Assembly (NCBI GenBank): GCA_919902995.1
Contig: CAKKSD010000039.1
Location: 1 to 49,513 of the forward strand
DNA from: Thermodesulfovibrionia bacterium
GTDB taxonomy: Bacteria; Nitrospirota; Thermodesulfovibrionia; JACRGW01
Reading direction: 5' to 3'
DNA: 49,513 nt
Shown here: piece by piece, positions 1-49,513 of the stretch
How positions within the stretch are numbered: position 1 is the first letter of the stretch
Layout of the letters: the number at the start of each line of letters is the position of its first letter
Position numbers and translations under genes: made by a program
The notes under the pieces: generated by a model
Databases searched by the model: none
The model's input: the letters and a program-made list of their open reading frames with translations, nothing else
What the model was told of the DNA's origin: nothing

Positions 1-6
1 TTAACA

Positions 7-46
7 GGACAGTTTATGTGCTACAGATACGGACAGTTTACTTGCT
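7..46. repeat. Two imperfect 16-nt direct repeats at the left edge
   Basis: GGACAGTTTATGTGCT (7-22) and GGACAGTTTACTTGCT (31-46) match at 14 of 16 positions with a 24-nt period. Short repeated subterminal boxes of this type occur at the ends of some insertion sequences such as the IS21 family. No transposase is inside the window, so a mobile-element edge is only a guess. Confidence 0.35.
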
Positions 47-70
47 CGTTACAGAAAATATAAAAAGGGG

Positions 71-99
71 TTGTAAACTCATTTTAAATATGTTATTTT
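71..99 (+). promoter_or_regulatory. Candidate sigma-70 promoter of ftsH
   Basis: TTGTAA (71-76), a 17-nt spacer and TATTTT (94-99) preceded by TGT, an extended -10 pattern. The predicted transcript would start near 106, leaving a leader of about 22 nt that carries AGGAGGT at 114-120. Confidence 0.5.
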
Positions 100-127
100 A
101 TTATGCGCATTTTAGGAGGTATATGAT

Positions 128-1924
128 TTGAACTACAAGAATTTAACCCTCTGGATTATTCTGCTTCTTGTTATGGTATTTCTCTTCAATTTCTTGAGTG
201 TTTCCACGAGGAAGATACACGATGAGGTTATCTTCAGTGACTTTATTGCAAGACTCGAGAAAGGTGAAGTGGAAGAGGTGACCATAAAGGAGAACCATAT
301 AAGCGGTCAGTTTAAGGACGGAAAGAAATTCAGGACCTATGCTGCCAATTATCCTGATCTTGTGAAAGAATTGAGGGGTAAAGGTGTAAAGATTACTGCC
401 AGACCGCCTGATGAAAACCCCTGGTATATAACCTTTCTACTTTCTTGGGGACCTATACTCTTTATTGCTGCTATCTGGCTATTTTTTATGAGACAGATGC
501 AGACTGGAGGCAACAAGGCCCTCTCTTTCGGAAAGAGCAAGGCAAGATTGATCTCGGATAAATCCAATAAGGTAACCTTTCTGGATGTGGCAGGGATCGA
601 TGAGGCGAAGGATGAGCTCGAGGAGATCATAGAGTATCTGAAGGATCCCCAGAAGTTTCAGAAACTCGGAGGTAAGATCCCGAAAGGTGTACTACTTATG
701 GGACCTCCTGGAACTGGGAAGACGCTCCTTGCAAGAGCAATAGCAGGAGAGGCAAGTGTACCATTCTTCTCTATAAGTGGTTCAGATTTTGTTGAGATGT
801 TCGTTGGGGTTGGTGCGTCAAGGGTGAGGGACCTCTTCGAACAGGGGAAAAAGAACGCACCCTGTATCATCTTTATTGATGAGATAGATGCAGTCGGAAG
901 ACACAGGGGTGCAGGCCTGGGAGGGGGTCATGACGAAAGGGAACAGACCCTTAACCAGCTCCTTGTCGAAATGGATGGGTTCGAATCTAATGAAGGGGTA
1001 ATACTGATAGCAGCCACAAATAGACCCGATGTCCTTGATCCTGCCCTTCTCAGACCAGGGAGGTTTGACCGACAGGTCGTGGTTCCCCAGCCAGATGTTA
1101 AGGGAAGGCTCGGAATCCTCAAAGTCCATACAAAAAAAATCCCCCTTGCCGATGATGTCGAGTTAGAGGTAGTAGCGAGAGGAACACCAGGTTTTTCAGG
1201 GGCCGATCTTGCGAACCTGGTTAATGAGGCAGCCCTCCTTGGGGCAAGGAAGTCGAAGACTAAGGTAGATATGGAAGACTTTGAGATCGCCAAAGATAAA
1301 GTACTTATGGGAGTCGAAAGAAAGAGCATGGTGATGAGTGAGAGAGAAAAAAGAACAACAGCTTACCATGAGGCGGGTCATACCCTTGTGGCAAAACTCA
1401 TCCCCGGGACCGATCCCGTCCATAAGGTGAGCATAATCCCGAGAGGAAGGGCGCTGGGACTTACCCAGCAGCTCCCGGTAGATGATAGATACACCTATGC
1501 AAAAGACTTTCTCCTGAATGAGATCGTTGTCCTTTTAGGTGGAAGGGCATCAGAGGAGAGGGCCTTAGGTTATATGACAACAGGAGCTGGTAATGACCTT
1601 GAAAGGGCTACCGAACTTGCAAGAAAAATGGTCTGTGAATGGGGGATGAGTGATAGACTGGGCCCTCTCACTTTCGGTAAGAAAGAGGAACAGATATTTC
1701 TTGGAAGAGAGATTGCACAGCACAGGGATTATTCAGAAAGGACTGCCGTAGAAATAGACGAAGAAGTAAAGAGGATGGTAATAGAAAGCTATGAAAGGGC
1801 AAAGAAACTGCTCAACGATAACTTCAAGGCCCTTACTGCCATTGCTGAGGTCCTCCTCGATAAAGAAACCCTCAATGGTAACGAGATTGATACTGTCATT
1901 AAAGAAGCTATGGCAACAGCCTGA
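128..1924 (+). CDS. ftsH: ATP-dependent zinc metalloprotease FtsH
   Basis: Membrane-anchored AAA+ protease that extracts and degrades membrane and some soluble proteins. The 598-residue product has a first membrane helix near residues 7-25, a short periplasmic domain, and a second helix near 100-120. It then has the AAA module with Walker A GPPGTGKT (about 192-199) and Walker B IIFIDEID (about 247), and the peptidase zinc motif HEAGH (about 414-418). Length is slightly short of, but typical for, the family. The start is TTG, chosen because AGGAGGT lies 7 nt upstream and the nearby ATG at 123 runs straight into a stop. It leads the ftsH-folP-cdaA-cdaR-glmM series, a conserved envelope/c-di-AMP neighbourhood. 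Confidence 0.97.
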
Positions 1925-1955
1925 CCATAAAATTCATTTTAAAATTACTATTTAG

Positions 1956-1993
1956 TCCCGAAATGAATTCGGGATAAATCTCAAATTTGAGAT
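1956..1993. repeat. Hairpin plus perfect 16-bp palindrome between ftsH and folP
   Basis: TCCCGAA (1956-1962) pairs with TTCGGGA (1968-1974) over a 5-nt loop. It is followed by the perfect palindrome ATCTCAAATTTGAGAT (1978-1993). No clear T-run follows on the plus strand, so this is more like a small dispersed inverted repeat or operator than a standard terminator. The palindrome overlaps the candidate folP -35 box. Confidence 0.5.
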
Positions 1994-2015
1994 GCTAAAT
2001 TTAAAATGCTAATTT
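1987..2015 (+). promoter_or_regulatory. Candidate promoter of folP placing +1 at the ATG
   Basis: TTGAGA (1987-1992), a 17-nt spacer, and TAATTT (2010-2015) preceded by TGC (extended -10). Transcription would start near 2020-2022, on the folP ATG itself, and no Shine-Dalgarno sequence is visible upstream of that ATG. Confidence 0.35.
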
Positions 2016-2019
2016 TGCA

Positions 2020-2871
2020 ATGGCAGAGGGTTTTATCTTAAAGTGGAGTAGTTATCGCTTAGATCTTACCAGAAGAACCCATATAATGGGTATTCTAAAT
2101 GTGACCCCCGATTCCTTCTCAGACGGTGGTCTTTATCTTAATACAGATAAGGCCGTTGAAAGGTCATTTGAGATAGAAAAAGAAGGAGCGGATATAATCG
2201 ATATCGGGGGTGAATCCACACGACCAGGCGCCCTCCCTTTATCCCCTGAAGAAGAACTTAGCAGAGTTGTTCCTGTAATTGAGAAACTGAAAAGCAGGCT
2301 CAGGATTCCCATATCAATAGATACCTATAAAGCAGAGGTTGCAAGGGAGGCTATAAAGGCGGGGGCATCAATTATAAATGACATAAGTGGTCTGAGGTTT
2401 GATCCTGAGATTGCCTCTGTTTCTGCCGAATACGATGTACCTGTTGTTATCATGCATATTAAAGGAACACCGAGGGATATGCAGATTAACCCTGTCTACC
2501 AGGATCTGATAGGAGAGATTCGTCACTTTCTCGAAGAGGGAATATCTATAGCACAGAAAGCAGGAGTTGATGATGATATGATCATCATAGATCCCGGTAT
2601 TGGTTTTGGTAAGACCTTTGAACATAACCTTGAGATCATTAATCGTCTCGATGAGTTCCGGTCTTTAGGGATGCCAATCCTACTCGGTCCATCAAGAAAA
2701 TCCTTTATTGGTAAGATCCTTGATCTTCCTCCTGGTGACAGGCTCGAAGGGACAGCAGCCGCTGTTGCAATTGGGATTATGAAGGGGGCGAATATAGTAA
2801 GGGTTCATGATGTCAGCTCAATTGTAAGGGTCGCCAGGGTAGTGGATGCAATAACGCATGGAGGTCTTTGA
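2020..2871 (+). CDS. folP: Dihydropteroate synthase
   Basis: Condenses 6-hydroxymethyl-dihydropterin pyrophosphate with p-aminobenzoate to give dihydropteroate in folate synthesis; cytosolic TIM barrel. The 283-residue product carries the family signature MGILNVTPDSFSDGG (about 23-37), GGESTRPGA (about 63-71) and GPSRKSFIG (about 223-231). Length matches the family. The ATG has no evident ribosome-binding site, and a promoter may place the transcript start on it. The stop overlaps the candidate TTG start of cdaA by 3 nt, so translation of the two is probably coupled. Confidence 0.97.
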   Translation: MAEGFILKWSSYRLDLTRRTHIMGILNVTPDSFSDGGLYLNTDKAVERSFEIEKEGADIIDIGGESTRPGALPLSPEEELSRVVPVIEKLKSRLRIPISIDTYKAEVAREAIKAGASIINDISGLRFDPEIASVSAEYDVPVVIMHIKGTPRDMQINPVYQDLIGEIRHFLEEGISIAQKAGVDDDMIIIDPGIGFGKTFEHNLEIINRLDEFRSLGMPILLGPSRKSFIGKILDLPPGDRLEGTAAAVAIGIMKGANIVRVHDVSSIVRVARVVDAITHGGL

Positions 2872-3680
2872 ATAAGATGGGAATTCTTAAGCAGGTGTCA
2901 GATATTCTTATGCAGGTGAGATGGCAGGATGCTATAGATGTCTTGATAGTAGCCTTTATAATATACCGTATCCTTCTTCTCATAAAAGGTACAAAGGCTG
3001 TCCAGATGCTCACTGGGCTCGGGATACTTCTCCTTGCTTTACTCGTATCCCATTGGACCGGGCTTTATACTATTGATTGGATAGTGCAGACCTTCTGGGC
3101 ACAGATAGTAATTGTTATTATAGTCCTTTTCCAACCCGAACTCCGGAGGGCCTTAGCCCATATAGGGGAGAATCCTTTCTTTTATTCCCTTTCCCCTGTT
3201 GAGGAATCGAGATTTTTAGAAGAGATAGTTAAGGCCTCTGTGTCTCTTGCAAATAAGCGAATAGGTGCATTATTGGTACTTGAGAGAGAGACCGATCTCA
3301 GGACCTTTACGGAGATGGGGACAGAACTTGATGCCAAGGTATCGAGGGAAGTAATACTCAGCATCTTCAATCCGACTTCACCTATCCATGATGGGGCTGT
3401 AATTATCAGGGGTAAAAGGATTATTGCTGCAGGCTGTTTTCTCCCTCTAAGTTTGAGTACAGAACGAACGAGGACTCTCGGAACTCGCCACAGGGCAGCC
3501 CTCGGAATTACAGAGGAGACAGACGCCGTTGTAATAATAGTATCAGAAGAAACCGGAACAATATCAATGGCAAAGGGAGGGAAGATAGTAAAGGACCTCG
3601 ATATACTTTCTCTGAGAGAAGAGATCTCAAAGACCTTTGTAAAGACAAAGAAAGAAGTCCAGAAAAGGAGGCAGGGTTGA
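2868..3680 (+). CDS. cdaA: Diadenylate cyclase CdaA (c-di-AMP synthase)
   Basis: Makes cyclic di-AMP from two ATP; membrane-bound. Three hydrophobic segments occupy roughly residues 20-95. They are followed by the DisA_N/DAC domain with the DGA motif (about 175-177) and the TRHRAALG motif about 30 residues later, both needed for catalysis in the family. At 270 residues it is full length. The start is uncertain: TTG at 2868 lies only about 3 nt after GGAGG (2860-2864), while ATG at 2877 lies 12 nt after it. Both give a plausible N-terminus. The next gene, cdaR, begins directly after the stop, which is the usual cdaA-cdaR-glmM order. Confidence 0.95.
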   Translation: MNKMGILKQVSDILMQVRWQDAIDVLIVAFIIYRILLLIKGTKAVQMLTGLGILLLALLVSHWTGLYTIDWIVQTFWAQIVIVIIVLFQPELRRALAHIGENPFFYSLSPVEESRFLEEIVKASVSLANKRIGALLVLERETDLRTFTEMGTELDAKVSREVILSIFNPTSPIHDGAVIIRGKRIIAAGCFLPLSLSTERTRTLGTRHRAALGITEETDAVVIIVSEETGTISMAKGGKIVKDLDILSLREEISKTFVKTKKEVQKRRQG

Positions 3681-4337
3681 ATGAAACCGAAGGCCTTTGT
3701 CTTTGAAAATCTTGGGCTAAAACTTGCCTCTTTGATCTTTGCGATAATCCTCTGGTTTTTTGTGATGTCGAGGGGAAAGACTGAGATGAGTTTTCAGTCT
3801 CCCTTAGAGTTCAGAAATATTCCTAAAAACCTTGAACTTGTCGGAGAAACAACCAGATCAGTTAATGTATGGATTCAGGGACAGGAGAGCACTTTGAGGG
3901 GGCTAAAAGGGGATGAGGTTAAAACAGTCGTTGACCTTGCAGGGGCTAAGGAAGGAGAGGGCATATATCACATTAGTCCTGAGAATGTAAAGGGTTCCTT
4001 TAATCTGAAAGTCGTGAGGGTTAATCCCTCATCTATAAAAGTACGTTTAGATCGTGTCATCACAAAAACAGTTGAGCTAAGACCTACGATTGTTGGTAAA
4101 CCCGCGCAGGGATACAGAATGAAAAAGATTGAGATTCATCCCCCATCCGTCACGATAGAAGGGCCGAAGAGAGAGGTTGATCCATTAAGGTTTCTGAGAA
4201 CTGAGCCTATAGATATAACAGGAAACCATGAAGACTTTACTCAGGAGGGAAAGGTAGATGCCTCTGGAAAAAATATAAGGATTCAGGAAAAGGGGAGTGT
4301 AGAGATAAAGGTCTTTATAATAAAGGAGGGAAGATGA
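3681..4337 (+). CDS. cdaR: YbbR/CdaR domain protein, likely regulator of CdaA
   Basis: A single N-terminal membrane helix (about 10-29) is followed by extracytoplasmic YbbR-type beta repeats (about 35-215), including the characteristic PSSIKVRLD and PPSVTIEGP stretches. CdaR proteins interact with the membrane cyclase CdaA and modulate its activity. The 218-residue length implies two repeats, fewer than the four in Bacillus. It starts immediately after the cdaA stop and overlaps glmM by 4 nt (ATGA), so the three genes are almost certainly one translation-coupled unit. Confidence 0.9.
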
Positions 4338-5689
4338 AGAGGCTCTTTGGGACCGATGGTGTTAGGGGGATTGCCAATACCTATCCTATGACGAGTGAGA
4401 CTGCCCTGCAACTCGGTAGGGCAGCGGCTTATATTTTTAAGACAGGTCCTGGACGTCATAGAATCGTGATCGGTAAGGATACGAGACTTTCAGGTTATAT
4501 GCTTGAGTCTGCCCTTACCTCAGGGATATGCTCTATGGGTGCAGATGTGGTACTGCTCGGCCCTCTTCCTACACCGGGTGTGGCGTTCATAACGAGGAGT
4601 CTCAGGGCAGATGCAGGCGTTATGATCTCTGCCTCCCATAATCCTTTTGAAGATAATGGAATAAAATTTTTCTCCAGGGAAGGTTTTAAACTCCCTGATG
4701 AGCTGGAGAAGAAGATGGAAGAACTCATCTTTTCAGGATCCCTCGACCATATCAGGCCGACTGCAAAGGAGGTCGGTAAGGCGTATAGAATAGATGATGC
4801 TGTAGGAAGGTATATAGAATTCGTTAAGGGGACATTCCCAAAAGGTATGACCCTTGAGGGTATGAAGATCGTTGTCGATTCTGCAAACGGTGCAGCCTAT
4901 AAGGTTACACCATGGGTCCTTAAGGAACTCGGTGCAGATGTAATCTCCCTTAATGATAAACCCGATGGTATAAATATCAATCGCGACTGCGGTTCTATCT
5001 TTCCGAATATAGTGCAGAAGGCGGTTAAGGCCTATAAGGCGGATATAGGGATAGCACATGACGGAGATGCGGACAGGGTTATATTCTCCGATGAAAAGAG
5101 CAGTGTTGTTGACGGAGATAAAATCATGGCTGTCTGTGCACTCGATCTCTTTAAAGAGAATAGACTTAAGGGTAATGCCCTTGTTACGACTGTAATGAGC
5201 AGCCTTTCACTTGATATCATGATGAGAAAGGTAGGGATAAGTGTTGTAAGGTCTCCTGTTGGTGACCGCTATGTGGCAGAGAAGATGCTTGAAGGTGGTT
5301 ATAACTTTGGTGGAGAGACATCCGGACATATAATATTTATGGACTGGAATACTACAGGCGACGGGACTATAACAGCACTGCAGGTGCTGTCCATAATGAA
5401 AAAGACAGGCAGGAGGCTCTCAGAACTTGCCTCTGTGATGAAACCATTACCACAGGTATTGATAAATGTTAACGGGAGACCGAAAAGAGATATAACATCT
5501 ATCCCTGAGATAAAGCAGGCTATCGAGAAGGCGGAGAAGAAACTTAATGGAATAGGGAGGGTTCTTGTCAGACCCTCAGGCACAGAACCTAAGGTGAGGG
5601 TTCTGGTAGAAGGCAGAAAGAAAGGAGAGATAAATATGATAGCTGAAGGGATAGCGAAGGTTATAGAGGAGGCTATGAAGAAGATGTGA
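4334..5689 (+). CDS. glmM: Phosphoglucosamine mutase
   Basis: Interconverts glucosamine-6-phosphate and glucosamine-1-phosphate for UDP-GlcNAc, feeding peptidoglycan and LPS synthesis; cytosolic. The 451-residue product shows the phosphoserine loop ISASHNP (about 98-104, catalytic Ser near 101), the metal-binding loop DGDADR (about 243-248), the sugar-binding GGETSGH and the phosphate-binding RPSGTEP (about 413-419). All key residues are present. The N-terminal [11 protein letters not shown] is typical. GlmM is also a known partner of CdaA in Firmicutes, consistent with this gene order. Confidence 0.97.
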
Positions 5690-5714
5690 ATTATTCATTG
5701 GTAATGTCTGCAGG

Positions 5715-5784
5715 TTGTCATTCTGAATTTATTTCAGAACCCTGAATCAAGTTCAGGGCCTCTGAAACAAGTTCAGGGTGACAA
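5715..5784. repeat. REP-like inverted repeat upstream of and into comEC
   Basis: TTGTCATTCTGAA at the left end and TTCAGGGTGACAA at the right end are near-inverted. Internal TTCAGAAC/TTCAGGGC arms make a multi-stem structure of about 70 nt. The right arm covers the GTG at 5778 that would give the longest comEC reading frame, so the true comEC start is more likely ATG 5802. Confidence 0.6.
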
Positions 5785-6749
5785 ACAACGATGCTTTAAG
5801 AATGCCCTCACGGACATCGGTTTTGATATACATTGTCCTCTCTTTCATCTCAGGAATAATCCTCGGAAATATCTTTTTATACTTTCCTCTCTCTGTTTTA
5901 ATCCTTTCGGCCCTTTCCTTTATATCGATCATTATCCTGAGTAAGGGAAAAAGGTTGAAGGCCCTTGCCCATTGTCTTATTGTGATATCTTCTTCCACCT
6001 ATTATCTTTACTCGGTAACAGTCCTTCCAGAAAATTACGTATCAAAATTTTTACGTGAAGATGTTCTCCTTAAAGGAAGAGTCCTTGAACCACCCAGCAG
6101 AGGACACGAAAGAGTAACCTTCATCTTCAATGTGAAAGAGGTGTATATCGGTGAAGAAAGGAGGTCTGCCTCAGGGAAGGTGAGGTTATCAGGGGAAATA
6201 AAAAGTCCTGTCAAGTATGGGGACATTTTACTCATAAAGACGAAACTTAAGAGTCCTAAGGGTTATCATAATCCTGGTGGCTATGATTTCGAGGAGGCTC
6301 TTTCAAGGGATAGGATATTTGCTGTTGGATGGGTTAAGGAAGAGAATATTGTCAGAGTCGGATTCGGAGGTAATTTTCTTCTCAGAAAAATCTATGAGGG
6401 AAGGGATAATATCAGAAGTTCTACAGAGAATTCACTCAGTAGTGAATCGTCTGCTATCCTTCAGTCCATGGTTATCGGTGAAGATAAAGACCTGACCGAT
6501 GAGATAAGGGATGCCTTCATGGCATCAGGCACAACCCATATACTTTCAATATCAGGTTCACATTTAGGACTTCTTGCATTCCTTATCTATAACATAGTCC
6601 GACTTTCAATACTAAGGCTGCCCTCAAGGCTTCTCCTGAGGCTTACCTTATATACAAGTCCTTCAAAGATAGCAGCCCTTACGACAATGCTGCCTGTTGT
6701 CCTCTATACCATTATTGCAGGGGGACAGGTGGGAACTATTGATTCTTAA
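5778..6749 (+). pseudogene. comEC: comEC 5' fragment (DNA uptake channel, truncated)
   Basis: ComEC is the inner-membrane channel for single-stranded DNA in natural transformation. The fragment has N-terminal membrane helices (about 10-75), the OB-fold-like DUF4131 region, and the beginning of the competence domain with ISGSHLGL (compare ISGLHVGL). It ends after AGGQVGTIDS, exactly where an intact protein would continue through several more helices (usually AG.QV.T.RS). The rest of the membrane domain is missing, and the C-terminal metallo-beta-lactamase part lies 4.4 kb downstream (from about 11197). Between them sits the hxs cassette. The better start is ATG 5802, since GTG 5778 lies in a repeat. 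Translation may still occur, but DNA transport is very unlikely. Confidence 0.85.
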
Positions 6750-6791
6750 GAAAAATTATGGTATTTTGAATCACTATAGAGAAAGTTAATT

Positions 6792-7457
6792 ATGCAATTT
6801 TACAAAAAGATAACTTCTTTTGGATATCTTCTTTTTTGTCTCATTATCTTACTCTTAATATTACCTACATCTTTATTCGCTCATGGAGGAGGTCTTGACT
6901 CCTTGGGTTGCCACCATGATAGAAAACGCGGAGGGTATCATTGTCATCGAGGCCCCTTGGCCGGTCAGTATTTTAACTCCAAGCAAGAGGCTCTAGATGC
7001 GTTGAATTTATTGAGAGAAAAACCAAAAGAGTCCAAAAAACAAAAAGAAGACTCAGAAGTACTGAAAGAGAAAGTTGAATTTAGAAAGGTCATTAGGATT
7101 ATAGATGGTGATACTATTGTCTTAGATGGAGGCGAAAAGGTGAGGTTAATTGGAGTAGATACCCCTGAGACAAAAGACCCAAGAAAGCCTGTAGAATATT
7201 TTGGATGGGAGGCCACCAGGTTTACTAAAGAAATGGTTGAAGGAAAAAGAGTAAGGCTTGAGTATGATTGGCAAAGACAGGATAAATATGAAAGAACCCT
7301 GGCCTACATCTTTCTTGAAGATGGGACTTTTCTCAATGCCGAAATTATAAAACAGGGATATGGATTTGCTTATACCAAATATCCTTTTAAGTACTTAGAA
7401 GAATTTAGACAATATGAGCGAGAGGCGAGAGAAAATAGTAGAGGGTTGTGGAAGTAG
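6792..7457 (+). CDS. Secreted YHYH-domain / staphylococcal-nuclease-like protein
   Basis: A signal peptide (about 1-30, likely cleaved after SLFA) is followed by a short YHYH-type Cys/His-rich segment, LGCHHDRKRGGYHCHRG (38-54). After a Lys/Glu-rich linker comes a thermonuclease (SNase) domain (about 95-221). The SNase active-site pattern is present: VRLIGVDTPE, an acidic pair in DGDTI, and KYERTLAY. It probably hydrolyses DNA or RNA outside the cytoplasm with Ca2+, as the family does. It is the first gene of the inserted cassette, 23 nt ahead of hxsD on the same strand, so it is likely co-transcribed with the hxs genes. Whether it belongs functionally to the Hxs system is unknown. Confidence 0.85.
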   Translation: MQFYKKITSFGYLLFCLIILLLILPTSLFAHGGGLDSLGCHHDRKRGGYHCHRGPLAGQYFNSKQEALDALNLLREKPKESKKQKEDSEVLKEKVEFRKVIRIIDGDTIVLDGGEKVRLIGVDTPETKDPRKPVEYFGWEATRFTKEMVEGKRVRLEYDWQRQDKYERTLAYIFLEDGTFLNAEIIKQGYGFAYTKYPFKYLEEFRQYEREARENSRGLWK

Positions 7458-7480
7458 AAAATATAGGACGAATAAGATAG

Positions 7481-7801
7481 ATGAAAATCATAGAAAAATT
7501 AGAGGACGGTAAATTATTATTACGAGTTGAGAAATCTATATATCGTCATGATGCTATTCTCTCCTCAGCCTATAAATTCACTGATGATTGCTATATTCAT
7601 GTTGATTCAATAGATTCTAATTACTACGGCGTATATTTTGCACCAAAAGACTCCACTGTAGATTTAATTTCCCTAGTAAATAATTTTTGCAATGAACTCA
7701 TCGATGAGCAAATACGCTTTAGCCTTGACATCTCAAACAAATCAATAAAAGAACTTATCATACGAAAAGCCTTTTTCCCTTTTCAAGATCATGAAGAATA
7801 A
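7481..7801 (+). CDS. hxsD: His-Xaa-Ser system protein HxsD
   Basis: The product is small (106 residues), without a signal peptide or membrane helix. Position and character fit HxsD, the short conserved partner that accompanies the two radical SAM enzymes of the His-Xaa-Ser system: the N-terminal ends in a KSIYRHDAILSSAYKF stretch, and the C-terminal half is alpha/beta and acidic (NNFCNELIDEQIR). Its role is unknown; a carrier or leader-recognition function is one possibility by analogy with other radical SAM modification pathways. It overlaps hxsB by 11 nt. Base composition is low in G+C: one hand-counted line, 7561-7620, has 19 G/C of 60, against 33 of 60 for 4501-4560 in glmM. Confidence 0.75.
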   Translation: MKIIEKLEDGKLLLRVEKSIYRHDAILSSAYKFTDDCYIHVDSIDSNYYGVYFAPKDSTVDLISLVNNFCNELIDEQIRFSLDISNKSIKELIIRKAFFPFQDHEE

Positions 7802-9257
7802 GACTATTAACCCCTATATAATCCTGCCGTTCCATTTCATGAGATTTAAAAAAGATCATGTGCTTATAGTTAATTTAGTGGGCGAATACTTCTATTTATC
7901 TGCCGATGATTTTGCCAAAATGGTCGATTATTCTTTAAATCCAAAATCGGACCTTTATTTTAATTTAAAAGCAAAACATTTTATTGCTGAAACATTATCC
8001 GATCCTGCCATTGAACTTTTGACAATTAAATATAGGACGAAAAAAGGCTTTCTTTCTGATTTTACATCCTTGCATATGTTCGTTATCACATTAAGATGCA
8101 ATCATAAATGCACTTATTGTCATGCTTCCTCTAAAGATACAGACAAAAAGGTCTTTGATATGAGTATGGAAACTGCTAAAAAAGCAGTGGACATTACTTT
8201 AATGAGTCCATCAAAATCAATAAAAATCGAGTTCCAGGGTGGCGAGCCTTTATTAAATTTTGAAACTATCCAATATATAATTGAATACGCTAAAAGTCAG
8301 GCAGCGCTGAAAAGACAAAAAATAGAGTTTGTCGTCTGCACAAACCTAACCTTGGTCACTGATGAGATGCTTAAATACTTTGCAGACAACAATATTCTCC
8401 TATCTATTTCTCTAGATGGCCCTGAGCACGTGCATAATTATAATAGACACTATAGAGATGGCAGTGGCTCCCATGAAGATGTCTTGAGATATTTAGATAA
8501 AGCAAGGAAATATATAAAACCAGAAAACATTTCTGCTCTAATGACTACCACTAAACACAGTTTAAATTTCTCAAGTGAAATTGTTGATGAGTATATAAGA
8601 AATGGATTTAGGTCGATCTTTATTCGAACACTTAACCCCTTTGGATATGCCCTGCCAAAGATGGATGAGATTGGATACAGTGCATCAGAATTTATTGATT
8701 TCTACAAAAGAATACTTGATTACATTATTAAAATTAATCAAAAAGGGATTTATATAGAGGAGTCATTTACCTCCCTTTTATTGACTAGGATACTCACTCC
8801 TTTTTCTACAGGCTTTGTTGATCTTCAGTTTCCAGCCGGAATTAGTATCTCAGGGGTAATATATGATTATAACGGCAATGTTTATTCCTCTGATGAGGCA
8901 AGAATGCTTGCCCAAATGGGAGATAGTAAGTTTTGTATTGGTAATTTACACACAAACACCTATAAAGAACTCTTTTATAATAATACTCTCCAAAAGATTA
9001 TAAAAAGCACTTGTGCAGAATCATTGCCTGGTTGCTCAGATTGTGCCTTCCAAATGTATTGTGGAGTTGATCCTATCCGTAATTATGTAAGCCAAAAGGA
9101 TATTATGGGCCATAGACCTACCAGTGATTTTTGTTTTATTCATAAGGAAGTAATAAAATACTTGTTTGAGATTATTTTACAGAACGATTCAAATCAGATG
9201 GATGTTTTCTGGTCTTGGATTACTGGCCGATGTCTTTCTGAGGTAAGTATTAATTAA
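7791..9257 (+). CDS. hxsB: His-Xaa-Ser system radical SAM maturase HxsB
   Basis: Radical SAM enzyme predicted to modify the His-Xaa-Ser repeat protein HxsA. The 488-residue product starts with the HxsB-typical INPYIILPFHFMRF segment. It then shows the 4Fe-4S cluster motif CNHKCTYC (Cys 103, 107, 110) and the GGEP SAM-binding motif (FQGGEPLL, about 147). A C-terminal Cys-rich auxiliary-cluster region of SPASM type follows (CAESLPGCSDCAFQMYC, about 408-424, plus a later FCF). SPASM-type enzymes modify ribosomally made peptides through a second Fe-S cluster. The start overlaps hxsD and the stop abuts hxsC, so hxsD-B-C is one operon. Confidence 0.88.
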   Translation: MKNKTINPYIILPFHFMRFKKDHVLIVNLVGEYFYLSADDFAKMVDYSLNPKSDLYFNLKAKHFIAETLSDPAIELLTIKYRTKKGFLSDFTSLHMFVITLRCNHKCTYCHASSKDTDKKVFDMSMETAKKAVDITLMSPSKSIKIEFQGGEPLLNFETIQYIIEYAKSQAALKRQKIEFVVCTNLTLVTDEMLKYFADNNILLSISLDGPEHVHNYNRHYRDGSGSHEDVLRYLDKARKYIKPENISALMTTTKHSLNFSSEIVDEYIRNGFRSIFIRTLNPFGYALPKMDEIGYSASEFIDFYKRILDYIIKINQKGIYIEESFTSLLLTRILTPFSTGFVDLQFPAGISISGVIYDYNGNVYSSDEARMLAQMGDSKFCIGNLHTNTYKELFYNNTLQKIIKSTCAESLPGCSDCAFQMYCGVDPIRNYVSQKDIMGHRPTSDFCFIHKEVIKYLFEIILQNDSNQMDVFWSWITGRCLSEVSIN

Positions 9258-10394
9258 ATGCTTGCTCTTCAAGGGATTCCGAAAAATATCAATGAGCCTC
9301 TCTTGGGAAAGATTTCCTTTTTTTCAACAGAAAAAGATAATAGATCAGAAACAATAATTGTTGATCCTAAATTGTCCAAACGTAAGCTAAAAAGCTACGT
9401 GGCAAGTATATTTTCATGCATAGATATTGATGACCAACTAAAAACAAGTGGTATTCCAATAGTATACAACGTGAATAATATCCACTTATTATCTGAAGGC
9501 GATGTGGTAGAGATATTGCCCAATGGTTTAATAAATGTTTTCTATCAGATCAACTCCAAACATAATCTTATCTTTGTAACCTCTAGGTGCAACAGCAATT
9601 GTATAATGTGTCCTCAACTTATTGACAACAATGAAGGCAATCTTTTGGATTTAAACTTAAAACTGATTTCTTTAATCGATAAATCCACTGAAGAATTGGC
9701 TCTAACGGGTGGCGAACCAACTGTAATAGGACATGACTTATTTCATTTAATTCTGGCCTGTAAGCATTATCTTCCCAATACTTCTTTGCTCCTACTAACC
9801 AATGCAAGGAAATTTAGTGACTTAAAATATACCCATCTTTTCAGCAGCCTTGGTCATCCTAACATTACTATTGCAATAACCCTTTATGGGGATAATAATA
9901 TTGAGCATGATTTTATTGCCGGTTCAAAAGATGCTTTTAATGAAATGGTCAGGGGGATTCTTAATCTTGCTACCTTTGGTAATTCAATCGAGATACGGAT
10001 TGTAATTCATAAATATACCTATAAAGGGTTGCTAAGAATATCTGAGTACATTTATAGAAATATGGTATTTGTTAAACATATTGCTTTTATGGGATTAGAA
10101 ACTACTTGGCGGGCAAAAGCAAATTTAGAATTACTTTGGGTGGAACCAAAAGAAATTATAAATAGCTTAGAAGAATCAATCCGCTATTTGGCACAAAGGG
10201 GCATGAATTTGTCTATATATAATATCCCCTTATGCTTGCTTCCGAAAAATTTATGGAAATTTGCCAGACAATCTATTTCGGGATGGAAGAATTCTTTTGA
10301 TTCAAAATGTCTTACGTGTTCAGTAAAAAACCAATGCTCTGGAATGTTTGAATCCGGAGTTCCTGTATACAGTCAGTATCTTCAACCTATTTGA
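9258..10394 (+). CDS. hxsC: His-Xaa-Ser system radical SAM maturase HxsC
   Basis: Second radical SAM enzyme of the cassette, 378 residues. The N-terminal about 90 residues are a family-specific region. The cluster motif CNSNCIMC lies at Cys 111, 115 and 118, and TGGEPT (about 154) is the SAM-binding motif. A C-terminal CLTCSVKNQC suggests partial auxiliary-cluster ligands. HxsB and HxsC are distinct families that occur as a pair, so they probably act in sequence or together on HxsA. The ATG follows the hxsB stop directly with no spacer. It ends 6 nt before the convergent hxsA stop; no terminator is visible between them. Confidence 0.88.
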   Translation: MLALQGIPKNINEPLLGKISFFSTEKDNRSETIIVDPKLSKRKLKSYVASIFSCIDIDDQLKTSGIPIVYNVNNIHLLSEGDVVEILPNGLINVFYQINSKHNLIFVTSRCNSNCIMCPQLIDNNEGNLLDLNLKLISLIDKSTEELALTGGEPTVIGHDLFHLILACKHYLPNTSLLLLTNARKFSDLKYTHLFSSLGHPNITIAITLYGDNNIEHDFIAGSKDAFNEMVRGILNLATFGNSIEIRIVIHKYTYKGLLRISEYIYRNMVFVKHIAFMGLETTWRAKANLELLWVEPKEIINSLEESIRYLAQRGMNLSIYNIPLCLLPKNLWKFARQSISGWKNSFDSKCLTCSVKNQCSGMFESGVPVYSQYLQPI

Positions 10395-10400
10395 TTAATT

Positions 10401-10988
10401 TTATCGCCAGAGTAAAGATTTAATCTCTTTTAAATCTATCCTTTGCTTGGTATTCTCTGGGTCAGGTTTTGTGATCTCAATGGTATCATCTTTACACTCA
10501 GTTACCACTCCTCCCACTGTATTATTATTGTTTAATGTTACAATCACATCACGAAGATATAGTTTGCAAGAATTTTTCTGCCACTCCGTGGTTGCCTGCC
10601 ACTTTTTAGAAGAGGGTGAAGGAAAGGGAGTAGCAGGGGTATTTTTTTCAATTGTTTGGGGGACTTTTTGAGGCGTTACTGGTGCCGAAGGTTTAGTTGA
10701 TTCCTCAGATGGCATGGGGTACGAGGATGAACGATGCGCATAATGGGAACGGTGGGAAGAATGAGAACGATGTGAAGAATGAGAACGATGCCCAGCAAAT
10801 ATATTATCAGAAGTAAAATCGGCTTGTTCCAAAACAAGGGGTGGTGGATTTGAAATTAGCTGGATATTGTAGATTTTAGAGTCACTTTTTAGGGTAGGAA
10901 TATGGAGGGAATTTTTACCTTTTCCGGAAGAGGAGAAAATAATTAATGGGGAAAGAAGACTTAGGACCCATTCTACTAATCTTGCCAT
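10401..10988 (-). CDS. hxsA: His-Xaa-Ser repeat protein HxsA (predicted modification substrate)
   Basis: The 195-residue product has a hydrophobic N-terminus (about 5-20, export signal or anchor), a linker, and then seven consecutive His-x-Ser/Ala triplets at residues 67-87. In these, H is followed by R, S or Y and mostly by Ser. A Pro/Ser/Thr-rich spacer (about 90-128) precedes a compact C-terminal domain (about 132-195) rich in beta strands, of LSm/SH3-like appearance (VTLNNNNTVGGVV...IEITK). The triplet array defines HxsA, the presumed target of HxsB/HxsC. It is encoded on the strand opposite to hxsDBC and has its own near-perfect promoter. What is made from the His-x-Ser triplets is not known. 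Confidence 0.88.
   Translation of the reverse strand: MARLVEWVLSLLSPLIIFSSSGKGKNSLHIPTLKSDSKIYNIQLISNPPPLVLEQADFTSDNIFAGHRSHSSHRSHSSHRSHYAHRSSSYPMPSEESTKPSAPVTPQKVPQTIEKNTPATPFPSPSSKKWQATTEWQKNSCKLYLRDVIVTLNNNNTVGGVVTECKDDTIEITKPDPENTKQRIDLKEIKSLLWR
10745..10790 (-). repeat. 18-bp tandem repeat encoding the His-Xaa-Ser array
   Basis: Two consecutive 18-nt units (10745-10762 and 10763-10780) and a partial third encode the H-R-S-H-S-S hexapeptide of HxsA. Tandem DNA repeats of this kind can gain or lose in-frame copies, so array length may vary among strains. Confidence 0.75.
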
Positions 10989-11015
10989 TGCCTGATCTCT
11001 TTTTAATTACAATAA

Positions 11016-11044
11016 ATTATAATAATAAAAAGAGGTAATGTCAA
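11016..11044 (-). promoter_or_regulatory. Perfect-consensus sigma-70 promoter for hxsA
   Basis: On the minus strand TTGACA (11044-11039), a 17-nt spacer and TATAAT (11021-11016). Both hexamers match consensus exactly. Transcription would begin near 11009, about 21 nt before the hxsA ATG at 10988; a weak purine-rich AGAGATCAGG precedes the ATG. Confidence 0.75.
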
Positions 11045-11196
11045 GGAGAAATTTTTGAGACTTTCCCACCTTTTCCTCTAAAAATACCTTTTTGTTGTTT
11101 AAAATTAAGATGTTGTTAATTTTCCCGAATTTTCTGCTAAGTAATGTTTTATCTGATAAAGTTTTAGATGGTTCTGTCTGCCTTTCTCTGTTTTAA

Positions 11197-12114
11197 AGCC
11201 AGATAGAGAAGGTTACTTTCATAGATGTCGGCCAGGGTGATTCGAGCCTGATAGAGTTCCCTGACGGTAAGAGGATGCTAATCGATGGAGGGGGGACCTT
11301 TGATAAAAGATTCGATATCGGCAGAAGGGTCCTTGCACCATATCTATGGGATAATGGAATGAAGAGAATTGACTACATCGTCCTTTCCCATCCCCACCCT
11401 GATCATTTAGGAGGGTTATTCTATATCATAGAAAATTTCAGGATCGGTGAGGTATGGGTTAACGGTGATTCTTCCTTAGAAGGTTATCAAAAATTTCTCA
11501 GGATTTTAGAGGGGAAAGGAATACCTGTTAAAGCCGTCAGAAGGGGGGATACCATTCTTGATGGAGACTATATTATCTATGTTCTCCATCCCTATCCTGA
11601 GTTTTATTCCGGCACATCCGGAGGAAAATCTTCCGGTCAGAATAATAGATCAATAGTCATTAAGCTGGCATATAAAAACCGTTCCTTTCTATTTCCGGGT
11701 GATATCGAAAAGGAGGCAGAGGATGACCTCATCCACCTTGGCAAGTGGCTCAAGGCCGATATCATAAAGGTTCCCCATCATGGCAGTAAGACATCGAGCA
11801 CAGAGGAGTTTCTGTCAATGGTACAACCTAAAGTGGCAGTTGTCTCTTCAGGAAAGGATAACGTCTTTAACCATCCGAACCCGGATGTCGTAGAGAGATA
11901 CGAAAGGTCCGGGGCAAGGATTTACAGGACAGATGCTGATGGGGCAGTGATTATTGTATCGGATGGTGAGAACTTTAAAGTAGAGACCTTCGATACCCTT
12001 TCACTTAAGAAGATTTCCCTGTCCGAAGGATCCTGTGGACAGGGGAACCGGGCTTTAGATGAGTGGTGGGGTGTGGAGGTGGAGAATATAAGGAGGTTAT
12101 GGAAAAGCATTTAG
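11197..12114 (+). pseudogene. comEC: comEC 3' fragment (metallo-beta-lactamase-fold domain)
   Basis: Reading from 11197 (after TAA at 11194) the frame gives SQIEKVTFIDVGQGDSSL, the normal start of the ComEC C-terminal domain. LSHPHPDHLGG (metal-binding HxHxDH) follows, then later PHHGSKTSS, the characteristic C-terminal ComEC motif. The first ATG is at 11275, which would delete the VGQGD strand, and there is no good start codon or ribosome-binding site before it. The domain is therefore a displaced half of comEC cut by the hxs cassette rather than an independent enzyme. It could persist as a stand-alone hydrolase only if translated from an unusual start. Confidence 0.85.
12022..12043. repeat. 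Near-palindromic 22-nt repeat, copy 1 (inside comEC fragment)
   Basis: TCCGAAGGATCCTGTGGACA followed by GG; the core is nearly identical to its own reverse complement. A second copy with one internal difference is at 18878-18899. Both lie in coding sequence. Confidence 0.7.
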
Positions 12115-12135
12115 CCCTCGCAGTTCTATTGACCA

Positions 12136-12465
12136 TTACTTTTCAAACATCCCCCGTAACTTTGAAAAGAATATCTCGATGAGGAGGCCGAAGAAGGCGC
12201 CTATAAGTCCGCCTATTCCAGAGATGATTATGAACATGATAGAGAGATAGGTTATGATGAGTGGTTTGAGGTTACCGATCTCCTTTCCGAAGAAGTTTAC
12301 CATGTCCTTTCTTGCAGCATCGTACCATCCACCCTCAAAACCCTTGCCGAAGAATGTTTCGAGAGAAGCCGAGACAGCGATAGCGGTTATTATCCCTGCA
12401 ATACCACCGATCAGAATCCCCTTTCTTATTCCTGAAAGGATTCCCATACAAGAAACATTTATCAC
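12136..12465 (-). CDS. Small glycine-rich membrane protein, function unknown
   Basis: 109 residues with two strongly hydrophobic segments (about 16-35 with GGIAGIITAIAVSA, and about 69-98 with IITYLSIMFIIISGIGGLIGAFFGLLI in two parts), separated by a charged loop. No enzyme motif is visible. I chose the GTG at 12465 because AAAAGGAT lies about 5 nt upstream; the ATG at 12447 has no such site. It is convergent with the comEC fragment and divergent from the sensor kinase beginning at 12525. I cannot name a family. Confidence 0.6.
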   Translation of the reverse strand: MINVSCMGILSGIRKGILIGGIAGIITAIAVSASLETFFGKGFEGGWYDAARKDMVNFFGKEIGNLKPLIITYLSIMFIIISGIGGLIGAFFGLLIEIFFSKLRGMFEK

Positions 12466-12489
12466 ATAAAATCCTTTTAATCAAGCAGA

Positions 12490-12518
12490 TTGACAGATAA
12501 AGGCATTTGATATATCTT
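12490..12518 (+). promoter_or_regulatory. Candidate promoter of sensor kinase gene, +1 on the ATG
   Basis: TTGACA (12490-12495), 17 nt, TATCTT (12513-12518). The expected transcription start near 12525 coincides with the ATG, which argues against the upstream TTG (12507) as start and suggests a leaderless message. Confidence 0.5.
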
Positions 12519-12524
12519 AAATTA

Positions 12525-14258
12525 ATGAAGATAAACCTTAAAAGGAATACACTTCTTGAAAAGATCCTCCTTCCTTTTGTTGTCCTTTCCTTTATTACTA
12601 TCATTGTGGTTTCACTTTTTGTAGGTGAGATTCTCACCCTTCGCATGGAAGAGGGCACAACAAAGGAGATAATCTCCTATAAGGATACTGTTGAGGGTTT
12701 TTTCAGGGACAAAGAGAAACAGGCGATTCTCTATGCAGAACTCCTTTCCGATGAAAGGAGGATACTTGAGAAATACGGCGGGAAACATCTCATGGGACTT
12801 TCCCATCTTAGTCTTTTCATGCAGGAAGGGCTCAAGATATATCTTGAACCATTAAGATTTCTTAAGGAGGGTGATACACAGCAGAAAGGGTTGATAAAGA
12901 AGGGTCTTTCTGGAGAACTCGCATCGGGTTTTATCCCGAAATCTATAGATAATGCTATCAGACTCGATTATGATGTTGTGGCACCTATTGATAAGGGAGC
13001 AATCATCATGGTAGGTTTTAGCTTTGATAATGAGTATTTAGGAGGAGTAAAGAAAAAGATAGGGAATGATATATTTATTCTCTATGGTGACAGGGTTGTG
13101 GCATCTACACTCAGAAAAGAGGAAGAAAGAAGGGAGATACAGAAGAAGGTTACAGAGGAGATTATTGATAGAATAACGAAGAAGGGTGAGTCTGTAATCG
13201 AGAGGATATTTCTTGAAGATAGGGAATACAAGGCTATATTTGCACCGCTCAAGAGAGATGAGACTGGCAGTGCTATATTTGGTATCGTGATGTCCACAAA
13301 TGACCTTGTCCTTGCAAAGAGGAAGATAATCCTGAATTATGTAGCCATATCGCTTTCTATCTTGGCGGTACTGAGCCTTATAAACTATATCGTTGTGAAG
13401 AGAAGCCTTCGCCCCCTCAAGAGGCTTTCAGCAATGGCAGACAGGGTTGCGAAAGGAGACCTTTCCCTGAGGGTTGATATAGAATCCTCTGACGAAATCG
13501 GAATTATGGGCGTATCATTTAATAATATGGTCGAGTCCCTAATAAAGGAGGAAGAGCAACTTAACCTCACAATCAAACAGATGATAAGACAGGAGAAATT
13601 CGCCTCTATCGGAGAAATAGCAGCAGGTATTGCCCATGAGATAGGGAACTCCCTTGCCATAGTAGTTGCGTATTCAAAGATGCTGGTTAACAAGGGCTGT
13701 GATGAAGATACAAAGGAGTGCCTCAATTACATCATGGATGCTGCGACAAGGATGGACAGGATTACAAAGAACCTCCTTATGTACGCAAAGCCCTCATACC
13801 AGCAGGAACTGCTCGATATTAACAGGATAATAGAAGAATCTATATCGGTCGTTTTGTTTCAGTGCGAGCGTGATGATACATCCTGCAGGATCGAAAAGAA
13901 TCTGAGCGAAGGTCTACCATCTGTTATGGGGAATAGAGGAGAACTCCAGCAGGTCTTTATAAACCTCTTTATAAACTCTGTACAGGCGATGCCTCAGGGC
14001 GGTACCATATCTGTCTCAACAGAAAAGATAGATAAGGATATTGTTATAAATGTAATAGATACAGGTGAAGGGATTCCTGAAGAACGCAGGGAGAGGATAT
14101 TCGATCCCTTTTTTACAACAAAGCCCAAAGGTACAGGCCTTGGACTCAGTATAACCCAGCGCATAATAGAGAACCATAAAGGAGAGATCCTTGTATGTAG
14201 CGATGCAGGGAAAGGCACTACATTTATAATCAGGCTTCCTGCAGTTCAGGAATCCTGA
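12525..14258 (+). CDS. Membrane sensor histidine kinase (HAMP, HisKA, HATPase_c)
   Basis: Senses a periplasmic or membrane signal and autophosphorylates. There is a first helix (about 15-36), an extracytoplasmic sensor of about 230 residues, a second helix (about 270-292), and a HAMP linker with RSLRPLKRLSAMADRVAKGD. The phosphoacceptor region GEIAAGIAHEIGNSLAIV follows (His near 371). The ATP-binding domain has N-box NLFINSVQAM, G1 DTGEGIP and G2 GTGLGLSI. The family usually has HEIRNPL; here it is HEIGNSL, a mild variant. The start at ATG 12525 is preferred over TTG 12507 because the likely promoter overlaps the latter. No response regulator is adjacent on this strand; the NtrC-type regulator at 15876 already has its own kinase. 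Confidence 0.9.
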   Translation: MKINLKRNTLLEKILLPFVVLSFITIIVVSLFVGEILTLRMEEGTTKEIISYKDTVEGFFRDKEKQAILYAELLSDERRILEKYGGKHLMGLSHLSLFMQEGLKIYLEPLRFLKEGDTQQKGLIKKGLSGELASGFIPKSIDNAIRLDYDVVAPIDKGAIIMVGFSFDNEYLGGVKKKIGNDIFILYGDRVVASTLRKEEERREIQKKVTEEIIDRITKKGESVIERIFLEDREYKAIFAPLKRDETGSAIFGIVMSTNDLVLAKRKIILNYVAISLSILAVLSLINYIVVKRSLRPLKRLSAMADRVAKGDLSLRVDIESSDEIGIMGVSFNNMVESLIKEEEQLNLTIKQMIRQEKFASIGEIAAGIAHEIGNSLAIVVAYSKMLVNKGCDEDTKECLNYIMDAATRMDRITKNLLMYAKPSYQQELLDINRIIEESISVVLFQCERDDTSCRIEKNLSEGLPSVMGNRGELQQVFINLFINSVQAMPQGGTISVSTEKIDKDIVINVIDTGEGIPEERRERIFDPFFTTKPKGTGLGLSITQRIIENHKGEILVCSDAGKGTTFIIRLPAVQES

Positions 14259-15925
14259 GAAGCTGCTTTTTCCCCCTCTTCTATAATACGCTCAAACTCA
14301 AGGGGATGATCTTCTATTAGGTCTTCTATCGATATCTTCCCCGTAAGCCATACCCAGCTCATCGGAAAGACACGGCTTTTCAGATGTACATTATAGAAGT
14401 GCCAGAGAATGCCAAGAAAAAGTGCGATGAGCGCCTCGGTGCTATGTGCAATGTATGCAACTCCCCATATCCAGAAAGAAGACCATCCCGGCAGTATATC
14501 CGCTGTCAATGTGGGGAACCAGTACATAAATCCTGTTGCAGTCATAACAAAGACAATAATCACTACAAGCCAGTAGTCAAGTTTCTGGAGATAGGTATAC
14601 CTGCCGAATTTCGGTCTTTCATCGGAGGTGCCGGTTAGATACCTTATGTTTTTCCAGCAGTCCTTAATGTCCTTCACCTGAGGCATGATTGCTGTCCCTA
14701 ACCTTTTCTTAGTTGAGAGGTAAATAATATATCCGATATGATATATGACATCTACGATTAGGACAACTGCCCCAAATCTATGGACATGTCCTGCCATTTC
14801 TATACCTCCCCAGAGATTTATCCATGCCTGAGATATCTTGAGCTCAGGGTATTTCAGGGTGAATCCTGATGCAGCGAGATAAAATACAGATGTAAATAGC
14901 GCTATGTGCTGTATCCTGTAGTGTATATTCATCCTTTCAAACTCTCTTGGAAGGTTCTTGAGGAGGGTATTCAAAGGAGATTTCACAGGGGTTTCCCTTC
15001 CTTTTCTCCTTCTTTTTGTTATTTCTGAATATATGTCAAGGACAAAGTGAAAAAACAGAAGGAAAACAACAGAGATGATCATCCAAACCATAACAATTCT
15101 TACATAGAAGGCTGTGGGATTGTTCTTTGAGTCAACCGGCCTGTGGGTAAAGGCACGGGCGAATTCCTCTGTTGCCCCTTCATGACATTTCGAACAAAGC
15201 GTTATCTTATTTGTTCCAAAGACAGGAGATTCAGGATCATTATGACTTTTTATATTGTGGCTGCCGTGGCATATTACGCAATTAGGTGTCTCCTTGCTTC
15301 CTATGGCATACCTCTTTCCATGGAAATGTGCCCTGTAGGATTCTACGACATAGATATTCAATCCATACCTTGATGCAATAGTTCTGTCGCTGTGGCACCT
15401 TGCACAGGTCTCGACTATCCTATGCCTTGATGAAGATGATAGAGGGTCTGAGGATTTCCTGATATAATGGGGAGGGCTATGGCAGTCTGTACAGAAGGCG
15501 GCATTCTGGATACCTTCTTCGAGTATCGCCTTTCCGTGAATACTCTTTCTGAAGACCGAATATTCCCTGTTATGACATCCCACACAGGAGGCGACTGTTA
15601 ATGCATCCTTACCTTTTCCCTTAAGATATTTTGATACCTCTTTCACCTCATTAGAGGTCATATCTTCAGAGACGGAATGAGTCATCTTCTTGAACCTTAT
15701 AGCATGACAGCCTGTGCATTCGAGTTTGCCATGGACTGAGTCTTTATATTCCTTTTCGTCAATAAACCTTTCGTCCCTGAATCTGCTGTGGCAGATTATG
15801 CATTTTACATCTAATTCTGATGCAATAGCGGAGAAAGGTAATATAGATATGAAGAAAGAAAGGAAGGCAGAGAATCTATACAGATTCTTTCCTGTAAGGT
15901 ATATTGTATTTCTTGAGTTTCTCAT
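14246..15925 (-). CDS. Fused heptaheme cytochrome c / cytochrome b membrane protein
   Basis: An electron-transfer protein that probably passes electrons between the quinone pool and periplasmic carriers. A signal peptide is followed by seven CXXCH heme-c motifs (CIICH, CTGCH, CVGCH, CTDCH, CARCH, CVICH, CSKCH). A membrane helix comes next, then a prokaryotic cytochrome b561-like domain with about four helices and conserved His residues (NIHYRIQHIALF, GHVHRFG, HSTEALIALFLGILWHFY). The first reasonable ATG is 15925, which overlaps the upstream regulator gene by 50 nt; the open frame extends further to 15982. The same architecture exists as two separate genes at 19703-20638 and 18997-19737. The C-terminal MSWVWLTGKIS block is shared with that cytochrome b. 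Confidence 0.88.
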   Translation of the reverse strand: MRNSRNTIYLTGKNLYRFSAFLSFFISILPFSAIASELDVKCIICHSRFRDERFIDEKEYKDSVHGKLECTGCHAIRFKKMTHSVSEDMTSNEVKEVSKYLKGKGKDALTVASCVGCHNREYSVFRKSIHGKAILEEGIQNAAFCTDCHSPPHYIRKSSDPLSSSSRHRIVETCARCHSDRTIASRYGLNIYVVESYRAHFHGKRYAIGSKETPNCVICHGSHNIKSHNDPESPVFGTNKITLCSKCHEGATEEFARAFTHRPVDSKNNPTAFYVRIVMVWMIISVVFLLFFHFVLDIYSEITKRRRKGRETPVKSPLNTLLKNLPREFERMNIHYRIQHIALFTSVFYLAASGFTLKYPELKISQAWINLWGGIEMAGHVHRFGAVVLIVDVIYHIGYIIYLSTKKRLGTAIMPQVKDIKDCWKNIRYLTGTSDERPKFGRYTYLQKLDYWLVVIIVFVMTATGFMYWFPTLTADILPGWSSFWIWGVAYIAHSTEALIALFLGILWHFYNVHLKSRVFPMSWVWLTGKISIEDLIEDHPLEFERIIEEGEKAASQDS

Positions 15926-17261
15926 AGAAGTTCGGTCTTGGCATTCCGGCCTCCATTGCAGCCCTACTGACCCTCCCGTCATGTTTCTTTAGGAGCGATA
16001 GTATGTATTCTTTCTCGAACCTTTCTTTTGCCTCCCTGAAAGTGAGGGTGCCGTAGGATGGTATTTCCACCTTAGAGTTATCCCTTAATTCGTCTGGGAG
16101 GGTTGGTATATCAATCTGTTTACCGTCAGACATTAACACCGCTCTTTCCATCAGATTCTCGAGTTCTCTCACATTGCCTGGCCAGTGATAGTTCAACAGG
16201 AATCTCATTAGTGCCGGTGAGATGGTCTCGACTGATTTTGAGAATTTCTTGTTGTATTTAAGCAAGAAGTAATAGATCAGAAGGGGGATATCCTCTTTCC
16301 TTTCCCTGAGAGGAGGCAGGTTTATTGTGAATATATTTATCCTGTAGAAAAGGTCTTCCCTGAAATTTCCTGTCTCCACTTCTTTTTTGAGGTTTTTATT
16401 TGTAGCAGATATAATCCTCACATCGACTGTAAAGGGTTTCCTTCCTCCTACTCTCAGTATCTGACCGTCCTGAAGTACCCTCAGGAGTTTGACCTGAAGG
16501 CTTGGAGACATTTCGCCTATTTCGTCAAGAAAGAGTGTCCCTCTGTTTGCTGCCTCGAAGAGTCCTTCTTTAGATCCAACAGCTCCTGTAAATGCCCCCT
16601 TCTCATACCCGAAGAGCTCGCTCTCGAGAAGGGTCTCAGGGAAGGCAGAGCAGTTTATTGAAAGGAATGTCTTATCAGTCCTGAGGCTATTCTTGTGGAT
16701 TGCCTGCGCGATAAGTTCTTTTCCTGTGCCGCTTTCACCCTGAATAAGGACGGTGGCATCTGTGGGTGCTACCTTGTCAATCATGGAGAAGACCTCTTTC
16801 ATTACCTTACTCTCACCTATGATATTTTCCCTCTCCTGAAGGGACTTTAGTTTTTCTCTCAGGTATCTGTTCTCGTCAAGAAGTCTCTTGTGCTGGAGGG
16901 CGTTCTTTATGGTGATTTCTATTACATCGGGATCAAAGGGTTTTGTTATATAGTCATAGGCACCGATCTTTATCGCTTCAACAGCGGTCTCGATCGTCGC
17001 ATATGCTGTAATTAGAATAAAGGGGATGGCAGAGTTATATTCCTTTATATTTCTCAGAACCTCTATACCGTCCATCCTTGGCATCTTGAGGTCAGAAATG
17101 ATAATGTCAGGATTTTCTCTCTTCGTAGCCTCAATACCTTCCTCTCCGTCTTTGGCAAGGAACAATGTATAGTCCTTGAGTAAACGCCTGAACATCTCCC
17201 TCATGCCGGGTTCATCGTCTATAACAAGTATTTTTTCTCTCTTCTCGATATCCATACTCAT
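15876..17261 (-). CDS. Sigma-54-dependent response regulator (NtrC family)
   Basis: Activates sigma-54 promoters when phosphorylated. The 461-residue protein has a receiver domain (about 10-125, phosphoacceptor Asp 57 in IIISDLKMPRMDG). The AAA+ domain has Walker A GESGTGKE, the sigma-54 contact loop GAFTGA and Walker B LFLDEIGEM. A Fis-type helix-turn-helix lies at the end (about 420-455, GRVSRAAMEAGMPRPNFYEKL). It overlaps its kinase gene by 4 nt and the following cytochrome gene by about 50 nt, so it sits inside a respiratory operon. A sigma-54-type promoter at 21123-21138, upstream of the same gene group, is a plausible target. Confidence 0.95.
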   Translation of the reverse strand: MSMDIEKREKILVIDDEPGMREMFRRLLKDYTLFLAKDGEEGIEATKRENPDIIISDLKMPRMDGIEVLRNIKEYNSAIPFILITAYATIETAVEAIKIGAYDYITKPFDPDVIEITIKNALQHKRLLDENRYLREKLKSLQERENIIGESKVMKEVFSMIDKVAPTDATVLIQGESGTGKELIAQAIHKNSLRTDKTFLSINCSAFPETLLESELFGYEKGAFTGAVGSKEGLFEAANRGTLFLDEIGEMSPSLQVKLLRVLQDGQILRVGGRKPFTVDVRIISATNKNLKKEVETGNFREDLFYRINIFTINLPPLRERKEDIPLLIYYFLLKYNKKFSKSVETISPALMRFLLNYHWPGNVRELENLMERAVLMSDGKQIDIPTLPDELRDNSKVEIPSYGTLTFREAKERFEKEYILSLLKKHDGRVSRAAMEAGMPRPNFYEKLKKYNIPYRKESV

Positions 17262-18595
17262 TTAATGGGGATTCTTATACGGAAGGTCGTTCCTTCACCC
17301 CTTTTGCTCGTAAAGGAGATTTCACCGTTATGTCTCTCAATTATCCTTCTTGATATCGGAAGTCCCAGACCTATCCCCCAGACACCCCTTTTTGTAGTAA
17401 ATAGGGGTTCAAAGATCTTATCCTTTATTTCTTCTGAGATCCCCCCTCCTGTATCTGAGATTTTAATTTCAAGATTATTATTATGCTTTCTGCAATATAA
17501 AGTCAAATCTCCACTTCCCGGCATTGCCTGAATCGAATTGAGGATTATATTAAAAAAGGCCTCCCTGAGCTGTTCCTCATCGCACTTTATAGCAGGAAGT
17601 CCATCTTCGTATTCTCTTCTGACATTTATTCCCTGCACCTTTATCTGGCTTTCTAAATCTGCAATACAGCTTTCAAGACAGCCGACAATGTCACAACTGG
17701 TATACTGAATCTCTGGCTGTTTCACGAAGGCCATAAGATTTCCGATAACGGCTTTTGCCTTCTTTGCCTCCCTTAATATATTTTCTACATCCCTGTAGTG
17801 TTCGCCCTCTGAGGAGATTTCCCTCTGTAGTACCCTTGAGAAACCGATTATTATGTTTATAATATTGTTTAGTTCATGGGATATGCCACCTGCCAGATTA
17901 AGAAGTTCCCTGTTCTTCTCTTCTATCTGGTCTTCTTTCTTCTTCAGTCTGTCGATCATATTGTTGAAGCTCTTCTCCATAATCTCCACCTCATCACCGG
18001 ATAAAGACTTTTCCTCTCTTTCACCGGGAATGCCGGTACCTGTAAAGGCCATGACCCTTTTACTCAGTTTTTCTACAGGTGTGGTTATCTTTCTTGAAAG
18101 GATTACGGAGAGGAATGTGCCGATGAACATGAAAAAGAGAGAAAAGGCGAATGCCTCAAGCAGGACCTTTTCCATCCTTGGGAAGAAACTTTTTGCCTCC
18201 ATACCGATCTCAACCTTCCCTATAGAGATACCATTATATAAAATGTTTTTAGATATCTTCTTTATTTCTCTGTTTCCTTTCTCTGTCATACCATCGATCC
18301 GGGCTACTATATTTCCGCCAGAATCAGTTACAAGGATATAATTAAAGTTTAATCTTTCTTTTGCATACCCAAGGATAGCTGTAATACCTTTATAATCATG
18401 CTTAAATAAAAGATCCGGCATGGACAATGCCAGTGTCTCGGTAAAAAATTCTTCCTCTCTCTGGATATCCTCGGATAGACGGTTAAGGTCGTTTACAACG
18501 AATATGAAGGAAAGAACCCAGCATGTGATAAATATGAAGGATATAAGTGACAGAGAGATCTTAAATCTGAGGCTCTTAACGGGAAGCCGAATCAT
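17258..18595 (-). CDS. Membrane sensor histidine kinase paired with the NtrC-type regulator
   Basis: 445 residues with a helix at about 12-32, a short periplasmic sensor of about 110 residues, and a second helix near 145-167. A HAMP-like linker, phosphoacceptor LAGGISHELNNIINIIIGFS and a HATPase_c domain with NIILNSIQAM, DTGGGIS and GIGLGLPIS follow. It presumably phosphorylates the regulator whose gene overlaps it by 4 nt. The location among cytochrome genes suggests that it responds to a respiratory or redox condition; no PAS or heme-binding domain is visible, so the signal is unknown. Confidence 0.93.
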   Translation of the reverse strand: MIRLPVKSLRFKISLSLISFIFITCWVLSFIFVVNDLNRLSEDIQREEEFFTETLALSMPDLLFKHDYKGITAILGYAKERLNFNYILVTDSGGNIVARIDGMTEKGNREIKKISKNILYNGISIGKVEIGMEAKSFFPRMEKVLLEAFAFSLFFMFIGTFLSVILSRKITTPVEKLSKRVMAFTGTGIPGEREEKSLSGDEVEIMEKSFNNMIDRLKKKEDQIEEKNRELLNLAGGISHELNNIINIIIGFSRVLQREISSEGEHYRDVENILREAKKAKAVIGNLMAFVKQPEIQYTSCDIVGCLESCIADLESQIKVQGINVRREYEDGLPAIKCDEEQLREAFFNIILNSIQAMPGSGDLTLYCRKHNNNLEIKISDTGGGISEEIKDKIFEPLFTTKRGVWGIGLGLPISRRIIERHNGEISFTSKRGEGTTFRIRIPIK

Positions 18596-18616
18596 TTTTC
18601 TCTCGATTTGTATCTT

Positions 18617-18991
18617 TTAACCAGGGACACGCTTCAGTTTGGGCATCTCTCCATGACAGTTTATGCATATATCCTTATTAACGACCATTGTCTTATGTCC
18701 CCTGAAGCTATGACACTGGTTACAGTGGTATTCAAACTGTGTATGAACAATATGTGAAAAGACGCCCTTCTTCGGTGTTTCAACAAACCGATTGTAGATA
18801 TGACATTTAAAACAGATGAGGTTTTTTATAGTGTCTTCCTTCTTTTCTGTCTTTTCTCCGGATAAAGAGTTTGGCTCTCCGAAGGATCCTGCGGACAGGA
18901 CCGATTTTTTAGCAGAGGTGAAATCTGTCCTCGGGCAGGCAGTAAATAACAGGATAAGAAGTGCTGTGAATATTACCGATACCTTTGGCAT
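18617..18991 (-). CDS. Small triheme cytochrome c lipoprotein
   Basis: 124 residues. A signal sequence ends in a lipobox (LLFTAC, Cys about 19), followed by a low-complexity stretch and three heme motifs CFKCH, CNQCH and CINCH, with extra His residues (SHIVHTQFEYHC) that may be distal ligands. It is likely an outer- or inner-membrane-anchored periplasmic electron carrier for the neighbouring cytochrome c/b pair, 5 nt downstream of the cytochrome b gene. The low-complexity segment (VLSAGSFGEPNSLSGE) is partly encoded by the 22-nt near-palindromic repeat at 18878-18899, suggesting that a repeat was inserted in frame. Confidence 0.8.
   Translation of the reverse strand: MPKVSVIFTALLILLFTACPRTDFTSAKKSVLSAGSFGEPNSLSGEKTEKKEDTIKNLICFKCHIYNRFVETPKKGVFSHIVHTQFEYHCNQCHSFRGHKTMVVNKDICINCHGEMPKLKRVPG
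18878..18899. repeat. Near-palindromic 22-nt repeat, copy 2 (inside cytochrome gene)
   Basis: TCCGAAGGATCCTGCGGACA followed by GG, matching 12022-12043 at all but one position (C/T at the fifteenth base). It is read in frame in the triheme lipoprotein, within the non-heme linker. Confidence 0.7.
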
Positions 18992-18996
18992 AATAT

Positions 18997-19737
18997 CTAT
19001 TCCTCTTTCTTTTTAATGGAGGCGTCGGGGAATAGGCGTTCGAATTCTGCAGGATGGCGTTCCTTAAGATCCTTTGTTGATATCTTTCCTGTAATCCATA
19101 CCCAGCTCATAGGGAAGACATCGGGTTTAAGGTGTTCATTGTAGAAATGCCAGAAGAATATGAAGACAATCGCAAGGAGTGCCTCATCGCTATGCATTAT
19201 GGAGAAAAGTTCCCATGCCCAGTTAGTTGCCCATGAGGGTATTAATAGAGCTGCCTTTGTCGGGAATGCAAGGGCAAGACCTGATGAGCCTATGATGAGT
19301 ATTCCCCAGAAAACAGCCCAGTAATCAAATTTCTGGGAGTAGGTGAATCTCCCGAACTTAGGTTTCTCTCTGGATACGCCGAGGAAATATTTTATGTTCT
19401 GATAGAAGTCTTTCAAGTCCTTTGGTGTTGGAAGTATATCAAAGCTGCGCTCACCCTTGTAAAAACGATATGCCAAATATATCAGGTGGTATAAAAAATC
19501 GAGGAGCATAGTGATACCAGCGATCCTGTGGATAAGACCTGCGGTTTCAGGTCCCCCCCATATCCTTATCCACCTGCTCGAGTATTCTACCTCAGGGTAT
19601 TTAAGTGCCCACCCTGTAAGGGCTACAAGGATAAAGGTGGTAAAGAGTATTACATGCTGGATCCTGTAATGGATGTTGAATCTTTCAATCTCTTTTGGTA
19701 ATTCACTCACCTGTAACTGAGGCTTCTCTGGACTCAT
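18997..19737 (-). CDS. Cytochrome b561-like membrane subunit
   Basis: 246 residues with about four helices carrying likely heme-b His ligands (FNIHYRIQHVILFTTFILVA, AGLIHRIAG, FLYHLIYLAYRF, HSDEALLAIVFIFFWHFY). It is predicted to take electrons from or give electrons to quinone and pass them to the heptaheme cytochrome encoded just upstream. The two genes overlap by 35 nt in different frames. This pair corresponds domain for domain to the single fused protein at 14246-15925, including the shared IERFNIHYRIQH and MSWVWITGKIS segments. Confidence 0.87.
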   Translation of the reverse strand: MSPEKPQLQVSELPKEIERFNIHYRIQHVILFTTFILVALTGWALKYPEVEYSSRWIRIWGGPETAGLIHRIAGITMLLDFLYHLIYLAYRFYKGERSFDILPTPKDLKDFYQNIKYFLGVSREKPKFGRFTYSQKFDYWAVFWGILIIGSSGLALAFPTKAALLIPSWATNWAWELFSIMHSDEALLAIVFIFFWHFYNEHLKPDVFPMSWVWITGKISTKDLKERHPAEFERLFPDASIKKKEE

Positions 19738-20638
19738 CTTCTTCGATCCTCCCTTTTCTAATATAATCCCTTATTATTGAATATGCTTCAAGGAGCACAT
19801 GCAGAACACACCCTGCGATGACAGATATCGTTAGTATGATAAGGCCCTTCTCTGCATAGTAAGGTATGGGGTTATCCCTGCCCATAGGTTTATGTGTGAT
19901 GGCAGAGACGAATTTTGTATTTGCACCGCTATGGCAACTACCGCAGAGTTTTATCCTGTTTTTCCCGAATAGCATTGCCTGAGTGTCTTTGCTGCTCTTC
20001 ACAGCGTGACTTCCGTGGCAGGTCGTGCATACAGGCACCCTTTTATGCCCGAGGATGTATTTCTTACCATGAAAACTCTCCTTATACCTTTCAAGGACCT
20101 TTGGGCTGAAACCATAATCCTTTGAGATTGACTCTTTCTCATGACATCCCCCGCATGTCTCCATCACATGCCCGAAGTCCACAGGGGACTGGCCAGATTT
20201 TCCAGGTAATATATAATGAGGTGACCTATGGCAGTCTGTACAGAAAGCCCCGTCTGATTTCTTCTTTATGAATATGTTCTGACCGTGTACACTTCCTTTA
20301 ACCTTTTCGAATACATCAGGATGACACTGGTTACAGGCAGAGAGCGCAACCGGGTCTGTCTTGCTCTTTAACTTGAGTGATGAAGACATATCAAGAGTTG
20401 CCTTATCTATCTCTTTATCCGCTGACCTGTGGGGTGTGTCTATATATTTTAGATGGCAGGAGGTACAATCCAGTGTGCCATGGACGGATTTTGCAAACTT
20501 CTCACCATCTATAAATATTTTACCTTCAGAAGTACCATGACATATAAGACAGGAGAGACTCTCTCCATAGACCTGTCCGGAAAGAAAAAGGATCACAATT
20601 AATACAATAAGGATTATAAATGAAAAAGGCCCTTTCAT
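19703..20638 (-). CDS. Heptaheme cytochrome c with C-terminal membrane anchor
   Basis: 311 residues: signal peptide (about 1-25), seven CXXCH motifs (CLICH, CTSCH, CNQCH, CTDCH, CGGCH, CTTCH, CGSCH), then one membrane helix near 268-288 and a short charged tail. It is likely a periplasmic electron carrier attached to the membrane and partnered by the cytochrome b gene that it overlaps. The start is well supported: CAGGAGGTCTT precedes the ATG. It is the first gene of a tightly packed minus-strand run reaching 14246 (cytochrome c, b, triheme lipoprotein, kinase, regulator, fused cytochrome). Confidence 0.88.
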   Translation of the reverse strand: MKGPFSFIILIVLIVILFLSGQVYGESLSCLICHGTSEGKIFIDGEKFAKSVHGTLDCTSCHLKYIDTPHRSADKEIDKATLDMSSSLKLKSKTDPVALSACNQCHPDVFEKVKGSVHGQNIFIKKKSDGAFCTDCHRSPHYILPGKSGQSPVDFGHVMETCGGCHEKESISKDYGFSPKVLERYKESFHGKKYILGHKRVPVCTTCHGSHAVKSSKDTQAMLFGKNRIKLCGSCHSGANTKFVSAITHKPMGRDNPIPYYAEKGLIILTISVIAGCVLHVLLEAYSIIRDYIRKGRIEEDESREASVTGE

Positions 20639-20674
20639 AAGACCTCCTGATATAATTATATACTAAATTTTAGG

Positions 20675-20709
20675 GGGGATACAGTCCGTTTCCTTTTTAC
20701 TGTATCCCC
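20675..20709. promoter_or_regulatory. 11-bp dyad GGGGATACAGT ahead of the cytochrome operon
   Basis: GGGGATACAGT (20675-20685) and ACTGTATCCCC (20699-20709) form a perfect 11-bp stem over a 13-nt loop. On the minus strand it lies after the small membrane protein gene and about 40 nt before the heptaheme cytochrome start. It could act as a partial terminator/processing hairpin or as an operator; the sequence after it (CCTAAAATTT) is only weakly U-rich. A TATAAT on the minus strand (20660-20655) lies just downstream. Confidence 0.5.
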
Positions 20710-20729
20710 GCTGCAAGTTGCTCTTCTGG

Positions 20730-21071
20730 TTATTTAACCTTCGCTGGCTCTTCCGCCTCTTTCATCTTAGGCGCTAAAACTGCGCTCACTGTATTCACTA
20801 CATATCCTGCTGCAGTTCCGAGAATAGCACCTACTACAAGGCTCAATGCACCGATCGAGAATATACCTATTGTAATTCCTACCACAAGGATTGCCCTAAC
20901 GAGAAGGGTTGGTGCAACGGCATCGCCTATCAACTTAGTCATAAGTAATAGAGTACCGTAACCACCGAAATAGAAGCCTGGGAGTATCCCGAAGATTAGG
21001 AAGGCTATCCCGCCGAGGGTTGCCCCAATCTTCATCCCTACACTTAATGTATTTTTTCTTTCCTCCTTCAT
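20730..21071 (-). CDS. Small membrane protein of unknown function
   Basis: 113 residues with an N-terminal charged segment, about four hydrophobic glycine-rich helices (about 10-30, 33-48, 57-80, 78-100) and a charged C-terminus. No catalytic motif is visible and I do not recognise the family. It has a strong ribosome-binding site (AAAGGAGGAGTAAA before ATG) and the best sigma-54 promoter in the window about 50 nt upstream. Transcription may continue through the dyad at 20675 into the cytochrome operon, which would link it to respiration. Confidence 0.65.
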   Translation of the reverse strand: MKEERKNTLSVGMKIGATLGGIAFLIFGILPGFYFGGYGTLLLMTKLIGDAVAPTLLVRAILVVGITIGIFSIGALSLVVGAILGTAAGYVVNTVSAVLAPKMKEAEEPAKVK

Positions 21072-21122
21072 TTTACTCCTCCTTTCATTTAATTATTGTT
21101 TGTTCTTCCTGTTATTTATATG

Positions 21123-21138
21123 AGCAAAGGCCATGCCA
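21123..21138 (-). promoter_or_regulatory. Sigma-54 (-24/-12) promoter
   Basis: On the minus strand TGGCATGGCCTTTGCT (21138-21123) has GG and GC dinucleotides exactly 10 nt apart and matches the TGGCAY-N5-TTGCW pattern. The start would be near 21112, with a leader of about 40 nt to the ATG at 21071. An NtrC-type activator is encoded 4 kb downstream on the same strand. Confidence 0.7.
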
Positions 21139-21386
21139 AGATTCAATTTACTATAACATATTGGTTTTAAAGGGTATTTTATTGATAGGCATTTTTAAAA
21201 ATAATAAGAAATGTAGTAAAAATATGACAAATTTTCTTTTAAAATCAAAATAATTTAATATTACAATTACTTACGAATAATAACCTTTTCCCTTTAAAAA
21301 TTACAAAAAGAATACACATTGTTATGATAAATATCATTTTAAAATATCCATTTAAAGTTTATGCTTTGTAATAAAAAAGGTTTCCG
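21139..21386. promoter_or_regulatory. AT-rich intergenic region with an FNR/CRP-like dyad
   Basis: With the leader and promoter at 21072-21138 this forms a gap of about 315 bases without a gene. It is very AT-rich. The dyad ATGATAAATATCAT (21324-21337) fits the TGAT-N4-ATCA core bound by FNR/CRP-family regulators and lies 50 nt before the zinc-ribbon gene. The region may also hold activator sites for the sigma-54 promoter; I cannot assign any. Confidence 0.35.
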
Positions 21387-21581
21387 ATGCTAAAGTGCCC
21401 TTTTTGTGATAGCGGCTTATCAAAACATACACCTGAAGGATGGAGGTGTGAGTGCGGGGAGTTAATCCCTTTTGGCTTTGAGATTAACTCTGACGAGAAC
21501 TGCGAAACCTGCCCAGTGATATACTGTCCTAATAGAAGGAAGCCCCCACCAGAGGAACTTAAGGCATTGAAGGATATCTAA
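21387..21581 (+). CDS. Small zinc-ribbon-like protein
   Basis: 64 residues with paired cysteines CPFC (4-7), CECG (about 26-29), CETC (about 39-42) and YCPNRR, consistent with one or two zinc ribbons or a small metal site. No further domain is present. It has an independent upstream region and is convergent with the metalloprotease-like gene at 21592. Function unknown. Confidence 0.6.
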   Translation: MLKCPFCDSGLSKHTPEGWRCECGELIPFGFEINSDENCETCPVIYCPNRRKPPPEELKALKDI

Positions 21582-21591
21582 ACCCAAAACT

Positions 21592-22101
21592 CTAAACTCT
21601 CTTAATCCCCTTTCTCACAAGTTGGTGAAAAAGGCTCGATTCTCGTTTATAAAACCCTTCTGTATGGAATGAATAGGGAAGACCTAAAAGTTCGTAATCA
21701 AGGTGATGGCAGATCTCATGAAGAAGTGTTCTCAGGAATGTCCTGAAGGCAACAACCTTTCTCTTCTGTGCTGTCCTCATCCAGAGGGTAATGGTTGCAG
21801 GAGTCTGCCCCTCTGAAGGGACATAGAGTCCGTGAAGTTCACCATAGGATTTTGTCGGCCTTACTGCAAGGACTTTAACCCTGATATCCGGTGCTTTCAG
21901 ACGGGCAGTCATGTGTGAAACAATCTTCTGACAGAGAACCTCTATCTCTTCCCGTTTTTCTTTCGTAAGTACCTTGTCCAGTTTTTCTACTAAGGGATGT
22001 AATTCAGTAGCCTTCGAGAGCCTTACAGAGGTAATCTCATCACTCTTTCTATATACCCACCTCTCACTTGCTGTAAGACGCTTATAATAATCAAAGACCA
22101 T
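21592..22101 (-). CDS. Zincin-type metalloprotease-like protein
   Basis: 169 residues with a clear HExxH zinc motif, LLHEICHHLDYELLG (His 128, Glu 129, His 132). It is followed by HTEGFYKRESSLFHQL, where a third ligand may lie. There is no signal peptide, so it is probably cytosolic. Overall form recalls SprT-like or minimal metallopeptidase families, but I cannot assign a specific one. The adjacent upstream gene on the same strand encodes a cysteine-rich small protein; their stop and start regions abut. Confidence 0.6.
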   Translation of the reverse strand: MVFDYYKRLTASERWVYRKSDEITSVRLSKATELHPLVEKLDKVLTKEKREEIEVLCQKIVSHMTARLKAPDIRVKVLAVRPTKSYGELHGLYVPSEGQTPATITLWMRTAQKRKVVAFRTFLRTLLHEICHHLDYELLGLPYSFHTEGFYKRESSLFHQLVRKGIKRV

Positions 22102-22434
22102 TTAGCAAATTTTCAGCATCGTTGTCATTCCTGTGAAACTTGTCCTGCAGTTATTAAGCAGGGAACAGGAATCCATTATATTAGCACTATATAATTTAAT
22201 CTTAAGTTCTTCCTGTATGATATCCCATCCCTTTTCTATATGGGGAATAACACAGGGAGAGCAGTCTTTTAGCCCAGACGGTAAGACATTAAATTTTCCT
22301 GGACAGGGTAACAAAAAGAGCGGACAGTAACAGAAAAGGCACGAATGCCAGTCTTCTCTATGAGTCGAGTCTACGACAAGATTATGACAGGGCAAGAATT
22401 CACAGTTTAAATTTATGAAATGTTTATAGGACAT
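22102..22434 (-). CDS. Cysteine-rich small domain protein with repeat-derived tail
   Basis: Residues 7-75 match the cysteine-rich small domain family: CEFLPCH, then HSCLFCYCPLF, then KDCSPCVIPH. Cys spacing implies a metal or Fe-S site, and the family is often seen near cobalamin or metal genes. The C-terminal part from about residue 88 is encoded by an inverted repeat (22124-22174) of the GTCATTCC type also found between genes here. The natural protein therefore probably ended near residue 85 and was extended by a repeat insertion. Function unknown. Confidence 0.65.
   Translation of the reverse strand: MSYKHFINLNCEFLPCHNLVVDSTHREDWHSCLFCYCPLFLLPCPGKFNVLPSGLKDCSPCVIPHIEKGWDIIQEELKIKLYSANIMDSCSLLNNCRTSFTGMTTMLKIC
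22124..22174. repeat. GTCATTCC-type inverted repeat inside a gene
   Basis: GTCATTCCTGT (22124-22134) and ACAGGAAT (22165-22172) pair, with inner TCCTGC/GCAGGGA arms. It resembles 22538-22604 and 42638-42706. Confidence 0.6.
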
Positions 22435-22496
22435 TTAAAACTCATTCCTTATCGGCGCTTTTACCTATTATGACTTCTCATAAGTAGCTTTACAAT

Positions 22497-22526
22497 ACTG
22501 TCATTCTGAGCGAAGCGAAGAATCTC
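22497..22526. repeat. Short dispersed repeat ACTGTCATTCTG...CGAAGAATCTC, copy 1
   Basis: ACTGTCATTCTG (22497-22508) and CGAAGAATCTC (22516-22526). The same arms recur inverted at 22940-22986 with a longer, unrelated centre. This is a common kind of intergenic repeat in environmental bacteria. Confidence 0.6.
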
Positions 22527-22537
22527 GTTTTTATAGT

Positions 22538-22604
22538 GTCATTCCGCACTTGATGCGGAATCCAGTCCTTATTTTTTCTGGATTCCTGCTTTCGCAGGAA
22601 TGAC
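22538..22604. repeat. REP-like cloverleaf repeat, GTCATTCC...GGAATGAC
   Basis: 67-nt element with outer arms GTCATTCC/GGAATGAC, middle arms GGAATCCAG/CTGGATTCC and small hairpins TCCGC...GCGGA and TCCTGC...GCAGGA. A related element of 69 nt is at 42638-42706. Confidence 0.75.
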
Positions 22605-22682
22605 ATAATTGTGTAAACTTAATTGTGAGACACTACACGTAACCGTTTTATCTCCTTCTTTATATCTTCAATAACTTCAGGA

Positions 22683-22841
22683 TTATGAATGACTTTTTTC
22701 TTTTGCGTAAAGGTTTGACATCCCGCAAAATGGACAAAATTCTATTGTTGGCTCAGTTGCCTTTTCCATGTCTCTTAATATTTCTATTCTGCTTACACCA
22801 TCACAATGTTTGCATTCATATTCTTCCATAGTCTTCCTCAT
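22683..22841 (-). CDS. Very small zinc-ribbon protein
   Basis: 52 codons from ATG 22841 to TAA: the product carries YECKHCDG (8-15) and FCPFCGMSN (35-43), a complete four-cysteine ribbon, with a charged middle. An alternative start at ATG 22829 has AGGAAG just upstream. It lies in an otherwise repeat-rich stretch and overlaps the methyltransferase-like remnant in another frame. The intact Cys pairs suggest a real protein rather than chance. Confidence 0.5.
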   Translation of the reverse strand: MRKTMEEYECKHCDGVSRIEILRDMEKATEPTIEFCPFCGMSNLYAKEKSHS

Positions 22842-22971
22842 TTTGGTTGCGTGATGGTAATAACAGATTCACAAACTCATTCACGATCTCTCTCATCCTC
22901 CGGCTATCGCCGAGGATTATGGTGGGGTTGAGGAGCGCTGAGATTCTTCGGCGTCGTTCTCTACGAGTCAT
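22816..22971 (-). pseudogene. Possible remnant of a DNA methyltransferase N-terminus
   Basis: A 51-codon frame (ATG 22971 to TGA) encodes an Arg-rich start, then NPTIILGDSRRMREIVNEFV and NLLLPS. This resembles the SAM-binding/beta-strand segment that precedes the (T)SPPY catalytic motif in N4-cytosine/N6-adenine methyltransferases, but the SPPY itself is absent. It also overlaps the hairpin TCCTCCGGCTATCGCCGAGGA (22896-22916) and repeat arms, so similarity could be accidental. Confidence 0.35.
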
Positions 22972-22986
22972 AGACAGAATGACAGT
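22940..22986. repeat. Short dispersed repeat, copy 2 (inverted)
   Basis: GAGATTCTTCG (22940-22950) and CAGAATGACAGT (22975-22986) are the reverse complements of the arms at 22497-22526. Together the two copies bracket about 410 nt holding the cloverleaf repeat and the small zinc-ribbon gene. Confidence 0.55.
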
Positions 22987-23022
22987 TTAAAGACCGACAA
23001 GGCTATGTCTTATATGCAAAAA

Positions 23023-23042
23023 CGCCCTCATGAAAGAGGGCG
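23023..23042 (-). terminator. Rho-independent terminator of nrdJ
   Basis: On the minus strand CGCCCTC-TTTCAT-GAGGGCG forms a 7-bp GC-rich stem with a 6-nt loop, followed directly by TTTTTGC. It lies about 36 nt after the nrdJ stop. Confidence 0.85.
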
Positions 23043-23077
23043 CTATATTTTACTTAAAGGAATAGAACCATATTAGG

Positions 23078-25381
23078 TTACCCGCACTTCGTGAATCCGC
23101 AGTTGTGGCAGACGGCGCAGCCGCTTTCATGTTCTACGGCACCTCCGCATTCGGGACAGGCACCGATCAGCATAATCTCTGCAACGCTTTTATATGCGCT
23201 TCCGTTACCTCTTTCTCCTGTATTGTATTTCTCGATCGCCTTTGCGATAGCATCTGAGCATGATCGTATTGTACCGCCGTCACACCACGCAGGCTGGTGG
23301 CAGGATATGCCTTTAAGTTGTTTTACGATCTCTTCAGGCTCTATATTCGAACGGAATGCAAGGGACACAAGCCTCCCTATTGCCTCTGACTGACTGGCAG
23401 CGCATCCGCCTGCCTTTCCCATATGGTTGAAGACCTCAAAGGGCTGACCGTTCTCATCCTCATTTATCGTCACATAGAGGTTCCCGCATCCTGTCTTCAT
23501 GAACCTCGTAGCACCACTTGTGAGCTCAGGCCTCTTTTTGGGTATTATCTTGTGTGTCTGACTGCTGACTGTTGATTGCTGACTGGTACTTTTCGTTTTT
23601 CCTGTAGAGAGTACCTGCTCTTCCCTGCTGCCGTCCCTGTAGATTGTTACCCCCTTACATCCCCATTTGTATGCAAGTACATATACCTTCTCTACATCCT
23701 TTGGTGTTGCGTTATGGGGGAAGTTTACGGTCTTGCTTACAGCGTTATCCGTATATTTCTGGAATGCAGCCTGATGCCTTACATGCCATTCAGGTGTTAT
23801 ATCATGGGCAGTGACAAAGACCCTCTGTATTTCAGAGGGGACTTCTTGAATGCCATGTATAGACCCTTTTATTGCGATTGACTCCATTAAAGTCTCGCTA
23901 TAGAAACCGAGTTTCTTTGATGTATTTGCAAAATGGTCGTTCACCTCTATTAGTTTTGTATTATCGAGGACATTTCTCACAAAGGATAATGCAAAGAGTG
24001 GCTCTATGCCACCACTACAGTTTGCGATGATCGAGAGTGTCCCAGTAGGGGCGATGGTTGTTATTGTGGCGTTTCTGAGCTTAGGCCCGCCTTCATAGAT
24101 AGAACCCTTGAAATTCGGGAACTCACCTCTCTCCTCAGCAAGTTGAAAAGAGGCATTTCTCCCTTCTTTTGTAATAAAGGACATTACCTCTTCTGCAAGG
24201 ACTACAGCCTCCTCTGAATTGTAAGGGATACCAAGCTGGATAAGCATATCTGCCCATCCCATTACACCGAGACCTATCTTCCTGTTACCCCTCGTCATCT
24301 CGGCAAACTTCTCTATAGGATATTTATTTATATCTATCACATTATCGAGAAAATGTACTGCACTCGATACTATATTTCTCAATTTCTCCCAGTCTACATG
24401 GGCACCTCCGTTCAGCTTGGCGGTCATCTTAGATAGGTTTATAGAGCCGAGGTTACAGGACTCGTAGGGGAGGAGTGGTTGCTCCCCGCAGGGATTGGTA
24501 GATTCGATCTCACCAAGATGTGGAGTAGGATTATTCCTGTTTATCCTGTCGAGGAATATTATTCCTGGTTCGCCGTTCTTCCATGCATGATTAACAATTT
24601 TATCAAAGACCTCCCTTGCCTTGAGCCTTCCTGTCGTAACACCTGTATGTGGATTTATAAGGTCATACTCCCCGTCTTCCTCGAGGGCATGCATGAATTC
24701 CGCTGTAAGGGCGACTGATATATTAAAGTTATTAAGCCTGTTATTTTCTTCCTTGCATGTGATGAATTCGAGTATATCGGGGTGGTCAACCTTGAGGATT
24801 CCCATATTCGCGCCCCTCCTTGTACCGCCCTGCTTTATAGCCTCTGTAGCAGAATCAAAGACAGTCATGAAAGAGATAGGACCGCTCGAGACACCCTTTG
24901 TTGTACCAACGATATCACCTTTAGGCCTTAGCTTCGAGAAAGAGAAACCTGTACCACCACCTGATTTATGTATGAGGGCTGTATTCTTCAATGCCTCGAA
25001 TATTGAGTCCATGGAGTCTTCCACAGGGAGGACAAAACAGGCAGAGAGCTGCCCCAGTTCCCTTCCTGCATTCATAAGGGTAGGGCTATTAGGAAGGAAA
25101 TCAAAGGAGGTTATCATTCTATAGAACTCTTCCTCTGTCCTTTCCATCTCTCCTGTTGTTTTACCATAAAGGGAGTCTGCCGAAGCTATTGCTGAGGCAA
25201 CCCTCCTGAACATATCCTCAGCTCTCTCTATAACCTTTCCTTCCTTATCCTTCATCAGATATCTCTTCTCAAGAACTTTAATAGAATTTGAAGAGAGGGT
25301 TAACTCAGCCGACTCACTCCTTCCCTGATGTTTTTTAAGGGTATGAGTCCTTACTTCTGATATGATTTCCTTTATCTCCAT
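23078..25381 (-). CDS. nrdJ: Adenosylcobalamin-dependent ribonucleotide reductase
   Basis: Class II enzyme reducing ribonucleotides to deoxyribonucleotides with a B12 radical, independent of oxygen. The 767-residue product shows the ten-stranded barrel signatures SGGGTGFSFSKLRP, NPCGEQPLLPYESCNLGSIN (active-site Cys) and ATITTIAPTGTLSIIANCSGG. A C-terminal Cys-rich tail, CPECGG...CAVCHNCGFTKCG, serves as a zinc site and redox shuttle. No N-terminal ATP cone is evident. A Ser/Thr/Gln-rich linker near residues 599-608 is encoded by heptanucleotide repeats (23559-23586). GGAGGAATTC precedes the ATG, and the promoter and terminator are both identifiable, so it is monocistronic. Confidence 0.96.
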   Translation of the reverse strand: MEIKEIISEVRTHTLKKHQGRSESAELTLSSNSIKVLEKRYLMKDKEGKVIERAEDMFRRVASAIASADSLYGKTTGEMERTEEEFYRMITSFDFLPNSPTLMNAGRELGQLSACFVLPVEDSMDSIFEALKNTALIHKSGGGTGFSFSKLRPKGDIVGTTKGVSSGPISFMTVFDSATEAIKQGGTRRGANMGILKVDHPDILEFITCKEENNRLNNFNISVALTAEFMHALEEDGEYDLINPHTGVTTGRLKAREVFDKIVNHAWKNGEPGIIFLDRINRNNPTPHLGEIESTNPCGEQPLLPYESCNLGSINLSKMTAKLNGGAHVDWEKLRNIVSSAVHFLDNVIDINKYPIEKFAEMTRGNRKIGLGVMGWADMLIQLGIPYNSEEAVVLAEEVMSFITKEGRNASFQLAEERGEFPNFKGSIYEGGPKLRNATITTIAPTGTLSIIANCSGGIEPLFALSFVRNVLDNTKLIEVNDHFANTSKKLGFYSETLMESIAIKGSIHGIQEVPSEIQRVFVTAHDITPEWHVRHQAAFQKYTDNAVSKTVNFPHNATPKDVEKVYVLAYKWGCKGVTIYRDGSREEQVLSTGKTKSTSQQSTVSSQTHKIIPKKRPELTSGATRFMKTGCGNLYVTINEDENGQPFEVFNHMGKAGGCAASQSEAIGRLVSLAFRSNIEPEEIVKQLKGISCHQPAWCDGGTIRSCSDAIAKAIEKYNTGERGNGSAYKSVAEIMLIGACPECGGAVEHESGCAVCHNCGFTKCG
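23559..23586. repeat. Four heptanucleotide repeats (TGACTGC-like) inside nrdJ
   Basis: TGACTGC, TGACTGT, TGATTGC and TGACTGG follow each other without gaps. They encode a low-complexity linker of NrdJ on the minus strand. Confidence 0.8.
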
Positions 25382-25438
25382 GAATTCCTCCTGATATGGT
25401 TATATATTGGGGAACGAATTGAAATGACCACAATATAT

Positions 25439-25467
25439 TGTATATATCATATTTTTATTCTTGTCAA
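25439..25467 (-). promoter_or_regulatory. Sigma-70 promoter of nrdJ
   Basis: On the minus strand TTGACA (25467-25462), 17 nt, TATACA (25444-25439). The start near 25432 leaves about 50 nt of leader with GGAGGAATTC before the ATG, too short for a cobalamin riboswitch. Confidence 0.65.
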
Positions 25468-25485
25468 GTATTTTTTTAATTGGCA

Positions 25486-26676
25486 TCAAAATAACCTTAT
25501 TCCTAAGGCAATGAACAGAAGAATAAGGACAGGGATCGTCATCCTTCTGTAGATAGCCCCAAGATCTGCATGAAAATAGTCCCTTGTTAGAATAAGGCAG
25601 AGGTGTACAGGAGAGAGAAGTACTCCAACATAACCAAATCCAAAGGCGAAGACCATGAGTTGAACTGGGGGGTTATTGCCGAGGAGATGGATGATCATAG
25701 GGAAGGTTATTCCTACGAATCCAACAGTAAGCCCTGTAAGGAGACCGGCAATAAAGGGTAAGAGAGAAATGATAAGTGTTGTCGGTAATCCATATCGTCC
25801 AAAGAAATCAGGTAGTGTTGCTACTGCACCTGATTCCTTAAGAATTGCCTTAAAGACCATAACACCTATAACAAGAAGGATTATATTAAGGGATACTCCA
25901 TCCTTAAGGGTTATAACAATATCCTTTGGTTTATACCTATGGAAAATCCATAATCCTATAATCGCTATCCCTAATGCGAGTGAAAGTTCTATTTTGAATA
26001 CAAGTACCATGAGTATGACGGATGTAACAGGAATCAAGCTAATAAGGAGAGAGGTCTTGCTACCTTCCTTTTGTGTATGAATAGAAAACCCTACCCCTCT
26101 GAATCCCCAGAGTATCCCTGTGAGGATAAATCCCAGTGTTAGAGGTGCCTGCATAAGAGAAAGTTTCCATATGGGTACCCCTATTATCACTGATGAAAGC
26201 ACGATACCCGGATAGAGCGGAAGGACGTATTCCCAGGGATGCCGGAACCAGTAATTGATAAAGGCCTTTCGTTCACGGCTGATATTTAATGAAGAACTTG
26301 CCTCATCAACCATAGGGGCAGAAAATACTGCACCTCCTGCAGAAGGAAGGAGTCCGATCAGGGCAGGCATGGATGCCATGATGATCCTTGAATCCCTGAC
26401 AAGCCCACTCAGGGATGACATCATCTTCTTCAGTGTCTCTGTCTTTCTGAGTATATTTTCGAAGATAAGGATCAGGGTGAGGGCAAGGGCGAGATTTATT
26501 GTTGAAGGCTCTATTATCCCATTTAAAGAGGATTTTATTATATGTAAGGCGCTCATCTTAAAAAGTATACCGAGAATAAGGGAAGCGATGAGCATAACAA
26601 TGCCAAGGTTCCATTTGAGTCTGAGCAGGAGTATGATGAGGCCGAAGATAGCAAGGATCTTCAAAAAATCTATCAT
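25486..26676 (-). CDS. DUF401-family membrane protein (transporter-like)
   Basis: 396 residues, almost entirely hydrophobic with about ten helices, matching the DUF401 family by its central PALIGLLPSAGGAVFSAPMVDE and NYWFRHPWEYVLPLYPG segments. Related to gluconate/anion permease-type proteins; the substrate is not known. It starts 3 nt after the panC stop on the same strand, so it may be co-transcribed with panC, but no metabolic link is evident. Confidence 0.85.
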   Translation of the reverse strand: MIDFLKILAIFGLIILLLRLKWNLGIVMLIASLILGILFKMSALHIIKSSLNGIIEPSTINLALALTLILIFENILRKTETLKKMMSSLSGLVRDSRIIMASMPALIGLLPSAGGAVFSAPMVDEASSSLNISRERKAFINYWFRHPWEYVLPLYPGIVLSSVIIGVPIWKLSLMQAPLTLGFILTGILWGFRGVGFSIHTQKEGSKTSLLISLIPVTSVILMVLVFKIELSLALGIAIIGLWIFHRYKPKDIVITLKDGVSLNIILLVIGVMVFKAILKESGAVATLPDFFGRYGLPTTLIISLLPFIAGLLTGLTVGFVGITFPMIIHLLGNNPPVQLMVFAFGFGYVGVLLSPVHLCLILTRDYFHADLGAIYRRMTIPVLILLFIALGIRLF

Positions 26677-26679
26677 TGT

Positions 26680-27534
26680 CTATGACCCTTGGGGTTCGGT
26701 CAGGATATTATCAATAAGTCTTGTATCGCCAATCCTTACTGCAAGGGCTATTAGGGTCTTCCCTTCTATCACAGATATGTCTCTAAGGTTTTCAGGATCA
26801 GTGATCGCTATATAATCGATTACTACCAGAGATTCATTTTCGATCATCCGTTTCATTTCAGAATATATCTTTCGTGTATTCTTTTCACCATTCTTTACCA
26901 TTTCCGATGCCATTATGAGGGCCCTGTAGAGAACAGGTGCAACCTTACGTTCTTCGGTGGAGAGAAAAGAGTTCCTTGAACTCATTGCAAGACCGTCATG
27001 TTCTCTAACAGTGGGAAGGAGAATTATATCTATATCCATGTTAAGATCTCTTACCATCTTCTTTATAATGACAGACTGCTGGTAGTCCTTCTGGCCGAAG
27101 AATGCCTTATGGGGTTTGACGATGTTAAAGAGTTTCGTAACTACCGTTGTCACTCCTCTGAAATGGCCAGGCCTTGAGATTCCACAGAGGGTTTCTGTGA
27201 TTCCTTCAACATTCACATAGGTGAGATAACCATCAGGATACATATCCCTTGCAGAAGGTGCAAAGATTATATCTCCACCTGCAGAGTTGACTTTTTTTGT
27301 ATCTCCTTCAAGGTCTCTTGGATATTTATCATAATCCTCATTAGGTTTGAACTGTGTTGGGTTAACAAAGATGCTCACGATTACCATATCAGATAGCTTT
27401 TTTGCCTCCCTAATCAGACTCAGATGCCCCTCATGGAGGAATCCCATTGTGGGGACAAAACCTATGAGTTTACCTTCCATTCTCTTCCTCTCAGATAAGG
27501 CATGCATTGAAGCGATATTTTCAATAATCTCCAT
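26680..27534 (-). CDS. panC: Pantothenate synthetase
   Basis: Joins pantoate and beta-alanine with ATP to give pantothenate, the CoA precursor; cytosolic. The 284-residue protein has PTMGFLHEGHLSL (about 29-41, adenylate binding), VNPTQF (about 58-63), FGQKDYQQ and the SSRNSFLS motif of the family. Length is normal. A type III pantothenate kinase, the next pathway step, is encoded separately at 41014. Confidence 0.96.
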   Translation of the reverse strand: MEIIENIASMHALSERKRMEGKLIGFVPTMGFLHEGHLSLIREAKKLSDMVIVSIFVNPTQFKPNEDYDKYPRDLEGDTKKVNSAGGDIIFAPSARDMYPDGYLTYVNVEGITETLCGISRPGHFRGVTTVVTKLFNIVKPHKAFFGQKDYQQSVIIKKMVRDLNMDIDIILLPTVREHDGLAMSSRNSFLSTEERKVAPVLYRALIMASEMVKNGEKNTRKIYSEMKRMIENESLVVIDYIAITDPENLRDISVIEGKTLIALAVRIGDTRLIDNILTEPQGS

Positions 27535-27581
27535 CGAGGACTCTCTTGATTAAAGTACTACAATTTTAACATTTTTAAGGA

Positions 27582-27610
27582 TTGACAGGTGAGTACTATT
27601 AATGTATAGA
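27582..27610 (+). promoter_or_regulatory. Strong promoter of corA, near-leaderless
   Basis: TTGACA (27582-27587), 17 nt, TATAGA (27605-27610). Transcription would start near 27617, only about two nt before the corA ATG (27619), and there is no Shine-Dalgarno sequence. Confidence 0.6.
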
Positions 27611-27618
27611 TAATAAAA

Positions 27619-28584
27619 ATGCCGAGTCTCCTGATAAAATACAGGGATGGAAGGATTGAAGAGAGAACCTCACATGAGGCAATAGAGGAAGGCCTTAAGC
27701 TCCCCGATACAGTCTTCTGGCTTAATCTTGAGGCACCTGAAGTTTCGGAGATAGAGGAATTCGGGAGAGTCTTTGGCTTTCATCCCTTAACGATTGAGGA
27801 CTGCATAAAACTCAATCAGAGACCTAAACTCGAAGACTTTGAGACCTATTTATTTGTTGTCCTTCATTTCTGTGTCTTTCATCGTCCTACCGGTGAGATA
27901 GATACCAAGGAGCTCCACATCTTCCTCGGTCCTAATTACCTGATTACAGTCCAGGGGGAACCAATAGAACCATTAAAGGAGATATATGAGAGGTGCAAAA
28001 AAGACCCGGCTATCTGGGAAAGGGGATGTGACTTTATTTTTTACCTTGTTGGAGATACCATTGCTGACAGTTACTTCCCGCTTCTCGATTCTATCGGTGA
28101 AGATGTAGACAGGATTGAGGATGCGATTCTCTTATCTCCGAAAAAAGAAGACCTCGACAGGGTCTTTACCCTGAAACAGGATATGGTCTTTCTAAGAAAG
28201 ATCGTGAGCCCCATGAGGGAGGTCTTCAATAACCTGAGTAGAAAGAATTCTACCCTAATAAGCGAAAGGAACATCCTTTACTTCAGGGATATCCACGGTC
28301 TCCTCCTCATGGCCTACGAGATGATAGACTCTTACAGGGACATGGTTGGAAATGTCCTCGAGGTATACCTGTCCACAATATCTAACAGGATGAGTGAGAT
28401 AATGAAGAGGCTCACAATAATCGCAACGATCTTCATGCCCCTTTCCTTTACCACAGGTTTCTTCGGTATGAACTTTACCTCCATTCCTTTTGGGAGCCTA
28501 TGGTTGCTGATAGGTGTACTCACCCTCACGGCTGTCCTCCCTGTATCAATGCTCCTCTGGTTCTATAGGCAGAAGTGGTTTTAG
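27619..28584 (+). CDS. corA: CorA-family magnesium/divalent cation channel
   Basis: Homopentameric inner-membrane channel for Mg2+ (also Co2+ or Ni2+ in some members). The 321-residue product has a soluble alpha/beta N-terminal domain, a long helical region (about 150-250), and two C-terminal membrane helices separated by the selectivity motif GMNF (TTGFFGMNFTSIPF, about 282-295). The first helix is about residues 261-281, the second about 296-315. The ATG seems to lie at the transcript's 5' end. deoB starts immediately after the stop, so the two are likely co-transcribed. Confidence 0.95.
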   Translation: MPSLLIKYRDGRIEERTSHEAIEEGLKLPDTVFWLNLEAPEVSEIEEFGRVFGFHPLTIEDCIKLNQRPKLEDFETYLFVVLHFCVFHRPTGEIDTKELHIFLGPNYLITVQGEPIEPLKEIYERCKKDPAIWERGCDFIFYLVGDTIADSYFPLLDSIGEDVDRIEDAILLSPKKEDLDRVFTLKQDMVFLRKIVSPMREVFNNLSRKNSTLISERNILYFRDIHGLLLMAYEMIDSYRDMVGNVLEVYLSTISNRMSEIMKRLTIIATIFMPLSFTTGFFGMNFTSIPFGSLWLLIGVLTLTAVLPVSMLLWFYRQKWF

Positions 28585-29760
28585 ATGGTAAAAAAGGTAG
28601 TTCTTATAACCCTTGATGGCCTTGGGATAGGAGAACTCCCTGATGCAAAGGAGTTTGGAGATGAAGGGAGCAATACCCTGGGGAATATGGCAACTGCTGT
28701 AGGAGGACTGAAACTCCCCAACCTCGAAAGAATGGGTCTCGGTCTTCTCGGAAATTTTAAAGGGATTGATAAGACCAAAGATCCAATAGCCTCATACGGC
28801 ATCATGGCTGAGGCATCGAAGGCAAAGGATACATCCACAGGACACTGGGAGATGATGGGACTTATAATAGAAAGGCCCTTTCCGTTATATCCTGATGGTT
28901 TTCCTTCAGAGATTATAGAGGTCTTCGAGAAGGCTATAGGAAGAAAAACCCTGGGAAACAAGGCTGCCTCCGGGACAGAGATAATAAGGGAACTCGGTGA
29001 AGAACATATGAGAACCGGTAGGCCCATTGTCTATACATCAGCCGATTCGGTATTCCAGATAGCTGCCCATGAGGATGTAATCCCTGTTGAGGAACTGTAC
29101 AGTTTATGTGGGATAGCGAGAGAGATACTTAAAGAACCACATAACGTAGGAAGGGTTATAGCTAGACCCTTTACAGGTATACCTGATAATTTCAAGAGGA
29201 CTCCGAGGAGAAAGGATTATTCCCTTCCACCTCCGGGAGAGACTGTATTAGATAGATTGAAGGAAAAGAATATTCCTGTTGTAGGGATTGGAAAGATAGG
29301 GGATATATTTGTAGGAAAGGGAATATCAGAGGCGGTACATACGGAGAATAATCAGGATGGGGTAGAGAAGACTATTGAGGCGATGAGAAAAACCGATAAG
29401 GGTCTTATACTCACGAACCTAGTGGATTTTGATATGGTCTATGGTCACAGGAACGATCCTGGAGGTTTTGCGAAGGCCCTCAGTGATTTCGATAAAAACC
29501 TCCCCCGTTTTTTTCAGGATATGAAGAATGGTGGTATACTTATAATTACAGCTGATCATGGCTGTGACCCTACAACTCAGAGCACAGACCATTCAAGGGA
29601 GTATGTACCTCTTCTAATCTACGGTAAAAAGATTAAGGCAGGTATCAACCTTGGTATAAGGAATACCTTTGCTGACATAGGGGCAACAATTTCAGAGATA
29701 TTTGATGTGGGAAAAACTCGAACAGGAGAGAGCTTTCTGAAAGAGATTACGCATTTATAG
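28585..29760 (+). CDS. deoB: Phosphopentomutase
   Basis: Interconverts ribose-1-phosphate or deoxyribose-1-phosphate and the 5-phosphates in nucleoside salvage; alkaline-phosphatase-superfamily fold with two Mn2+. The 391-residue product has the N-terminal metal ligand in [24 protein letters not shown] (catalytic Thr), [15 protein letters not shown] and [19 protein letters not shown], with the expected Asp and His ligands. All key motifs are intact. The ATG follows the corA stop without a gap. Confidence 0.96.
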
Positions 29761-29763
29761 TTT

Positions 29764-30090
29764 TTACTTCTCTTTATCAAGTATCACATGTTCTTTTGTG
29801 AAGATTATCGATGCCCTTCCAATAAATTTTAAAAAGTCCTCTCGCGAAATCTGCCTTTCCCTGGATTCGAGCGCCTTTTTAAGGGCATCTTCATCCTCGA
29901 ACCATAGTTCGGCGATACCGTCGTATTCGGGTTCTCCACCTCCTGGTGCAACGGTAGTGATGCTTATTACATATTTCTTTAGTCCAGGCCATTTCTTCTC
30001 AAGGGGGGCATGGATATTAAGCCAGTAATCAATAAATTCAATTTTCCCCATACCTTCTTTTCTATTGACCATAGCCACCATCTTTATCAT
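29764..30090 (-). CDS. EthD-family (ferredoxin-like fold) protein
   Basis: 108 residues with MIKMVAMVNRKEGMGKIEFI at the start and DYWLNIHAPLEKKWPGLKKY, matching the EthD family of dimeric alpha/beta-barrel proteins. A C-terminal ILDKEK follows. Members include small oxygenase- or isomerase-like proteins; the substrate here is unknown. It is convergent with deoB with a 3-nt gap and divergent from the RidA-family gene. Confidence 0.75.
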   Translation of the reverse strand: MIKMVAMVNRKEGMGKIEFIDYWLNIHAPLEKKWPGLKKYVISITTVAPGGGEPEYDGIAELWFEDEDALKKALESRERQISREDFLKFIGRASIIFTKEHVILDKEK

Positions 30091-30207
30091 CGCTTCCTCC
30101 CATTTAAAAGTTTAATAAGAATACCCAATTTTATACCCATTAATTTATGTGGTCAATAAGAAGTTTTGGGGTTTGAATTTTTGTCAATTTCTTATTTTAA
30201 AATTTTG

Positions 30208-30216
30208 TGGTATTAT
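30208..30216 (+). promoter_or_regulatory. Extended -10 promoter of the RidA-family gene
   Basis: TGG followed by TATTAT (30211-30216) in an AT-rich stretch, 23 nt before the ATG at 30239. No convincing -35 at the right distance. Confidence 0.35.
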
Positions 30217-30238
30217 ATTTTGGTAATTACTGGTCTGT

Positions 30239-30694
30239 ATGGGTCCTGAAGATAGATTAAAAGATCTCTGTATTATCCTCCCTGAGGCACCGAGTCCCCT
30301 CGGTTTCTATGTCCCTGCTGTGAGAGTAAAGGACCTTCTTTTCTTGAGTGGTATGTTACCGATGAGAGAGGGCAAGCTATTATTCAAGGGAAAGGTAGGA
30401 AGTGATCTAACAATCGAAGATGCTCAGGAGGCATCGAAGGCAACCCTTATCAATGCACTGTCGGTTATCAAGAGAGAACTGGGGAATCTCAATAAGGTTA
30501 AAAGGGTTGTTAGATTATCAGGCTATGTTGCCTCAGCACCTGGCTTTACACAGCAGCCTGTGGTACTTAACGCCGCATCAGAGATTTTATCTAAGGTTTT
30601 TGGGGATAAAGGGCTCCACAGCCGCATAGTGATAGGGGTATCAGAGCTTCCCATGAACTCTCCCATAGAGATTGAACTTATAATACAGGTTTAA
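30239..30694 (+). CDS. RidA/YjgF-family protein
   Basis: 151 residues with the family fold signs: FLSGMLPMREGKLLFKGKVG near the start, EDAQEASKATLINALSVIKRE, and KRVVRLSGYVASAPGF. RidA proteins hydrolyse reactive enamine/imine intermediates. This subgroup (longer N-terminus, YjgH-like) lacks a clear copy of the canonical catalytic Arg context near the C-terminus (ELPMNSPIEIELII where RidA has a P.gA.vEi.a pattern), so activity is not assured. It stands alone between divergent and downstream genes. Confidence 0.8.
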   Translation: MGPEDRLKDLCIILPEAPSPLGFYVPAVRVKDLLFLSGMLPMREGKLLFKGKVGSDLTIEDAQEASKATLINALSVIKRELGNLNKVKRVVRLSGYVASAPGFTQQPVVLNAASEILSKVFGDKGLHSRIVIGVSELPMNSPIEIELIIQV

Positions 30695-30727
30695 GACAGA
30701 TTTGACACTATATGAACTAAAAACAGT

Positions 30728-30755
30728 TTGATTTTTTTTTAAAAGTCATTATAAT
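30728..30755 (+). promoter_or_regulatory. Promoter of the zinc-ribbon/GspE gene pair
   Basis: TTGATT (30728-30733), 16 nt, TATAAT (30750-30755). Transcription would start near 30762, two nt from the ATG at 30764. Confidence 0.55.
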
Positions 30756-30763
30756 AAGGTCAA

Positions 30764-31129
30764 ATGCGCTGTCTCAGGTGTTCTACAGAAAATTCAGAAG
30801 GAAGAAAGTTCTGCAGGGAATGCGGTTCACTCATAGCTAATTTATGCAAGAGATGCGGGTTCCCTAATTCATTGATAGACAAATACTGTGGTGGTTGTGG
30901 TAATAGTCTTGTAGATTTAGATATCTCAGGTAGTAAAGAAGACATATCATCTCAAAGACCAACGAGAGTATCCGGGAAGTATTCTCCCGATGATATCAAT
31001 GAATTAACTGAGGAACGTACTAAAACAGAAAATAAAAAAGAGATCAAAAAGTCAGATGAGGTATCTCAGAGCCTGATAGATAGCATATTCAATTCTGATG
31101 ATAATAAAACAGATGAGAAAAAGAAATAA
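30764..31129 (+). CDS. Double zinc-ribbon protein
   Basis: 121 residues. Two zinc ribbons occupy residues 3-47 (CLRC, CRECG, CKRCG, CGGCG), followed by an acidic, Lys/Glu-rich unstructured tail. It overlaps the ATPase gene downstream by 1 nt, so it is translation-coupled to it and may act with it. No known function. Confidence 0.75.
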   Translation: MRCLRCSTENSEGRKFCRECGSLIANLCKRCGFPNSLIDKYCGGCGNSLVDLDISGSKEDISSQRPTRVSGKYSPDDINELTEERTKTENKKEIKKSDEVSQSLIDSIFNSDDNKTDEKKK

Positions 31130-32829
31130 TGATCAAAAGGGAATTAAATATAAAACTCGGTGAGATACTTGTTGAACAGGGAGTGATAAACAGAGACCAG
31201 CTTGAGAAGGCTATAAGGGAGCAAAACAGCCGTGGAATTGACCAGAAAAGAATCGGTGGTTATCTGATAGAACTTGGATATGCAACCGAGGAAGACATTA
31301 CAAGGGCAATTGGCAAGCAGTTCAATCTCCCTATAATAAGCCTTAAAGACATTAGAATAAAATCTGAAGTCCTTGATCTCATCCCTGAAAGCAAGGCAAA
31401 AAAATTCAATATTATCCCCCTTTTCAGAGTTGAAAAAGAGCTTACAGTAGCAATTTCAGACCCGGCAGATATTAATATATTAGATATTGTCAGCTCAGAG
31501 ACCGGATGTAAGGTCATACCTGTTATAGCCCCCTATTCTGAAATTTTAAATTCAATTAACAAACAGTATTCAAGGATTAAGCTCCATATCGATGAAAAAA
31601 CAAAAGAATCTGAAATTATTGCGGTAAGAGGTTCAGAAATTGATGAGCTTAAAAAGGCTAGTTCGGAATTGCCCGTTGTTAAAGTTGTAGATAACTTACT
31701 AATAGAGGCTGTTGAGAATGGGGCGAGCGATATCCATATAGCACCACGTGAAACAAATCTTAACGTAAGATTCAGGATTGACGGTCTTCTGAACGAATAC
31801 GCAAACCATCCGATTAATATGCATCCCGGTATAGTATCAAGGATAAAGATTCTTTCAGGTCTCGATATAGCAGAAAGGCAGAAACCCCAAGATGGAAGAA
31901 TTCAGCTGAAGATGGAAAAGAGAGAAATTGATATAAGAGTATCTACTTTACCCACTATTTATGGTGAGAAGGTTGTCCTCAGGCTCCTCAACAGGGAGTC
32001 AGTAAGGGTGAGGATTGAAGACCTTGGTTTTTCAGAGAAGAACCTTAGTGCATTTGAGAAACTGATCAAGGAACCTTACGGGATAATACTGGTTACAGGA
32101 CCCACAGGAAGCGGGAAGACCACAACACTCTATTCAGCGCTGAATGAGATAAATTCTATCGAAAAAAATGTTATAACCGTTGAAGATCCTGTCGAATACC
32201 AGCTACCAATCATAAATCAGGTACAGGTCAACCCTAAGAAAGACCTGACCTTTGCTAATGCACTCAGGTTTATTCTGAGGCAGGACCCTGATATAATAAT
32301 GATCGGAGAAATAAGAGACCCTGAGACCGCATCTATCGCGGCTGAGTCAGCACTTACAGGGCATCTTGTATTCAGTACACTCCATACAAATGATGCTCCC
32401 AGTTCAATAACCAGACTTATCGATATGGGCGTTGAGCCCTTTCTTCTTGCGCCTTCACTCTTGGGGGTCATTGCCCAGAGGCTTGTTAGAAAGATATGCC
32501 CTGACTGTAAGGAGGAATATTCACCATCAAAGATAGAATTAGATACAGTAGGACTATCTACCCCTATGGAGGATCTCAAGTTCTACAGGGGTATCGGATG
32601 TGAGAAATGCAGGCACACAGGATATAGAGGAAGGACTGCCATACACGAAATCCTCGTTGTTGATGAAAAGATAAGGGAATTAATAACCAACAGGGCCTCT
32701 GTGAATGTTATACGCCAGGAGGCCGCAAAAGATGGATTTAAAGATATGCGTTTTGACGGTCTTAAAAAAGTTATTTCAGGGATAACTTCGGTAGAGGAGT
32801 TAATAAGGGTTACAAGGGATATAAGATAG
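31129..32829 (+). CDS. GspE/PilB-family secretion or pilus ATPase
   Basis: Hexameric ATPase that powers type IV pilus extension or type II secretion, acting at the cytosolic membrane face. The 566-residue protein has an N-terminal MshEN domain (about 10-145; GEILVEQGVINRDQLEKAI and GYLIELGYATEEDITRAIG repeats), a domain often binding c-di-GMP. The ATPase core follows with Walker A GPTGSGKT (about 324-331), the Asp box, Walker B (IIMIGEIRDPETASIAAESA) and a His box. A Cys-x2-Cys zinc knuckle pair, CPDCKEEY...CEKCRHTGYRGR, starts about 457. No other pilus or secretion genes are adjacent; upstream is the zinc-ribbon protein and downstream a response regulator. Confidence 0.93.
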   Translation: MIKRELNIKLGEILVEQGVINRDQLEKAIREQNSRGIDQKRIGGYLIELGYATEEDITRAIGKQFNLPIISLKDIRIKSEVLDLIPESKAKKFNIIPLFRVEKELTVAISDPADINILDIVSSETGCKVIPVIAPYSEILNSINKQYSRIKLHIDEKTKESEIIAVRGSEIDELKKASSELPVVKVVDNLLIEAVENGASDIHIAPRETNLNVRFRIDGLLNEYANHPINMHPGIVSRIKILSGLDIAERQKPQDGRIQLKMEKREIDIRVSTLPTIYGEKVVLRLLNRESVRVRIEDLGFSEKNLSAFEKLIKEPYGIILVTGPTGSGKTTTLYSALNEINSIEKNVITVEDPVEYQLPIINQVQVNPKKDLTFANALRFILRQDPDIIMIGEIRDPETASIAAESALTGHLVFSTLHTNDAPSSITRLIDMGVEPFLLAPSLLGVIAQRLVRKICPDCKEEYSPSKIELDTVGLSTPMEDLKFYRGIGCEKCRHTGYRGRTAIHEILVVDEKIRELITNRASVNVIRQEAAKDGFKDMRFDGLKKVISGITSVEELIRVTRDIR

Positions 32830-32832
32830 TCT

Positions 32833-33198
32833 ATGCAAGAAAAAAAAATACTGATTGTAGATGACTCCCAGCATACAAGGAAATCGCTTAAGGATATACT
32901 CGAAAAGAATAACTTTAATGTTGTCGGTGAAGCGACAAGTGGTGCAGAGGCGATAAAGCTCTTCAACAGTCTCTCTCCTGACATGGTAGTTCTCGATATA
33001 ATTATGCCACAGCTTGGTGGCATCGAGACCCTCAGAATGCTCCGCTCACTGAATAAGGATGTGAAAATTATAATGGTTAGTGCCCTCGATTCGATTGACA
33101 GAGTAAGGGAATGCATGAAGGCAGGTGCAAATCACTATATTTTAAAGCCCTTTGAAGAGTCGAAGATAATTGAGATTATCAAAAAATTTACAGACTGA
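32833..33198 (+). CDS. Single-domain (CheY-like) response regulator
   Basis: 121 residues, only a receiver domain: acidic pocket IVDDSQ (8-13), phosphoacceptor Asp 55 in VVLDIIMP, Ser/Thr switch near 82-83 (MVSALD) and Lys 105 in ILKPF. It carries the signal without an output domain. The start lies 3 nt after the ATPase stop, so the pair probably functions together in motility or secretion control. Confidence 0.92.
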   Translation: MQEKKILIVDDSQHTRKSLKDILEKNNFNVVGEATSGAEAIKLFNSLSPDMVVLDIIMPQLGGIETLRMLRSLNKDVKIIMVSALDSIDRVRECMKAGANHYILKPFEESKIIEIIKKFTD

Positions 33199-33259
33199 TA
33201 ATAAGGTAAATTCCTGATCAATCTTCAAAGAAAAATTTGGTAAGTCTCCTTATTTTTTA

Positions 33260-33288
33260 TTGACTTCCATTTGAATTTCTGTTATTTA
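33260..33288 (+). promoter_or_regulatory. Promoter of the tol operon
   Basis: TTGACT (33260-33265), 17 nt, TATTTA (33283-33288). The start would be near 33295, giving a leader of about 25 nt with AGAGAGG (33304-33310) ahead of the TTG start. Confidence 0.55.
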
Positions 33289-33319
33289 ATAATAACATTC
33301 TAAAGAGAGGTTTTATATT

Positions 33320-34063
33320 TTGAGTGGTTTTTTATCTCCCCTTCTCGGTGGTGAGAGGGGAAACATATTGGATCTCGTCTTTCACGCCGGGCTGGTTGTA
33401 AAATTAGTTCTTCTGCTCCTCCTCGTCTTCTCTACCGTCTCCTGGGCCATAATCTTTTATAAGTTCAAGCTTATCGGGAAGGCCCAGAAGGAATCAGAGA
33501 TGTTCTTAAGACTGTTCAGGAGGGGCAAGAGGCTGGATGCAGTCTTTAATTCCTCCAAGAATTTACTGAGAAGTCCACTCGCAAATATATTCAGGGCAGG
33601 TTATATCGAGTTGACCACCAAGCCTGAAGAGACATCAAATCCTGAATCCTCAGATCTAACAGCGATGAGCACAGATTTAGGTGGTATAGATAATATCAGC
33701 AGGGCACTAAACAGGGCCACGGCATCAGAGGTAACGAGGCTTGAGAAGGCTATCACCTTCTTGGCAACTACAGGAAGTACTACCCCTTTTATCGGCCTTT
33801 TCGGGACTGTCTGGGGGATAATGGATTCTTTCAGGGGAATAGGGGTTACCGGTTCTGCAAGTCTCGCTGTCGTAGCCCCGGGAATATCCGAGGCATTGGT
33901 AGCTACGGCAGCAGGCCTCGCAGCAGCCATACCTGCTGTTGTGGCATATAACTATTACCTCAACAGAATAAGGGTTCTTGAAACAGAGATGGATAATTTC
34001 TCACAGGAGTTTCTGAATATTATCGAGAGGAACTTCTTTAATGGATCCAGGAAAAAGGTATAA
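33320..34063 (+). CDS. tolQ: TolQ/ExbB-type proton channel protein
   Basis: Forms, with TolR, the proton-driven motor that energises the Tol-Pal envelope system. The 247-residue product has a first membrane helix about 24-46 and two more in the C-terminal half (GSTTPFIGLFGTVWGIMDSF and GISEALVATAAGLAAAIPAV), the signature of the MotA/TolQ/ExbB family. The start is TTG with AGAGAGG 9 nt upstream. The insert rich in Ser/Asp near residues 95-120 is longer than in Escherichia coli. tolR overlaps by 23 nt. Confidence 0.93.
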   Translation: MSGFLSPLLGGERGNILDLVFHAGLVVKLVLLLLLVFSTVSWAIIFYKFKLIGKAQKESEMFLRLFRRGKRLDAVFNSSKNLLRSPLANIFRAGYIELTTKPEETSNPESSDLTAMSTDLGGIDNISRALNRATASEVTRLEKAITFLATTGSTTPFIGLFGTVWGIMDSFRGIGVTGSASLAVVAPGISEALVATAAGLAAAIPAVVAYNYYLNRIRVLETEMDNFSQEFLNIIERNFFNGSRKKV

Positions 34064-34451
34064 GACTGCTCTCTCAGATATAAATGTCACCCCTCTTGTA
34101 GATGTGATGCTTGTTCTGCTGATCATATTTATGGTCACAGCCCCACTCATGCAGCAGGGTATTGATGTCAATCTCCCCAAGGCTAAAGGCAAAGAACTCC
34201 GAGCAGAAGAAGAAAGAATCATGGTGATAATAACAAAGGGAAACAAGATATATATAAATAAAAATTTTATAGAGCTTTCAGAACTCGGCAAAAAACTCCA
34301 GAGTATCTATGAACGGAGAACCGATAAAGAGGTCTTCCTGAAAGCGGACAAGGATGTCCCCTATGGATTCGTTGTAAGGGCTATGTCTGAGATAAGGAGT
34401 GCCGGGATAGAGAAGCTCGGAATGGTTACAGAACCCATCGAAAACAAATAA
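34041..34451 (+). CDS. tolR: TolR/ExbD-type motor protein
   Basis: 136 residues: one N-terminal membrane helix with the essential Asp (INVTPLVDVMLVLLIIFMVT, about 13-32) and a periplasmic domain (about 50-136) typical of TolR/ExbD. It works with TolQ as the proton-fuelled stator. The start lies inside the tolQ end, in a different frame; the tonB/tolA-like gene begins 11 nt after the stop. Confidence 0.93.
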   Translation: MDPGKRYKTALSDINVTPLVDVMLVLLIIFMVTAPLMQQGIDVNLPKAKGKELRAEEERIMVIITKGNKIYINKNFIELSELGKKLQSIYERRTDKEVFLKADKDVPYGFVVRAMSEIRSAGIEKLGMVTEPIENK

Positions 34452-34462
34452 CAAAGGTTGTA

Positions 34463-35179
34463 ATGACTGTATACAGAGAGGATCTAACCGGAGGACCAAC
34501 ACTTAGAGGCATGATACTCTACTCTTCAATCCTCCATCTCCTCCTCTTCTTCATCGCTGTTATGGGGCCTAAACTTTTCATGAAGACAAGGGTATTCTAC
34601 TCTCCTATTTATACTGTAAATCTTGTGAGTCTTGGAGAGAAAAAAGGTACTTTACCTTCTCCAGAACCCGTAAGGGAGGTTGCAAAAGAAAGACCTAAGG
34701 AGGTAGCACCAGAGGTGATTCCCCTTAAGAAGGAAGGTATATCGAGGATTAAGGATGCGATAAAGAGACTTGAGGCGTTAAGGGCGATAAGAGAAAAACA
34801 GAAGAAAACCACTACCGGTAATAACGCCCTTGTGTCGAAGGGTGGAACAGGGACGCCTGGTGCAAGGTCATCAGGAGTAGCAACGAAAGAGATTCTTGAT
34901 TTGAAATACAGGCTCTACTATAATATGATCTGGGAAAGGATCAGTAATGCCTGGGTTCTTCCTGAAGGGGTTACAAAGAGCAAAAACTTGGAGGCCATCG
35001 TTGCCTTAAAAATCAAACGGAATGGTACTATTGAAAACTACTGGATCGAAAAAGGATCGGGGAATACATATTTTGATCAGTCCGCAATCAGGGCAATAAA
35101 CAAGGCAAATCCCCTTCCGCCTTTACCTGAAGATTTCAGGGAAGAGATCTTTGAAGTAGGTGTGAGGTTCTATCCGTGA
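34463..35179 (+). CDS. TolA/TonB-like C-terminal domain protein
   Basis: 238 residues. A membrane helix near 16-38 is followed by a Lys/Glu/Pro-rich helical stalk (about 50-140), shorter than in E. coli TolA. The TonB C-terminal domain follows (about 150-238; LYYNMIWERISNAWVLPEG, AIVALKIKRNGTIENYWIEK, AIRAINKANPLPPLP). Position between tolR and tolB makes a TolA role most likely, reaching from the motor to Pal/TolB. It overlaps the tolB GTG by 4 nt. Confidence 0.88.
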   Translation: MTVYREDLTGGPTLRGMILYSSILHLLLFFIAVMGPKLFMKTRVFYSPIYTVNLVSLGEKKGTLPSPEPVREVAKERPKEVAPEVIPLKKEGISRIKDAIKRLEALRAIREKQKKTTTGNNALVSKGGTGTPGARSSGVATKEILDLKYRLYYNMIWERISNAWVLPEGVTKSKNLEAIVALKIKRNGTIENYWIEKGSGNTYFDQSAIRAINKANPLPPLPEDFREEIFEVGVRFYP

Positions 35180-36513
35180 TTAGAAAGTTCAGAGTTCAGA
35201 GTTTAGAGTTCAGAGTGTTAGTCTTTATCCTTTCACTATTCACTATTTACTACTCACTATTCACTGAAGTTCAGGCCAAAATCTATATTGACATAAATGC
35301 CCCATCATTCAGGAGGATTCCTATAGCAGTCACAGAGTTCAAAAATCTTGGTACGGCACCTGATCGGGAAGGCCATAGCCAGAAGATGACAGAGGTCATT
35401 AAGAATAATCTCAATTTCACAGGTTTCTTTGAGCTTTTAAATCCAGCCTCCTTTATCGAAGATCCAAATAGAGCCGGGATTGCAGAGGAGAGTATTGATT
35501 TTAAAGATTGGGCTGCTATAGGTGCTGAGGCACTGATTAAAGGAGGGATCATCTTTGATGGTCAGAGGATTACAGTGGAGGCACGACTTTTTGATGTCTT
35601 TCAGGGGAGAATGATAACAGGAAAGAGATATACAGGAGATGTGAAGGATTTCAGGAAGATTGCCCATAATTTTTCTAATGAAATAGTTAAGAGCTTTACA
35701 GGAGAAGAAGGGATATTTGAGACAAGCATCGCCTTAATTTCTAATAGTATTGGTGCAAAAGAGATCTATGTAATGGATTATGATGGGTATAACATAAGAA
35801 GGATGACAAATAGTGGATCATTAAACCTTTCCCCGAACTGGTCACCTGACGGTTCAAAGATCGCTTTTTCTTCGGTGAGGGGGAGGAGTTGGTGGTTATA
35901 TACTATAGATTTGAAGACAAAGGAGGAAAAAAGGTTAACATTACAGAGGGGGTTAAATATAAGCCCCTCCTTCTCACCTAACGGAGACAAGTTAGCCTTT
36001 GCATACAGTAAGGAGGGAAATTCCGATATATATATAATGGAAGGTAACAATATGAGGAGGATTACTAATCATGTTGCCATTGACATATCACCTTCATGGT
36101 CTCCTGACGGGAAGAATATAGCATTTGTCTCTGACAGGGGTGGAAGCCCTCAGATATATATAATGGATAGTAATGGAGAAGGGGTAAGAAGAATAACCTT
36201 TGAGGGGAATTACAATGTCTCCCCATCATGGTCTCCAAGAGGGGACAGGATTGTCTTTGCATCAAGGAGAGGCGGGAAATTCGAAATCTGCACTATAAAC
36301 CCGGATGGTTCAGATCTCCAGCAGTTAACGTATGAAGGCAATAACGAAAATCCTTCCTGGTCTCCTGATGGTAGATATATAGTCTTCAGTTCGAGGAGGG
36401 ATGGAGGTACCGGCATTTATTCTATGAGGGCAAATGGCGAAAACCAGCGATTGATTACCTCCAAAGGAGTAACTGCTATAAATCCGGCTTGGTCACCTCG
36501 GACGAGAGAATAA
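35176..36513 (+). CDS. tolB: Tol-Pal system protein TolB
   Basis: Periplasmic protein that binds Pal and TolA. The 445-residue product has an N-terminal signal, a TolB N-terminal domain (about 35-175; RIPIAVTEFKNLG, KGGIIFDGQRITVEARLFD) and a C-terminal beta propeller built from six WD40-like PD40 repeats with recurrent SPxWSPDGxxIAFxS. The unusual part is the signal region: its DNA is two runs of heptanucleotide repeats (35186-35220 and 35232-35266), which encode RVQSLEFRV and a hydrophobic LSLFTIYYSLFTE stretch. The start is GTG, overlapping the upstream gene. Confidence 0.93.
   Translation: MIRKFRVQSLEFRVLVFILSLFTIYYSLFTEVQAKIYIDINAPSFRRIPIAVTEFKNLGTAPDREGHSQKMTEVIKNNLNFTGFFELLNPASFIEDPNRAGIAEESIDFKDWAAIGAEALIKGGIIFDGQRITVEARLFDVFQGRMITGKRYTGDVKDFRKIAHNFSNEIVKSFTGEEGIFETSIALISNSIGAKEIYVMDYDGYNIRRMTNSGSLNLSPNWSPDGSKIAFSSVRGRSWWLYTIDLKTKEEKRLTLQRGLNISPSFSPNGDKLAFAYSKEGNSDIYIMEGNNMRRITNHVAIDISPSWSPDGKNIAFVSDRGGSPQIYIMDSNGEGVRRITFEGNYNVSPSWSPRGDRIVFASRRGGKFEICTINPDGSDLQQLTYEGNNENPSWSPDGRYIVFSSRRDGGTGIYSMRANGENQRLITSKGVTAINPAWSPRTRE
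35186..35266. repeat. Two heptanucleotide repeat tracts in the tolB signal-peptide region
   Basis: AGTTCAG, AGTTCAG, AGTTTAG, AGTTCAG, AGTGTTA (35186-35220), then 11 nt, then TCACTAT, TCACTAT, TTACTAC, TCACTAT, TCACTGA (35232-35266). Each has a period of 7 nt, so gain or loss of one unit would shift the reading frame. Confidence 0.85.
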
Positions 36514-36544
36514 TATAAAAAATAACAAGAGGAAGGAGGTGAAG

Positions 36545-37042
36545 ATGATGATCAGAAAAGGACTTTTCCTTTCAGCCGTTGTTGTAGTTATGAGTATATT
36601 TCTTTTCTCCAGCTGTGCAGAAAAGGAGGTAAAACCTGAAGCAAAACCAGAGGCCGTTGCTCCTAAAGAGAAGATGAAAGATGAGCTTCTGGCTAAGGTT
36701 GAGGAGACCCCAAAGCTACAGGATATCCACTTTGACTTTGATAAATACAATATAAGGGAGGATGCTAAGGCAACACTTATGAAAAATGCGGAGTGGCTCA
36801 AGAAAAATCCTGGAGTTAAGATTCAGGTAGAGGGCCATTGTGATGAACGGGGGGCTAATGACTATAACCTTGCACTCGGAGACAAAAGGGCAAAGAGTAC
36901 AAGGGACTATCTCTCATCCCTCGGGATTGATGGAGGGCGGATCTCCACAATAAGTTTCGGAGAGGAGAGACCCCAGGATCCGGGCCATAATGAAGCTGCC
37001 TGGGCAAAAAACAGAAGGGCACATTTTGTAATCCTGAAATAG
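36545..37042 (+). CDS. pal: Peptidoglycan-associated lipoprotein Pal
   Basis: Outer-membrane lipoprotein that binds peptidoglycan and Tol proteins. A lipobox (FSSC, Cys near residue 24) is followed by a Lys/Glu/Pro-rich linker. The OmpA/Pal peptidoglycan-binding domain lies at about 60-165 (DIHFDFDKYNIREDA, VEGHCDERGANDYNLALGDKR, ISFGEERPQ). A longer frame opens at GTG 36539, but AGGAGGT (36534-36540) sits on it, so the start is ATG 36545 or 36548. Position after tolB confirms the assignment. Confidence 0.95.
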   Translation: MMIRKGLFLSAVVVVMSIFLFSSCAEKEVKPEAKPEAVAPKEKMKDELLAKVEETPKLQDIHFDFDKYNIREDAKATLMKNAEWLKKNPGVKIQVEGHCDERGANDYNLALGDKRAKSTRDYLSSLGIDGGRISTISFGEERPQDPGHNEAAWAKNRRAHFVILK

Positions 37043-37071
37043 GATTCGATTCACATTTATTTCCCATGGGA

Positions 37072-37121
37072 TTCCCCCTTTTCCCCTTCAAAAATGGAGG
37101 GGGAGAGGGGGGAATTTTTAA
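37072..37121. repeat. G/C-run inverted repeat between pal and cpoB
   Basis: ATTCCCCCTTTTCCCC and its near-complement GGGGGAGAGGGGGGAAT flank a short loop, followed by TTTTTAAT on the plus strand. It could terminate or attenuate transcription after pal, but it also resembles a widespread intergenic repeat. The frame open through it is not likely to be the start of cpoB. Confidence 0.5.
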
Positions 37122-37132
37122 TAAAAGGTATC

Positions 37133-37948
37133 ATGAATATAAAATCATCTTTTTTATGGACGATGTCAGTTATTTTATTTACCCTTGGATGTGCTACAGG
37201 AGGTGATGTAACGAGGCTGAGGAATGATGTCCTTGGTCTTGAGAAGAAATACGAAGAGTCTATTCCTGAAATAAGAAAGAACCAGGCAGAGATAGGTGTA
37301 AAGATTGATACTTTACAGGTAGACCTTCAGGTCCTTACAGGCCGTTTTGAGGAAGGGAGATATCAGACTGAAAGGTCTTTAAAAGATGTGACTACCACAA
37401 AGGAAAACTACAGCCTCCAGATTAAGGAACTTGAAAATAGACTTAATAACCTTAAAGACCGTCTCAGCGCTATCGAGCATTCCTTGAATATCCAGCCAGC
37501 CTCATCACCAGAAACAAAGCAACCCCCCCCAGAGGTAAAAGAAGGAGAGAAGAAGAGTCCCGGAGATATCTATAAAGAGGCGTATGCAACGTTCAAGCAT
37601 GGAGAGATAGCGGTTGCGAGGGAGATGTTCAAGAGGTTTCTTAAGACCTATCCCAAGAGTGAATTTTCTGATAATGCCCTGTACTGGCTCGGGGAGTGTT
37701 ATTATGCAGAAAAGAACTATGAGGATGCCATCCTTTCATTCGAAGACCTTATAAAGAAGTTCCCAAAGAGCGATAAGGTCCCGAGGGCGATGCTTAAGCA
37801 GGGTTACTCCTTCTATGAGCTTGGTGATAAGGCCTCGGGCAAGCTTCTGATGGAGAGGGTTATAGAAAAGTTTCCGAAATCAGAAGAGGCCTCCCTTGCA
37901 AAAAAGAGACTTAAAGGAGTATCTAAACCCACCCAAAAGAAGAAATAA
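37133..37948 (+). CDS. cpoB: Tol-Pal cell-division coordinator CpoB (YbgF)
   Basis: Periplasmic TPR protein coordinating peptidoglycan synthesis with outer-membrane constriction through the Tol system. The product has a lipoprotein signal (LFTLGC) rather than a plain signal. A coiled-coil N-terminal half (about 25-115) follows, then a Pro-rich linker and three TPR repeats (about 145-265; AYATFKHGEIAVAREMFKRF, NALYWLGECYYAEKNYEDAI, KFPKSDKVPRAMLKQG). The open frame extends back to 37094 through the G-rich inverted repeat, but ATG 37133 with AAAGGT upstream gives a proper lipoprotein signal. Confidence 0.9.
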   Translation: MNIKSSFLWTMSVILFTLGCATGGDVTRLRNDVLGLEKKYEESIPEIRKNQAEIGVKIDTLQVDLQVLTGRFEEGRYQTERSLKDVTTTKENYSLQIKELENRLNNLKDRLSAIEHSLNIQPASSPETKQPPPEVKEGEKKSPGDIYKEAYATFKHGEIAVAREMFKRFLKTYPKSEFSDNALYWLGECYYAEKNYEDAILSFEDLIKKFPKSDKVPRAMLKQGYSFYELGDKASGKLLMERVIEKFPKSEEASLAKKRLKGVSKPTQKKK

Positions 37949-37950
37949 TA

Positions 37951-38943
37951 ATGATCGGGCCACTCCAGGATCAATTTGACAGAAAGATTGATTACATGCG
38001 GGTATCTGTCACAGACCGCTGTAATCTCAGATGTATCTACTGCATGCCTTCCGAAGGTGTAAAATTCATTGAGCATCACGAAATCCTGAGATATGAAGAG
38101 ATCCTGAGAATAGTGAGGGTAGCATCCAGGTTCGGGATTTCTAAGGTCAGAATTACAGGGGGGGAGCCTCTTATGAGGAGGGACATAGTGAGATTTATAG
38201 CGTCCCTTTCAGAAGTATCAGGTATAGAGGATATCAGCCTTACCACAAATGGTGTCCTCCTTAAGTTATACGCAGGAGATTTATTCAAAGCAGGACTGCA
38301 CAGGATCAATGTCAGCCTTGATTCACTTGATCCAGTAAAATATGAAAGTATTACCAGAGGAAATCACCTTTCTGATGTATGGGAGGGAATAGAAGAGGCA
38401 GAAAGGATCGGCCTTAAACCCATAAAGATAAATAACGTACCTATCAGAGGGTTCAATGATGATGAGATACTCGATTTTGCAATGCTTACAATAAAAAGAC
38501 CTATAGGCGTAAGATTTATTGAGTTTATGCCTATCGGGGCAAAAGAGATATGGGAGGAGAGGAAGTATATCTCTACAGAGGAGATAAAGAATAAGATACG
38601 GGTTCTGGGAGATCTAAAACCTGTTAATTCTGACAGGCAGGCAGGCCCTGCTGAAAATTACCGTCTTCCTGGGGCATCGGGTGTTATAGGATTTATAAGC
38701 CCTTTAAGCAATCACTTCTGTTCAACCTGTAACAGACTGAGGCTAACATCAGATGGAAAACTTAGACCCTGTCTCTTTTCAGAATCAGAGATAGACCTCA
38801 AGAACCCTATAAGGAACGGTTGTGATGATGACGAGATAGAGAGGCTTCTATGCCTTGCTGTTCAAATAAAACCGCAGGGACACAGGATAACTGAGAGAAT
38901 GCCATGCCGATTCCAGAGGACAATGTCGAAAATAGGGGGATAG
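37951..38943 (+). CDS. moaA: GTP 3',8-cyclase MoaA
   Basis: Radical SAM enzyme that starts molybdenum cofactor synthesis by cyclising GTP. The 330-residue product carries the SAM cluster motif CNLRCIYC (Cys 24, 28, 31), GGEPLMRRD, and the C-terminal second cluster FCSTCNRLRLTSDGKLRPC that binds GTP. The terminal MSKIGG matches the family end (usually MSxIGG, activated with MoaC), although the usual GG residues are not placed with certainty. Only moaA of the pathway is in the window. It follows cpoB by 2 nt, but is unlikely to share function. Confidence 0.94.
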   Translation: MIGPLQDQFDRKIDYMRVSVTDRCNLRCIYCMPSEGVKFIEHHEILRYEEILRIVRVASRFGISKVRITGGEPLMRRDIVRFIASLSEVSGIEDISLTTNGVLLKLYAGDLFKAGLHRINVSLDSLDPVKYESITRGNHLSDVWEGIEEAERIGLKPIKINNVPIRGFNDDEILDFAMLTIKRPIGVRFIEFMPIGAKEIWEERKYISTEEIKNKIRVLGDLKPVNSDRQAGPAENYRLPGASGVIGFISPLSNHFCSTCNRLRLTSDGKLRPCLFSESEIDLKNPIRNGCDDDEIERLLCLAVQIKPQGHRITERMPCRFQRTMSKIGG

Positions 38944-38952
38944 AAAGGGTAT

Positions 38953-39666
38953 ATGGATAACCAGGAAGATGGAAGAGAGAAAAGAAGGTTATTTGTTAAG
39001 AAAAGGGTTATTATCAACAACAGTATAGAGGCAAGTTCGATAGATATAAGCGAAGGTGGAATGTATATTTATACACCCCAGGTCTTTCAGATGGGATCAC
39101 TTATCGATATAACACTTTTCCTTAAAGATGAAGAACCACCACTTAGAGGTAAAGCAAAGATTCAACATGTCCACGAAGGTGTAGGTTTCGGAGTTATGTT
39201 CCTCGGTCTCCTTCCTGAGGAAAGAAAGAAATTAAAGGATTTTCTCCTTGAGCTCGATGAGAGCCCCTATGCTACAGAAAAGACATCTGTGAAAAAGATT
39301 CTCCTTATAGATGATTCTGATACTGCGAGAAGGATGTATAAGGGTGTCTTTATGACAGAAGGATACTTAGTAATAGAAGCGTCGAGTGGAGTGGAGGGTA
39401 TAAAAAGACTGAGGGAGGGTATTCCTGATCTGATAGTACTAGATCTCATTATGGAGGAGATGAATGGATATCAGTTCCTCCAGCTTGTGAGGGTAACCCC
39501 TGAATGGAAAGATATACCTGTTGTGGTTCTCACAGGAAGGATGACAACCGCCGAAATGGATAAGGTTTCTGCATTGGGGATTAGCGATTATCTCGTCAAA
39601 GCGACAACAACTCCAAAAAAACTCGCAGAGAAGGTGAATGACATTGTAAAAGGCATATCGAGATGA
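38953..39666 (+). CDS. PilZ-receiver fusion protein
   Basis: 237 residues. An N-terminal PilZ domain (about 5-100) has basic residues REKRRLFVKKRV and the second-motif DISEGGMYI, as in c-di-GMP-binding PilZ domains. A C-terminal receiver domain follows (about 112-235; acidic pocket LLIDDS, phosphoacceptor Asp in IVLDLIMEEMNG, Lys in LVKATTT). It could combine c-di-GMP binding and phosphorylation inputs, for example in motility or biofilm control. A small gene of unknown function follows after 8 nt. Confidence 0.88.
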   Translation: MDNQEDGREKRRLFVKKRVIINNSIEASSIDISEGGMYIYTPQVFQMGSLIDITLFLKDEEPPLRGKAKIQHVHEGVGFGVMFLGLLPEERKKLKDFLLELDESPYATEKTSVKKILLIDDSDTARRMYKGVFMTEGYLVIEASSGVEGIKRLREGIPDLIVLDLIMEEMNGYQFLQLVRVTPEWKDIPVVVLTGRMTTAEMDKVSALGISDYLVKATTTPKKLAEKVNDIVKGISR

Positions 39667-39674
39667 GGTAGAAA

Positions 39675-39926
39675 ATGCCGACAAAAGAAGAGATAGAAGA
39701 AGAGAATAAAAAGATCAGACATCTGAGGTTTATAATTGATTTTACGACAAATATCATAATGCAGACTGATACCCCTCTTTCTGAAGCCCAGAGAATGATA
39801 GAAGGAACAAGGAGATTTGCCACTACCTTATTTCCTGGGAAGGAAGAGGTCTATGATCTTATCTATAAACCCAGGTTCAGGAGGATTCTCTCAGAGAGAT
39901 ATGTCATACCCGGAAGTAGGGGTTGA
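39675..39926 (+). CDS. Small conserved protein of unknown function
   Basis: 83 residues, charged and mostly helical (KEEIEEENKKIRHLRFIIDF), with a middle QTDTPLSEAQRMIEGTRRFA and a basic C-terminus. No recognisable motif and no membrane segment. It begins 8 nt after the PilZ-receiver gene, so the two are likely co-transcribed. Confidence 0.55.
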   Translation: MPTKEEIEEENKKIRHLRFIIDFTTNIIMQTDTPLSEAQRMIEGTRRFATTLFPGKEEVYDLIYKPRFRRILSERYVIPGSRG

Positions 39927-39979
39927 CCTGGATTCAATAAATCTTCTCTAAGAGATATCTCAGGGGATATCAAAGGACT

Positions 39980-40960
39980 ATGGACTTTACTGGAAGGATC
40001 ATCGATTTGATGAAAAAGAATATGCAGTCCTTTATATCCGGTGAGGTACTGAGCAGGGAACTTGGGATAACAAGGTCAGCAGTATGGAAAAGGGTAAAGG
40101 GCCTCAGAACTCAGGGTTATATAATTGAGGCATCTCCATCTAAGGGTTACAGACTCTTATCTATCCCAGATATTCTTTCCTCAAAAGAAATAAAAGACTC
40201 CATAAATTGTTCAATTCAGATTATAGGAAAAGAGGTTTATGTCTTTCAGGAGATTGATTCCACAAACATAAAGGGAATGGAGTTAGGTGATAAGGGTTAC
40301 TCCGAGGGGACTATAATCCTGGCAGAAACTCAGAATATGGGAAAGGGCAGGCTCGGGAGAAGCTGGATATCTCCTAAGGGGAATATATATTTATCTGTAA
40401 TCTTGAGGCCTGATATACTCCCCTCCCAGGCTCCGTTGATAACCCTTATGGCAGCAGTAGCATCCGCTTCTGCTTTAAGAAATGCCTTTAATATAGGGGT
40501 ATATATAAAATGGCCAAACGATCTCCTTATAAATAGTAAGAAAGTAGGGGGGATACTCACAGAGATGAAGTCAGAGATAGAGAGAATAAACTATATTGTT
40601 CTCGGTATAGGGGTCAATGTGAATATGGATTCCTCATTATTCCCTCCTGATGTCAGGGTTAATGCTACAACCCTTAAGGAATCGGTCGGCAGGGAGCTGC
40701 CGAGGATAGAGGTTATTTCAGTTCTCTTGAAGGAATTGGATAAGTGGTATAAGATCTTTCTTAATAAAGGTTCCGGACCTGTATTCGATGAATGGCGAAG
40801 ACTGAGTCCGAGTCTCGGGAAAAGGATTAAGGTGATGTCTCTAAACAGGATTATTGAAGGGATTGCTGAGGGGTTAGATGATTATGGTGGACTTATTGTA
40901 AGGCTTGACGATGGCAAAACCGAAAAAGTAGTCTCAGGAGATGTGACAGTAATAAACTAA
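39980..40960 (+). CDS. birA: Biotin ligase/repressor BirA
   Basis: Attaches biotin to the biotin carboxyl carrier protein and, with its N-terminal winged helix, represses biotin genes. 326 residues: HTH (about 15-60; SGEVLSRELGITRSAVWKRV), catalytic domain with GKGRLGRSW (about 121-129), YIKWPNDL(L) and KVGGILTEM, and an SH3-like C-terminal domain (about 275-326). All key residues are intact. An AAAGGA site lies ahead of the ATG. Confidence 0.95.
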   Translation: MDFTGRIIDLMKKNMQSFISGEVLSRELGITRSAVWKRVKGLRTQGYIIEASPSKGYRLLSIPDILSSKEIKDSINCSIQIIGKEVYVFQEIDSTNIKGMELGDKGYSEGTIILAETQNMGKGRLGRSWISPKGNIYLSVILRPDILPSQAPLITLMAAVASASALRNAFNIGVYIKWPNDLLINSKKVGGILTEMKSEIERINYIVLGIGVNVNMDSSLFPPDVRVNATTLKESVGRELPRIEVISVLLKELDKWYKIFLNKGSGPVFDEWRRLSPSLGKRIKVMSLNRIIEGIAEGLDDYGGLIVRLDDGKTEKVVSGDVTVIN

Positions 40961-41013
40961 TTTTAAATTGCAAAATAGTAAATGCTAATTGACAATTTTA
41001 AAATGGGACTTTT

Positions 41014-41778
41014 ATGCTTCTCGCAATAGACATAGGCAATACGAGTACCGTTTTAGGTATTTTTGAGGGAGAGAGACTCCTTTTTTCGTGGAGACTCAGT
41101 ACAAGATCTGAGAGTACATATGATGAATATGGCGTCCTGATATCTGATCTGTTGGTGATTAATGGTCTTAAGTCTGAAGTTATAGATGGTGTTATAGTCT
41201 CTTCTGTAGTTCCACCACTTACTCCGGTCTTTGAGGAGATGGCAGATAAATATTTTAACAGGAGACCGATGGTTGTTTCCTCAAAACTTGATACAGGTAT
41301 AAAGATCCTTTACAAAAAACCTGAAGAGGTTGGTGCCGATAGAATCGTGAATGCCACTGCCGCCTACCATCGTTATGGTGGTCCTATAATTATTGTAGAC
41401 TTTGGCACTGCCACGACTATCTGCTATATCACATCTAAGGGGGAATACCTTGGTGGTATTATTTCTCCAGGTATTAAGATATCTGCAGATGCACTCTTTG
41501 AAAAGGCTGCCAAACTTCCAAGGGTGAGCATCTCAAGACCACAGAAGATTATAGGGGATGATACAGCGACAGCTATGCAGGTGGGGCTTATCATAGGTCA
41601 TGCCGGTACGGTGGATAGGATCGTAGAAGAAATAAAAAGGGATAGAGGAGAAAACCCCTATGTAGTTGCTACCGGAGGATATGCAGAACTTATAGCCCCA
41701 GAATCTAAAACAATAAAAGAAGTGAGACCGTCACTTACCCTCGAAGGATTAAGGATTATCTATAGCAGGAATATTTAA
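41014..41778 (+). CDS. coaX: Type III pantothenate kinase
   Basis: Phosphorylates pantothenate as the first step of CoA synthesis; cytosolic ASKHA fold. The 254-residue product shows DIGNTST (5-11, phosphate loop), GADRIVNATAAYHRY (about 109-123, pantothenate site) and DFGTATTI (about 128-135). The family is often adjacent to birA, as here. The ATG lacks a clear ribosome-binding site; a TGCTAATT block 25 nt upstream resembles the extended -10 upstream of folP. Confidence 0.95.
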   Translation: MLLAIDIGNTSTVLGIFEGERLLFSWRLSTRSESTYDEYGVLISDLLVINGLKSEVIDGVIVSSVVPPLTPVFEEMADKYFNRRPMVVSSKLDTGIKILYKKPEEVGADRIVNATAAYHRYGGPIIIVDFGTATTICYITSKGEYLGGIISPGIKISADALFEKAAKLPRVSISRPQKIIGDDTATAMQVGLIIGHAGTVDRIVEEIKRDRGENPYVVATGGYAELIAPESKTIKEVRPSLTLEGLRIIYSRNI

Positions 41779-41782
41779 GTTC

Positions 41783-42592
41783 TTACGGTTCAAACTTTTC
41801 GGGTATTGACCTCTTTCTCAAAGTTTCCAAGGCGAACCCATCAAAGCCACTCATACCCCTCAATCTTTTATAGATATTCTTGGCTATAAGAAATAAATTT
41901 TTTGTATCCTCTTCATTATAACGCATAAGGAGATCCAGGGCACCGTCATTCCCCTTAAGATGAGCGATCCAGAGTTTTACTGCATCATATCCGTCAAGTC
42001 CTTTTATGTCAGAAGACCGCATTATACCTAAATCCTCTTCGAGCCTCTTAAGTCCTCCCTTGAAACCTGCCCTATGAGAACTGAAACATAGATCAAAATG
42101 GGGAAGATTAAAGCTTAAAGTAGGAAATTTCTTTTTCAAAAAGGGTATATCAAAGACAGAACCGTAGTAGGTAATAATCATCTTGTAACCCTCAAGCTCC
42201 TTCCTGAGGGTTTCGACTGTAAGGTCAATACCTTTAACAAGAACCCTCGACCTGAGACCGTCGAAGAGACCTACGATTGTTACATCAGAGATCTGTGCAT
42301 TAAGCCCTGTGGTCTCTATGTCAAGATAGACAGCATTATCTTTAAGCGCGTCGAAGAGTCTCCAGTATTCATGTTGTTTTAATTTCGTAAAAAAATACCT
42401 CTCGTCTTTTCTCTCGAGCGCCTCTATGGAATCAGAGAATTCCCTGTCATAAAACGATTTCCTATCAGGAGATATCCCCCTTACCCTTTTGGTTATGAGA
42501 AAGTCTTCCCAGCAGAGGATACTTTCTTTCCAGAGATGTCTCTCAAGTCGTTCACCGATTCCATCTGCTATCCTGAAGGTATGCCTGATCAT
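41783..42592 (-). CDS. RNase H-fold exonuclease-like protein (YprB/RNaseH_2)
   Basis: 269 residues with a DEDD-type exonuclease core: VYLDIETTGLNAQISDVTIV (Asp and Glu, about 92-111), YYGSVFDIPFLKKKF (Asp, about 141-155), and a C-terminal YNEEDTKNLFLIAKNIY (Asp). It resembles the YprB ribonuclease H-like family, thought to act on DNA or RNA ends. No helicase is adjacent. It is convergent with coaX, 4 nt apart. Function inferred from fold only. Confidence 0.8.
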   Translation of the reverse strand: MIRHTFRIADGIGERLERHLWKESILCWEDFLITKRVRGISPDRKSFYDREFSDSIEALERKDERYFFTKLKQHEYWRLFDALKDNAVYLDIETTGLNAQISDVTIVGLFDGLRSRVLVKGIDLTVETLRKELEGYKMIITYYGSVFDIPFLKKKFPTLSFNLPHFDLCFSSHRAGFKGGLKRLEEDLGIMRSSDIKGLDGYDAVKLWIAHLKGNDGALDLLMRYNEEDTKNLFLIAKNIYKRLRGMSGFDGFALETLRKRSIPEKFEP

Positions 42593-42637
42593 GATCTATA
42601 CCTAAGACGAATTACAATCAAAAGATTACCAATAGGT

Positions 42638-42706
42638 GTCATTCCCGTGAAAACGGGAATCCAGAAAAGCCCGAAAATACTGGATTCCTGCTTCCGCAGG
42701 AAAGAC
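42638..42706. repeat. REP-like cloverleaf repeat, second copy
   Basis: GTCATTCCCG...CGGGAATCCAG and CTGGATTCCTGC...GCAGGAAAGAC; related to 22538-22604. One arm has GGAAAGAC instead of GGAATGAC. It fills the 150-nt gap between two minus-strand genes. Confidence 0.7.
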
Positions 42707-42742
42707 AAATTGCAACATAGTATAAGAAGAAAATTCTTCTAA

Positions 42743-43585
42743 TTAAAAACAGAATCTTAACTTTCCGTTCAGTCTGTACCTTCCGGCAACCCTTATTACA
42801 CGTTTTCTGAGGTCTTCGGAATAGCCATTAGACCAATATGGTTCAAAAAGGATCTTGCGGTATTTTTCGATTAAATCGTATGAGAGTTGTCTGAGTGTAT
42901 TACTTAGTGAATTCCAGACCCCCCAGTCGAAGACCCGACCCATAGGGCGGCTGTTCAATCTGTCTATATACAGATAATCAGGTTTAATGTCTGCAATTGC
43001 CCTCATTGTTTTTGACAGTTCCTCTTCTGTATCGGATAGATAGGGGATTAATGGTCCAAGAAAGACATAAGAATTAATTCTATTCCTTTTAGCAATCTCT
43101 AATACCCTTAACCTCTCTTCTGATGGAGAGGCCTTGGGTTCAAAAGTTTTCCTTAAAGTTTCATTGAGGGTTGTTATGGTAACACCGAATTCAACATTTC
43201 TTTTTGACAGGAGATCCATATCCCTTTCTATCAGAGAACTCTTTGTGAGGATAGTTATGGGGTAACGATGGTCGAGAAGGATTTCAATACATCTCCTTGT
43301 GAGCTGGTATCGTTTTTCTAAAGGCTGCCAGCCATCACAAACAGAGCTCACGAATACACTTCCGGGTTTTGACCTTTTAATCTGTCTGTGAAGTACCTCT
43401 GGCCCGTTGATTTTGATATCTACAAAACTTCCCCACTCTTCAGTATGGCCTGTGAATTTCATCATAAAGCGGGCATAACAGTAGCGGCATCCATGTTCAC
43501 AGCCTGTGTAACAGTTTATTGTGTAATCTGCAAGTCCGGATTTGTTGAGGAGTGATTTACATTCAACCTCTCTTACACGTAACAC
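42743..43585 (-). CDS. SPL-family radical SAM protein
   Basis: 280 residues with the motif CEHGCRYC (Cys 29, 33, 36) preceded by DYTINCYTGC. Further conserved blocks are VFVSSVCDGWQPLE, YPITILTKSS, GVTITTLNETLRKTFEP and GPLIPYLSD. The family is related to spore photoproduct lyase but is widespread in non-spore formers, and its substrate is unknown. The start is a GTG (43585) within a 39-bp repeat, only 5 nt after a TATAAT (43596-43591), so the message may be leaderless. Confidence 0.83.
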   Translation of the reverse strand: MLRVREVECKSLLNKSGLADYTINCYTGCEHGCRYCYARFMMKFTGHTEEWGSFVDIKINGPEVLHRQIKRSKPGSVFVSSVCDGWQPLEKRYQLTRRCIEILLDHRYPITILTKSSLIERDMDLLSKRNVEFGVTITTLNETLRKTFEPKASPSEERLRVLEIAKRNRINSYVFLGPLIPYLSDTEEELSKTMRAIADIKPDYLYIDRLNSRPMGRVFDWGVWNSLSNTLRQLSYDLIEKYRKILFEPYWSNGYSEDLRKRVIRVAGRYRLNGKLRFCF

Positions 43586-43621
43586 AAATTATTATAACCT
43601 AAAAGGGGGAGTAAAATCTTT
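43583..43621. repeat. 39-bp direct repeat flanking hicBA, copy 1
   Basis: Begins CACAAATTATTATAACC and ends AGTAAAATCTTT; 36 of 39 positions match the copy at 44327-44365, same orientation. On the minus strand it holds TATAAT directly upstream of the SPL-family gene start. Confidence 0.85.
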
Positions 43622-43693
43622 GTTTCTTCATTCGATGAAAGCAGGAATATAGAATCTACGAGTTAAATATTAACGGAGAACATTACAGTAGTT

Positions 43694-43713
43694 CCATAGT
43701 CTCTAGACTATGG
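43694..43713. promoter_or_regulatory. Dyad CCATAGTCTCTAGACTATGG after hicA
   Basis: CCATAGTC/GACTATGG with a TCTA loop, 8-bp stem. It lies about 28 nt beyond the hicA stop on the minus strand. Possible terminator or operator; no U-run follows. Confidence 0.4.
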
Positions 43714-43740
43714 TTGAGGATTAGTTAGACAAGATATCTC

Positions 43741-43965
43741 CTAAGGTAAGTTTTCTATTTCCTCTTTGCTGATTCCAGCCTGTCTTAATATCTCAAGAAG
43801 TGTCCCTTTTGGCAGATCTTTTTTATGAAATGGTATTACTACCATTCTCTTTGTTTCCGGATTACGGAATATCTGATGACTCCCCTTTGTTCTCTCAAGG
43901 ATAAATCCTTTTTTCTGGAGAATGGTTATAACCTTTTGAGGAGTTAACAAGGGTAATTTAGGCAT
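43741..43965 (-). CDS. hicA: HicA-type mRNA interferase toxin
   Basis: 74 residues of the HicA/YcfA family, a small double-stranded-RNA-binding-fold RNase that cleaves mRNA when free of antitoxin. The active-site His 30 in RTKGSHQIFRN and the family start LLTPQKVITILQKKGF are present. It overlaps the hicB end by 8 nt on the same strand, giving the antitoxin-first order hicBA. A type II toxin-antitoxin pair. Confidence 0.92.
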   Translation of the reverse strand: MPKLPLLTPQKVITILQKKGFILERTKGSHQIFRNPETKRMVVIPFHKKDLPKGTLLEILRQAGISKEEIENLP

Positions 43966-44191
43966 TGGACTCTACAGCTACCGTAGTCTCAAATACATTG
44001 TCTTCGATAGGTATATCTTCACCATGTAATGTCAGGGTTTCTATATAAAGTTCTATTGCCTCCTTTGCCATCTTCACAGCCTCATCTATCGTTTCACCAT
44101 AAGTTATACATCCAGACAATGATGGAACTGTAACTGTATAGCCACCTTCTGGTTCCTTTCTTAAAAAGACTCTATAGTTTAAAACCTTCAT
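43958..44191 (-). CDS. hicB: HicB-type antitoxin
   Basis: 77 residues with the HicB N-terminal fold (EGGYTVTVPSLSGCITYGET, DEAVKMAKEAIELYIETL). The full-length DNA-binding C-terminus of larger HicB proteins is missing, as in the short HicB subgroup. AGAGGTGAATT precedes the ATG. It neutralises HicA. The gene pair is bracketed by 39-bp direct repeats, and the distal copy carries a -10-like box pointing toward it. Confidence 0.9.
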   Translation of the reverse strand: MKVLNYRVFLRKEPEGGYTVTVPSLSGCITYGETIDEAVKMAKEAIELYIETLTLHGEDIPIEDNVFETTVAVESNA

Positions 44192-44326
44192 AATTCACCT
44201 CTTTTGAATTTTAAGTTTTTCAGTGCTGATAATAGCTCCCTGGTCTTTTCATATTATAGCAGAAGTTTTATTTCCTCTGATATTTTTCTTTCGTAGTGGC
44301 GAACGGACGTGCGTCCTTACCTTTAC

Positions 44327-44365
44327 CACAAATTATTATAACCTAAAAGAGAAAGTAAAATCTTT
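44327..44365. repeat. 39-bp direct repeat flanking hicBA, copy 2
   Basis: Same orientation as 43583-43621, three differences (AGAA in place of GGGG within the centre). It includes TATAAT on the minus strand, about 145 nt upstream of hicB. Just beside it is the small palindrome GGACGTGCGTCC (44305-44316). It forms part of the 237-nt gap between hicB and the gene ending at 44429, which shows no other gene. Confidence 0.85.
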
Positions 44366-44428
44366 ATGATGAAGCCAAATCAAAACATCTCTTTAGTTTT
44401 TATGGGATTTTGAATAACTTTAGATTTC

Positions 44429-44653
44429 TTATCTTTTCCTCGTATTCCTCTCGATATCCTTAAGCAGTCTGATTATCTCCTCATTCTGCCTTATCACCCT
44501 CTCCCCCTGCTTGTAGGTCATTAGAGGCTCAGAGAAGACCGGACTCCACTGACCGGTCGGATTTGTCCTCACGATCATGAGGGATGGAGTATCACCAGAA
44601 ACAATCATTGTCATCAGAGCGATTATCAAAATTACCATTAAGATTATTTTCAT
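44429..44653 (-). CDS. Small exported or anchored protein of unknown function
   Basis: 74 residues. A hydrophobic N-terminus (about 3-19) is followed by a short polar region and a charged helical C-terminus, EEIIRLLKDIERNTRKR. The ribosome-binding site GGAGGG is good. It lies 35 nt after the AAA+ ATPase stop on the same strand and could be co-transcribed with it. Function unknown. Confidence 0.55.
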   Translation of the reverse strand: MKIILMVILIIALMTMIVSGDTPSLMIVRTNPTGQWSPVFSEPLMTYKQGERVIRQNEEIIRLLKDIERNTRKR

Positions 44654-44688
44654 GATCCCTCCAATAAGAGCTAACCAACTTCAACACA

Positions 44689-46866
44689 CTAAGAGCAAAA
44701 TCCGATTATCCTTGCATTTCCCTTCCTGTACCTTGTTTCTTCAGCGAGCATCTCTATCATCTTACGGTGCGTGATCCCCGTGTTTCCGCTGAAGAGTATC
44801 CTGTCTCTAACCACTGAAAAATCTCCAGGCGTAAGATCTGTGATGCTTCTTAGAATCTGTTCGTCTTCGGGTGAAAGACATTCCCCACCTATGAGTGGCA
44901 TGTGCAAAGTGTTGTAGAAATGGAGATTGCCCTCAGGTGTGAGTGGCCTAAACTCAATCTTAAACCTGAATCTCCTTAGTGAAGCATGATCAAGTCCTTC
45001 AATGTTATTAGTTGCAAAGGCAACAATGCCCGTATAAGTTTCAAGTTGCGTAAGTATCTCGTTGGTAAAACTCTTTTCCCATGGACGTTGGGCGTCTTTC
45101 CTGGGGAAAAGGAAGCTGTCTGCCTCATCGAAGAAAAGGATAGACCGTTCATCTTGGGCATCCCTGAATGCCCTTGCGATGTTTTTCTCTGTTTCACCAA
45201 CCCACATAGATTGTATCTCACTACAACGGTGTAGGTAGACTTCTTTCTCAAGTGTGTGCCCGAGGTAATAGACAAACTCAGATTTTCCAGTCCCAGATAT
45301 CCCATAAAGGAGGAGAGAGAAGGGTTGATTAAATTGCATGTCAGAATGATTTTGACGTTCTGCGAAGAACTTTGCTGATGAAATGATATTCCTTAATTCC
45401 TCTGAACAGTTTAGCCCTGTCAGGGAATAAGAACTGAAGTCTTTCTTTTGTCCTATCTTTGCATTCCTTCCTGTAATCACCTTTTCATGGCTTTTGAGAA
45501 CTGCTTTTATCATTCTGAGGGTCTGTTTCTTGTCGGTATTCCTCTCTACATTCAGTATTTGAAGTGCATTTACTATCCCGCTGGCATTTGTCGAATAAGA
45601 ATTGCAAAGCTCACGTATTTCAGCAGTACTGAAATATCTTCCTAACCCTTTGCGTTCAAGCTCTTTTGACATTACATTAAAACGTCGCTCCATATTAAAC
45701 TTTTTAAATTCCAAGGAGAAGCTAAACCGTCTCATAGTAGAAGGATTTATAAGACTGATATCATTTGTTATCCAGATAACCTTCTTTCGATGGCTTTCGA
45801 GGTTAGAATTTATCCAGCTTTTGTCGTTCCTGCTCTTAAATAAAGGGGAGTTAAAGGTGTTGAGGATATCGTCTGCCTCGTCTACGAGGATAACTGAATT
45901 ATTCCCATCGGCAAGGCTTATGGTTGCATAAATCGCTCCGAGACGCTGCTCGTGGTCATCATCCTTCGGAATCTTGACAGTGAGAAGTTCCTTTCTGAAG
46001 GTCTTTGCGAGGCAGTGGGCAAGTGATGTTTTCCCTGTGCCATGCTCTCCGTAGAAAAGGATGTTCTGTCCTTTATTGCTCATCAGGAGGGTTTTAATCA
46101 CTTCTTTCTCATCATCTGAGATGCCGAAGTCTGAAAGCGACATTACGGTGTCAGTTTCTTTTGTAAAGAATTCATGACTCAGGTCATTCCTGCCAAAACC
46201 TGAAAGGTAGTTTAAGCACCAGTCTGACATTCGGATATACCTTCTGTTTCCATCTATCAGTATAATCTTTGACTTAAAAAGAGTATCTTGGAAAAGTACT
46301 TCAGATATCACGGATCTCTTTACTCCTAAAAAGATGTGTAAGTAGTTTCTGAATGTATCTGCATTTGAAAGAACAAGTATTATTTCATTAAAAAAACGGT
46401 TCACAATCCCATCTACTCCAACAAAGAAACAGAGAGTGAGGACTTCTACTTCAAGGTCAGAAAGTCTGTAGGCTTCTTTGATAGTATGGAGACGCTTTTC
46501 CATTAAGGTTTTACTATATTTCGTAAGGGCTTCTGATTTCCTTAAGAGTATGGGGGTTATGTCTTTTCTCAATGTCTCTTCTATCACTGTCTTAGGCGCG
46601 TTTAAAATTGCCATATCTAACTTGAGGTCATCTTTTATCCTCTCTTTTATAGGAGGGTAATTCCTTTTGAGTACAGAAATCATCTTTCTTGAACCGAGAA
46701 GACAGCACCCATAATTAAAGAGATCATATGGTTGATTATAGAGCAGAATAGAATGTATACAATTGTGATAATACTCAATCGCCTTTTTTTCTTCGAAACT
46801 ATGGTTAAAGATGACCTTTTCAGTATAGAGATCAGAATGTCCAATTATTCTATGCTTTCCTCTCAT
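44689..46866 (-). CDS. Tandem AAA+ ATPase
   Basis: 725 residues. An N-terminal domain of about 230 residues without clear homology is followed by two AAA+ modules. The first has GEHGTGKT (about 272) and VILVDEADDIL. The second has GISGTGKS (about 522) and ILFFDEADSFL, with ATNNIEGLDHASLRRF as sensor/Arg-finger region. This arrangement resembles the two-ring Cdc48/SpoVK-type remodelling ATPases. The GGAG site is 8 nt ahead of the ATG. Upstream on the same strand lie an RNase-J-like and a PD-(D/E)XK-like gene; the target is unknown. Confidence 0.87.
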   Translation of the reverse strand: MRGKHRIIGHSDLYTEKVIFNHSFEEKKAIEYYHNCIHSILLYNQPYDLFNYGCCLLGSRKMISVLKRNYPPIKERIKDDLKLDMAILNAPKTVIEETLRKDITPILLRKSEALTKYSKTLMEKRLHTIKEAYRLSDLEVEVLTLCFFVGVDGIVNRFFNEIILVLSNADTFRNYLHIFLGVKRSVISEVLFQDTLFKSKIILIDGNRRYIRMSDWCLNYLSGFGRNDLSHEFFTKETDTVMSLSDFGISDDEKEVIKTLLMSNKGQNILFYGEHGTGKTSLAHCLAKTFRKELLTVKIPKDDDHEQRLGAIYATISLADGNNSVILVDEADDILNTFNSPLFKSRNDKSWINSNLESHRKKVIWITNDISLINPSTMRRFSFSLEFKKFNMERRFNVMSKELERKGLGRYFSTAEIRELCNSYSTNASGIVNALQILNVERNTDKKQTLRMIKAVLKSHEKVITGRNAKIGQKKDFSSYSLTGLNCSEELRNIISSAKFFAERQNHSDMQFNQPFSLLLYGISGTGKSEFVYYLGHTLEKEVYLHRCSEIQSMWVGETEKNIARAFRDAQDERSILFFDEADSFLFPRKDAQRPWEKSFTNEILTQLETYTGIVAFATNNIEGLDHASLRRFRFKIEFRPLTPEGNLHFYNTLHMPLIGGECLSPEDEQILRSITDLTPGDFSVVRDRILFSGNTGITHRKMIEMLAEETRYRKGNARIIGFCS

Positions 46867-46966
46867 ATCTTTTTCTCCATATTATTTTTAATATGTTTGT
46901 ATATATTAATAACATGGAAGGCTGTCAGCACTCTGGCAGTCTGAAAAACTGTGATATCAAGGAGTA

Positions 46967-48247
46967 TTAAATATCGATTGCTATGCCGTCAGAGGCTTCT
47001 ACTACTTTCGGAAAAAAGTCCTTATAGAGATGAGGATTAAGGGTATGTATTGGTATTGTCTTCTCAGGTTTTGTTATATCGACCAATTTTTTAAGGGTAT
47101 CTATATCGGCATGACCACTGGTATGAAGATGTTCAAAGGTAACTCCTCTATTTTTAAGTTGAGAGGCAAATTTAGTTGTCTTCGGGTCTTTTTCTATGTA
47201 GCCTTCCCACAAGGAATAGATCCATCTTGCTTTTGAGAGGTCGAAATAGTTCTTATTTATTAGCTCCTCTGTAGCTGAAGGACGGACAAACATTACAAAT
47301 CTTGAAGCATTTTTTGAAAAATATTCCCAGCGCTTTCCATATTTATTATATCTCTGAACAATTTGCTTATTCCCATTCCTTTTCATCCATTCGCAGAGTT
47401 CTTTTGGAAAACAAACATGTATCTCAGGCCAGGATGGATGGGGTATATTGCACTTTTTCCTTTGTAATATGTAATGATTTTTCAGTTTATCCAATATCTC
47501 AGCCGTATAGGGGTCTATTACCATATTTCGCCCTGATTTCTTGCAAGCCCTGAATATGGTAACTATCCTGTCAATATTCTGGCTGGACAATGTTACAAAT
47601 ACAATCCCCTCAGTTTGCTTGATACTTTTCTCAAATCTTTCTTCAAGCTCTGTCTCTGATAATGTATCCTTTCTTTCCTGTCCTACCATTGTCCCTTCCA
47701 ATAAGAGCGTATCTATCCGAGGAAGTTTATTCTTGAGCAGTTGAAACAAATTCCCTTTACGTCCGTGTTCCCTGAAATCTCCTGAATAGAAGACTCTTTT
47801 GCCATCACACTCAATAAGAAAGGCATAAGAATCAAAGCCTGAATGATCTACCAGATAGGGTGTGATGTTGAAATCACCAAGTTTGAAACTTCTTTCTGGT
47901 TTAAATGTGATCGGCTGGGCAAAGAGGTTGTGTTTACCCTGCATGATATAAGTAAGCTTTATTAATTCTGAGGCTGCACCGCCTGCATATAAAGGAATAT
48001 TCGGCTTGATATGTTCGAGCAAACCATAGTGATCCTGATGAGGATGGGAAATCAGGATGCCTTCAAGCGGCGGATGCAGCTGTTTCAGAGAATCAGTAAG
48101 AGTGGCAGGAATTAAATCTTTGCAGTCTTCATTGCCTGTAGCTGAAAGAGGCAATCCTGTATCAATAATGATGCGAGAATTTTCTGAGGTCAACTCAACA
48201 CATGACCCCCCGATTTCACGCGAGCCACGGTGGATTTTAAGTTGCAT
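46967..48247 (-). CDS. RNase-J/beta-CASP-like metallo-beta-lactamase-fold protein
   Basis: 426 residues. Metal-binding residues HPHQDH (68-73), then LVDHSGFDSYAF, SGDFREHG and the C-terminal SGHAD and IPIHT blocks of the beta-CASP/RNase J class of nucleases. No C-terminal RNase J domain beyond these. It could cleave RNA or DNA. It overlaps the upstream PD-(D/E)XK-like gene by 11 nt, so the two are translation-coupled, and the AAA+ gene follows after 100 nt. Confidence 0.85.
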   Translation of the reverse strand: MQLKIHRGSREIGGSCVELTSENSRIIIDTGLPLSATGNEDCKDLIPATLTDSLKQLHPPLEGILISHPHQDHYGLLEHIKPNIPLYAGGAASELIKLTYIMQGKHNLFAQPITFKPERSFKLGDFNITPYLVDHSGFDSYAFLIECDGKRVFYSGDFREHGRKGNLFQLLKNKLPRIDTLLLEGTMVGQERKDTLSETELEERFEKSIKQTEGIVFVTLSSQNIDRIVTIFRACKKSGRNMVIDPYTAEILDKLKNHYILQRKKCNIPHPSWPEIHVCFPKELCEWMKRNGNKQIVQRYNKYGKRWEYFSKNASRFVMFVRPSATEELINKNYFDLSKARWIYSLWEGYIEKDPKTTKFASQLKNRGVTFEHLHTSGHADIDTLKKLVDITKPEKTIPIHTLNPHLYKDFFPKVVEASDGIAIDI

Positions 48248-48815
48248 TCCATTCCTTTTGTAAGTGGATTTTAATTACCTTTCGTGGCTCCATCTTTTTT
48301 ATAGCCTCTAAATCTTTGCTATTAATGTAAAAATAGAGAATCCCATCATCTTCTGGATATTTTTTGTTTTTGTAGAATTCTTTATCCGCAAGCAACATTT
48401 TTTTGATTTCACGAAATTCAAAATTATCTGGAAAGAAAAAAGTTTCTCTAAATTCTTTTTCAATATACTTATACTTTTGAATCTTAGCAACTGTTTTTGC
48501 ATAGTCATTTATTTGCTCTTTTATCTCTTCCATTGATTCTTTTGAACCCTTATCCTTAAGTTCAATAATGTAAAGATTATGGTCTTTACCGTAACCCATC
48601 AAATCCACACACGTCCCACGTGTAACCTTCTCCTTCAATGGGACTTCGTAACCAAAGAGCCTGATTATGGGTTTGGATTTTTTATTTTCCCAAAAACAAA
48701 TCTTTTGAGTTAAAAATATTCCTCTTTGAAGTTGATGTTCTTTCTTTTTTTTTGCTTGCAATTTGCCATGCCAACATCCCAATCTAAATTCTTTTTCTCT
48801 CAGATTCTCACCCAT
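48237..48815 (-). CDS. PD-(D/E)XK nuclease-like protein
   Basis: 192 residues with a probable PD-(D/E)XK core: Asp 71 in VDLMGYGKDHNLYIIELK and Glu 85-x-Lys 87 (ELK), followed by a helix with QINDY (101-105), a combination frequent in restriction-like nucleases. The N-terminus is basic and Lys-rich. The ribosome-binding site AAGGAG lies 7 nt ahead of the ATG. It could be a nuclease or an inactive DNA-binding relative. Confidence 0.65.
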   Translation of the reverse strand: MGENLREKEFRLGCWHGKLQAKKKKEHQLQRGIFLTQKICFWENKKSKPIIRLFGYEVPLKEKVTRGTCVDLMGYGKDHNLYIIELKDKGSKESMEEIKEQINDYAKTVAKIQKYKYIEKEFRETFFFPDNFEFREIKKMLLADKEFYKNKKYPEDDGILYFYINSKDLEAIKKMEPRKVIKIHLQKEWNAT

Positions 48816-48952
48816 AAAAATCTCCTTTTTTGTTTTTTATTACCTTTTTAACCTCAGCAACAACCTAACCATCCCCACTCTATCACTCTTGCAATAGCAT
48901 CTCTCTTCAATTCACATACTTTATTTCTTCACTTTTAATATTTCTTTTAACC

Positions 48953-49474
48953 TCAATTATCTCCCCCATATAATGTTATCAATTCATAAAGTGCTCTTGC
49001 ACCTTGGATGTTAGGCGATTTTGCAAATCCAAAGACCATTCTCTCTTCAACAAAATCTCTAAGTGTCTTCTTTTCATCAAGCTTGAAGTCTTCTAAAATT
49101 TTCCACGCATAAGGTTTCCTTGAATTAAGATTTTTCCTGAGGGAAACAATATCATCTGGTTTGCGATATACGAGACTGCAAATTCTCTCCAATTGATAGT
49201 TCCAGAGTAGGATTCCATTGCTATCTTTAAGAAAAGATTCCAGGATACCGTAAAAAGCAGTTTTTGAATCATAGTGTCTGTTTGTCATAAGACTATCAAT
49301 ATCTTTTGGCATCTTTGTAAGAACCAGCCCTGAATACATGTCTAATAAAAATAAGGTGTCATTAAAATTCTGTGGATTATATTTTTGAAAATAATCCGAA
49401 AAATTATTCGGCTCTACCAAGAAAGTATTGTCTGATCTAAATAATAATGCGTTAATAAGATTCCTACATTCCAC
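48953..49474 (-). CDS. Unrecognised 173-residue protein near the right edge
   Basis: Start GTG 49474, preceded in frame by CTG and then a TAG stop at 49480, so the N-terminus is near but may be truncated by the repeat-like sequence at 49487-49513. It is helical and mixed-charge, with no known motif (the C-terminal half has KILEDFKLDEKKTLRDFVEE and GARALYELITLYGG). It lies upstream of the PD-(D/E)XK-like gene on the same strand, separated by 137 nt that hold only a fragmentary frame. Confidence 0.45.
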   Translation of the reverse strand: MECRNLINALLFRSDNTFLVEPNNFSDYFQKYNPQNFNDTLFLLDMYSGLVLTKMPKDIDSLMTNRHYDSKTAFYGILESFLKDSNGILLWNYQLERICSLVYRKPDDIVSLRKNLNSRKPYAWKILEDFKLDEKKTLRDFVEERMVFGFAKSPNIQGARALYELITLYGGDN

Positions 49475-49513
49475 CAGCTATTGCACCACTCAGCACTTCG
49501 TTCGGTGTAGCAT

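What the first reader, a model, noticed from the sequence alone, without database searches (positions are those of the whole stretch)
6792..10988. Complete His-Xaa-Ser (hxs) modification cassette: two radical SAM enzymes, HxsD and a repeat substrate
Seen: two radical SAM proteins with CX3CX2C clusters (hxsB 7791-9257, hxsC 9258-10394), a small partner (hxsD), and a convergent gene (10401-10988) whose product has seven consecutive His-x-Ser/Ala triplets plus an export-like N-terminus. Known: HxsA-D are families defined by sequence, and SPASM-type enzymes modify ribosomal peptides. Inferred: HxsB/HxsC act on the triplets to make a metal-binding or cross-linked array, a product I do not know to have been described.
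Basis: partly seen in the sequence, partly recalled or inferred. Interest (0 to 1): 0.92.

Follow-up and report, generated by a model that had tools for sequence, protein, structure and literature searches.

The report
Histidine-serine peptide-modifying cassette inside comEC
A small foreign gene set that predicts an exported protein with a chemically modified histidine-x-serine repeat has landed inside this bacterium's DNA-uptake gene comEC, next to an exported DNA-cutting enzyme; the gene set is a known family whose product I could not find described, and unrelated genomes show the same company of nucleases.

Summary
hxsD (7481-7801), hxsB (7791-9257) and hxsC (9258-10394) pass the curated cut-offs of their NCBIfam models. 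The convergent hxsA (10401-10988, minus) carries seven His-x-Ser/Ala triplets but scores below the HxsA cut-off (58.2 against 121.65 bits); its leader motif, array and neighbourhood still mark it as HxsA-like. The system is known (Haft and Basu 2011); I found no determined product.

New here. (1) The cassette sits inside comEC, whose two halves flank it with the middle missing. In a Selenomonadales genome a complete Tn7-like transposon carrying hxs also splits comEC. (2) A secreted nuclease gene (SNase, 24 bp before hxsD) belongs to the insert. Exported nucleases of unrelated families adjoin hxs in 9 of 85 loci and 3 of 32 further loci, but in 0 of 496 distant ORFs. (3) Across relatives the third position is Ser in 579 of 587 triplets while the middle residue is free and almost never Cys. 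This fits i/i+2 His-ring to Cβ cross-links (triceptide type). (4) HxsB models as an N-terminal RRE-like domain plus a SPASM radical SAM fold; HxsD is not a winged helix.

The chemistry and any role in DNA handling are inferred.

The parts
5778..6749 (+). 5' part of comEC (DUF4131 plus start of the Competence domain), cut after '...AGGQVGTI'
   Evidence: ComEC_Rec2 profile positions 40-217; own comEC model positions 7-301 of 807
6792..7457 (+). exported staphylococcal-type nuclease with N-terminal YHYH motif; catalytic Asp/Arg/Glu motifs present
   Evidence: Pfam SNase E=6.4e-27, YHYH_alt 36.4 bits over cut-off 30; alignment to thermonuclease structures
7481..7801 (+). hxsD, small partner protein
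   Evidence: TIGR03976 76.8 bits, cut-off 50; model pLDDT 90
7791..9257 (+). hxsB, radical SAM/SPASM maturase
   Evidence: TIGR03978 601.9 bits, cut-off 370; C103, C107, C110 and C415, C418, C424 invariant, C448 in 96% of 83 homologues
7830..8042 (+). HxsB residues 14-84: RRE-like domain (three strands, three helices), predicted leader reader
   Evidence: AlphaFold model secondary structure; model aligns nearly end to end with CteB
9258..10394 (+). hxsC, second radical SAM maturase, with four C-terminal cysteines for an auxiliary cluster
   Evidence: TIGR03977 329.2 bits, cut-off 267.9; C326, C351, C354, C360 in 99-100% of 79 homologues
10401..10988 (-). hxsA-like substrate protein, 195 aa, with hydrophobic N-terminus
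   Evidence: TIGR03979 E=1e-15 but below cut-off; relative with the same layout in L045
10824..10841 (-). leader motif PLVLEQ (residues 50-55), about 16 residues before the first His
   Evidence: L53 nearly invariant in 18 HxsA; motif spacing 15-20 in most HxsA
10728..10790 (-). seven His-x-Ser/Ala triplets (residues 67-87), predicted site of modification
   Evidence: sequence and codons; third position Ser in 579 of 587 triplets across relatives
10404..10571 (-). C-terminal small domain of HxsA (residues 140-195), seen also in L045
   Evidence: no Pfam match; aligned with L045
11197..12114 (+). 3' part of comEC (metallo-beta-lactamase domain)
   Evidence: ComEC_Rec2 profile positions 443-663; own comEC model positions 528-791

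Best explanation
This is a horizontally acquired HxsABCD maturation cassette plus an exported nuclease that inserted into comEC and removed its middle. Proposed mechanism: the RRE-like domain of HxsB binds the PLVLEQ leader motif of HxsA. HxsB and HxsC, helped by HxsD, then oxidise the triplets, most likely joining the imidazole C2 of each His to the Cβ of the Ser (or Ala) two residues on. This makes a rigid string of small His cyclophanes that is exported with HxsA. The exported nuclease is a functional or selective partner of the system. Shown: genes, domains, insertion, conservation pattern, nuclease linkage. Inferred: the bond type, export of the modified form, and any joint role of HxsA and nuclease.
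For: HxsD, HxsB and HxsC pass family cut-offs. Triplet statistics: Ser third in 579 of 587, Ala in 8, middle residue takes 18 kinds, Cys only twice. HxsB model matches CteB, anSME, ChlB, TigE and SuiB. Published enzymes HaaB and ScaB make C2(His)-Cβ(Ala) and MscB makes C4(Phe)-Cβ(Ser) bonds at i/i+2 (PMC11002830). comEC halves flank the insert; the insert has lower G+C (0.345) than any of 451 sampled stretches of equal length in the window. Nuclease linkage: SNase is the most frequent of 203 Pfam families among 138 flanking proteins; 0 of 496 distant ORFs; p=0.0016 with the two seed loci left out; further cases.
Against: No product was measured. HxsB scores higher against the thioether family PapB (155 bits) than against cyclophane formers such as GrrM/OscB (84 bits). 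Most hxs loci (about 90%) have no recognised nuclease nearby, so it cannot be obligatory. comEC is involved in only 2 loci. The window genome also lacks DprA (over cut-off) and ComEA matches, so competence may have been lost anyway.
Confidence: 0.5

Rival explanations
1. Neutral landing: comEC was already useless in this lineage, the cassette arrived by chance in a dead gene, and hxs has nothing to do with DNA uptake.
For: No DprA over cut-off and no ComEA match in the window's genome, 94% complete; no comEC found in G001 and G002.
Against: DprA is present in all 12 relatives searched, including the same genus, so a loss would be recent. Both comEC fragments are still open frames, so the break looks recent. 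G002's contig ends just after glmM, so its comEC may merely be missing. A second, independent hxs element splits comEC in another phylum.
Confidence: 0.4
2. The nuclease link only reflects shared mobile-element baggage: hxs and SNase genes both ride on plasmids and islands.
For: At least 5000 plasmid records match the window SNase; hxs lies on 410 plasmid records, mostly conjugative; integrases, relaxases and Abi genes also flank it.
Against: Distant ORFs of the same loci show 0 of 496. Several cases are operon-like, same strand with 14-147 bp gaps: window, L028, L070, L072, L089, L172. Unrelated nuclease folds recur: SNase, Endonuclease_NS, and a near-threshold S1/P1.
Confidence: 0.3
3. HxsA is an exported metal-binding or structural His-rich protein and the radical SAM enzymes make another change (epimerisation, hydroxylation, ether bond).
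For: His-rich array; some HxsA carry a peptidoglycan-binding domain; EpeE, an epimerase, is also among the structural matches of HxsB.
Against: Epimerisation or simple metal binding does not explain why Ser at i+2 is almost invariant while the middle residue is free.
Confidence: 0.3
4. The comEC-hxs junction is an assembly error.
For: The source is a draft genome in 69 contigs; the junctions carry no clear repeats or element ends.
Against: Both halves of one gene, same orientation, flank the insert after glmM, the order seen in relatives; no other comEC copy in the genome.
Confidence: 0.05

Closest known systems
His-Xaa-Ser (Hxs) system, NCBIfam TIGR03976-TIGR03979 (Haft and Basu 2011)
   Same: HxsD, HxsB and HxsC over cut-off; HxS-array substrate beside them; leader motif and spacing
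   Different: HxsA below cut-off, convergent, with a C-terminal domain seen elsewhere only in L045; SNase gene attached; inside comEC
Triceptides / three-residue cyclophane enzymes (HaaB, ScaB, YhhB, MscB)
   Same: SPASM radical SAM enzyme and an i/i+2 aromatic-x-residue substrate, including His and Ser
   Different: two radical SAM enzymes plus HxsD; seven tandem motifs in an exported protein; bond not shown
CteB and PapB (sactipeptide/ranthipeptide maturases)
   Same: RRE plus radical SAM plus SPASM layout; CteB is the best structural match
   Different: they act on Cys; the window array has none
Mobile elements that disrupt competence genes or secrete DNases (Croucher et al. 2016, PMC4774983; AbaR in comM, PMC11472951)
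   Same: disruption of comEC and an exported nuclease in one insert; Tn7-like element in comEC in L064
   Different: the window insert has no integrase or transposase; transformation was not tested
Tn7-like transposons (tnsABCD)
   Same: hxs is cargo of such an element in L064/G333
   Different: no tns genes or end repeats recognised in the window

Membership tests
Hxs system | HxsB over TIGR03978 cut-off | tested here: met
   601.9 against 370 bits
Hxs system | HxsC over TIGR03977 cut-off | tested here: met
   329.2 against 267.9 bits
Hxs system | HxsD over TIGR03976 cut-off | tested here: met
   76.8 against 50 bits
Hxs system | HxsA over TIGR03979 cut-off | tested here: not met
   58.2 against 121.65 bits; also below the HxsA2-A4 cut-offs. 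It works like an HxsA: same array, leader motif and neighbours
Hxs system | tandem His-x-Ser array next to hxsBCD | tested here: met
Three-residue cyclophane (triceptide) system | radical SAM enzyme with SPASM-type cluster cysteines | tested here: met
Three-residue cyclophane (triceptide) system | aromatic residue at i, constrained residue at i+2, free middle | tested here: met
   579 of 587 Ser at i+2
Three-residue cyclophane (triceptide) system | match to a known cyclophane-forming maturase model over its cut-off | tested here: not met
   GrrM/OscB 83.8 against 310, YhhB 78.2 against 445, AmcB 62.3 against 425 bits
Three-residue cyclophane (triceptide) system | C-C bond shown by MS/NMR | not testable with these tools
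   needs expression
RRE-type leader recognition | winged-helix RRE in the HxsB N-terminus | tested here: inconclusive
   model shows strand-strand-strand-helix-helix-helix at 14-84 and CteB, which has an N-terminal RRE, is the best match over nearly full length; no separate domain test
RRE-type leader recognition | HxsD is a PqqD-like winged helix | tested here: not met
   confident model has two strands, helix, two strands and one long helix; nearest folds include Rpb11/AC19-type RNA polymerase subunits, none with E below 0.001
Tn7-like element (window insert) | tnsABC genes and terminal repeats with 5-bp target duplication | tested here: not met
   no such genes between the comEC halves; no clear end repeats. 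Met in L064/G333

The most novel reading that the evidence does not exclude
Hxs cassettes are modules by which mobile elements control DNA at the cell surface: a cross-linked His array (free or wall-bound) works with an exported nuclease against incoming or extracellular DNA, and elements that carry them can also break comEC, so that the host can neither take up DNA nor lose the element by transformation.
Probability: 0.18. Interest if true: 0.85.

Novelty: new variant of a known kind. Interest (0 to 1): 0.55.

Why it matters
Hxs systems are spread thinly over many phyla and sit on conjugative plasmids and at least one phage, yet I found no determined product or function. The triplet statistics give a sharp chemical prediction (His C2 to Ser Cβ, 2 Da per triplet) and the nuclease neighbours give the first functional lead I know of. 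Both are testable with one co-expression and one deletion experiment.

Tried and rejected
HxsD as the leader-binding RRE: rejected, its model is not a winged helix. Thioether chemistry on the array: rejected, Cys occurs twice in 587 triplets. Hxs proteins as a known defence system: no PADLOC match beyond general radical SAM similarity to viperin. Terminal repeats or target duplication for the window insert: only weak repeats of the kind seen by chance. Misassembly: disfavoured. Hxs in viral contigs as a source of comEC or nuclease cases: no comEC in any of the 11 contigs and no nuclease near the nine closer HxsB relatives; one nuclease-like ORF near a distant relative, L143. Literature: two papers hold 'His-Xaa-Ser' with 'radical SAM' and neither reports an Hxs product; the founding paper is not held.

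Full report
What is there. The window holds, in order on the plus strand, a 5' fragment of comEC (5778-6749), an exported nuclease gene (6792-7457), hxsD (7481-7801), hxsB (7791-9257) and hxsC (9258-10394); then hxsA on the minus strand (10401-10988) and a 3' fragment of comEC (11197-12114). HxsD, HxsB and HxsC pass the curated NCBIfam cut-offs. HxsA matches its model at E=1e-15 but at 58.2 bits against 121.65, so by the letter it is not an HxsA; by array, leader motif and place it works like one.

Family evidence. I aligned HxsB from six genomes and fetched 80 loci with it. Of 86 loci including the window, 83 hold hxsC, 80 hxsD and 75 an HxS-array gene; several of the gaps are at contig ends. 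Two of these loci (L029 and L051) show the same gene coordinates and contig length and are counted once, so 85 are distinct. Carriage is sporadic: HxsB over cut-off in 2 of 101 relatives, 5 of 369 genomes in the class of a Legionella carrier and 9 of 301 in the class of a Veillonella carrier, plus 410 plasmid records, 326 of them typed conjugative, and a Leptospira phage. L051 is titled Nitrospirae and corresponds to G299, of the same class as the window's genome, so the window is a Nitrospirota by inference.

Chemistry. In 87 array proteins the triplets number mostly 5 to 8. The third residue is Ser in 579 and Ala in 8 of 587 triplets, while the middle residue takes 18 kinds and is Cys only twice. 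The search pattern demanded Ser, Ala or Thr at that place for three triplets in a row, so the count is conditional on that, but it left Ala and Thr free and they are rare. His and the residue two on are thus the likely reacting pair. Published SPASM enzymes join exactly such pairs: C2(His) to Cβ(Ala) by HaaB and ScaB, C2(His) to Cβ(Arg) by YhhB, C4(Phe) to Cβ(Ser) by MscB (PMC11002830). I therefore predict His C2 to Ser Cβ cyclophanes. This is inference: HxsB scores below the cut-off of every cyclophane model it matches and nearer to PapB.

Machinery. The HxsB model (pLDDT 91) has a three-strand, three-helix unit at residues 14-84 followed by the radical SAM and SPASM parts, and aligns almost end to end with CteB. 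HxsC has four conserved C-terminal Cys, enough for one auxiliary cluster. HxsD is confidently modelled (pLDDT 90) but is not a winged helix; weak matches point to Rpb11-like dimerisation folds. A hydrophobic leader motif (PLVLEQ here) lies about 16 residues before the array, and 80 of 87 HxsA have a hydrophobic N-terminus against 36% of background ORFs. The HxsA of G012 carries a peptidoglycan-binding domain.

The insertion. comEC follows glmM in relatives. Here positions of about 301 to 528 of an 807-position comEC model are gone and 4.4 kb stand in their place; the G+C of the insert, 0.345, is below that of all 451 sampled stretches of that length in the window. No second comEC exists in the genome. 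In a Selenomonadales genome (L064, G333) comEC is split at model positions 213|216 by an element of about 36.6 kb whose left end carries hxsDBCA about 150 bp inside. Its ends show a 16-bp inverted repeat TGGATAAAAGAAATTA and the target duplication TACGC (read by eye from the junctions), and it encodes TnsA, a TnsB-like protein, a TnsC/TniB-like protein and TnsD. So hxs has entered comEC at least twice, at different points. In the window no ends or transposase are visible.

The nucleases. The window nuclease keeps the SNase catalytic motifs. Testing SNase and Endonuclease_NS in all loci gave nine loci with one within 1.5 kb (window, L028, L030, L032, L070, L072, L089, L098, L116) and none among 496 ORFs more than 4 kb away; with the two seed loci left out, p=0.0016. 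SNase is the commonest of 203 Pfam families among 138 flanking proteins, with Endonuclease_NS among the next. A second sample of 32 non-duplicate loci gave three more (L126, L172, L180). Exported ComEC-type metallo-beta-lactamase proteins adjoin hxs in L054 and L058 and an S1/P1 nuclease-like protein in L054, just under the Pfam cut-off. The samples were not drawn at random, and SNase is common on plasmids, so the size of the excess is uncertain.

How it may fit. Croucher et al. (PMC4774983) describe mobile elements that break competence genes, including a cassette in comEC, and others that secrete DNases such as YokF, Dns and IdeA; in Acinetobacter, Tn7-like and other elements break comM (PMC11472951). 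The window combines a broken comEC with a secreted nuclease. Against a causal reading: the genome lacks DprA over cut-off and ComEA matches, though DprA is present in all 12 relatives searched, so competence may have decayed around the same time.

Verdict. A real and complete Hxs cassette of known kind, in a variant form and setting that I do not find described.

Noticed in passing
L064 / G333:C34, about 2675-39270: A complete Tn7-like transposon (tnsABCD, 16-bp inverted repeats, TACGC target duplication) inside comEC, with hxs at one end and defence-like genes as further cargo.
   Followed up: partly
G000 (whole genome): No DprA over cut-off and no ComEA match in the window's genome, although DprA is present in all 12 relatives searched; competence may have been lost in this species.
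   Followed up: partly
L054 8756-9577 and 13452-14516; L058 11881-13032: Exported S1/P1-nuclease-like protein and stand-alone exported ComEC-type metallo-beta-lactamase proteins beside hxs.
   Followed up: partly
window 44689-46866 minus: Protein with two AAA ATPase modules and distant similarity to the anti-phage ATPase IetA (well below the curated cut-off), followed by an RNase J-like metallo-beta-lactamase protein (46967-48247) and a small gene of unknown family.
   Followed up: partly
window 14246-15982 and 18617-20638 minus: Multihaem cytochromes fused or paired with formate-dehydrogenase-type cytochrome b, flanking a two-component system.
   Followed up: no
L030, L052, L053, L113: Small class I methyltransferase genes recur beside hxs in unrelated genomes.
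   Followed up: no
L081, L091, L092, L101, L109: YhcG/DUF1016 PDDEXK nuclease genes recur beside hxs in Bacteroidales.
   Followed up: no
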